A stretch of DNA of 36,879 nt, taken from a virus. Position numbers and translations under genes: made by a program. The notes beneath the pieces are model-generated. The model saw nothing but the letters and a program-made list of their open reading frames with translations. It ran no database searches and had not been told where the DNA came from. The DNA lies in the IMG/VR virus record IMGVR_UViG_3300025141_013869, positions 1 to 36,879 of that record, one strand, 5' to 3'. This document shows positions 1 through 36,879 of the stretch, piece after piece; positions within the stretch are counted from its first letter, which is position 1, and every line of letters starts with the position of its first letter.

Positions 1-60
1 TAAAAAAAAGTATTATGTTCTAGAAAAGGACCAAGAGTGATTTCCCTACCCCTTTGAGGG

Positions 61-89
61 TTAAGAAATAATAAAAAGGGTGATATAGT
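61..89 (+). promoter_or_regulatory. Possible sigma70-type promoter
   Basis: TTAAGA at 61-66 (4 of 6 matches to TTGACA) and TATAGT at 84-89 (5 of 6 matches to TATAAT) are separated by exactly 17 bases. They sit in the only long gap, upstream of a long co-directional block. AT-rich DNA produces such matches often, so this is only a candidate. Confidence 0.3.
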
Positions 90-97
90 AAGTTTGC

Positions 98-106
98 CTA
101 AATAAG
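98..106 (+). promoter_or_regulatory. Possible phage late-promoter-like box CTAAATAAG
   Basis: The octamer TAAATAAG (99-106) resembles the T4 late promoter core TATAAATA and lies 28 bases before the ATG at 135. The same octamer occurs in two other intergenic gaps, at 5189-5196 and 14632-14639. A gp55-like late sigma factor is encoded in this window, which makes a late-promoter role plausible but unproven. Confidence 0.3.
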
Positions 107-134
107 ACACACAGGCACACAGGAGAGCTAAAAT

Positions 135-749
135 ATGTTAAGAAGTGACATTATTAACCACCTCGTTGAAAGAGGAGGGTATAAATCTTATTTAGAAATA
201 GGATACGGCAATGGGGAAACTTTTCATAAGGTGAATATTCCTCTCGAAGACAAAATTGGGGTTGATGGGGGATTTGGAACCCCACAGGGGGACCCACATG
301 TAATCCGGGTCACCTCCGATCATTATTTTGCCATGTCTAAAGCCATCGGCGGGAAAAAATTCGATATTATTTTCATAGACGGATCACATCTCAGCGAAGA
401 TGTCGAAAAAGATTTGGAAAATTCTCTTCTTTTTTTAAACGAAGGAGGAGCCATAGTAATGCACGATTGCCACCCCCCTAATATCCACTACCAAGAAAGA
501 TCTCAATCTCCGAATGTTCCCGGCTGGTGTGGAGATACCTGGAAAGCCTTTGTAAAATTTAGAACTACCCGTCCCGATATAGAGATGTGTGTGGTAGATA
601 CAGATTATGGATGTGGGGTAGTAAAATTCGGGTCCCAATCGACGCTAGATATCGATGTTGAGAAGGACCTTCAATATCCCAACCTAGAAAAGAACAAAAC
701 TAAGTGGCTTAACTTGATTAGTGTCGCTGATTTCATAGAGAAATTTTAG
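135..749 (+). CDS. Small class I SAM-dependent methyltransferase, Methyltransf_24 type
   Basis: This is a 204-residue protein with a class I methyltransferase pattern. The SAM-binding loop LEIGYGNG is at residues 20-27, an acidic residue in GVDGG at about 45, and FDIIFIDGSH at 76-85 followed by VMHDCHPP at 108-115. The IDGSH block is typical of small methyltransferases found in glycan clusters. It lies 1 base before the next gene and opens the block. A GDTWK block at about 133-137 is shared with the gene at 9861-10592, so the two are paralogues. The acceptor is unknown; an O-methylated sugar is a reasonable inference from the neighbours. The start has a good AGGAGA ribosome binding site. Confidence 0.75.
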   Translation: MLRSDIINHLVERGGYKSYLEIGYGNGETFHKVNIPLEDKIGVDGGFGTPQGDPHVIRVTSDHYFAMSKAIGGKKFDIIFIDGSHLSEDVEKDLENSLLFLNEGGAIVMHDCHPPNIHYQERSQSPNVPGWCGDTWKAFVKFRTTRPDIEMCVVDTDYGCGVVKFGSQSTLDIDVEKDLQYPNLEKNKTKWLNLISVADFIEKF

Positions 750-750
750 A

Positions 751-1575
751 ATGATTTATTTTATCACTATTCATCATGAGACGGATGCATTTGTTAATAT
801 GCAGGCGGAATATCTCAAAAAAAATACCCAGGAACCATATCTTGTGATTTGTGGGGTTTCAGGCTTGGGCGATTCTTTAAGAGCAAATCCAGATAATATT
901 TCTTCTTATAAATTTGTAGATTTATCTGAAGTCATGAACCAACACTGGTATAGGATGAATTATCTTTTTGAGGTACTAAAGAACGACCCGCAAATTCAAT
1001 TAGAAGACAATGCAAAACTTGTTTTTTTGGACGGCGATGCCTTCCCCATATCCCCACGATGGACCACCATTGTAGATGATTATTTAACTGGACATGAAAT
1101 TGCTGCGATTTCTCGGAGTGAAAATCCCGAGCCTATGCTTGCAGATAAATATAAGCCCTACCCTCATCCTTGTTTTTTCGCTACCCGTGTTGATTTCTGG
1201 AGGGACAATGACTTAAAATGGAATTTAGACCCAGCGAATGGAGTTGAGACTGCCGGACCAACTTTGAAAATTTGGAGCGAAGAGAATGGGTATAAAATAA
1301 AACACCTTCTTCGTAGCAACCACATGGATCTTCATCCGCTTTTTTACGGCGTTTATGACGATATTATTTACCACCACGGTGCCGGAAATCGCCAAGTGTA
1401 TGATTCTGTTGATATCTGGTCCAGACCTCGGCTGGCCGAAAAATATTCTGTTGGACTGGACTTAGCTTATCCACAGATTCCCCAATTTAACAAAGGGGTT
1501 AATGTTTTAGTTTACAATCAAATTATAAATGACGACAAATTTATAAACTACTATTTTCGGGGAATAGAAGAGTAA
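751..1575 (+). CDS. Putative GT-A-type glycosyltransferase
   Basis: This 274-residue protein has no transmembrane segment or signal peptide. The stretch VFLDGDAFPI at residues 91-100 carries a DxD-type motif (D94, D96) after a hydrophobic strand, as in metal-dependent GT-A glycosyltransferases, where it binds the nucleotide-sugar. HPCFFATRVDFW at about 139-150 resembles the acceptor-side region seen in such enzymes. It starts 1 base after the methyltransferase stop and is followed 8 bases later by the aminotransferase, so it is probably co-translated. The donor and acceptor cannot be read from the sequence. The fold assignment rests on motif pattern only. Confidence 0.6.
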   Translation: MIYFITIHHETDAFVNMQAEYLKKNTQEPYLVICGVSGLGDSLRANPDNISSYKFVDLSEVMNQHWYRMNYLFEVLKNDPQIQLEDNAKLVFLDGDAFPISPRWTTIVDDYLTGHEIAAISRSENPEPMLADKYKPYPHPCFFATRVDFWRDNDLKWNLDPANGVETAGPTLKIWSEENGYKIKHLLRSNHMDLHPLFYGVYDDIIYHHGAGNRQVYDSVDIWSRPRLAEKYSVGLDLAYPQIPQFNKGVNVLVYNQIINDDKFINYYFRGIEE

Positions 1576-1583
1576 AGGAAAAA

Positions 1584-2204
1584 ATGAAGCCTGAATCATA
1601 TAAGGTAGTAAAAATGTTCGAGCAAGCGGTGGCCGACTATGCGGGGTCTAAGTATGCAATTTCTGTGACGTCATGTACGGATGCCTTGTTTCTGTGTTGT
1701 GAATATTTAAAAGTTGGTGAAGTGACCATCCCCAAGAGGACTTATCTTTCTGTTCCGCAATCAATTATGCACGCAAAAGGAGAAGTAATTTTTGAAGATA
1801 TAAGCTGGCAAGGGGCTTATCAACTTAAACCATATCCGATTTATGACTCCGCCAAAAGATTTACTTCTGATATGTATATTCCGGGCTCTTACATGTGCCT
1901 CTCTTTCCACATCAAAAAGCATTTAAAATTAGGAAAGGGGGGAATGATTTTAACAGATAACGAGGAAGCAGCCAACTGGTTTCGTGTAGCTCGATATGAA
2001 GGGCGAACGGAGGGTGTCAAATATCAAGAAGACAATATAAGCTTTTTGGGATGGAATATGTACATGACTCCCATGAACGCCGCTCGGGGATTAGCCTTAA
2101 TGCAAAACTTCCCCAAGGAAAATCCCGACCTTATAGAAAATCCCCCTTATCGTGACTTAACCGAATTTGAACTTTTTAAAAAATGCAAGGTCATAAAAAA
2201 ATGA
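1584..2204 (+). CDS. Short DegT/DnrJ/EryC1/StrS-type sugar aminotransferase
   Basis: This 206-residue protein contains the landmarks of the PLP-dependent DegT family. SCTDAL at about 30-35 corresponds to the usual SGTDAL. D88 in IYDSA matches the Asp that contacts the PLP ring nitrogen. SFHIKK followed by GKGG (107-120) puts the Schiff-base lysine at K112. Family members are usually 350-400 residues, so the C-terminal domain is missing. The reading frame ends in a clean ATGA overlap with the next gene, which argues against random decay. Such enzymes transaminate keto-sugars bound to a nucleotide, which fits the dTDP-glucose dehydratase further down. Activity of so short a form is uncertain. 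AAAGGA gives a good ribosome binding site. Confidence 0.7.
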   Translation: MKPESYKVVKMFEQAVADYAGSKYAISVTSCTDALFLCCEYLKVGEVTIPKRTYLSVPQSIMHAKGEVIFEDISWQGAYQLKPYPIYDSAKRFTSDMYIPGSYMCLSFHIKKHLKLGKGGMILTDNEEAANWFRVARYEGRTEGVKYQEDNISFLGWNMYMTPMNAARGLALMQNFPKENPDLIENPPYRDLTEFELFKKCKVIKK

Positions 2205-3406
2205 AAATCTATACTTTTGCTACGGGACGCTATTTGAGTTTAGCAGCCGAATATTTGATCCCCTCAATGAAAGATGATGTTTATATCAAGATTATCACTA
2301 AAAATGGGGAAGTACTACCAGGCCAAACAAAAAATTTAATATACCGTCAACGCATGTTGGATAGAGTAAAAAAGAACTTTGAAGTAATGCAAAAGAATCC
2401 AGGGGAAAAGATCCTCTTTTTAGATTGTGATTGTATCGTTTTAGATTATTTTGTTGATCATTTATCTGAACTCTTAGAAAGTGCCGACTATATGTTTCAA
2501 TCCCGAGGAGGAACAATAGAGGGCTTCAACGGAGGAATACAGGCGGTAAAGGTGACAGATGCAACAATGGAATTTTTTAAAAGATTGATAAAAGTTCTAG
2601 AAAATTCATCCCTAGAAGACGATCTTTTTCCGGAAGGTTATTTTAAAACACTTTTAAGTATGATGACTAAATCGGGAGAGTTAACCGCCCAGGGTTTGCC
2701 GCCTGAATATGGATTTTTAAACAAGAACACAAAAATATATCATGCAATAAATGGCGGATCATCAATCATTGAAAAAGAGCTGATTTTTAAAACAATCCTC
2801 GGACACAAAGGGTTAATCCCAAGCCCCACCGGGCTGCCGTCGGAAATTATATTAGGAGAAATTCCTTCGGTAAGTCTTGACCACTGCTTACTGGGACAAG
2901 AAGATGGAGGAATTATATCTCATGGAATAGTGGCTAGCTCTGGGTTCAATAACTTAAAGTTAAGCCCGACTAGATATTCTTTTGATCTGCTGACGGGAGA
3001 AGATGCAGCGTGGAGCGAATATCTTCACGAGTTAATCACTGGTCCTGCGAAAGCATTATACCACAGAACAGAAGCATTTGAAGGATGGATTAAGGTGGAA
3101 GAGTTGTTGCCGCTTTCTCGTCCAGAGCGATATAGGGGGCACCACCCTTTGGATAGTATGAGGTTTGTGGCGAAGGAATTGAATATTGCGAATCTTATAG
3201 GCACAGGACAAGATCTCACCCATTCAGCCCCCAACATCAACTATCATTGGCTCTGGAGTACATACGCCCTTACCACTTATACGGGGGAGTGGCTCGGTGC
3301 CAATGGTGAGATGCCACTGCCGGTTAGACGAGGGCATGAAATGTTGATGACAGACCTAGCTACATTTGAAACATGTCCGATAGGTTTCGTCTCCTTATAC
3401 TCTTAA
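2201..3406 (+). CDS. Putative glycosyltransferase with uncharacterised C-terminal half
   Basis: The start at 2201 is chosen because it makes an ATGA overlap with the aminotransferase stop and is preceded by AAGG; an in-frame ATG at 2183 would add six residues. The 401-residue product has a GT-A pattern: ILFLDCDCIV at 71-80 with DxD at D75/D77, then EGFNGGIQ at 107-114, the usual FNGG/FNAG block of nucleotide-diphospho-sugar transferases. The last roughly 200 residues (rich in His, Gly and Trp) match no family I recognise and could be a second domain. The next gene follows after 24 bases with no overlap. Confidence 0.6.
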   Translation: MKIYTFATGRYLSLAAEYLIPSMKDDVYIKIITKNGEVLPGQTKNLIYRQRMLDRVKKNFEVMQKNPGEKILFLDCDCIVLDYFVDHLSELLESADYMFQSRGGTIEGFNGGIQAVKVTDATMEFFKRLIKVLENSSLEDDLFPEGYFKTLLSMMTKSGELTAQGLPPEYGFLNKNTKIYHAINGGSSIIEKELIFKTILGHKGLIPSPTGLPSEIILGEIPSVSLDHCLLGQEDGGIISHGIVASSGFNNLKLSPTRYSFDLLTGEDAAWSEYLHELITGPAKALYHRTEAFEGWIKVEELLPLSRPERYRGHHPLDSMRFVAKELNIANLIGTGQDLTHSAPNINYHWLWSTYALTTYTGEWLGANGEMPLPVRRGHEMLMTDLATFETCPIGFVSLYS

Positions 3407-3430
3407 GTTAGAATTTTTTAGGAACCATAT

Positions 3431-4198
3431 ATGAAAGAAACACAGCTAGCTTTTATTGTCAATACCATTGGTAAAAATTCCGACTTGTGGAAAATGTTTT
3501 TCACACAGAATGATAAACATATCGACGATAACCTCTTTGATAACAAATACGTTTTTACAAATGAGGTTAATGACGATATTCCTTCTGCTTATAAAACGGT
3601 TTTATACGACGAGGAAAAATTATATAGAGATCAATTTTTAACCGGCATAAGAGAAGTGCCAGAAGAATTCTGCGTATATGTTTCAGAGGATTATATCCTG
3701 CATAACGATGTATTGGCGGATGAAATTTTGACATACCGAAAAATCTTAGACGACCATCCCGAGATTTCCTTTATAAGATTTATGAAAGGGGGACTGATTG
3801 ATGCCGATTTCCCCCCTTTTGACACATCCCGATCGGAAAATGTATATCAACTGTTTGGTTATCTTCCATATTTTTATACAAATCAAGCGGCTCTTTGGCG
3901 AACTAGAGATTTGGAAAGAATTCACGCCGAGGGCCCAAATCTGCACATTGGCGGATTGGATTATGAAAACCAGTTTGAAACTCAAGCGACCATAACGTGT
4001 AGAAAGATGGGAATTAGGGGGCTATATTGTTATCACGGAGAGAAAAAAAGGGGGATGTATCACTATGATTGTTCGGTGTGGCCCCACATTTCCACTGCGT
4101 TAGTAAAAGGACAGTGGAACCTGTCAGAATATCCCACGGAATTACACTCGCTCTTACAAGAATATGAAATTGACCCAACAAAACGAGGAATTGTATAA
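3431..4198 (+). CDS. Putative glycosyltransferase-like protein
   Basis: This is a 255-residue soluble protein. VYVSEDYIL at about 82-90 sits after a hydrophobic strand where glycosyltransferases of the GT-A kind carry their metal-binding acidic motif (here E86/D87). A later block rich in Tyr, Gly and His (about 200-220) resembles acceptor-side segments. It overlaps the next gene by one base (TAATG). The assignment rests on this weak motif and on its place among sugar genes. The substrate is unknown, and it could be some other cluster-associated enzyme. Confidence 0.4.
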   Translation: MKETQLAFIVNTIGKNSDLWKMFFTQNDKHIDDNLFDNKYVFTNEVNDDIPSAYKTVLYDEEKLYRDQFLTGIREVPEEFCVYVSEDYILHNDVLADEILTYRKILDDHPEISFIRFMKGGLIDADFPPFDTSRSENVYQLFGYLPYFYTNQAALWRTRDLERIHAEGPNLHIGGLDYENQFETQATITCRKMGIRGLYCYHGEKKRGMYHYDCSVWPHISTALVKGQWNLSEYPTELHSLLQEYEIDPTKRGIV

Positions 4199-5181
4199 TG
4201 TTAATATTAGAAGATTTGTCCGCCGAAATCCCCGATACAAACTCATATCATTGGGATTTGAAAAGCCTGTCGGAGGATGACGGCAAGAATGTTTTAATGT
4301 ATGGTTATAACTCGTCGAATAATAAAGATTTTCACGAGCAGTGCGAGGGGTACACTAAAGTATTTTTTAATAACTGGGCTCCGTGCGAATTTGCTCAAGT
4401 GAAAGATCATAACAACTTCGGACCTCTTGACTACGACCAAAAATTTGATATTATATATTCTATTTGTCCATATAGTAACAAGTGGTTAAACCAACTTTCT
4501 GTGGGCCGCCAATATCGAGATATTTTCTATCCTTTCAATAAAAATTTGATCCCCCAAGCAAAGGAAAAAAAATATGATGTTATCTATCACGGAGGAATTC
4601 ATGGCAAGGAACACATCGAAGGCTTACAAACTATGTTATCCTTCAACTATCGATATATTACGATGACTAAACACATTAATCAAATGACTCATGCTTCCCT
4701 GCCAGTGGCCACCAACATTAATTTGCCGTTCAGAACAAAGCTGGAGTTTATAGCTGAAAGCAAAATCTCCATATGTTATAACCTAGTTCATTCCGTGGGT
4801 GATGAGATGAAGAACACTATTTTATCGCAACCCGGTGCCCACCTAAACGAGGCTTTTTCAGTTATCGCCCAACCAAAAGGAGAGACGCTTCCACAGTTTA
4901 AGACTCGTATGCACGAGGCAGCTTTTTGCCGAACTCTTAATTTAGTATACAAGGACGAATGGAACGTGGCTGAAAAATATTATACGCCTAATGAAGACTT
5001 TCTCTATTTTACGAACAAATGGGATTTAGAGAGGAAGATACGAGATATTTCTAATGACTTTGAAAACTATCAGTCGCTGATCGACAATGCATATAATAAA
5101 TCGTTGAATTATACAACCGATAAATTTGTTGAACAAATCCGAGGGGGACCTCAAAAAAGAAAACATTTGCCAGCACAATGA
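4198..5181 (+). CDS. Putative GT-B-like glycosyltransferase
   Basis: This 327-residue protein has alternating strand/helix segments. The C-terminal half carries KISICYN, LNEAFSVIAQPKGE, a RMHEAAFC stretch with an acidic residue, and a tail of the type DLERKIRDI...NAYNKSLNY. This resembles the donor-binding domain and closing helices of GT-B enzymes of the group that includes spore-protein-like glycosyltransferases. No transmembrane segment is seen. It overlaps the preceding gene by one base and is followed by a 26-base gap containing CTAAATAAG. The assignment is by overall pattern rather than a decisive motif, and the target is unknown. Confidence 0.45.
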   Translation: MLILEDLSAEIPDTNSYHWDLKSLSEDDGKNVLMYGYNSSNNKDFHEQCEGYTKVFFNNWAPCEFAQVKDHNNFGPLDYDQKFDIIYSICPYSNKWLNQLSVGRQYRDIFYPFNKNLIPQAKEKKYDVIYHGGIHGKEHIEGLQTMLSFNYRYITMTKHINQMTHASLPVATNINLPFRTKLEFIAESKISICYNLVHSVGDEMKNTILSQPGAHLNEAFSVIAQPKGETLPQFKTRMHEAAFCRTLNLVYKDEWNVAEKYYTPNEDFLYFTNKWDLERKIRDISNDFENYQSLIDNAYNKSLNYTTDKFVEQIRGGPQKRKHLPAQ

Positions 5182-5187
5182 AAAAAA

Positions 5188-5196
5188 CTAAATAAG
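5188..5196 (+). promoter_or_regulatory. CTAAATAAG box between two sugar genes
   Basis: This is the same nonamer as at 98-106. Here it ends only 11 bases before the ATG at 5208 and runs into AAGGGA, so it may simply be the ribosome binding region rather than a promoter. Confidence 0.15.
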
Positions 5197-5207
5197 GGAA
5201 AACTACA

Positions 5208-6431
5208 ATGATATCCACAGCACTTTGTCGATCTTGTAAAAATAAAAAATTGCAAACGGTCTTAGACCTCGGGAAGCAGCCTTGGTGTAATGATTTTTTA
5301 ACTGAAGAAAAAGTGGGACACGAGGAAAAATATCCTCTTACACTAGTGCGATGTGAAGATTGTAAATTATTACAACTGGACCACACGATACCCAAAGAAA
5401 CTATGTTCGGCGACCATGACTATTTATCCGGAATGACCCAAACCCTTTTAAATCACTTTTATGAGGTAGCTAAAGAGTTGGCACTCCAAATTAATCTACG
5501 GGAAGGGGATTTGATTGTAGATATTGGGGGAAATGACGGAAGCCAACTTATCCAGTATCAGAAGCTCGGTTTTCCCAATGTCGTAAATGTGGAATCGTCG
5601 GTAGGTACCGCCAAAATCTCTCAGGATAGTGGAGTAAAAACCATCAATAATTATTTTGACGAAACTTGTGCCGTAGAAAACTTTGGAGAGAACTCGGTAA
5701 GGGTGTATAATGCCTCGGGGGTTTTCTTCCACCTAGAAGAACTTCACAGTGTTATACGAGGGATCAAGAAGACTCTACATTCAGACGGAGTCCTACTAGT
5801 ACAGTTCATGTACGCCGGGGCCATGCTAGAGAACAACAATTTTGATACCATTTATCACGAGCATTTGTGCTACTATACTATTGAGACCTTGGGGACACTC
5901 TTAGAACCCTATGGATTAGAATTGTTTGATGCATATTATTCTGACATTCATAGCGGATCGGTTATCGCGAAAATTACCCATTCCGAAAGCATGCTCAATC
6001 ATAAGTCACCCAGATTGTTAGAATTGATGGAAAAAGACCAGAAATATAACGACAAGCAAGCAGTGGATAGGTTTGCTAGAAAAATTGCAGGAACTCGTAA
6101 TCAATTACGCACGTTTCTTGAACAATTGGCACAAGAAGGTAAAACAGTTTACGCGTATGGAGCCCCCGCAAAAGGGAACACGTTACTCAATTACTATAAA
6201 ATTGACTCCTCTCTAATACAGAAGGCGGTCGAAATTAACCCACTTAAGGTAGGAAAGTATTTGCCGGGGAGTCATATCCCCATTGCTGAGGAATCCCCAA
6301 CGGATCGCCCCGACTATTATCTCTTGTTGTCCCATAATTTTGCCGAAGAAATTATAGAAAAGAATAAAACTCTCATTGAGTCTGGGGTCAAATTTATTAT
6401 TCCTTTCCCTACAGTCGAGATTGTGGGATAG
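5208..6431 (+). CDS. Zinc-finger sugar C-methyltransferase, TylC3/EvaC type
   Basis: The 407 residues match the usual length and three-part layout of SAM-dependent sugar C-methyltransferases. An N-terminal zinc-binding part has Cys7, Cys10, Cys49 and Cys52. A central methyltransferase domain has VDIGGNDGS at 104-112 and YHEHL at 216-220. The C-terminal domain has YGAPAKGN at 317-324 and PGSHIPI further on, the hallmark of the Methyltransf_14 region. Characterised relatives add a methyl group to a carbon of dTDP-4-keto-6-deoxy-sugars. That fits the dTDP-glucose 4,6-dehydratase at 11227 and the aminotransferase at 1584. This is the best-preserved modifying enzyme of the block. The exact carbon and substrate are inferred only. 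Confidence 0.85.
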   Translation: MISTALCRSCKNKKLQTVLDLGKQPWCNDFLTEEKVGHEEKYPLTLVRCEDCKLLQLDHTIPKETMFGDHDYLSGMTQTLLNHFYEVAKELALQINLREGDLIVDIGGNDGSQLIQYQKLGFPNVVNVESSVGTAKISQDSGVKTINNYFDETCAVENFGENSVRVYNASGVFFHLEELHSVIRGIKKTLHSDGVLLVQFMYAGAMLENNNFDTIYHEHLCYYTIETLGTLLEPYGLELFDAYYSDIHSGSVIAKITHSESMLNHKSPRLLELMEKDQKYNDKQAVDRFARKIAGTRNQLRTFLEQLAQEGKTVYAYGAPAKGNTLLNYYKIDSSLIQKAVEINPLKVGKYLPGSHIPIAEESPTDRPDYYLLLSHNFAEEIIEKNKTLIESGVKFIIPFPTVEIVG

Positions 6432-6432
6432 C

Positions 6433-7347
6433 ATGAAAGTTTTAGTTACCGGGGCCACCGGATTTTTAGGCAGACACCTAACTAAAAAGCTTCGGGAAAA
6501 GGGGTGGGAAATATTTATTTCTAACTCACATACAGCGAACCTTAGCAAACTAGAGAACCTCTATATTTATAATGACGTCAAGTTTGACTTTATTTTTCAT
6601 CTCGCCATTGTCACAAAGGCTGGAGACTACGCATTGACTCACCAAGGTGATCAATGGCTCAATAACCAAATTCTTAACACCAACATTTTACAATATTGGA
6701 AAGACCACCAGCCCCAAGCAAAAATGGTCACCATGGGAACTAGTTGCTCCTATTCGCCAGGCATCGATATGAAAGAGGATAATTACCTCTTGGGGGAACC
6801 AGATGATGGATTATATACCTATGCAATGACTAAAAGAATGTTGTTGATAGGGCTTCAATCAATCCAAAAACAATATGGACTAAAGTGGTTATATTTTATT
6901 CCGTCTACACTATATGGACCTAATTTTGAATTGCACGATAATCACTTTATCTTTGATTTTATACGAAACTTTTACAATGCGAAATATCACAATATGCCAG
7001 TAAACATCTGGGGTGACGGAATGCAACGCCGAGAATTAATTCATGTAGAAGATGCCGCGGATATTATTATTAAGCTCTTGTCTCAGGAAAATGAAATGTA
7101 TAACTTGGGATCCGGGGAAGACAATTCTATTAATGAATTTGCACAGCACGTCGCTGACGCCTATAATTTTGACTTCAACAAGGCGAAGCACGACTTGTCT
7201 AAATATGTGGGTGTTCGGGAGAAAAAACTAAACACCCAGAAATTACAGTCCCACCTCGGATCTTCCACCTTTCTTAAAGTTTCGCTAAAAGATGGTATAA
7301 AAGAAGCAACCGAATATTACCGGAAAGCTATTTCATATGAAAACTAG
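6433..7347 (+). CDS. NAD(P)-dependent sugar epimerase/reductase, Fcl (GDP-fucose synthase)-like extended SDR
   Basis: The start at 6433 lies one base after the upstream stop and gives a normal Rossmann N-terminus (304 residues). The nucleotide motif GATGFLG is at 7-13. The catalytic pair Y130 and K134 lies in YAMTK, with a Thr/Ser-rich MGTSCSY segment before it. Then come PSTLYGP and a WGDGMQRRELIHVED block as in extended SDR sugar enzymes. The order resembles GDP-4-keto-6-deoxymannose epimerase/reductase, but UDP- or dTDP-sugar epimerases look similar, so the substrate is left open. It overlaps the next gene by 11 bases. Confidence 0.7.
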   Translation: MKVLVTGATGFLGRHLTKKLREKGWEIFISNSHTANLSKLENLYIYNDVKFDFIFHLAIVTKAGDYALTHQGDQWLNNQILNTNILQYWKDHQPQAKMVTMGTSCSYSPGIDMKEDNYLLGEPDDGLYTYAMTKRMLLIGLQSIQKQYGLKWLYFIPSTLYGPNFELHDNHFIFDFIRNFYNAKYHNMPVNIWGDGMQRRELIHVEDAADIIIKLLSQENEMYNLGSGEDNSINEFAQHVADAYNFDFNKAKHDLSKYVGVREKKLNTQKLQSHLGSSTFLKVSLKDGIKEATEYYRKAISYEN

Positions 7348-7741
7348 AAAATATTTGCCGACTCTTTCGGAGTTAATTGACAGGCTCTCTATCGCCCAAC
7401 TCAAAGAGGTCTTTATTACGGAGCATAAAGGAGAGTACGCAAAAGAGATTGCCGACATTTGCCACGATATCCAAATGATCTTGGATAAGTCTGAAGATAT
7501 TGATGCAGATACCATTCGTGCAATTGTTGTGCTTTCTCAAATGAATTTACACATTTGGCACAATGAATCGAACTACAGAAAAGGCATCAAGGACGGAAAC
7601 AACCTTGAATTGACTCACGGGCTAAACGGGATCAGAAATACAGCAAAAAATAAAATTCAAGAACTTGCGGGCGGAAGAAAAGATTATAAAATAGACTGTC
7701 TAGCTGCCGATTTTAAAGACTGGGAGATTAGCTGGAAATGA
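7337..7741 (+). CDS. Unrecognised helical protein in the sugar block
   Basis: This 134-residue, soluble, mostly helical protein overlaps the upstream gene by 11 bases and the kinase gene downstream by an ATGA, so it is tightly coupled to both. The middle has MNLHIWHNESNYRKG and then LTHGLNGIRN, a spacing reminiscent of the DUF4254 proteins found in polysaccharide clusters (W..E...R then LN..RN). That similarity is weak and from memory. I cannot assign an activity. Its position just before the heptose-kinase-like gene suggests a role in the same pathway. Confidence 0.6.
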   Translation: MKTRKYLPTLSELIDRLSIAQLKEVFITEHKGEYAKEIADICHDIQMILDKSEDIDADTIRAIVVLSQMNLHIWHNESNYRKGIKDGNNLELTHGLNGIRNTAKNKIQELAGGRKDYKIDCLAADFKDWEISWK

Positions 7742-8529
7742 AGGTCTTGGTGCTGGGCGATAGCTGCGAAGATATTTTTGAATATGGAAAATGTACTCGG
7801 CTCTGTCCCGACGCCCCGGTACCTGTTTTTCTTCCCACCTCTACAAAGGTTGTAAAAGGAATGGCAGGGAATGTTGCCAATAACTTAGTAAACCTGGGGG
7901 TGGAAATTACTCTGCGTACCAATGATGAAAAAATTACTAAAAAACGGATTGTAGACGAAAAAACAAACCAAATGTTGGTGAGAATAGATTCGGGCGAAGA
8001 AAAGATAAATAGAGTGACTGACCTTGTTGGACTTAATTTCGATTCTTATGACGCCATCGTAATTTCAGACTATGATAAGGGATTTTTATTTAGGGAAGAT
8101 ATATCATACATCTGCCAACACCACCCACTTGTGTTCATGGATACGAAAAAGAAGTTGGGAGATTGGTGTTCATCCTGTGAGTTTATCAAAATAAACGAGG
8201 TAGAGTATGAGTTATCCAAGGATTTTATTGAGGACACTTCTAGTTCGTGGATACGGAACAAACTTATTGTTACCACCGGACCAGATGGGTGCAGACATAG
8301 AGAAAAAAACTACCCAGTGTTAAAGGTAGAAATTAAAGATTTAGTAGGTGCGGGGGATACTTTCCTAGCCTCTTTGACCGCCAAATATCTTCAAACTGGG
8401 GATATAGATGAGTCCATTGGCTTCGCTAATCGATGTGCTACATATGTGGTACAGCAAAGAGGGGTAATGTCAATTACTACCGAGTATAATTTAAACAGGG
8501 GCACTGGCGTGCCGGGAGTTGGAAAATGA
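7738..8529 (+). CDS. RfaE1/HldE-type PfkB-family sugar kinase
   Basis: The 263-residue protein starts with LVLGDSCEDIFEYG and CPDAPVPVF, which match the start of the heptose-7-phosphate kinase domain (GD...D..WYG...SPEAPVPV). KGMAGNVANNL at about 40-50 corresponds to the substrate Gly-Gly-Ala-Asn region. KINEVE lies at about 151-156, and the PfkB signature GAGDTF at 204-209 contains catalytic D207. The family kinase domain is about 310 residues. Here the segment after NLGVEITLR that normally holds the GDD loop is missing. The probable reaction is ATP-dependent phosphorylation of a sugar phosphate at C1. ATGA overlaps link it to both neighbours. The separate nucleotidyltransferase half is at 9454. 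Confidence 0.8.
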   Translation: MKVLVLGDSCEDIFEYGKCTRLCPDAPVPVFLPTSTKVVKGMAGNVANNLVNLGVEITLRTNDEKITKKRIVDEKTNQMLVRIDSGEEKINRVTDLVGLNFDSYDAIVISDYDKGFLFREDISYICQHHPLVFMDTKKKLGDWCSSCEFIKINEVEYELSKDFIEDTSSSWIRNKLIVTTGPDGCRHREKNYPVLKVEIKDLVGAGDTFLASLTAKYLQTGDIDESIGFANRCATYVVQQRGVMSITTEYNLNRGTGVPGVGK

Positions 8530-9452
8530 ATATCTTAATTACAGGAGGGGCTGGATATATTGGGAGCGAACTCATTCAGTTTTTATTGAATGCTGGACAC
8601 AAAGTCTCCGTGCTTGATAGTTTAATGTATGACAAGGCTTCTCTATTAAGATATGCGGGGAATAAAAATTTCTCCTTCAGAAAAGTCGATATTAGAGATA
8701 AAAAAATTCTTGGGTCCCACATGAAAAAAGCGGATGTGATCATACCGCTTGCGGCCCTTGTGGGTTTTCCCCTTTGCGATGAATTTCCCAGAGATGCAAG
8801 AGAGATTAATTGTGATATTAATGAGTGGATAGCAAAAAATAAAAGACCAGATCAAAAGGTAATTTATCCCTGTACAAATTCTGGATATGGGACAAGTGCC
8901 GACGGGGTCTGTACAGAAGAATCTCCTCTGAATCCTGTTTCGCTGTATGGGGTAACGAAAGTAGACGCCGAGAAAGCATTTAAAGAGGTGGATAACCATG
9001 TAACTTTTAGATTGGCTACTGTCTATGGACCCTCTTCTAGGATGCGTGCTGATTTATTGGTAAACAACTTTGTTTGGCGTGCTATTAAAGACAGGGTGCT
9101 TGTTCTTTATGAATGCGAATTTATGCGTAACTATATCCATATTCATGATATATGTCGAGCATTTATGTTTGTTATAGAAAATTGGGAAGAATGTAAAAAC
9201 CAGACTTACAACATCGGAAATGATAAGCTTAACATGAATAAGCTTCAACTCGCAGAAAAGGTGAGAGAATATACTCCCTTGGAAATTATTAAAGCGGAGT
9301 TCAATTCAGACCCAGATGTCAGAGATTACGAAGTCAGCAGTCAGAAATTTTATGATAAAGGTTTTGTCTGTAAATATAATCTAGACGATGGTATTAAACA
9401 ATTATTAAGTGTTTATTCTATTATCGATAGTCCATGGTATGGGAACTATTAA
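8526..9452 (+). CDS. NAD-dependent nucleotide-sugar epimerase/dehydratase (extended SDR)
   Basis: This 308-residue protein has GGAGYIGSE at 7-15, LAALVG near 75-80 and the catalytic YGVTK (Y141, K145). These are followed by RLATVYGPSSRMR and MRNYIHIHDI, the usual RDFIHV.D position, with IGND near the C-terminal side. It is a complete extended short-chain dehydrogenase. It sits between the heptose-type kinase and nucleotidyltransferase, so an epimerase acting on an NDP-heptose (the HldD step) is attractive. The sequence motifs do not single out that substrate over UDP-glucose- or dTDP-type epimerases. It overlaps the kinase by an ATGA and is followed one base later by the next gene. Confidence 0.7.
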   Translation: MNILITGGAGYIGSELIQFLLNAGHKVSVLDSLMYDKASLLRYAGNKNFSFRKVDIRDKKILGSHMKKADVIIPLAALVGFPLCDEFPRDAREINCDINEWIAKNKRPDQKVIYPCTNSGYGTSADGVCTEESPLNPVSLYGVTKVDAEKAFKEVDNHVTFRLATVYGPSSRMRADLLVNNFVWRAIKDRVLVLYECEFMRNYIHIHDICRAFMFVIENWEECKNQTYNIGNDKLNMNKLQLAEKVREYTPLEIIKAEFNSDPDVRDYEVSSQKFYDKGFVCKYNLDDGIKQLLSVYSIIDSPWYGNY

Positions 9453-9453
9453 G

Positions 9454-9864
9454 ATGGACAAAGAAATCAGTACTAAAATTATATGGACCAATGGATGTTT
9501 TGATATATTGCACAGAGGACATATCGAGATGTTACAATATGCAGCGTCTCTTGGTCATAAATTGTATGTTGGTATTGATGCCGACGAAAAAGTGAGAAGA
9601 GATAAGGGACCCCGCCGCCCTTTCAATGGACAAGAGGATCGGAAATATCTCCTAGAGTCTATACGAGGGGTGGATAAAGTATTAATCTTTAATACACGAG
9701 AAATGCTTAATGAAATGATAAAAAACATTAAGCCGGATGTTCTAGTTGTTGGTAGCGACTGGAAAAGAAAGACAGTAATAGGGTCCGAATTTGCCACCGA
9801 AGTCAAATTTTTTGACCGCATTATTGGGTATTCAACAACTAAAGTACTGGAGGTACATAAATGA
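9454..9864 (+). CDS. RfaE2/HldE-type sugar-phosphate nucleotidyltransferase
   Basis: The start at 9454, one base after the upstream stop and 8 bases after GGGAA, gives 136 residues beginning just before the fold; in-frame ATGs at 9409 and 9439 are less likely. NGCFDILHRGH at 13-23 holds the HxGH motif (H20, H23) of the cytidylyltransferase family. RRDKGPRRPFN with EDRKYLLESIRGVD (about 48-74) closely follows the adenylyltransferase domain of HldE. Then SDWKRKTVIG precedes the YSTTK signature at 126-130. The expected reaction is heptose-1-phosphate (or a similar sugar phosphate) plus NTP to NDP-sugar. In many bacteria this domain is fused to the kinase; here they are separate genes. Confidence 0.85.
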   Translation: MDKEISTKIIWTNGCFDILHRGHIEMLQYAASLGHKLYVGIDADEKVRRDKGPRRPFNGQEDRKYLLESIRGVDKVLIFNTREMLNEMIKNIKPDVLVVGSDWKRKTVIGSEFATEVKFFDRIIGYSTTKVLEVHK

Positions 9865-10592
9865 TCGAACAACTGACAAATACACTTCTCTTGCACATGG
9901 ATGGAAACAGGGAACCTGGCGAGCCACTGAGGTATTTAGAGATTGGAGTCGATAACGGTCATACTTTTGTCGAAATACTTGCAACCACCCCCACTGGACG
10001 AGAGGTAATAAAAGTAGGAGTAGATCCCTATGGAGTATTTCAGGACGGAATTACTCGGATGACCTCTCAGATGTTTTTTGCACTAAATGAGACATTTTGG
10101 CACCAAGAATTTGATATAATTTATATTGATGGTTGCCATTTTTCTCCGATAGTAGATCAAGAAATATCCGAGAGCCTAAAAATTCTTAAACCAAACGGAG
10201 TAATATTGTTGGATGACACAATACCCCTGAAAGAATCCTCGGGAACCGTTTGCCCGGAAGATTTAGTGAAATATTGCGAGAAGGTGTCTTATCCCATGGG
10301 GATTGACCACACAGAAGCAGATAAGCACTTTAGTGGATATCCACATGTTCAGGGAGATGTGTGGAAATCGGTGGCCAAGTTAAGAATGAGAAATCCCGAT
10401 GTGTCCATTTGTTCTGTAGGAAATATGTGTACTACGCTAGTGATGAGAGGACAGCAAGAGCTTATAGATGAAATACCGCCAGAAGAAATGGATTGGAATT
10501 TTTACGCTAATAACATTAACGAGATATTACAACCAGTCACCTCCTTCGACGACATTGCCAACTATGTGAAGAAAAATGAAAATTTACGTTGA
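9861..10592 (+). CDS. Class I SAM-dependent methyltransferase, paralogue of the first gene
   Basis: This 243-residue protein has LEIGVDNG at 26-33, FDIIYIDGCH at 84-93, LLDDTIP at 116-122 and GDVWK at 165-169. The same four blocks, in the same order, occur in the protein at 135-749, so the two descend from one gene. This copy has about 40 extra residues between the LLDD and GDVWK blocks and at the C-terminus. It overlaps the nucleotidyltransferase by an ATGA and the phosphatase by 17 bases. It is probably a methyltransferase acting on a glycan or nucleotide sugar; the substrate is unknown. Confidence 0.75.
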   Translation: MIEQLTNTLLLHMDGNREPGEPLRYLEIGVDNGHTFVEILATTPTGREVIKVGVDPYGVFQDGITRMTSQMFFALNETFWHQEFDIIYIDGCHFSPIVDQEISESLKILKPNGVILLDDTIPLKESSGTVCPEDLVKYCEKVSYPMGIDHTEADKHFSGYPHVQGDVWKSVAKLRMRNPDVSICSVGNMCTTLVMRGQQELIDEIPPEEMDWNFYANNINEILQPVTSFDDIANYVKKNENLR

Positions 10593-10869
10593 TATTGACG
10601 ATACAATCTGCTCACACGAGGAGGAACGGAGTTATTTGACGGCGTCTCCCATTGTAGAGAATATAAATAAAGTTAATAAACTTTTCGACAACGGGCATAC
10701 CATTATTTATTGGACAGCCCGTGGCGGGAATACAGGAACTGACTGGACAGACTTGACCACACGGCAACTAGAGGAGTGGGGAGCAAAACATCACCAACTC
10801 ATAATGAACGAAAAGCCGGCATACGATCTATTAATTTGTGACAAAACCAAGAGGATAGAAGAGATATGA
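10576..10869 (+). CDS. Small HAD-superfamily phosphatase, capsule-biosynthesis type
   Basis: The 97 residues begin MKIYVDIDDT, the HAD motif I with nucleophile D6 and acid/base D8. IIYWTARG at 43-50 gives motif II (T47). KPAYDLLICDK at 80-90 gives the motif III lysine and the motif IV acidic residue. This is a capless HAD of the sort found in capsule and LPS clusters. In a heptose route it could remove the 7-phosphate (the GmhB role), although GmhB itself is longer and has zinc ligands not seen here. It overlaps the upstream gene by 17 bases and the cupin by an ATGA. Confidence 0.75.
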   Translation: MKIYVDIDDTICSHEEERSYLTASPIVENINKVNKLFDNGHTIIYWTARGGNTGTDWTDLTTRQLEEWGAKHHQLIMNEKPAYDLLICDKTKRIEEI

Positions 10870-11225
10870 GTGGACCCTTTGACATAAAGCACGTTAACAA
10901 GGGTTGGGGATATGAAAAATGGATCGTCAACAAGGAAGAATATTGCGGAAAGTTATTATTCTTTAAAAAAGGCAAACGTTGTTCTTGGCACTTTCATAAA
11001 CTAAAAGATGAGGTGTTTTACTTACAATCAGGACGCCTGTTGGTTAAGTATGGTAAGTTAAAAGATATTGGACAATGCGAGGAATTGGAACTGACTCCTG
11101 GAACTAATTTCCATATTCCCAGGGGACTTATCCATCAAATGGTGGCTTTAGAGGACTCTGAGTTATTTGAATTTTCCACTCAACATTTTGATGAAGACTC
11201 CTATAGAGTCGTTAAAGGAGATTGA
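10866..11225 (+). CDS. Single-domain cupin, sugar-isomerase-like
   Basis: This 119-residue protein has the two cupin motifs: WHFHKLKDE at 41-49 (metal ligands H42, H44, E49) and PGTNFHIPRGLIH at 78-90 (H90 as the fourth ligand). The GWGYEKWIVN start resembles the cupin domain of type II mannose-6-phosphate isomerase. Single cupins next to dTDP-glucose dehydratases can be keto-sugar isomerases or epimerases, so either role is possible. It is preceded by an ATGA overlap and ends just before rmlB. Confidence 0.75.
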   Translation: MSGPFDIKHVNKGWGYEKWIVNKEEYCGKLLFFKKGKRCSWHFHKLKDEVFYLQSGRLLVKYGKLKDIGQCEELELTPGTNFHIPRGLIHQMVALEDSELFEFSTQHFDEDSYRVVKGD

Positions 11226-11226
11226 T

Positions 11227-12177
11227 ATGAAATTAGTTACCATTACGGGGTGTTTAGGGTTTATTGGGTCTTATGTCACCAGAGAGTGTTTAAAAAGGGA
11301 CTGGAAGGTATATGGAATTGACAAATGTACATATGCGGCCAACACCGAACTGATCGAAGAGTTCAAAAAAGATCCTAACTTTACATTTTGTAAAGAAGAC
11401 ATTGCAGATATCGCCTCTCTGCCGGAGTGTGATTACGTTATTAATTTAGCGGCTGAGTCTCATGTTGGTAATAGTATAATCAGAAGCGATCATTTTATCA
11501 ATAGTAATGTTATGGGAACTCAAAATTTGCTGGAACTTATTCGACATAAGCCTCATAATGTTAATAAACGACCGAGATTCGTACATTTTAGCACTGACGA
11601 GGTTTACGGCGACATTGTTACGGGTGAACACAAAGAGACAGACCTTTTGCACCCTAGTAATCCATACTCGGCAGCCAAGGCCGCCGCCGATATGATGGTC
11701 CTTGCATGGGGGAGAACTTATAATATTGAGTACAACTTGCTAAGACCAACTAATAACTATGGAAAGTTCCAATACCACGAAAAACTAATTCCTATTGCGG
11801 TTAGATGCTTACAACGAGGGCGGAAGATTCGGCTTCATGATCAAGGCGAGCCAATAAGAACATGGCTTCATGCGGCAGATACAGCCCAGGCCGTGATGAC
11901 CGTAATTGAAAAAGGAGATGCCAACGAGATTTATAATATTTCGGGAGGATTTGAGCAAACAAACAGAGACACTGTTCGCAAAATAATCCAAAGCTACTAT
12001 GACGACGAAACCGACTGGGAACAATATGTGGACTTGGGATTCAATCGACCAGGGCAAGATGTAAGATACTCGGTAGACGACAGTAAGATAAGATCATTGG
12101 GGTGGAGTCCCCAGAAGGTATTTGACCACGAAATCAAAACCATTGTCGAATTCTATCAGAATAATTTTAGGTGGTGA
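11227..12177 (+). CDS. rmlB: dTDP-glucose 4,6-dehydratase
   Basis: The start at 11227 lies one base past the cupin stop and 6 bases after AAAGGAG; the in-frame ATG 60 bases upstream would lie inside the cupin. The 316-residue product is slightly shorter than the usual 350 but carries all landmarks. These are GCLGFIG (8-14), STDEVYGD (122-129, with T123, D124 and E125 acting in the elimination), YSAAK (Y147, K151), RPTNNYG (173-179) followed by EKLIP, and GEPIRTWLHAADTA. It makes dTDP-4-keto-6-deoxyglucose, the branch point for 6-deoxy, amino and methyl-branched sugars. No RmlA is present here, so dTDP-glucose must come from the host or from elsewhere in the genome. Confidence 0.9.
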   Translation: MKLVTITGCLGFIGSYVTRECLKRDWKVYGIDKCTYAANTELIEEFKKDPNFTFCKEDIADIASLPECDYVINLAAESHVGNSIIRSDHFINSNVMGTQNLLELIRHKPHNVNKRPRFVHFSTDEVYGDIVTGEHKETDLLHPSNPYSAAKAAADMMVLAWGRTYNIEYNLLRPTNNYGKFQYHEKLIPIAVRCLQRGRKIRLHDQGEPIRTWLHAADTAQAVMTVIEKGDANEIYNISGGFEQTNRDTVRKIIQSYYDDETDWEQYVDLGFNRPGQDVRYSVDDSKIRSLGWSPQKVFDHEIKTIVEFYQNNFRW

Positions 12178-12181
12178 TAAG

Positions 12182-13183
12182 ATGTTAATAACATTTGGCA
12201 CTCGCCCGGAATATATTAAAGTCCTGCCAATTATGAGAGAAATGGAACGAAGAGGGCTATCCTATACTACGTTTTTTACGGGACAGCATACAGATTTGCT
12301 CAAAAACACAAAAAAACCAGATTACACACTGAGCATAAACTCCAACGGTAAAAACAGGCTAGATACGATTGTCCAGTCAATCTTAAATAATGAAGAAATA
12401 TTTTCGAAAGCCGGGTCAGTCATGGTCCAAGGAGACACGACATCAGCTTTCGGCACAGCCTTGGCAGCTTTCCATAGAAAACTACCAGTGATTCACTTAG
12501 AGGCAGGACTGAGGACTTACGATAAGTATAATCCATATCCTGAGGAGTTTAACCGCAAAGCTATTTCTGCCCTCGCAGAGATTCACTTATGTCCCACTCT
12601 TAATGCAGAGAGCAGATTGAATAAAGAGGGGTATAAAGATACCTTTGTGGTGGGAAACACAGTTTTGGACAACCTAACGGAAATAAGGACAAGAAGTTCT
12701 AATGAGGTAATAGTTACGCTCCACCGCCGCGAAAAACACGACAACATTGCAGAGTGGTTTTCCGCTATAAATAATCTTGCTAAAAATAACCCAGGATTGC
12801 TCTTTGTTCTTCCTATTCATCCCAATCCAAACGTGGCAAAACATGCAGGGATATTGACCAACGTAAGTGTGATCGAGCCCCTTGGACATCACGAGTTTAT
12901 TGAACGTCTTGCTGGGTGTAAATATGTCATAACCGATAGTGGGGGAATACAAGAAGAAGCAGCTTTCTTGGGAAAACCTTGTGTCGTGTGCCGAGATTTT
13001 ACCGAAAGAGATGAAGGACTCGGGACTCATTCTATATTGTGTAGTTCTCCTGATAGATTAGTGGAGGGTTTAGAATGGTGTGACCACACGACCACAGTGG
13101 ACCGAGACCAGTGCCCTTATGGTGACGGCAACGCAGCAATGTATGTCTGCGATATTATAGAAGAAAAAGAACTTAACAAATAA
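12182..13183 (+). CDS. wecB: UDP-N-acetylglucosamine 2-epimerase
   Basis: The start at 12182 is 4 bases after the rmlB stop, and the product of 333 residues is somewhat shorter than the usual 370-380. GTRPE (6-10), QGDTTSA (83-89), HLEAGLR (105-111), PEEFNR (120-125), HRRE (180-183), HPNP (213-216), DSGGIQEEA (252-260) and ERDEG (275-279) are all family signatures lining the UDP and substrate site of the GT-B-fold epimerase. It interconverts UDP-GlcNAc and UDP-ManNAc. It closes the glycan block; a 37-base gap follows before the phage late genes. Confidence 0.9.
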   Translation: MLITFGTRPEYIKVLPIMREMERRGLSYTTFFTGQHTDLLKNTKKPDYTLSINSNGKNRLDTIVQSILNNEEIFSKAGSVMVQGDTTSAFGTALAAFHRKLPVIHLEAGLRTYDKYNPYPEEFNRKAISALAEIHLCPTLNAESRLNKEGYKDTFVVGNTVLDNLTEIRTRSSNEVIVTLHRREKHDNIAEWFSAINNLAKNNPGLLFVLPIHPNPNVAKHAGILTNVSVIEPLGHHEFIERLAGCKYVITDSGGIQEEAAFLGKPCVVCRDFTERDEGLGTHSILCSSPDRLVEGLEWCDHTTTVDRDQCPYGDGNAAMYVCDIIEEKELNK

Positions 13184-13220
13184 TGAGAAAGATAATAACA
13201 TTTATTATAAGGAGAAACAA

Positions 13221-13412
13221 ATGAAACTATCAAATCAAGCAGTAGGGGCTCTTTTGATGACCTTGCAAAAATGCCTCTCAGAAGAGAAAGACATCTCGGA
13301 CCTATTGAGGGATTGGGACCTAGAAATTAAAGAAGAAGAAGTATATGTTTCTAATCCTCCCGTCCTGTCTGCCAGCAAGGAAGAATTGTCGTCCATGGAC
13401 TATAAAGAATAG
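13221..13412 (+). CDS. Small conserved phage protein
   Basis: This 63-residue protein begins MKLSNQAVGALLMTLQKCL, followed by an acidic C-terminus. From memory, small proteins with this kind of start occur next to late-gene regulators and baseplate genes in T4-like marine phages, but no function is known to me. AAGGAG at 13209-13214, 6 bases before the ATG, is a strong ribosome binding site. The stop codon shares one base with the next start. Confidence 0.7.
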   Translation: MKLSNQAVGALLMTLQKCLSEEKDISDLLRDWDLEIKEEEVYVSNPPVLSASKEELSSMDYKE

Positions 13413-13678
13413 TGCCACGTTATTTATACACATGCGGTGAATGTGCTCAGGATATGGAAATCCGACATTCTTGGAAAGCACAACATGTCCAGTGCATTTT
13501 CTGCGAAGGCACCAACCTTAAAAAAAGGTTGTCACCGATAATGGTGATTAATAAAAAGAAACTGGCGGCCGCCAAGGGAAAGCAAAAACCAGGAACAATT
13601 GTCAATAAAGCTATTGAGGATTCAAAAAAGGAACTCCGCCAAGAGAAAAGAAAACTAAGGATCCGTAAAAATGATTAG
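13412..13678 (+). CDS. FmdB-like zinc-ribbon protein
   Basis: This 88-residue protein starts at GTG, sharing one base with the upstream TAG. MPRYLYTCGEC is the typical beginning of FmdB-type zinc ribbons. Cys8, Cys11, Cys28 and Cys31 form the CxxC...CxxC knuckles. The remainder is strongly basic (many Lys and Arg) and probably unstructured or helical, which suggests nucleic acid or RNA polymerase contact. It lies close before the late sigma factor, so a part in late transcription is possible but unproven. Confidence 0.75.
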   Translation: MPRYLYTCGECAQDMEIRHSWKAQHVQCIFCEGTNLKKRLSPIMVINKKKLAAAKGKQKPGTIVNKAIEDSKKELRQEKRKLRIRKND

Positions 13679-13943
13679 CTGGGGGCTCCTAATTGTAAGT
13701 GTTGTGGTGAATATTTTCTGTTTTTTATACATCAGATTTTTAATAAAGAGTTTGACATTCTTTTCTGCTAATTTTAAAAACTTGTATAGTATGTTGGAGG
13801 ATTATATTTTGAGTCTTTCTGGGATTTTGGAGCTAGAATTGTTCTATGACGAACCTGTGCTGAAAAATCTAATGAAAAATACCACAGTTGTCAAAGAGAA
13901 AATATTAGAATTTAAAGAGGTGTATGATTTAGAAGATGAGTAA
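13671..13943 (+). CDS. Small membrane-anchored protein
   Basis: This 90-residue protein has one clear hydrophobic segment at about residues 4-26 near the N-terminus, followed by a soluble helical, acidic tail (EDYILSLSGILELELFYDEP and onward). It overlaps the zinc ribbon by 8 bases and the sigma factor by 8 bases. I know no function; it is probably an inner-membrane phage protein conserved beside gp55-type genes. Confidence 0.7.
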   Translation: MISWGLLIVSVVVNIFCFLYIRFLIKSLTFFSANFKNLYSMLEDYILSLSGILELELFYDEPVLKNLMKNTTVVKEKILEFKEVYDLEDE

Positions 13944-14622
13944 AAAAAGAAAATCGAAACATTATTTCACCAAAGATACAGAAGCAGCAATTGTAAGTTA
14001 TTGCAACACGGAAGATACTGCTATCCGGACACAGCTATATGTTGAACATATCCAGCCAGCTTTCAATGAGTTGGTGGATAAAATTGTTTACACTTATAAA
14101 TTCACCTCACTACAAAACATAGAGGTTTTAAAGGACGACTGCAAAATCTGGCTTACTACTATATTAGGAAAATTTAATCCCAACCAGGGGGCTAAAGCTT
14201 TTTCATATTTTTCGGTAGTGACTAAAAATTGGTTTACTCACAAGGCCAAACAACAATCGAAAAAGAACCGTAGAGAAATTGACTATGACTCTATGATTCA
14301 TGAAATCGAGGCTGTCGTGGCTGAGGCTGAGCCAGGCTTATTGGTTGAAATTGAAGAAAAAGAATTTTGGAAATTTTTGCTGACTGAGGTAAAAACCTGG
14401 GATCGCTTTTCATTAAAACCTAACGAGAAAAAGGTGTTGGATGCAGTATTGGTCCTCATGGAGAATATAGATCAAATAGAGATATTTAATAAGAAGGCGA
14501 TCTACTTGTATCTTAGAGAGATAACTGGGCTCAACACTAAACAAATCGTGAGTTGCTTGAATAAGATGAGGTGCCGCTATAAAACTTTTAAAAGCAAGTG
14601 GGACCAGGGAGAAATTTTCTGA
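13936..14622 (+). CDS. T4 gp55-like RNA polymerase sigma factor for late transcription
   Basis: This 228-residue basic protein has a middle segment (about 64-110: LKDDCKIWLTTILGKFNPN, KAFSYFSVVTKNWFTHKAKQQSKKNRRE) that follows the region 2-like part of T4 gp55 (IASIKGLHNFD...[24 protein letters not shown]). gp55 lets the host RNA polymerase read the phage late promoters together with gp33 and the sliding clamp. This copy is longer than T4 gp55 (185 aa); the extra C-terminus has helices that could be a DNA-binding addition. A TAAATAAG box lies just downstream. Confidence 0.75.
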   Translation: MSKKRKSKHYFTKDTEAAIVSYCNTEDTAIRTQLYVEHIQPAFNELVDKIVYTYKFTSLQNIEVLKDDCKIWLTTILGKFNPNQGAKAFSYFSVVTKNWFTHKAKQQSKKNRREIDYDSMIHEIEAVVAEAEPGLLVEIEEKEFWKFLLTEVKTWDRFSLKPNEKKVLDAVLVLMENIDQIEIFNKKAIYLYLREITGLNTKQIVSCLNKMRCRYKTFKSKWDQGEIF

Positions 14623-14631
14623 TCTTCTAAT

Positions 14632-14639
14632 TAAATAAG
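14632..14639 (+). promoter_or_regulatory. Possible late-promoter-like box TAAATAAG
   Basis: TAAATAAG lies in the 34-base gap between the gp55-like gene and the next gene, 17 bases before the ATG at 14657. It matches the octamer at 99-106, and the spacing leaves room for a transcription start before the TGGAG ribosome binding site. Confidence 0.3.
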
Positions 14640-14656
14640 AACCTGGAGAATAGAAA

Positions 14657-14959
14657 ATGCGTAAAGACCTCGATTCTTTGATATGTCAAGCCTTGGAAAA
14701 TATCAACAATGATAGGCAAGAAACAGAGATCCTTCTGAATGAACTCAAGGAGTACATGAGTATTTCCAGAGACAGATATTCAGATTCTGGACCCGTTGCA
14801 GCAAAATTTGTGGAAACTCTTCAAAGGAGTAATGAGCAACTTGTCAAGCTGGCAAGCCTGGTTTATAAAAAAGATAATACCTCCTCTGTCAATAAACTAT
14901 CCGACAATGATAAAGAAAATTTATACGATATGATTTATAAAGACAAGGGGGAGGGATAG
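14657..14959 (+). CDS. Small helical phage protein
   Basis: This 100-residue, highly charged protein is likely all-helical, with no transmembrane segment and a repeating pattern of Leu and charged residues. The segment AAKFVETLQRSNEQLVKL (about 55-72) looks like a coiled-coil or oligomerisation helix. I do not recognise a function. It precedes the hub gene by one base, so it may be a chaperone or a minor tail protein. A TGGAG ribosome binding site lies 8 bases before the start. Confidence 0.6.
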   Translation: MRKDLDSLICQALENINNDRQETEILLNELKEYMSISRDRYSDSGPVAAKFVETLQRSNEQLVKLASLVYKKDNTSSVNKLSDNDKENLYDMIYKDKGEG

Positions 14960-14960
14960 A

Positions 14961-16289
14961 GTGCAGCGACTACCAGGCTACGTCCCCTTTGGGGACCCAT
15001 CTTCTAGAGATGCTGCTTTCCGAGCCGCTGTTGACGCAAGTCGTACAAAATCCCTGGGTTCACAAAATACCCGCAAAGCTAAGGTAATTCGGGTTACTAA
15101 ATCTTATGCAGATAAATGGCACTCTTGGATAACTGGACCCCCCGAGGGTGCAATGTATACATGTCACTATGAACTCATCCCTGCCGCTAACAAAACAAAC
15201 GCCGCCAACGAAGGTGCCTGGCTTCCAGCACGCCACGGTGACGGAACCGCACTGGACCACCTATACCCCCAGGCGTCCGGATTTGTAACCAACGCCCAGC
15301 CCCCGCCTCAGGTCGGAGGGATCATAGATATTTCTTACGTTGACCCAAACCTTCAATGCGAAACAGTCGGGGGTGCCAATGTTGCCACGGTCTATGAGAG
15401 CAACTCAGCCCAGCACGACACAGCCCGGATAAAGGGCGTCGCCCCTGCTGGGAAAACAACTGAAAACACTAAAGACAATATTAAAAAGGTGGACTGTGAG
15501 GAGGAGCTTGTTTTTGATGTTTCTCCGCGACTCTCGGCTATCATGGAGAATCTTACCGACGAACAAAGGGCCGACCCGGACGTAATTAATGCTTCTCGTA
15601 ATATGGCCAACCGCCAAGCGATTGCTACTTATAGGCGGACGGGAAGAGAGGGGGTTATAACAGATCAGTCAGAAGGCCCCGATAATCCTAATGTTAGTGA
15701 TCAAGGTGCTCCTATACAACCCATATCCTGCAATAAACTATATTCAATTTCTGATTTGGCTTCTCCTACACAGACCATAATCGGACGTACCATGGGTCGC
15801 CTCTCCGGCAAAGTTTTTCCTCGTTTCCCGCTCGGCACAATTGAAGATGTCAGTGCCAGGGTTACTTCTCGGTTTGGAACCCGACCAATTCCTAAGGGTT
15901 TGTCTGCCAGAGATGGGCTTCCTTCTGTAACTAAGAAAGAGGGGCATAACGGTATAGACTTTGCTTGCGTCGTTAATACTCCCATTGTCTCAGCGTTACC
16001 AGGGGTGGTAGCCGAGGTAGGATACCAACCCAGGGGTGCGGGGCACTATATTTATATTAAACATCCAGATTATGGGAATATTTGGACGCTCTATGCCCAT
16101 CTGAGCCGCCCACCACTTCTTAGTAAGGAAGATCCAGTCGGGTATGGGACAAGCGTAGGACTGAGCGGAAATTCAGGACGCTCAACAGGTCCCCATTTAC
16201 ATTTTGGAGTAAGGGTTGGTCGTCGTGGAAGTTATATTGATCCTGAGGTGTTTTTGAAAACTAAGTTTAAAAAAACTGGAGATATGTAG
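14961..16289 (+). CDS. Baseplate hub-like protein with C-terminal M23 peptidase
   Basis: The GTG start is preceded by a strong GGGGGAGGG ribosome binding site. In the 442 residues, an N-terminal part (about 38-135) with many short strands and GGIIDISYVDPN resembles an OB-like hub domain of the gp5 type. A middle low-complexity linker follows. The C-terminal M23 zinc peptidase domain starts with GHNGIDFA (H329, D333) and continues through YAHL (H380) to PHLHFGV (H412, H414). H329, D333 and H414 should bind zinc. The family cuts peptidoglycan cross-links, so this is probably the cell-puncturing tail device, taking the place of the lysozyme in T4 gp5. It is followed by the spike-associated gene with a one-base overlap. 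Confidence 0.75.
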   Translation: MQRLPGYVPFGDPSSRDAAFRAAVDASRTKSLGSQNTRKAKVIRVTKSYADKWHSWITGPPEGAMYTCHYELIPAANKTNAANEGAWLPARHGDGTALDHLYPQASGFVTNAQPPPQVGGIIDISYVDPNLQCETVGGANVATVYESNSAQHDTARIKGVAPAGKTTENTKDNIKKVDCEEELVFDVSPRLSAIMENLTDEQRADPDVINASRNMANRQAIATYRRTGREGVITDQSEGPDNPNVSDQGAPIQPISCNKLYSISDLASPTQTIIGRTMGRLSGKVFPRFPLGTIEDVSARVTSRFGTRPIPKGLSARDGLPSVTKKEGHNGIDFACVVNTPIVSALPGVVAEVGYQPRGAGHYIYIKHPDYGNIWTLYAHLSRPPLLSKEDPVGYGTSVGLSGNSGRSTGPHLHFGVRVGRRGSYIDPEVFLKTKFKKTGDM

Positions 16290-17221
16290 TGTCGGTCATT
16301 AAACGAAGAAAAGTCATTCAAGATGGCATGCCTAGTGGAAAAAAGAACCAATCTGGGGGAACCGCTTCCAAGCACTACACAGGATACCTTCAGCAATCAA
16401 TGCCCGAGGCTGTACCTGACCATAACACCGCCCCTTCCGAGACTGTACTGAGGGGGACTCAAAATAGTTATATTATAATGGGAAAGGATAGGATTGGTCC
16501 TCTCGACAATGGGCACGGTAGCATTCCCAATACCCACTGTGGAAAAATTGACCTTGTTGCTGGAATGAGTGGAATTTTCGCCAGAGAACAAGAAGAAGAT
16601 GAGTCTGTAAAGACTAACACTAATGCCTTTCTGGATGCAGCAAGAATATACATATGTGCGAAAACCGACATTGATGCACAGTTTGGGCTAGCAAAGGGTT
16701 TTGTAGGAAACTCAGTGGCTAAAGCCGGTATAGCAATTAAAGCGGATGCGGTACGAATTATAGGGAGGGAAAGCATAAAGCTTGTAACATTTACAGATGT
16801 AAGTAATGCCCCCGGCATTTCCACTATGGCTAGCAAAGGGGGGATTGACATTATTGCCAACAATGACGACGGGCTCACTAAGAAAGGTGTAAAAAAACTT
16901 CAGCCTTTAGTAAAGGGGGATAATTTAGTTCATGCCTTAAATTTTTTGGCTGGATTGATTAACGATATAAATTCTAATATGACACAGTTTCTCATGCTAC
17001 AGTCCAAATTCAACATCGCAACGGCTGCTCATATGCACGTTGCTCCTCTACTGCCGTCGCCTATGACTGCAACGGCCGGCGTTGCTTTGTTTGCCGACAT
17101 GGCATCGTTCCTAGCAAAACTACAAGAAATACCTCAAAATACACAACTAGTTTTTAAGCAAAATTATTGCAATTCGACCGGCAAGTGGGCGATAAGAAGC
17201 ACAAACAACCGAGCTAACTAA
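16289..17221 (+). CDS. Baseplate spike-associated protein
   Basis: This 310-residue protein starts at GTG, overlapping the hub stop by one base, with GGAG 7 bases before. The middle region has NTHCGKIDLVAGM and AIKADAVRIIGRESIKLVT, short repeats of strands of the kind seen in spike and VgrG-like triple-strand helices. The C-terminal half is rich in Ala and Met and mostly helical. Its place after the hub supports a role in the central spike or its connection. The name is inferred from position, and no catalytic motif is seen. Confidence 0.55.
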   Translation: MSVIKRRKVIQDGMPSGKKNQSGGTASKHYTGYLQQSMPEAVPDHNTAPSETVLRGTQNSYIIMGKDRIGPLDNGHGSIPNTHCGKIDLVAGMSGIFAREQEEDESVKTNTNAFLDAARIYICAKTDIDAQFGLAKGFVGNSVAKAGIAIKADAVRIIGRESIKLVTFTDVSNAPGISTMASKGGIDIIANNDDGLTKKGVKKLQPLVKGDNLVHALNFLAGLINDINSNMTQFLMLQSKFNIATAAHMHVAPLLPSPMTATAGVALFADMASFLAKLQEIPQNTQLVFKQNYCNSTGKWAIRSTNNRAN

Positions 17222-20200
17222 ATGTCGATCTATTACAAAAGAAATATCCCCAATCCTTATGCTCACCAGGCGGTATTTTATGACTATCAGTTAGATCCAC
17301 CAGCGGTTGTTGAGTTTGATTATAATTCTGAAGAAAACAGGGATGCTCTTCTGGTAATTCATGATGCGTGTCTGAATTTTGGGAAGATGCTTAATCATAA
17401 TTTTACCTCTCAACAGAAGCAGGCGTATGCTCATCTCTATCCTCAAAATGCAGTCTTTTCTCCTGACGGACTAGAGAGTTTTGATGCTCTTTCTATGATA
17501 TATAATGAGGCAGAAATAGATAGCCGCCTGATATCAGAGATAGTAAACCCTCTAACCGACGCTGGCCAAATTGGACTTTATCTGTCTCCCACTACCAAGG
17601 AGGCTCGCCTTCCCAAAAATCAGCTTAAACTAACTGGTGACCCTGCACAATATCCGGATTCACAAAAGATAGCTCAGCTAATTTCAATTCCTTGGAAAGT
17701 CTCTTTGGGAAAAATGAGGGCTTTGAGGGAGCAGTACGGACTACCTCTGGTGGGTCCCTATGATCAACTCCAGCCTCGGGCAATAGACAGGTCTATATAT
17801 GTCCCAGTAGAGCCACAGAACGCTGATATAGATTTAGATAATTGGGAAAATAATCTAGAGCCTGGAAGCTATGTTCCAAGGGTTTATTATAACTCAAAAA
17901 GAAACGAATATCAATATATCAAGAGAACAAAAAACCGAAATCGTAGTGCCTACGATATAGGTGCCAGAGGCTCCAGTCTACAGAATATGAATACGGCAGT
18001 TCAGGAGGCAATTTCCGCTTGTTTGACATATGTTGGAAAGAACACTCCAGACAACGTGAGTAGTTTACTTGCCCTCGGGTACCATTCGCCCCGCCCTGGT
18101 CACCCAGAGGGGAACGGTATTGGTTTTTTTAGTAGTATTGACCGCAGGCCAGCATCGCCATGGAATTTGTTTGTAAGATTTAATAAAGATATTATTGATA
18201 ATGTCCCTTCTGTGCCAACCGCCGAAACGGACGGGTTACTCGATGCGGACAGCTACCCTTATGAGATAGCTAATAAAATAGCCTCGCCGGCAAACAGGGC
18301 GTCACAATACATAACAGTTTCATTTAAATTCTTAAAAGAGAACATGGGCAGTTTGATTAAGATTGTTAGACACTATTATTCCGAACAAATTATGAGCGGT
18401 GTCGGACCTTCGTATCTTGCTGGGCTCGACATGGAGCGGGAAATAATATTTTTGGAATCTTTTCTATCTCGGCTGGAAAAGTTTAATGATATTAATAATA
18501 TAAGCAACGTGTCCGATTCTGATGCTTATCAATTTCTGTTTGATGATGATTTAAACCTGCAATACATTATTTTTAACGGTAGGCTTTATACCGTCGGTGT
18601 TGGACTAACTACCTTTACGACTCGAAATGACAACCTCCCGATGTTGGCCGCTTCCTATAATGCATTTTATGGATTCACTTCGCATACTTTTAGTTTCATT
18701 AAGAATTTTGACACTATTCTTAATGAAACTATCTTAAAGAATCGGTCCCCGAAGGGGTGGATGGGTTGGGTAGAATTTTTACAACGCTTTGTAAATACAA
18801 ACCTTCAGATCCATCCCGAAAAACAGTCTTTTTCCAAAGAAGAATATACCAAGGCAAACCCAACTACAAATCTTTTTGAAAAGATATCAGAAATTACTTC
18901 GCGAGGTGGCACTGAGGCTCGTATTGAGGGACTTATAAGTTCAACAAACAAGCTGGTTTCCACTCGTGATCGTCTTTTTACTGAGTATAAGAGTGCTGTT
19001 GGGTCTTGCGACACTCACCTTGCTGCTTTCGGCCGAGACGCTGCGACATTGATGGAACTTGCCATGGGGCGTGTTAATTTACAGTATGTTATAAATCATG
19101 CACTTTTTCGGGTACGCGACAATCTTATCGAAGATGAGTTTTTGAAAAAATGCGTGACTGAAGGCGTGGCACTCAAAGATGAATCCCTCAGAACTGGGGT
19201 TCCTACCGTGGCTGCAAGTGAGGCTAACCGCATTTACGCCGAAGTAATTAAGGCAGTAGATGAGGAGATCCAATGTCAGATTGGAATTATAGGAGACAAG
19301 ATCCAGTCACTTGTTTTGAGTCCAACTGGTGCCCCCCCTCACGCATCGGAACTTGTTCGTGGAACCGGAGCAGCAGTGGGTTCCTTTATAAGTCCGGGGA
19401 CCCACCTTAGTGCTAGCCCCTTTAAGGCTAAACCGTCTTATGCTGGCACGACTGATATCTCTATTGAGTTAAAGAAAAAAGAGAGCACCGGCGTGGGTGA
19501 TTTTTGGATGGGATATTCTACATATTTGGGGCGTCTCTTCGATAGATTAATCTCTCAACTTTTCATAGGAATTTTGCGAGATATACTTGGTAGTGCCATG
19601 GGGTGTAATCCATATGATAATGGCGAGGATGAAGAGGGCAAGGGCCTCGCCAACCGCAGAAAGAAGTCTAGTTACGGACTCACAAATCTTAACGACTATG
19701 TTTCACATATAAACTTGGTCCCGCTAGCGGAAGACTTAAACATGGTTAATAGAGAGGTGGAGGAAAATGAAGCCGGCCGCACCATCATTGTATCCCCACC
19801 AACGATGGAGCAATTGATACAATTAAATCAAGATGTTTCCTCAATCTTAACACCAATAGAATTGAGTACCCTCCTAGACGGGAACACCGACTCGGACCTC
19901 CTAGCGACCATCCGAGAGATGATATATTCCGGAGATATGTCACCAGGCTTTAACAGCCTAACCACCGCCCAACGGATTGATCCAATTTTTCGAGAGAAAT
20001 TTGATAATTCCCTAGACGCAAATGATACTCTTTATGGCGGACTAGGGCTGAGCGAAAATACTATAAAAAATTATTTTAGAGAAATCGGAGGACTAATATC
20101 GCCAGCTAATAGAGATCTGATGTTTCGAAATCAACAAATAACACCAGATTTGGCAAATTGTGACCTAAAAGATACGGTAGTGGGGATGCCTGGACTTTCA

Positions 20201-22327
20201 GACGAACAATTGGTTCTCATTTTTGACCAAAGGGTTGAGGCTCATATGTCAAAGCTGGATAGTTTGTGCTCCATTGACCTGGGATTCGAAGACATTGAAA
20301 TTCAAATAGCCAAGTTTATGGAAAATATACCAGATGCTCAATTCTATACGGATTTTCTAGAATGGCTTACAGGTGCTAGCGACTGGCTAGAAGAGTTAAT
20401 ATCTGAGAGTGCCGCAGAAATTACCGCTATGCCTAGCCGTGTGTCCACTGCTCGGGCCAGTAATTTTCCTGACAGCGATCTTGGAAGGAGTCTTATGCCT
20501 GCGGTTTGCGATTTTCCTTACAACAGAGACCAATGTAATCCAGGCTACACCTATACTAAGCAGCCAGTATTTAATGTGGTTGTCGATGATCAATATAGGA
20601 CCGCTCCCATACGATGGCGGATACTCCCTCAGCCCATTGAACCTCTTCCGCCTATCCCCGTAAGAACAGGGCAAGGCGTCGGTGAAACTATAGGCTCGGC
20701 ACTAAGATTTTATTGGCGTGGGATAACTGGGCAGGGTATTGAAGTCGCCTCTCCACCAATGCCCCCCTCGGACCAGTCCCCAAATGCTGTTGATGAGGCT
20801 AATACGCAACTGGGACCAGGGGCACTTCCTTTTCCGTTGTCCTACCTGACGATTGGCGAGACCATAAAGATTTTCTACGACCCGCCAGGCCACCCACGGT
20901 ACTTGCTAGCTGAGATTGATGTTCCAACTACAGAAGACCCTGCCAATCACTTGGGGCTTGTACAGGCTCATCGTGATATTTTGAAAGACGAGCTTGGGCT
21001 TCCCACTCAATATACTTTAAAAGGTATTTATGGTACCAGTGGACCCACTCTGGGACCTCGATATATAGATTATTTAACCTCCCCTCTCTATGGTGCCCAC
21101 AACACCAACAACACCATTTTGACTGGCTTTTTAGGGTCTTCGGAGGCTGGAATTCTCGGCTGTCAATACGCCGCAAATGTTGCTGCAACTTATAAGAAAT
21201 TTTATTACGACTTCGACGAGGACCGAGACCTAAACAGCTTTATGTCTGGAATATCAACGGACTATTTTGCGGCAGATCAAAAGTGCCTGTCCAGCTACGA
21301 GCTAATAATAGCTAGTTCCATTCAGCAAGTGATAAAATCCCGAATAAGGAAACTTTATCTTAACGCCGCACCTCTCTTGGAAGTCTATCCCTGCTGGAAC
21401 CAGCCTTCTACTGTCGGTCTTTTGGCGGATTATATTTCACGAAACATCACAAGAGACTTTAAGTCTAAAAGTAATTTATATGATGTGTTGGTAGAGAATT
21501 TTAATCTATTTTACGAGGCCTATGGACACCAGTTCGTGAATACAGGATTACCCCTCAATCCCGATGAGCTTTCACTTCCTTTGGAAAAAAAATTACCATT
21601 GGTCGTCAGACGATGTCTGTTGGCCTCCTTTATAAACCTCAGCGATGATCGATCTGGAGGAGCCCCACTTGTAGGAATGTCCACTTTCAGCCAATTCCGG
21701 GACGAATTAATTGATGGTTCACAAAATCTCGCAGATAGACTCTCGACGGAGGGAACCCCGGCTACCGATCGTACCTATCTTGATACGGTGGCTAACTACA
21801 GATATGAGGAGGTAATGATCGGAGTGAGGGACCTCGAAGCAGAAAATGAAACCATTCTTACACCCCTGGTTGAACTGATCGGTCGCCCTGACTACGACGA
21901 CGCACCAGGAGACCCACCGCTCAGGCCCGGCGAGGAGGGATATGAAGAGCAGGAGCGGGCCCGCCGAGCCGCCGCCTTGGAGAGGTCACGAGAGAGGTGG
22001 GAAATTATAGATGACGAGCCTCCTCATAGAACAGATGAAAATGCTGACAACCCTGAAGAATGGGCGGACCAGATCACCCGCTACACTAGCGTAGTTAGGC
22101 CGGCCCGGTCCCCTCTGTATGTAATGAAGATGGTGCCATATCTTCCCTTTCCTGCCCAATATGCTCAGGCTATCATAGCGTATGATCAGATAGACGTATG
22201 CTACTATTCGGACTACTTTAACTCTCTGACTATGGGAAACATAACTTTTGCTGACGAGAATTTTTCTTATTCGGTTTCCCCCGAGCGTCTCTTGTATGGT
22301 GGGTTTTCTCGTGGAAACATATATTAG
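17222..22327 (+). CDS. Giant uncharacterised virion/baseplate protein (1701 aa)
   Basis: It starts directly after the previous stop. It is far longer than any protein of the T4 baseplate, and no domain is recognised. The N-terminal 250 residues look globular and Tyr/Pro-rich. A helical region lies around 700-760. An acidic/basic low-complexity linker spans about 1556-1610 (PGDPPLRPGEEGYEEQERA then RRAAALERSRERW), which is also visibly GC-rich in DNA (about 21890-21995). The C-terminal end FADENFSYSVSPE may be a docking motif. Since gp25 follows after 27 bases, it is probably a baseplate component or tail spike-associated scaffold, but I cannot assign a function. Confidence 0.65.
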   Translation: MSIYYKRNIPNPYAHQAVFYDYQLDPPAVVEFDYNSEENRDALLVIHDACLNFGKMLNHNFTSQQKQAYAHLYPQNAVFSPDGLESFDALSMIYNEAEIDSRLISEIVNPLTDAGQIGLYLSPTTKEARLPKNQLKLTGDPAQYPDSQKIAQLISIPWKVSLGKMRALREQYGLPLVGPYDQLQPRAIDRSIYVPVEPQNADIDLDNWENNLEPGSYVPRVYYNSKRNEYQYIKRTKNRNRSAYDIGARGSSLQNMNTAVQEAISACLTYVGKNTPDNVSSLLALGYHSPRPGHPEGNGIGFFSSIDRRPASPWNLFVRFNKDIIDNVPSVPTAETDGLLDADSYPYEIANKIASPANRASQYITVSFKFLKENMGSLIKIVRHYYSEQIMSGVGPSYLAGLDMEREIIFLESFLSRLEKFNDINNISNVSDSDAYQFLFDDDLNLQYIIFNGRLYTVGVGLTTFTTRNDNLPMLAASYNAFYGFTSHTFSFIKNFDTILNETILKNRSPKGWMGWVEFLQRFVNTNLQIHPEKQSFSKEEYTKANPTTNLFEKISEITSRGGTEARIEGLISSTNKLVSTRDRLFTEYKSAVGSCDTHLAAFGRDAATLMELAMGRVNLQYVINHALFRVRDNLIEDEFLKKCVTEGVALKDESLRTGVPTVAASEANRIYAEVIKAVDEEIQCQIGIIGDKIQSLVLSPTGAPPHASELVRGTGAAVGSFISPGTHLSASPFKAKPSYAGTTDISIELKKKESTGVGDFWMGYSTYLGRLFDRLISQLFIGILRDILGSAMGCNPYDNGEDEEGKGLANRRKKSSYGLTNLNDYVSHINLVPLAEDLNMVNREVEENEAGRTIIVSPPTMEQLIQLNQDVSSILTPIELSTLLDGNTDSDLLATIREMIYSGDMSPGFNSLTTAQRIDPIFREKFDNSLDANDTLYGGLGLSENTIKNYFREIGGLISPANRDLMFRNQQITPDLANCDLKDTVVGMPGLSDEQLVLIFDQRVEAHMSKLDSLCSIDLGFEDIEIQIAKFMENIPDAQFYTDFLEWLTGASDWLEELISESAAEITAMPSRVSTARASNFPDSDLGRSLMPAVCDFPYNRDQCNPGYTYTKQPVFNVVVDDQYRTAPIRWRILPQPIEPLPPIPVRTGQGVGETIGSALRFYWRGITGQGIEVASPPMPPSDQSPNAVDEANTQLGPGALPFPLSYLTIGETIKIFYDPPGHPRYLLAEIDVPTTEDPANHLGLVQAHRDILKDELGLPTQYTLKGIYGTSGPTLGPRYIDYLTSPLYGAHNTNNTILTGFLGSSEAGILGCQYAANVAATYKKFYYDFDEDRDLNSFMSGISTDYFAADQKCLSSYELIIASSIQQVIKSRIRKLYLNAAPLLEVYPCWNQPSTVGLLADYISRNITRDFKSKSNLYDVLVENFNLFYEAYGHQFVNTGLPLNPDELSLPLEKKLPLVVRRCLLASFINLSDDRSGGAPLVGMSTFSQFRDELIDGSQNLADRLSTEGTPATDRTYLDTVANYRYEEVMIGVRDLEAENETILTPLVELIGRPDYDDAPGDPPLRPGEEGYEEQERARRAAALERSRERWEIIDDEPPHRTDENADNPEEWADQITRYTSVVRPARSPLYVMKMVPYLPFPAQYAQAIIAYDQIDVCYYSDYFNSLTMGNITFADENFSYSVSPERLLYGGFSRGNIY

Positions 22328-22354
22328 AAGATACTTACAGAGTGAGGATATTTT

Positions 22355-22759
22355 ATGAGTAAAATGAAAGGAGTGTCAGTAGCGTTGCCTCTGGTCCTCG
22401 ACCAGCGAGATGGACCTTATCATTTAAACAAAGACTTCAGACAATCGGCTAAGCAAAATTTTAAAAATCTTCTCTTGACTTCTGCTGGTGAAAGAGTTAT
22501 GTTGCCAGGTTTTGGTGTAGGCCTTCGATCTTTTTTATTTGAACAAATGAATTCCAACACTTACCAGCAAATAGTTGAGGAGATAAACATACAGAGTGCT
22601 AAGTACACTCCTTATATTAATTTATCCTCGGTAGAGTTTATCACAAATGAACAAGATCCGGCTCTTGCAGATAACCAAGTAAAGCTGGTTGTGAAATATC
22701 ATCTGGGAGATGAGGGGTCTGGGGACATCTTATCAATAAGTTCACAAATAACTAATTAA
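22355..22759 (+). CDS. gp25-like baseplate wedge protein
   Basis: The 134 residues match the length and sequence style of the GPW/gp25 family. LTSAGERVMLPGFGVGLRSF (41-60) is the family signature, with LFEQ following. In T4, gp25 is part of the wedge core, contacting gp6 and gp53, and belongs to the sheath-initiating machinery. It has a GAGG ribosome binding site 8 bases before its ATG, and the gp6-like gene follows after 21 bases, the usual gene pair. Confidence 0.85.
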   Translation: MSKMKGVSVALPLVLDQRDGPYHLNKDFRQSAKQNFKNLLLTSAGERVMLPGFGVGLRSFLFEQMNSNTYQQIVEEINIQSAKYTPYINLSSVEFITNEQDPALADNQVKLVVKYHLGDEGSGDILSISSQITN

Positions 22760-22780
22760 AGACAAGGACGGTGAACGGGA

Positions 22781-24574
22781 ATGGCAAAAAGACCAATAAA
22801 TTATACCAGTAGAGACTTCGAAAGTATCAAAAACGATCTAGTCAACTATGCACGGAGATATTACCCCAGCACCTATAAAGATTTCAGCGAGGCTTCGTTC
22901 GGGTCGCTTATGACGGATATGGTCGCATATGTGGGGGACCAATTGTCTTTCTATACAGATTATCAAGCCAACGAGAGTTTCTTAGAATCAGCTATTGAAT
23001 ATAAGAATGTTGTCCGTTTGTCAAAACAACTGGGTTTTAAAATCCCAGGCTCTGCTCGTAGCACAGGCATGTGTGCATTTTATGTCCTAGTTCCAGCATC
23101 TACTAGTGGAAGAGGTCCTGATCAAAGATATATACCAACTATACAAAAAGGGGCGACGCTGGTTTCGGACGGGGGAGCCACCTATTCCCTCAATGAGGAT
23201 GTTGATTTTTCTAACACGAATAATGAAATCACGGTTGCTAGAGTAGATGCGGATTCTGGTGTTCCTACTTATTTTGCCGTGAAGGCCTTCGGACAAATAG
23301 TTTCTGGAGAAAGCTATGTGGAAACTGTGTCCGTGGGAAACTACCAGCGTTTTTATAAACATAAACTAAAAAAGAAGCTTATAAGCGAGATCATCTCTGT
23401 GGTTGATTCACAGGGGAATGAGTACTATGAGGTTCCCTATCTGACCCAGGATGTTATTTATAAAGAGATTCCTAATTACAACTCTGATAAAATAGCTGTT
23501 CCATATAAATTGAGAGCCGTCCCATCCCCACGTCGATTTATAGTCGATCACGATACTATCTCAAACACCTACATACAGTTTGGGCACGGATCTGCCGACA
23601 ATATAACGGGTAACATAATAGCTGATCCCGCCGATGTAGTGTTGAACGTTACGGGTAGAAATTATATTACAGACGAGACTTTTGATCCAACAAATCTGAT
23701 ACAATCTGACAAATTGGGCGTCGCTCCTGTCAACACGACACTGACTATTACCTACACCGCTAATACTTCGGACAGCATCAATGCCACTGCTGGTGCTATT
23801 GGCACTATTGTCAACTCTAGTCTTGTATTTGATGATCGCACTTCTTTGACTTCGACTGTCATGAATACTGTGGAGGCATCGCTGGAGGTAGAAAATGAAG
23901 AGCCTATACTGGGCGACGCTTCTTTGCTTTCGTCAGAAGATATTCGACAACGAGCTTTTGCCTCTTATTCCACACAAAATCGAGCAGTAACTCGCACCGA
24001 TTATATCACGATGGCCTACCGATTACCTCCAAAATTTGGAAGAATAAAGAGAGCTAACGTGGTAAGGGATAAAGATTCTTACAAACAGAACTTAAACATG
24101 TATATTTTATCTGAGGATTCCGACGGGAACTTTGCAGTACCTAATCAAACACTTAAACAAAATCTTAAGGCATGGCTCGACGGTCGCCGCATGATTAATG
24201 ATACAATTGATATCTTAGACGGAAAAATTATAAATATTGGGATTAATTTTGAAGTTCTTGCCGATTTAGATGTTAATCGGTATGAGCTTTTGCAAAGGTG
24301 CTCGCAAGAGATACAAGACAAGTTTTTAAATGTTAAAGGGGGAATCGGGGAGGCTGTTTATCTCTCCGATATTTATAAATTGCTGAATGATGTCCCAGGC
24401 GTAACGGACACCATAAGTATAGAGTTCAGCAACAAAGTGGGAGGAGCTTATAGCCAGTATTCTTATAATATTGATAAAAACATGAGCGACGATGGAAGGT
24501 TTTTGATAATTCCCTCTAATGCAGCGGCTGAGGTTTTATTACCAAGCGACGATGTAAGAGGGGTGGTTAAATAA
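22781..24574 (+). CDS. gp6-like baseplate wedge protein
   Basis: This 597-residue protein begins with RPINYTSRDFESIKNDLVNYARRYYP and then SFGSLMTDMVAYVGDQLSFYTDYQANE, the characteristic N-terminus of T4 gp6/Baseplate_J proteins. The long body is consistent with them, although T4 gp6 is 660 residues. gp6 dimers form the ring that connects the wedges. The gene overlaps the next by one base (TAATG). Confidence 0.85.
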   Translation: MAKRPINYTSRDFESIKNDLVNYARRYYPSTYKDFSEASFGSLMTDMVAYVGDQLSFYTDYQANESFLESAIEYKNVVRLSKQLGFKIPGSARSTGMCAFYVLVPASTSGRGPDQRYIPTIQKGATLVSDGGATYSLNEDVDFSNTNNEITVARVDADSGVPTYFAVKAFGQIVSGESYVETVSVGNYQRFYKHKLKKKLISEIISVVDSQGNEYYEVPYLTQDVIYKEIPNYNSDKIAVPYKLRAVPSPRRFIVDHDTISNTYIQFGHGSADNITGNIIADPADVVLNVTGRNYITDETFDPTNLIQSDKLGVAPVNTTLTITYTANTSDSINATAGAIGTIVNSSLVFDDRTSLTSTVMNTVEASLEVENEEPILGDASLLSSEDIRQRAFASYSTQNRAVTRTDYITMAYRLPPKFGRIKRANVVRDKDSYKQNLNMYILSEDSDGNFAVPNQTLKQNLKAWLDGRRMINDTIDILDGKIINIGINFEVLADLDVNRYELLQRCSQEIQDKFLNVKGGIGEAVYLSDIYKLLNDVPGVTDTISIEFSNKVGGAYSQYSYNIDKNMSDDGRFLIIPSNAAAEVLLPSDDVRGVVK

Positions 24575-26070
24575 TGGCTATTAAAAAATACAACCTCCTA
24601 GCGGATAATACAATCACTAATGCATTTAAGGAGAATCTCCTTACAAGAGGTACGGGATCCAACATGGGGGCCTCAGATATTTTAGAGGCTTTTGTAATTC
24701 AAGGACAAACTTCAGCTTCTATTAGTGCCACTAATGCGGAACAGATGAGAATATTGCTGCGTTTCGATGTAGATGCGATTCAAAATGATATATCGAGCGG
24801 GGTCCTTCCGTCTTCTAGTGTTGACTATATTCTGCGGCTCTATAACGCTCCACATGGTGGCACGACCCCGCTTAGTTATAGCCTGGATGTTGCAATGGGA
24901 ACTAGGGCCTGGACCGAGGGACGTGGCTTGGACATGGAAGAGTTTACCGACGCTGGTGAAAGTAACTGGATTTTTGCCTCGGACTCAGTTGAGTGGGATC
25001 AACCAGGGGGAGATTACCTAGGCAATGCCGGCGGCGACTATTCGGCAAGCTATTTCTTTTCTGGGGGGATGGAAAACCTAGATTTGAACATAAATTTTTT
25101 AATGGATCGCTGGAGGTCGGGAGAATATCAGAATTACGGGCTATTGATAAAGTACCCCGATAATATCATCTCGGGATCAGAGGGAACGTTTTATACTAAA
25201 AAATTCTTTTCTCGAACCAGTGATTATTTCTTGAACAGACCATGCGTAGAAGCACGCTGGGATTCTTCCCGGCAAGATGACAGGGGGAATACATATCTTA
25301 GCAGTGCCTTGGCACCTGCTTCGGATAACCTAAATTCTTTATTTTTGTACAACAGAATTCGAGGACAATTCAAAAATATTCCCGGACTTGAAGCCTATTG
25401 GCCCGACCAGCAAAAGCTTTTGGTAAGTTTTTACAGTGGAAGCAGTGGATCCCCCAGTGGAAGCAAGCTTGTAGTGGTTAATAAAGATGGCGAGCCTGTC
25501 ACCAATATCACAGGCGGACTAGTCTATGAAAACGGCATTCCTATAACGGGGTCCTACTCTTGTTCTTTCGCTATCACCAGCAGTTTTGAGTCTATTAACG
25601 ATGTGTGGTTTTCGGGATCTACTCAGTACTTTACGGGCTCTTTTTCCCCTTCCAACATTTATGCAAATGAGGTCGTTTACGGGGAAGAATATACTACTTC
25701 GATTTCTAATTTAAAATCGTCGTATATGAAAGGGCAAAAAGAAAGGCTTCGAATTTTTGCTAAAAGAAACAACCGTAGTAGCCTTAACATCTATACTGTC
25801 GCCAACACTCTGATTACTCCTACCCCTATTGAAGAGTCATATTATAGACTATACAGAGATATTGATAATATGGAAATCATTGCATTTGGGACTGGAAGTA
25901 ATAAATATACGAAGCTTTCCTACGATATGAGCGGCAACTATTTTGATTTAGACACGTCGTATTTAGAGCCGGGATACATGTATAGTTTGCAATTTCTCTA
26001 CAATATAGATGGGCAATACAAAGAGCAGCCAGAAATATTTAAATTCCGAGTTCAAGAAACGTCACCATGA
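24574..26070 (+). CDS. Baseplate-region protein with DNRLRE/CBM-like N-terminal domain
   Basis: This is a 498-residue protein. ILLRFDVDAIQNDI near residue 60, then VDYILRLYNAP and GTRAWTEGRGLDMEEF, follow the layout of DNRLRE-type beta-sandwich domains (RFD...L.LY...WTEG), which in other proteins bind surfaces or glycans. The rest is Ser/Gly-rich, beta-type and unrecognised. It sits after gp6 where T4 has gp7/gp8, so a wedge or fibre-attachment role is possible. It overlaps both neighbours by 1 and 4 bases. Confidence 0.6.
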   Translation: MAIKKYNLLADNTITNAFKENLLTRGTGSNMGASDILEAFVIQGQTSASISATNAEQMRILLRFDVDAIQNDISSGVLPSSSVDYILRLYNAPHGGTTPLSYSLDVAMGTRAWTEGRGLDMEEFTDAGESNWIFASDSVEWDQPGGDYLGNAGGDYSASYFFSGGMENLDLNINFLMDRWRSGEYQNYGLLIKYPDNIISGSEGTFYTKKFFSRTSDYFLNRPCVEARWDSSRQDDRGNTYLSSALAPASDNLNSLFLYNRIRGQFKNIPGLEAYWPDQQKLLVSFYSGSSGSPSGSKLVVVNKDGEPVTNITGGLVYENGIPITGSYSCSFAITSSFESINDVWFSGSTQYFTGSFSPSNIYANEVVYGEEYTTSISNLKSSYMKGQKERLRIFAKRNNRSSLNIYTVANTLITPTPIEESYYRLYRDIDNMEIIAFGTGSNKYTKLSYDMSGNYFDLDTSYLEPGYMYSLQFLYNIDGQYKEQPEIFKFRVQETSP

Positions 26071-29000
26071 GTCTAAAGAAGTTATTCGATAAAAATAAGC
26101 AAACTACAATAGTTAGCAAATTTCTTAAAGATTCCTCCCCTGGTCAACTAGGCGACGGCATAGAATCTCAAGGACATTTAAGCGAGAGCATCAAGAAAAG
26201 GGACACCTTTCTTCCTAACGTTGATTACTCAAATCCTTCCAACTTTGTTAAGTTTGGTTCCGCTGAGGAATATTACAGAAGAGCATATGACTTTTTATCT
26301 GGGTACTATCCTTATGACGGCTCGGCGTTTGAAAAAACAAAATTTTATAATGACTTAAACCCTTTAGAGAAATATATTTTTCTAGAAAACTACCCCAGAT
26401 CTACGGGGTTTATCACGATTGGGGACACTTACGGACCCGTCACATCTAAAACAAATGGATATTATTCTTCTTCCGCGGAGTATATTGAAACCTACGGGGG
26501 ACCTCACAAAGATACAGTTTATAATGTGGGAACTAATAGAACCTCCAATCTTAATTTTGGAGGACCTTCAGGTTCCACCGTGGAGTTTTTCTTTAAGAAA
26601 AACACAGGAATTCCGGCCGGCGACATTCAATCGCGGAATCAGGTCATTTTTGATTTGTGGAATGGAGTAGTAAGCTCTTCTGCGGAATATGGCAGAATGA
26701 CTTTTGAGATTATGTCGGGTTCCACCCCTGGACAGGGCGAAGACCGTTTTTTGGTCACGATGCTGTCGGGCACCACCGGCTTTTTTACTCAGTCAGTTCC
26801 TACCTTGGGGGGACTATCGTTCAACAGTGGCTCCTGGCATAATTATTCTTTCTCCTTTAACACTAGCAAGACAAATCCCACCATCGATTTTTATGTTGAC
26901 GGATCTCTTCACGAGGGCGAGATAACGAGTTCTACGTTGCCAACCAGCGGACACCAAGCCGGCGAAATTAAACTTGTGACGGGATCTCTCACTTCTAATA
27001 TTGGAGGACTGCGGACAGCCCCCTTTGGTGCAGCAGATAGCTCAGACCCAAGCCGCTTAGGCTGGGCAAAATTATCTGGTTCTATAGATGAATTTCGTTT
27101 TTGGAAATCTAACCGAAACGCCCAAGAAATTGGTCGCCACTGGTTTTCTCATGTTGACGGGGGTGCAGATAAATATAACGCCAATGTTGATCTCGGAGTT
27201 TATTATAAATTTAACGAGGGAATTGTGGGTGCGGACTCGGTTGATAGAATTGTCCTCGATTACTCGGGCCGGCTGTCTAACGGGGCATTTATAAATTACG
27301 ACTCGTCTAGTTCAAGAAGTACGCTGTCGGCAATGAGTGCGATGAGCCAGTCAGGCCGCCCCGAAAAGCCAGATATTATTGTTCGCCCTGCCAACCCAAG
27401 AGTTTCTACTAATAGGGCTGGGCTAATCCTGAGTGGAAGTAGTTACGACGCAACGAACAACGGAAGCTTAAAAAATCAAATACCTTCGTGGATCATAGAA
27501 GAGGAGGAGTCGGGAAACAATGAGCTACGCAGCCTGTTACAGATCATGGCGAGTTATTTTGACACCCTACATTTACAAATATCCGCCTTGAACAAAATAA
27601 AAGATAGGTCATATGAGCAAACTTCTACCACAGGAAGCATGTTTCAATTTCCTTATACTGACCGGCTTATAGAAGAGTTCGGAATAGAGGCACCGGAAAT
27701 ATTTGAGAACATTGGGGCAATGGGACAGTTTTTAGAAAGAGATGAGCAAATAAGTTTCCAAAAAACTCTTATTCATACTAAAAATTCTATCTATAAAAAC
27801 ATTTATAACAACTTGCCATATATCCTTAAGTCAAAGGGCACAGAAAAGTCGATAAGAAACCTTATAAGATGCTTCGGTATTGGCGAGGAAATAATGACTG
27901 TGGGCGTGTATCCCAATGAGGCAGACTACACCCTGAGCAGTAGCTACAGGGAAGGACCCTCTACTAAAAAATATATAGATTTTACAGGATTCAGGAATAG
28001 CGAATCGCCTTATTCCACAATCTATCAGTACGCCCCGAGTAGTTCGTATACATCTTCTTATAGTATATTGTCCGGCTCCGAAGAACTAAATGAGTACGCC
28101 TTTACGCTTCAGGGGGAGTTTCTTTTTCCAGACAAATCTCAAATGAACACGCTCCGGTCCACACCGCCCCCCATTTTAACTTCTTCTTTGTTCGGATTTC
28201 ATACTCCGCCCGATGAGGGAGATAATGCTACCTCTACAAACTTAAACTGGCCAGTTGCCGCGGGAGATTATGGGTGGCAAATTTATGCGGTCAAGGCTGA
28301 AGCTAGCCCAGCTAAAAACAACGTCCAGACCGGATTTCAACAGGACGCATATTTTGTAATAAAAAACAGAGCAGGAGAGGAAGTTTTGAAAACGGATGTT
28401 TTCAGGAATGTCTATGATAATCAAAAGTGGAATGTTGCCGTCTCCCTCCGCCCAGATCAATATCCTTTTGCAACTACCGTAGACGGGACTAACACCGGTG
28501 CCGGGTCCGGCTGGATTTTAGAGTTTTATGGCGTAAATTATGAGGCGGGACTTAAACAAAACTCATTTTCTATATCTTCTTCGTTAAACTATCCTTCCGG
28601 AAGTCTTCATCTAACCAGTTCGAAAAGAATTTATGCTGGGGCTCATCGGACTAACTTTAATGGACAAGTGGACACGCTGTCGGATATAAAAGCATCCAGT
28701 ATAAGATATTGGAACGACTATTTAAGTCCTACCGTAATAGATTTACACGCAAAGGACGTTGATAGCTTTGGACGACTTCACCCGGAGCGGAATGCCTATA
28801 CTTTCCAAAAACCTGCCTCCGCAGGCCCAATCAACAGGAGCTATATCCCTGCAATTCAAACACTGGCGTTGAATTGGGATTTCCAAAACATAAGCTCCAG
28901 CAATATTGACGGGCAGTTCAGGGTAACAGATGTCTCATCAGGATCAGTTGGACTGGATTATTTGTCTACCTATCAAGGGAGGGCACTAAGTAATGCTAAT

Positions 29001-29564
29001 TTGCGAAAACACCCCGGACGTGCCGACTTCTTTGCTGCCTCCGAGCCTGCGGCATTTAAAGAATATGTATACACCAGCAAGCTGCGTCCCCCTGAAGAGT
29101 CTCTTAGTGACGAGATGATAAAAATTCTTAGCCATGATGACGAAGCTTTTGGAACAGATGTGCGACCGAGTAGTATCTTTTTTGCGGTAGAGAAAAGTAT
29201 GAATCGGAGCATATCTGACCGCATATTGAATTTCTTTGCCTCGATTGACGACTTTCACAACCTTATTGGCGAGCCGGTCAACAAATATCGTGATAACTAC
29301 AAACAGATGGAAAAATTAAGAGAAATATTTTTTAGAAGGGTTGAAGGCGTGCCAGATTTTGAAAAATATTTAGATTTTTATAAATGGGTAGATACTTCTA
29401 TGGGAGAGATAATTCAACAACTTTTCCCCGCATCAGCAAAACACGCTGAAGACGTTCGGACGATGATAGAAAGTCATGTCTTAGAAAGGCACAAAATGAG
29501 ATACGGGTACCCTGGGGCTGTAGTAGGAAATTATCCCATCATTGAGGGGAGGATAGGAAGATGA
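26067..29564 (+). CDS. Large tail protein with LamG-like and tail-protein-I-like parts
   Basis: The start is an ATGA overlap with the previous gene; the product is 1165 aa. The N-terminal ~165 residues are unique. A concanavalin/LamG-like sandwich spans about 165-380 (STVEFFFKK; SWHNYSFSFN; DFYVDGSLHEGE; SIDEFRFWKSNRNAQEI), the layout of carbohydrate-binding LamG domains. A helical part from about 470 contains LPYILKSKGTEKSIRNLIRC (583-602), which resembles the tail protein I family of P2-like phages. A long beta-rich C-terminal half and a helical end follow. It is probably a wedge-to-fibre protein on the outer baseplate. Confidence 0.65.
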   Translation: MSLKKLFDKNKQTTIVSKFLKDSSPGQLGDGIESQGHLSESIKKRDTFLPNVDYSNPSNFVKFGSAEEYYRRAYDFLSGYYPYDGSAFEKTKFYNDLNPLEKYIFLENYPRSTGFITIGDTYGPVTSKTNGYYSSSAEYIETYGGPHKDTVYNVGTNRTSNLNFGGPSGSTVEFFFKKNTGIPAGDIQSRNQVIFDLWNGVVSSSAEYGRMTFEIMSGSTPGQGEDRFLVTMLSGTTGFFTQSVPTLGGLSFNSGSWHNYSFSFNTSKTNPTIDFYVDGSLHEGEITSSTLPTSGHQAGEIKLVTGSLTSNIGGLRTAPFGAADSSDPSRLGWAKLSGSIDEFRFWKSNRNAQEIGRHWFSHVDGGADKYNANVDLGVYYKFNEGIVGADSVDRIVLDYSGRLSNGAFINYDSSSSRSTLSAMSAMSQSGRPEKPDIIVRPANPRVSTNRAGLILSGSSYDATNNGSLKNQIPSWIIEEEESGNNELRSLLQIMASYFDTLHLQISALNKIKDRSYEQTSTTGSMFQFPYTDRLIEEFGIEAPEIFENIGAMGQFLERDEQISFQKTLIHTKNSIYKNIYNNLPYILKSKGTEKSIRNLIRCFGIGEEIMTVGVYPNEADYTLSSSYREGPSTKKYIDFTGFRNSESPYSTIYQYAPSSSYTSSYSILSGSEELNEYAFTLQGEFLFPDKSQMNTLRSTPPPILTSSLFGFHTPPDEGDNATSTNLNWPVAAGDYGWQIYAVKAEASPAKNNVQTGFQQDAYFVIKNRAGEEVLKTDVFRNVYDNQKWNVAVSLRPDQYPFATTVDGTNTGAGSGWILEFYGVNYEAGLKQNSFSISSSLNYPSGSLHLTSSKRIYAGAHRTNFNGQVDTLSDIKASSIRYWNDYLSPTVIDLHAKDVDSFGRLHPERNAYTFQKPASAGPINRSYIPAIQTLALNWDFQNISSSNIDGQFRVTDVSSGSVGLDYLSTYQGRALSNANLRKHPGRADFFAASEPAAFKEYVYTSKLRPPEESLSDEMIKILSHDDEAFGTDVRPSSIFFAVEKSMNRSISDRILNFFASIDDFHNLIGEPVNKYRDNYKQMEKLREIFFRRVEGVPDFEKYLDFYKWVDTSMGEIIQQLFPASAKHAEDVRTMIESHVLERHKMRYGYPGAVVGNYPIIEGRIGR

Positions 29565-32500
29565 CCAAAAGATGTCCCGCCCCTGCGTGGAGGTTCAACC
29601 ATGCCCCCATCCCACGACTCCAGTCTAAAAATTGCGATTGGTGGAAAAATAAGGCTGAAAGACACACTTTCACATCCGGTTCCGGAGCAACCTTAGGGAC
29701 AAAGTCCGGAATCTTATCCAGCCGAAACAGCATTTTAAAAGCAGTGCAGGGCAGACTTACTTCAAGTGTTTTGGTTTGTTTGTCCGGAGAAATCAGTACT
29801 TCTATTTATAGTGGCATTAATGAGGACCTTTCGAAAAAAAGGAAAATAACTGATTTTGAATTTAGTGGTTTTCAGTCTGGGCTCGCATTTAATGAATCTG
29901 GTGTACCCTTTGCTAGGTGTGATGACGACTCAGGACTTAACCAGAAGAGAAAACTAGCATTTACAGCGAGCAAGGACGGTATTAATTATCGAGGAAAAGT
30001 CTTAACGCCCTTTAGTGTTTATAGTTCAAGTATTCTTTCGACAGATAAGGGATATAAAGCCTTTACTAATGAATTTATGCCTAGTTGGGTGGATATCACC
30101 AATATTCACGAAGACGCCCCTTTCCCGATTCAGCATGATGTTTCCCTACAGGGCCCGTTCACTTCTGAACATGTTGGGGGACTCAAATCTCGCCATGCAT
30201 GGATATTTTCCCAAAATGATAGACCCGAAGCATTTAGGCTTATTTTGACGAGTAGTTCTCCTTACAGGGTAGAGGGGATAGGACCTCGCCCAACCAACTG
30301 GTCCTCTTCTTATGACGACTATTCTTACGGACAAGTTTCCACTCCTCAGGGGAAATATGCTCGCGGACTAGGAGCCAAGCGTCCGGTAAACATAACCAAT
30401 CTAAAATCCTATACAGGCTCTTACTCTCAAGCCGATGGTCGCAGACCTATTGGGAATTTTACCAACAATTATGAGGTGGTGAGTTCGACGGGACGAAAAA
30501 CAGCCAATATCGATTTTGTTTTTAATAATCCTAATTATCAAATTTTTGAACTAGCTGGTGCCACCGCTGCCTCTGCGTTTGTGGTGCCTCCATCTTACCG
30601 GGGGGTGACGCCAGGAGGAGTTCAGGTGGACCCTCGTCTCTCTTCAACGAAAGCAGGATTAACAAGTTCTTGGAATGGCGGGTCTGTCGATTATGCCGCC
30701 CCTCGCGAGATTTCTACGAGGAGAACGACCAAGTCGGTTATTACGAGCCGCTTCGCCAGCCCTGGGGGTAAATATACATCTAAACAGCAGTTTAGGGATA
30801 TTTCTTCGGATGAACTTTCTCCCAATAATGCCCTTCCTTGGAGAAATTATAAATTACTTTACTCACATGCTGGACTACGACAATTATTTAGGGGATACAC
30901 TTTTTGGGGAGGGTTTATATCATTCCCCTATTTGTATTTAAACTTAAATGGACCCCAGGCATTACAAAATTTAAACGATGGTGTTGATATAAACGTAGCT
31001 TTTGGCGGACAGAGCAATTGGTCCACGATGATTCTGAATGGGTCTGGCGACGCCAAGCCGGTGGAGAAAACTCAAAGAAATGGTCTTGAGAGAATTGAGA
31101 CGGCAATAGACTATAGTGTTTGGCCTTTTGTCCTTGGTCCGGTCACTGGCACAGCATACGACAATGGGTATGTTACGACTCCAATTCCAAGAGCAGACCG
31201 GACTGAATGGTTTATGAACTTTGCCGCTGGCGGTTGGAACCCTTATTCTGATTATTTTCCTGGGAACTCCGTGACTGTTACACCCACTCATGTTTATGAT
31301 CAGTATGTTCTATCGGGCTCTCGATATCCTCAAAATATTTCGAGAATGTCTTCCTCTCTAGTCTCACTCCCTAACCAGGCTGTGGCAACCATAGTTCCCA
31401 CGTCGGGACTAGAGGCCAAGTGGGACGCCATCTACATCAAGCTGACAGATACTAGCGGAAATCAGTGTACTTTTACAGGTACCGCGTCTATACCCATCGG
31501 CAGCCCCCCGTCCCAAACAGCCGCCGGAAGCTGGGAGTATGGCGTTGGGTTCATGACAACTGTATCAGAATGGGGATCGTCGTTCTCTGAGGCGATATTA
31601 TCAGCGTTATATGCTGGGGATATCGATATTTCAGCAGTGGATAACACTTGGTCTGGCTTGGGCGTATCGCTTTATCAAGGAATGGCTGGCTCTGAGGGGA
31701 ATACCGAACTTCAAGAGAATTTTCCATCACCAACAAGTCCTGCCACTTATACGGACTTTGAAGACGGCAGATCCGCAGTGAACTATAATTTTGGTTCCGC
31801 TCTAGTTTCCGGCACATCAGGAAAAAATAAATTTGTGTGGTCGGACCAGTATGGGTTTGTCCCGTGGCAACAACTACGGGCAGGACAAAACGCCCAAGGG
31901 GCTTATTTACGGAAAAATAATATTTATGAATTCCCACCATCGCTGGAAATAACATCCTATGATAGAAATTCTGTAGCACTAGAGGGAAAGTACCACGCCT
32001 CTGCTGGCACAAGAACTGCCTCTGACCGAGCAGGACGTGCCGGAACCACCTCCGGCTCATCCGCCAATATTTTAACTTATTCTTTGGGGGCAAGATTTAT
32101 TGAACCACCGCTTACTTCTAAGTTTAAGCCAATGCGAGCTAATCTCAAAACTAATTTAGGGTCCCCTTCTTCAACTCGCTACGGGCAGAAAGTTCCGGCG
32201 AAGATGGAGTTTTCATATGGAAATATGCTTTGCGGATTTGCGAATAAGCGTCTTAATCAAGCCACGGGAAACCCTTACAAGTTCAGCTATAATAAGATCA
32301 AGAGACCTTACGAAATTATGAGAAACCATCGGCTAGATGGAGTGCTTCCATCTTCTGACGGGATTCAACGAATCAATATGTTGACTTATTCCGAAACCAT
32401 TTATCCCAAAGAGGTGTATACCTATTTGTCGGGTACTCGCTCCCGCCTTTCGTTTGTTGATAATTTTTGGAAATCTGACATATCGGTCTACCATAATAGC

Positions 32501-35500
32501 AATGCTGCGGATTTGGTTGCGACCGGCGATTTTGGACTGTCAGTGTCTCAATACAATCAGAGTTCTAATATTGCTGGCTGGAATAGGCAGTTTAACAGGG
32601 TTCAAAAACCAAGTACCCGAGCCGGCAATCGCATTTTTCAAACATCCCAAGGGTATGAAATACAGGTAAGCGAATCAGTCCCTAGCGATGTTGCATATGC
32701 CACTTCTGAACCAGCAAACGCCTCAATTTGGCCTCTAGATAGTTATTTATATTCAGATTATCTGCCTGCCTGGACAGGATCAGCCGGTAACAGGCTTTTA
32801 CTAGCCGATGTTGCCACCATGGCAGCCGGAGAGCTGATGATGACAAATTATGGGACCATCATAGACCAGTCTTCTTACGGACTGGGTGCCGGTGCCACCT
32901 ATGAACCGTCATCCATAGTAGCTGCCCAATATGTATATTCAGTTCCTACAGAAGTCCAAAATAGTGTCTCTTTGAAAATGGAAGCCACCGCGTTGGCTCC
33001 AGGCGGAGCAACCACTCGTCCGCCATGGACCGCCGGAAAAGACAGGAAGATAATAGATGGACCTTCCCGCGGCACCTCGCTGCCACCTAAAGAGCCTTCT
33101 TATGACACCTACGAAAAATACGCAGAAAGCGTCCGTCTGTCGGGAAAAGAGAATACAATTATTCCAGAGTATATTATGAGTAATTGGGTTTCGACCTACA
33201 GAACCTCTGGCGATCCTCTTTCTTATGTTCCAAACTCGGTAGAACTGACGGGAGCAAACACTCAAAATTATAACGGAAGCAATACAGACTTTTTCACAAG
33301 ATACTCAGACAGTGACACGATAGAATACTTGAAGCAATTTATGTCTGGTCGGGACCTGGAGTTTAATAAGTATCCTAAACATTTTCAGCTCACGTCAAAT
33401 GCCACATTAAAGCTTCTTCCTTATGATGGCTTTTTTCCCATGAACAGGACACTGCAAATAGCCACTCTTTTTTCGTCTTCATATTCTTCTAATGCTATAT
33501 ATGCGGGCGATGATTCGACTAAGGGACCTTGGCGTTCTATTTTAAAGCCATTTTTCGCCCCAGGGATTCTCTATAACTCTATTAAGTCGGGCGTCGCTGT
33601 TAATCACCCGGTTCGCCGTGGCCCCTGGGGAGGTGCCCAGTTTGCTGCAACCGAAGCACCACAGCCTTTAAAAGGGGCCCTGAGCGGAAATCTTGGAACC
33701 TCTGGAGGGGATTATGTCTCGGTACCTGGCGGCCGCCGCCGCCCAAGAACCCCTTCCGCTGGGAATTTTGATTTTACAATCGACAACGTGGATAAATTTT
33801 TCTGGACTGACAGATTACCTTTCGAGGCTATCCTCGACCCAGAGCCTCACATCTCTAGTACTAGTCTTCGAGATTTTCTTATTATTTCAGATATTCGTAA
33901 CGTAACAAAAAATGATATCTCTGGGAGTATTTCCGGACAAGTTGAAGACTCTCTTTACAAGAAGGCCATTTCCAACTTCTTGGCCTCCGTTCCTGAATTT
34001 TTCTTAAAGAAAAAGTCAACCGCCAACCACAGTTCTGGGTATTTAACAAAGTTTGTATCTCAATTTGGACCAAACGACAGCGACGATGTTAACCATAAAC
34101 TTGTCAGCGGCAACAAAATCTACATGATGGAAGTTGGACTAATGAAAACTGACAACTTTAATATGTATAATAATCCCTATGCGTTTGGTCCGCCGACCGC
34201 TACTGGATCAGAGAGCGGCGGAAGCTGGAACAATGCCTCTTATAGCGTCGGAAAATCAACCCCCAGCGGGTCAGCGTGGCCAAAACACCGAGGAGAATTT
34301 GCACCTTTTACCCCTCCATACTATTATGGACCGAGCGTGGCTCGTTTCTTTTATGCCCCCAATCAAGATAAAAGGGTATCTCTTAACGATATTTTAACGT
34401 CAACAGGACAAAATAATCCTGAACTGTTTGTCCAGTACAGAAATGAAAGCGGAAGCTTTTATGATTATTCTTCGGGGTCATTTACCTCCTTCGATGGTAC
34501 AGAAGTAACTTTAAGTAGTTCTCCTGCCTATGAGTGGAATAGGGCCTGGCAAAACCGCATGGATATTGATGCCTCCATTACGCTCAATAATAGTTTTAAG
34601 ATAGATAATGGGACCTATACATCAAAGAATCCCAACCGCTGGGTAATTATGCCAAAATGGGAGTCCCCGATCTTAGACTTTCCAGGTCCGGGCAACTCTT
34701 ATGATTTTTCCGGATCAGTAGACACCGACAACAGTAACATATCTCTTAACTTTAACCAGCAAACATATGGTATGTGGCATCAATATGGAATGTCGCCGAC
34801 TAATAACGAGGGAGTATATTTATACATCAAGGACCATACCTCTTTGCTTACAGAGCCAGATTATATTTTAGTGGGCGATCCCAATGTTGTAACAGGGGCC
34901 CCTGAGGGGTATTATACTTATGCAAAGAAAATCCCATGGCCCGTTCAAGAGGCTATAAATAACGGAAAAGAGGTAGGATCTTTGGCGGACTTAGTTGGGT
35001 TCGCCCCTGAAGAAGTTATGAGCAGCGGCATAGATCTGTCCAAAGCCAAGCGGCTCGGTGAGTTAGCGACAGGAGGAGAGAAGAGCCTCTCTGAGGCTAT
35101 ACTGGCATTGCCATTCTACTATGACGAGCAAAATCGTCAACGCTTGGTGACCTTGCAAGGATCGGGTCATGACCTCGGACCCAAGTTACGGAAATTCCGA
35201 CGAGCATTCACCAAGTATTCGATGCCGCCCCCTTTGGCAACTCGTCTATCCTCCTTGGTCCCGACCAATTATCCCAATGATGACGGACTTATTAACCCAT
35301 TCGCCGACGATGACGACTATAGTAACATACTTATGAACTCTGACCCGTCCAGGGTTCCAATAGTTTACTTATTTGAACACCAGATAAAATTAAGCAAACA
35401 AGATTTAGCTGACATCTGGCAAGGAATATTACCGGAAATTGGAACAAATATGAAACGTAACGTGGTGGCGATTGATCACTACATGCCGGGAAGAGCAACA

Positions 35501-36280
35501 GGAGAAGACGAACTTGCCTATCCGGAGCTTTTACAGAAGGAGATAGAGGAGGGGATTCAAGATGGGAGCGGTTTGCCTAAAATAGACCTCATGGACACAA
35601 TAACTGAAGACTCCGGCAATGGATTCTGTCCCCAAGTTAGGTGGATAATTTTCAAAGTAAAACAGAAGGGTTACTCTAATTACTCTGCATTAATTGCCAA
35701 CGAAATAGATGGGGTAGACAATCGCCTATTGGACACAATCCAGCGACATCCTGCCAACCCACCTGAGCGGCAAAATTATTTCTTTAATAATTCAGTATCT
35801 GACCCAACTTATAATTGGCCTTACGATTATATGTCCTTGGTTGAGACCGCAAACCTACAAACTAAGATAGGATTTCGACCTGAGTTAGCAGGAGAACTAG
35901 CAGACTACCAGATTCAACAAGAACCTCCGCGTCTGCCACAAGATATTAGGATCACCGGAGTGACGTTGCCTCCTAATGCTGACTCGCTTATGGCTTCCAC
36001 TTCTGTAGGGACGTTAGCAGAAAATCTAAATAATGCTACCTATGTTCCCGCACTTGATGCCCCGTCCTTTGGTCAATTTTCGACTCCGATGGTAATGCGT
36101 AACGCTGCTATCAATGTTGGCATGGGCGGCTGGGATGATCCCAGGCTCCGCCCTGCCGCTACGGGCGTTGGCAATGTTGGCATGGGCGGCTGGGATGATC
36201 CCAGGCTCCGCCCTGCCGCTACGGGCGTTGGCAATGTTGGCATGGGCGGCTGGGATGATCCCAGGGACTGGAAATCTTAG
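29561..36280 (+). CDS. Giant virion structural protein (2239 aa) with C-terminal repeats
   Basis: An ATGA overlap joins it to the preceding gene. The N-terminus is Trp/Cys/Lys-rich (CPAPAWRFNHAPIPRL). Around 178-225 the segment WVDITNIHEDAPFP then QGPFTSEHVGGLKSRH, with RPEAFRLIL after, resembles a recurrent motif I remember from very large structural proteins of marine phages. Most of the rest is Ser/Gly/Tyr/Pro-rich, beta-type. The last 55 residues are a Gly/Trp/Arg/Pro tandem repeat (2185-2235). No enzyme motif is seen. It is likely an outer tail, baseplate or fibre protein; the host-recognition role is inference. Confidence 0.65.
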   Translation: MTKRCPAPAWRFNHAPIPRLQSKNCDWWKNKAERHTFTSGSGATLGTKSGILSSRNSILKAVQGRLTSSVLVCLSGEISTSIYSGINEDLSKKRKITDFEFSGFQSGLAFNESGVPFARCDDDSGLNQKRKLAFTASKDGINYRGKVLTPFSVYSSSILSTDKGYKAFTNEFMPSWVDITNIHEDAPFPIQHDVSLQGPFTSEHVGGLKSRHAWIFSQNDRPEAFRLILTSSSPYRVEGIGPRPTNWSSSYDDYSYGQVSTPQGKYARGLGAKRPVNITNLKSYTGSYSQADGRRPIGNFTNNYEVVSSTGRKTANIDFVFNNPNYQIFELAGATAASAFVVPPSYRGVTPGGVQVDPRLSSTKAGLTSSWNGGSVDYAAPREISTRRTTKSVITSRFASPGGKYTSKQQFRDISSDELSPNNALPWRNYKLLYSHAGLRQLFRGYTFWGGFISFPYLYLNLNGPQALQNLNDGVDINVAFGGQSNWSTMILNGSGDAKPVEKTQRNGLERIETAIDYSVWPFVLGPVTGTAYDNGYVTTPIPRADRTEWFMNFAAGGWNPYSDYFPGNSVTVTPTHVYDQYVLSGSRYPQNISRMSSSLVSLPNQAVATIVPTSGLEAKWDAIYIKLTDTSGNQCTFTGTASIPIGSPPSQTAAGSWEYGVGFMTTVSEWGSSFSEAILSALYAGDIDISAVDNTWSGLGVSLYQGMAGSEGNTELQENFPSPTSPATYTDFEDGRSAVNYNFGSALVSGTSGKNKFVWSDQYGFVPWQQLRAGQNAQGAYLRKNNIYEFPPSLEITSYDRNSVALEGKYHASAGTRTASDRAGRAGTTSGSSANILTYSLGARFIEPPLTSKFKPMRANLKTNLGSPSSTRYGQKVPAKMEFSYGNMLCGFANKRLNQATGNPYKFSYNKIKRPYEIMRNHRLDGVLPSSDGIQRINMLTYSETIYPKEVYTYLSGTRSRLSFVDNFWKSDISVYHNSNAADLVATGDFGLSVSQYNQSSNIAGWNRQFNRVQKPSTRAGNRIFQTSQGYEIQVSESVPSDVAYATSEPANASIWPLDSYLYSDYLPAWTGSAGNRLLLADVATMAAGELMMTNYGTIIDQSSYGLGAGATYEPSSIVAAQYVYSVPTEVQNSVSLKMEATALAPGGATTRPPWTAGKDRKIIDGPSRGTSLPPKEPSYDTYEKYAESVRLSGKENTIIPEYIMSNWVSTYRTSGDPLSYVPNSVELTGANTQNYNGSNTDFFTRYSDSDTIEYLKQFMSGRDLEFNKYPKHFQLTSNATLKLLPYDGFFPMNRTLQIATLFSSSYSSNAIYAGDDSTKGPWRSILKPFFAPGILYNSIKSGVAVNHPVRRGPWGGAQFAATEAPQPLKGALSGNLGTSGGDYVSVPGGRRRPRTPSAGNFDFTIDNVDKFFWTDRLPFEAILDPEPHISSTSLRDFLIISDIRNVTKNDISGSISGQVEDSLYKKAISNFLASVPEFFLKKKSTANHSSGYLTKFVSQFGPNDSDDVNHKLVSGNKIYMMEVGLMKTDNFNMYNNPYAFGPPTATGSESGGSWNNASYSVGKSTPSGSAWPKHRGEFAPFTPPYYYGPSVARFFYAPNQDKRVSLNDILTSTGQNNPELFVQYRNESGSFYDYSSGSFTSFDGTEVTLSSSPAYEWNRAWQNRMDIDASITLNNSFKIDNGTYTSKNPNRWVIMPKWESPILDFPGPGNSYDFSGSVDTDNSNISLNFNQQTYGMWHQYGMSPTNNEGVYLYIKDHTSLLTEPDYILVGDPNVVTGAPEGYYTYAKKIPWPVQEAINNGKEVGSLADLVGFAPEEVMSSGIDLSKAKRLGELATGGEKSLSEAILALPFYYDEQNRQRLVTLQGSGHDLGPKLRKFRRAFTKYSMPPPLATRLSSLVPTNYPNDDGLINPFADDDDYSNILMNSDPSRVPIVYLFEHQIKLSKQDLADIWQGILPEIGTNMKRNVVAIDHYMPGRATGEDELAYPELLQKEIEEGIQDGSGLPKIDLMDTITEDSGNGFCPQVRWIIFKVKQKGYSNYSALIANEIDGVDNRLLDTIQRHPANPPERQNYFFNNSVSDPTYNWPYDYMSLVETANLQTKIGFRPELAGELADYQIQQEPPRLPQDIRITGVTLPPNADSLMASTSVGTLAENLNNATYVPALDAPSFGQFSTPMVMRNAAINVGMGGWDDPRLRPAATGVGNVGMGGWDDPRLRPAATGVGNVGMGGWDDPRDWKS
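36112..36265 (+). repeat. Perfect 60-bp tandem repeat, 2.6 copies, GC-rich and hairpin-forming
   Basis: Units run 36112-36171 and 36172-36231, then a partial third copy 36232-36265 that ends at CCAGG. The two full units are identical at every base. By my count 41 of 60 bases are G or C, well above the surrounding AT-rich DNA. Read in frame they encode a 20-residue block starting NVGMGGWDDPR (residues 2185-2204 and 2205-2224), with 11 more residues in the partial copy, at the extreme C-terminus of the giant protein. Each unit contains a long inverted repeat. Confidence 0.95.
36124..36153 (+). other. Inverted repeat inside each tandem unit
   Basis: GGGCGG (36124-36129) is followed by CTGGGATGATCCCAG (36130-36144, a perfect 7-bp inverted repeat round one base), then GCT, then CCGCCC (36148-36153). 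Together this is an 11-bp stem with a three-base bulge and a 5-base loop. It recurs at 36184-36213, and the inner part again at 36250-36264. RNA or single-stranded DNA could fold here. Confidence 0.75.
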
Positions 36281-36309
36281 ATATAATTTTTAAGGAAGAT
36301 AATTAAGGT

Positions 36310-36879
36310 ATGGCTACTTTTTTTAACAAAAAAGAACAAGTGTTTGAGATAGCTCTCACTGATTACGGCAAAACTATGTTTTCTTTGGGAAAGTTTGATC
36401 CTCAATATTATTCGTTTTTTGATTTTGGTGTACTCTATGATGGGCTCCGTGCCAATATTAAGCCCAACGACCTGGAGCCCTGGCCAAGCCCCCCCGCCGC
36501 TGAAAGTCAAAATAGTATCGTCCCAAGAGTAAAAAATACTCCGTCTTTAAGACCCCTTGCTCAGTTTGCAGGAGAAAAATCCAACGCACAGGTGAAAACT
36601 ATAGGACTTCAGTCTCCTGGGAGTAACAATATCACCGTGGCCAACAGTAAGTTTCTGAAACCACTTGGGTCCAGTAGCCCATGGTCGCAATACGCTCCTT
36701 CTTGGCAAATAAACCATCTTACTGGAAGTCAGGGGTTCAACAATGATGAGGGAACCTACCAGTATGATTCTACTATTGGAAGCCCTTTGTTATCTTCCTC
36801 CCTTTCTACAATCTACTGGATTACAGAACCGGATATGTTAGGACGAAGATATAATGTACTTCTCGACCAGCAGAAGTTT
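36310..36879 (+). CDS. Conserved phage virion protein, cut off at window end
   Basis: This is an open frame of 190 codons that runs off the window. ATG at 36310 is preceded by AAGGAAG at 36292-36298 (11 bases before). The start MATFFNKKEQVFEIALTDYG, then KTMFSLGKFDPQYYSFFDFGVLYD, matches a family of structural proteins that I recall from T4-like and other large marine phages, which begin in the same way (LTxYGKxLLSxGKFxPxYYxFxDxDxxYD). No function is known to me. The part after about residue 55 is Pro/Ser-rich. The C-terminus is missing. Confidence 0.75.
   Translation, partial: MATFFNKKEQVFEIALTDYGKTMFSLGKFDPQYYSFFDFGVLYDGLRANIKPNDLEPWPSPPAAESQNSIVPRVKNTPSLRPLAQFAGEKSNAQVKTIGLQSPGSNNITVANSKFLKPLGSSSPWSQYAPSWQINHLTGSQGFNNDEGTYQYDSTIGSPLLSSSLSTIYWITEPDMLGRRYNVLLDQQKF

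Follow-up and report, generated by a model that had tools for sequence, protein, structure and literature searches.

Four clustered genes for probable glycosyltransferases in a candidate surface-glycan island of an uncultivated bacterial virus

T4-like cyanophages, for example P-SSM2, have long lipopolysaccharide gene clusters made up of genes for cell-surface sugars, and the glycosyltransferases (GTs) of T4, the alpha- and beta-glucosyltransferases, act on modified bases of phage DNA. The accessible part of the work on marine pelagimyophages (PMC7029224) describes a host recognition cluster of T4-like phages, a variable region near the tail-fibre genes with several GTs and rfaE-type sugar genes, and favours modification of the host O-chain as the role of such islands. 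Phage-encoded GTs also feature in virion glycosylation of the mycobacteriophage Che8 type, which is likened here by description and in which, according to the available excerpts, capsid and tail tube carry glycans (Freeman 2023, via PMC12619734, PMC11256854).

The DNA analyzed here, a stretch of 36,879 nucleotides that we call the window, comes from an uncultivated virus of bacteria and contains four GT genes (GT1 to GT4) within a larger set of sugar genes, all on the plus strand. The GT genes open a sugar island of roughly 13 kb; baseplate genes lie downstream, very large proteins are encoded at 26067-29564 and 29561-36280, and no capsid gene was found in the window. The relevant features are as follows.

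135..749, plus strand: Methyltransf_24 protein (PF13578, E 1.3e-9), upstream of GT1
751..1575, plus strand: GT1, 274 aa, predicted GT-A-fold glycosyltransferase without a named family
1584..2204, plus strand: short aminotransferase of the DegT/DnrJ/EryC1/StrS type, 206 aa (PF01041, E 1.4e-26), between GT1 and GT2
2201..3406, plus strand: GT2, 401 aa (407 aa from 2183), probable glycosyltransferase with a Nucleotid_trans-like GT-A domain at about residues 1-190
3431..4198, plus strand: GT3, 255 aa, predicted GT-A-fold glycosyltransferase without a named family, with E86-D87 instead of D-x-D
4198..5181, plus strand: GT4, 327 aa, probable GT-B-like glycosyltransferase, C-terminal part recognised
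5208..6431, plus strand: sugar C-methyltransferase (Methyltransf_13 and Methyltransf_14)
6436..7347, plus strand: NAD-dependent epimerase/dehydratase (PF01370, E 4.8e-43)
7337..7741, plus strand: conserved 134-aa protein, 75-90% identity in 16 loci (Pfam DUF7164 and DUF7783 matches under cut-off)
7738..8529, plus strand: PfkB sugar kinase, relative of the HldE kinase domain (PF00294)
8526..9452, plus strand: NAD-dependent epimerase/dehydratase (PF01370; GalE model under cut-off)
9409..9864, plus strand: cytidylyl/adenylyltransferase, relative of the HldE nucleotidyltransferase domain (PF01467)
9861..10592, plus strand: second Methyltransf_24 protein (PF13578, E 1.3e-8)
10576..10869, plus strand: small HAD-type phosphatase (PHROG 1238; EcbF-BcbF and BT0820 models under cut-off)
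10866..11225, plus strand: cupin, possible sugar epimerase/isomerase (PF07883, 31.6 bits vs 27.2)
11227..12177, plus strand: NDP-hexose 4,6-dehydratase-like protein (dTDP-glucose 4,6-dehydratase model, 314.2 bits vs cut-off 365.1)
12122..13183, plus strand: UDP-GlcNAc 2-epimerase family protein (PF02350, E 2.1e-71)
22355..22759 and 22781..24574, plus strand: two baseplate wedge genes of the tail module (PHROG 261/43 and 219)

The window combines sugar genes and GTs with neighbouring tail genes of a T4-like phage and so fits the pelagimyophage type of cluster; the island is a further example of the kind already described in those phages. Compared with the clusters as the accessible part of PMC7029224 describes them, it is set apart by GT1 and GT3, which lack a named family, and by the inclusion of a C-methyltransferase/dehydratase pathway. 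The T4-type capsid family Gp23 was detected in 6 of 19 related records.

The four genes are real and very probably encode glycosyltransferases. The ORFs are coding: up to 408 codons follow one another without a stop, whereas 300 first-order Markov simulations reached at most 195, and it is the third codon position that diverges most from the homologues in a related locus (L006). Homologues of all four are present in other viral contigs. The GT2 ORF opens at 2183, and a start at the ATG at 2201 produces a 4-base overlap with the preceding gene; at the next junction but one, the start of GT4 and the stop of GT3 have one base in common. The initial annotation had described the genes as adjacent and not alike. 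They are indeed clustered but not strictly adjacent, because the aminotransferase gene, a member of a family in which all 21 aligned sequences are similarly short (202-225 aa), separates the first two; the dissimilarity holds overall, apart from weak pairwise BLAST matches between GT1 and GT3 (E 4.7e-4) and between GT1 and GT2 (E 0.010).

Very probably, three of the proteins (GT1, GT2 and GT3) are GT-A-like and one (GT4) is GT-B-like. This division, proposed in the initial annotation together with the label of glycosyltransferases of unclear family, agrees with structure models for GT1 and GT3 and with sequence profiles for GT2 and GT4. The AlphaFold2 models of GT1 (pLDDT 86.0, pTM 0.86) and GT3 (pLDDT 90.9, pTM 0.90) are confident and have solved GT-A enzymes as their top matches, so that, as modelled, both proteins have the GT-A fold. 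For GT1, the top Foldseek match is PcManGT (6yv7, E 8.1e-7), and the comparison with the WrtF fucosyltransferase gives Z 13.9 and 3.2 A across 171 residues (VIA); for GT3, the top Foldseek E is 3.2e-7, and the comparison with B4GALNT1 gives Z 14.8 and 3.0 A across 184 residues (VIA). Both GT1 and GT3 yielded chance-level rows only in Pfam, PHROGs and NCBIfam (no Pfam family above cut-off for the window copy of GT1), no named family among PDB sequences, and, with the E limit set to 0.01, 0 tblastn matches among 50,697 phage records.

The D-x-D motif of GT1 reads D-G-D, and all 7 aligned sequences keep both aspartates (D94 and D96). At the corresponding place in a weak alignment of the two proteins (E 0.042), GT3 has E-D-Y; E86 and D87 are invariant in 24 of 24 aligned sequences (the fragment L045 was omitted), and the third position is Tyr, Met or Phe, not Asp. 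This deviation from D-G-D, along with the alignment of the GT3 model with nucleotidyltransferases such as KdsB (Z 11.9) and GlmU (Z 11.4), could indicate that at least one of the four proteins is a nucleotidyltransferase-like or inactive relative with a GT-A-type fold and no transferase. We consider this quite improbable: the ten top Z rows for GT3 (14.8 to 12.1) are all glycosyltransferases, and the invariance of the acidic pair argues in the same direction. A model without a nucleotide-sugar site, the finding that was to refute the glycosyltransferase reading, particularly for the genes at 3431 and 4198, was not encountered for the gene at 3431 at the level of the fold, where the model is a confident GT-A one. 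This gene had been the most doubtful of the set at first reading, yet it is the one modelled with a pLDDT above 90.

The assignments of GT2 and GT4 are drawn from sequence comparison. GT2 very probably is a GT-A-like glycosyltransferase; given that the window copy scores 15.4 bits against PF03407 (Nucleotid_trans), below the cut-off of 22, we file it as PF03407-like rather than as a member of the family. A PF03407 match with E no higher than 0.05 was present in all 4 of the relatives scanned, in two of them above the cut-off, and the GT2 profile matches GlyE (5gvv) with E 0.019. The C-terminal part, about 210 residues beyond the GT-A domain, had no match among 1659 ORFs; tblastn with GT2 against the 50,697 phage records returned two weak matches only, and a single-sequence scan of viral contigs detected no relative. 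GT4, very probably a GT-B-like glycosyltransferase, scores 24.9 bits against PF13524 (Glyco_trans_1_2) and does not reach the cut-off of 25, while each of the 24 family members matches PF13524 with E no higher than 0.05 (the best being 3.4e-16); PDB sequences gave chance-level rows only. A single-sequence scan of viral contigs found no relative of GT4, but an alignment-based search found 23 loci, so that the earlier negative reflects the search pattern chosen. The only relatives of GT4 found among phage records come from four records of Synechococcus phages (about 33% over about 70%).

Gene order was compared across 33 distinct related viral loci, that is, 47 collected loci minus 14: the window itself (L001), ten second fetches of a contig or of an apparent duplicate record, and L005, L018 and L047, which have the same match rows as L004, L017 and L039, as judged by rows and not by alignment. 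GT3, GT4 and the C-methyltransferase gene, the last of which was not used as bait, are adjacent in 11 of the 33, whereas relatives of GT1 and GT2 occur in 6 and 5, respectively. At the DNA level, positions 135-5181 had no match in the 50,697 phage records. Because GT3 and GT4 often travel together with the C-methyltransferase and GT1 and GT2 come and go, the variable gene set fits a core linkage with changing additions better than a single invariable chain of four steps; action of the four GTs in series on one oligosaccharide, as originally suggested, is plausible. The GT3-GT4 pair is also found in a metagenome-assembled (MAG) contig of a groundwater deltaproteobacterium, near genes for a DegT aminotransferase and a UDP-GlcNAc 2-epimerase family protein, and the GT4 of this contig groups with that of a phage locus (L017) with support of 97/96 in the GT4 tree, from which, as from the GT4 alignment, the short fragment L028 is absent (200-residue limit for the tree). 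A partial GT3-like match shares a MAG contig titled Rickettsia (L062) with dehydratase/epimerase and DegT matches. MAG contigs can be mis-binned.

Among the neighbours, the C-methyltransferase has full-length phmmer matches to sugar 3-C-methyltransferases, namely the D-mycarose enzyme TylC3 (4rv9, E 8.8e-67) and TcaB9 (3ndi, E 3.3e-53). Of the enzymes compared with NCBIfam, none passed the curated cut-off of a substrate-specific model. The kinase and the nucleotidyltransferase could be read as parts of an ADP-heptose pathway, but we set this idea aside: the HldE equivalog cut-offs were missed (rfaE_dom_I, 117.8 vs 345 bits; rfaE_dom_II, 122.6 vs 181.5 bits), and the phosphoheptose isomerase family SIS_2 (PF13580) was found in 0 of 19 related records, all possibly fragments.

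Taken as a whole, the locus may be a surface-glycan island of a phage, the product of which would be a short glycan containing an unusual sugar, placed most probably on the host envelope; we assign this reading a probability of about 0.5. The fold and family of the enzymes are the observed steps; the substrates, the order of action and the acceptor are what we infer. The four GTs would be soluble enzymes; none has a hydrophobic segment of the kind expected for a membrane helix. In the infected cell, the dehydratase, epimerases, cupin, C-methyltransferase, short aminotransferase, kinase, phosphatase and nucleotidyltransferase would make or modify one or more unusual nucleotide sugars, and the location of these genes directly downstream of the GT genes favours such a link. 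GT3 and GT4 would probably transfer core residues, and GT1 and GT2 would be optional additions that differ between phages. The likeliest acceptor would be the precursor of an envelope glycan of the host, located at the cytoplasmic face of the membrane. The flippase family PF01943 was found in 0 of 19 related records, which may be fragments, so export would have to be borrowed; this counts against the reading, as do the lack of membrane-helix segments in the GTs, the NCBIfam result and the chance of mis-binned MAG contigs. In this scheme, the glycan would be exported by host machinery, and the altered surface of the infected cell could keep off rival phages or rebinding progeny.

Virions, the target that the initial annotation implied, are one of several possibilities. 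Decoration of tail-fibre, baseplate or capsid proteins in the cytoplasm, which would alter adsorption or shield the particle, seems to us a tentative, less likely alternative to the host envelope. The island lies on the same strand as, and upstream of, the baseplate wedge genes and the two very large proteins, the enzymes look soluble with no flippase in the 19 records, and the mycobacteriophage glycans provide a precedent; however, no acceptor is named by the sequence, the non-phage relatives sit close to polysaccharide-type genes, and tail-gene proximity is also typical of pelagimyophage host-recognition islands as described in the accessible part of PMC7029224. A bolder version, in which GT1 and GT3 found two undescribed GT families and the GT3-GT4-C-methyltransferase block is a dedicated phage pathway for a glycan with a rare C-methyl-branched sugar on the phage's own tail fibres or capsid, appears unlikely.

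We rank DNA as the least likely acceptor. Transfer of glycans onto modified bases of the phage genome has its precedent in T4 and is, in our estimation, highly improbable here: as initially noted, neither T4 glucosyltransferase family was listed when the four proteins were compared with Pfam and PHROGs at E up to 1, and PF00303, the family of thymidylate synthase and dCMP hydroxymethylase, was found in only 1 of the 19 related records, which may be fragments. The GT genes are, moreover, grouped with enzymes of sugar-nucleotide metabolism in a long island, unlike the T4 enzymes.

T4-like phages of open waters are reported to carry sugar islands, the role of which is not yet settled. Here, two transferases and a sugar C-methyltransferase recur as a block, a defined unit that could be expressed and tested, and for GT1 and GT3 confident models are now available for proteins that none of the family libraries used here names.

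The four glycosyltransferase-like genes of the initial annotation, here GT1-GT4, open the roughly 13-kb island of sugar genes; their identity stands, but strict adjacency does not, given that a gene for a DegT-type aminotransferase separates GT1 from GT2.

Genes at the start of the sugar island
751-1575, + strand: GT1, ORF; start one base past the preceding stop
1584-2204: DegT-type aminotransferase gene, between GT1 and GT2
2201-3406, + strand: GT2, ORF open from 2183; start overlaps the end of the preceding gene by four bases
3431-4198, + strand: GT3, ORF; stop has one base in common with GT4
4198-5181, + strand: GT4, ORF; one base common to the GT3 stop

The junction sequences show tight packing of the GT1-GT4 genes. 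The longest stop-free run spans 408 codons, against a maximum of 195 in 300 simulated sequences, and differences from the homologues in L006, a related locus, peak at codon position 3.

Searches of Pfam, PHROG and NCBIfam gave no match for GT3. The structural model built from a 24-sequence alignment (pLDDT 90.9, pTM 0.90) had Mimivirus R699 as its best solved match in Foldseek (E 3.2e-7), with B4GALNT1 and SpsA ranking next; a second structural alignment placed B4GALNT1 first (Z 14.8, 3.0 A, 184 residues) and N-acetylglucosaminyltransferase I next (Z 13.8, 3.7 A, 192 residues). Nucleotidyltransferases that share the broad fold of GT3 rank lower (Z about 11 to 12), and many matches in a viral structure library are named glycosyltransferase. 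GT3 lacks a canonical D-x-D motif; E86 and D87 are invariant in all 24 aligned sequences. The GT1 model, from seven sequences (pLDDT 86.0, pTM 0.86), best matches PcManGT (E 8.1e-7) and WrtF (Z 13.9, 3.2 A, 171 residues), with D94 and D96 invariant in 7/7 aligned sequences.

The assignments of GT4 and GT2 rest on sequence. GT4 of the window falls 0.1 bit short of the Glyco_trans_1_2 cut-off; all 24 family members match this profile at E <= 0.05 (best 3.4e-16), and the match in the window copy covers residues 234-314, with the N-terminal half of a presumed GT-B fold outside it. GT2 scores under the PF03407 cut-off (15.4 vs 22); of its five relatives, the four other than L006 were scanned and all match at E <= 0.05, two of them above the cut-off, and a profile search against PDB returned the family 8 transferase GlyE (E 0.019). 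The C-terminal ~210 residues of GT2 (2771-3406) resembled none of the 1659 ORFs in the loci compared. In our judgement, GT1, GT3 and GT4 are glycosyltransferases with a probability of about 0.9, and GT2, by the same kind of judgement, is likely to be one, with somewhat less assurance.

After removal of 14 of 47 loci as repeats or the window itself, 33 distinct viral loci were counted. GT3 and GT4, both used as baits, have relatives in 24 loci each; GT3 neighbours GT4 in 13 loci and GT4 neighbours the methyltransferase, which was not a bait, likewise in 13; 11 loci show both adjacencies. GT1 relatives occur in at least 6 loci and GT2 relatives in at least 5, these counts being lower bounds because single-sequence scans recruited one locus for GT1 and none for GT2. 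A single genome-collection scan, with one pattern only, yielded five loci. In one of these five, on a groundwater deltaproteobacterial MAG contig (GC of the stretch, 0.617), adjacent GT3 and GT4 homologues (41% and 45% identity) lie near a DegT aminotransferase gene and one of the UDP-GlcNAc 2-epimerase family. In the GT4 tree, this copy groups with phage locus L017 (support 97/96), and together the pair and the grouping point to exchange with bacterial surface-polysaccharide loci, unless the MAG contig is mis-binned.

The genes downstream encode a C-methyltransferase for sugars (E 8.8e-67 vs D-mycarose 3-C-methyltransferase), epimerase/dehydratases together with a dTDP-glucose dehydratase-like protein, a member of the UDP-GlcNAc 2-epimerase family and a cupin, as well as a PfkB kinase, a nucleotidyltransferase of HldE type and a small HAD phosphatase; none of the curated substrate models tested was passed by an island enzyme, so these leave the sugar unnamed. 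In L007 (12861-14261), a TylF-type methyltransferase domain is followed by a fused GT3 relative, which ties the transferase to sugar methylation; another GT3 relative (L037, 9161-10747) carries a ~280-residue N-terminal extension with no Pfam match. The best conserved island protein has 134 aa (7337-7741), with 75-90% identity in 16 loci and 71/134 positions invariant in 17 sequences, the median identities of its neighbours being about 27-66%; no solved relative was found for it, all matches being at chance level. The DegT-type protein has only 206 aa, and all 21 aligned members are short (202-225 aa), with D88, K111 and K112 invariant; ordinary DegT-type aminotransferases have ~370-400 aa, L058 holds one of 398 aa, and the short form may be a minimal aminotransferase. 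Four relatives encode, between the kinase and the epimerase, a 96-aa hydrophobic protein (L002 6246-6536, L003 14016-14306, L004 14975-15265, L006 15916-16206), which presumably resembles DUF962/Mpo1-like proteins; it is absent from the window, where the kinase and epimerase genes overlap (8526-8529).

Baseplate wedge genes follow downstream within the 36.9-kb window; for the larger of the wedge proteins, the phage collection has its nearest full-length relative in Microcystis phage Mel-JY01 (33%). Elsewhere in the window, a 442-aa protein (14961-16289) whose residues 328-428 form an M23 peptidase domain is probably a tail-associated wall hydrolase, and a 1165-aa protein (26067-29564) with a Laminin_G_3-like lectin stretch just under the cut-off (24.4 vs 27.6 bits) is a possible adhesin.

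The transferases could act on the host surface, on the virion or on DNA. Among 19 related records, all possibly fragments, neither the flippase PF01943 nor a SIS_2 isomerase was found, thymidylate synthase family proteins occur in one, and NTP_transferase exceeds the cut-off in two; GT1-GT4 contain no likely membrane helix (top 19-residue hydropathy 1.26). The flippase, isomerase, thymidylate synthase and hydropathy results fit modification of the host envelope with export by host machinery, or virion glycosylation; glycans are reported on mycobacteriophage virions (as cited in PMC12619734 and PMC11256854). DNA modification is the least supported role. In pelagimyophages, glycosyltransferases and rfaE are described, many within the host recognition cluster, by authors who prefer O-chain modification as the role (PMC7029224). 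We judge the full explanation, in which the island enzymes modify a host surface glycan exported by the host, to stand at roughly even odds. The island belongs to an already known kind of phage island and includes two transferase groups that the family libraries used here leave unnamed.
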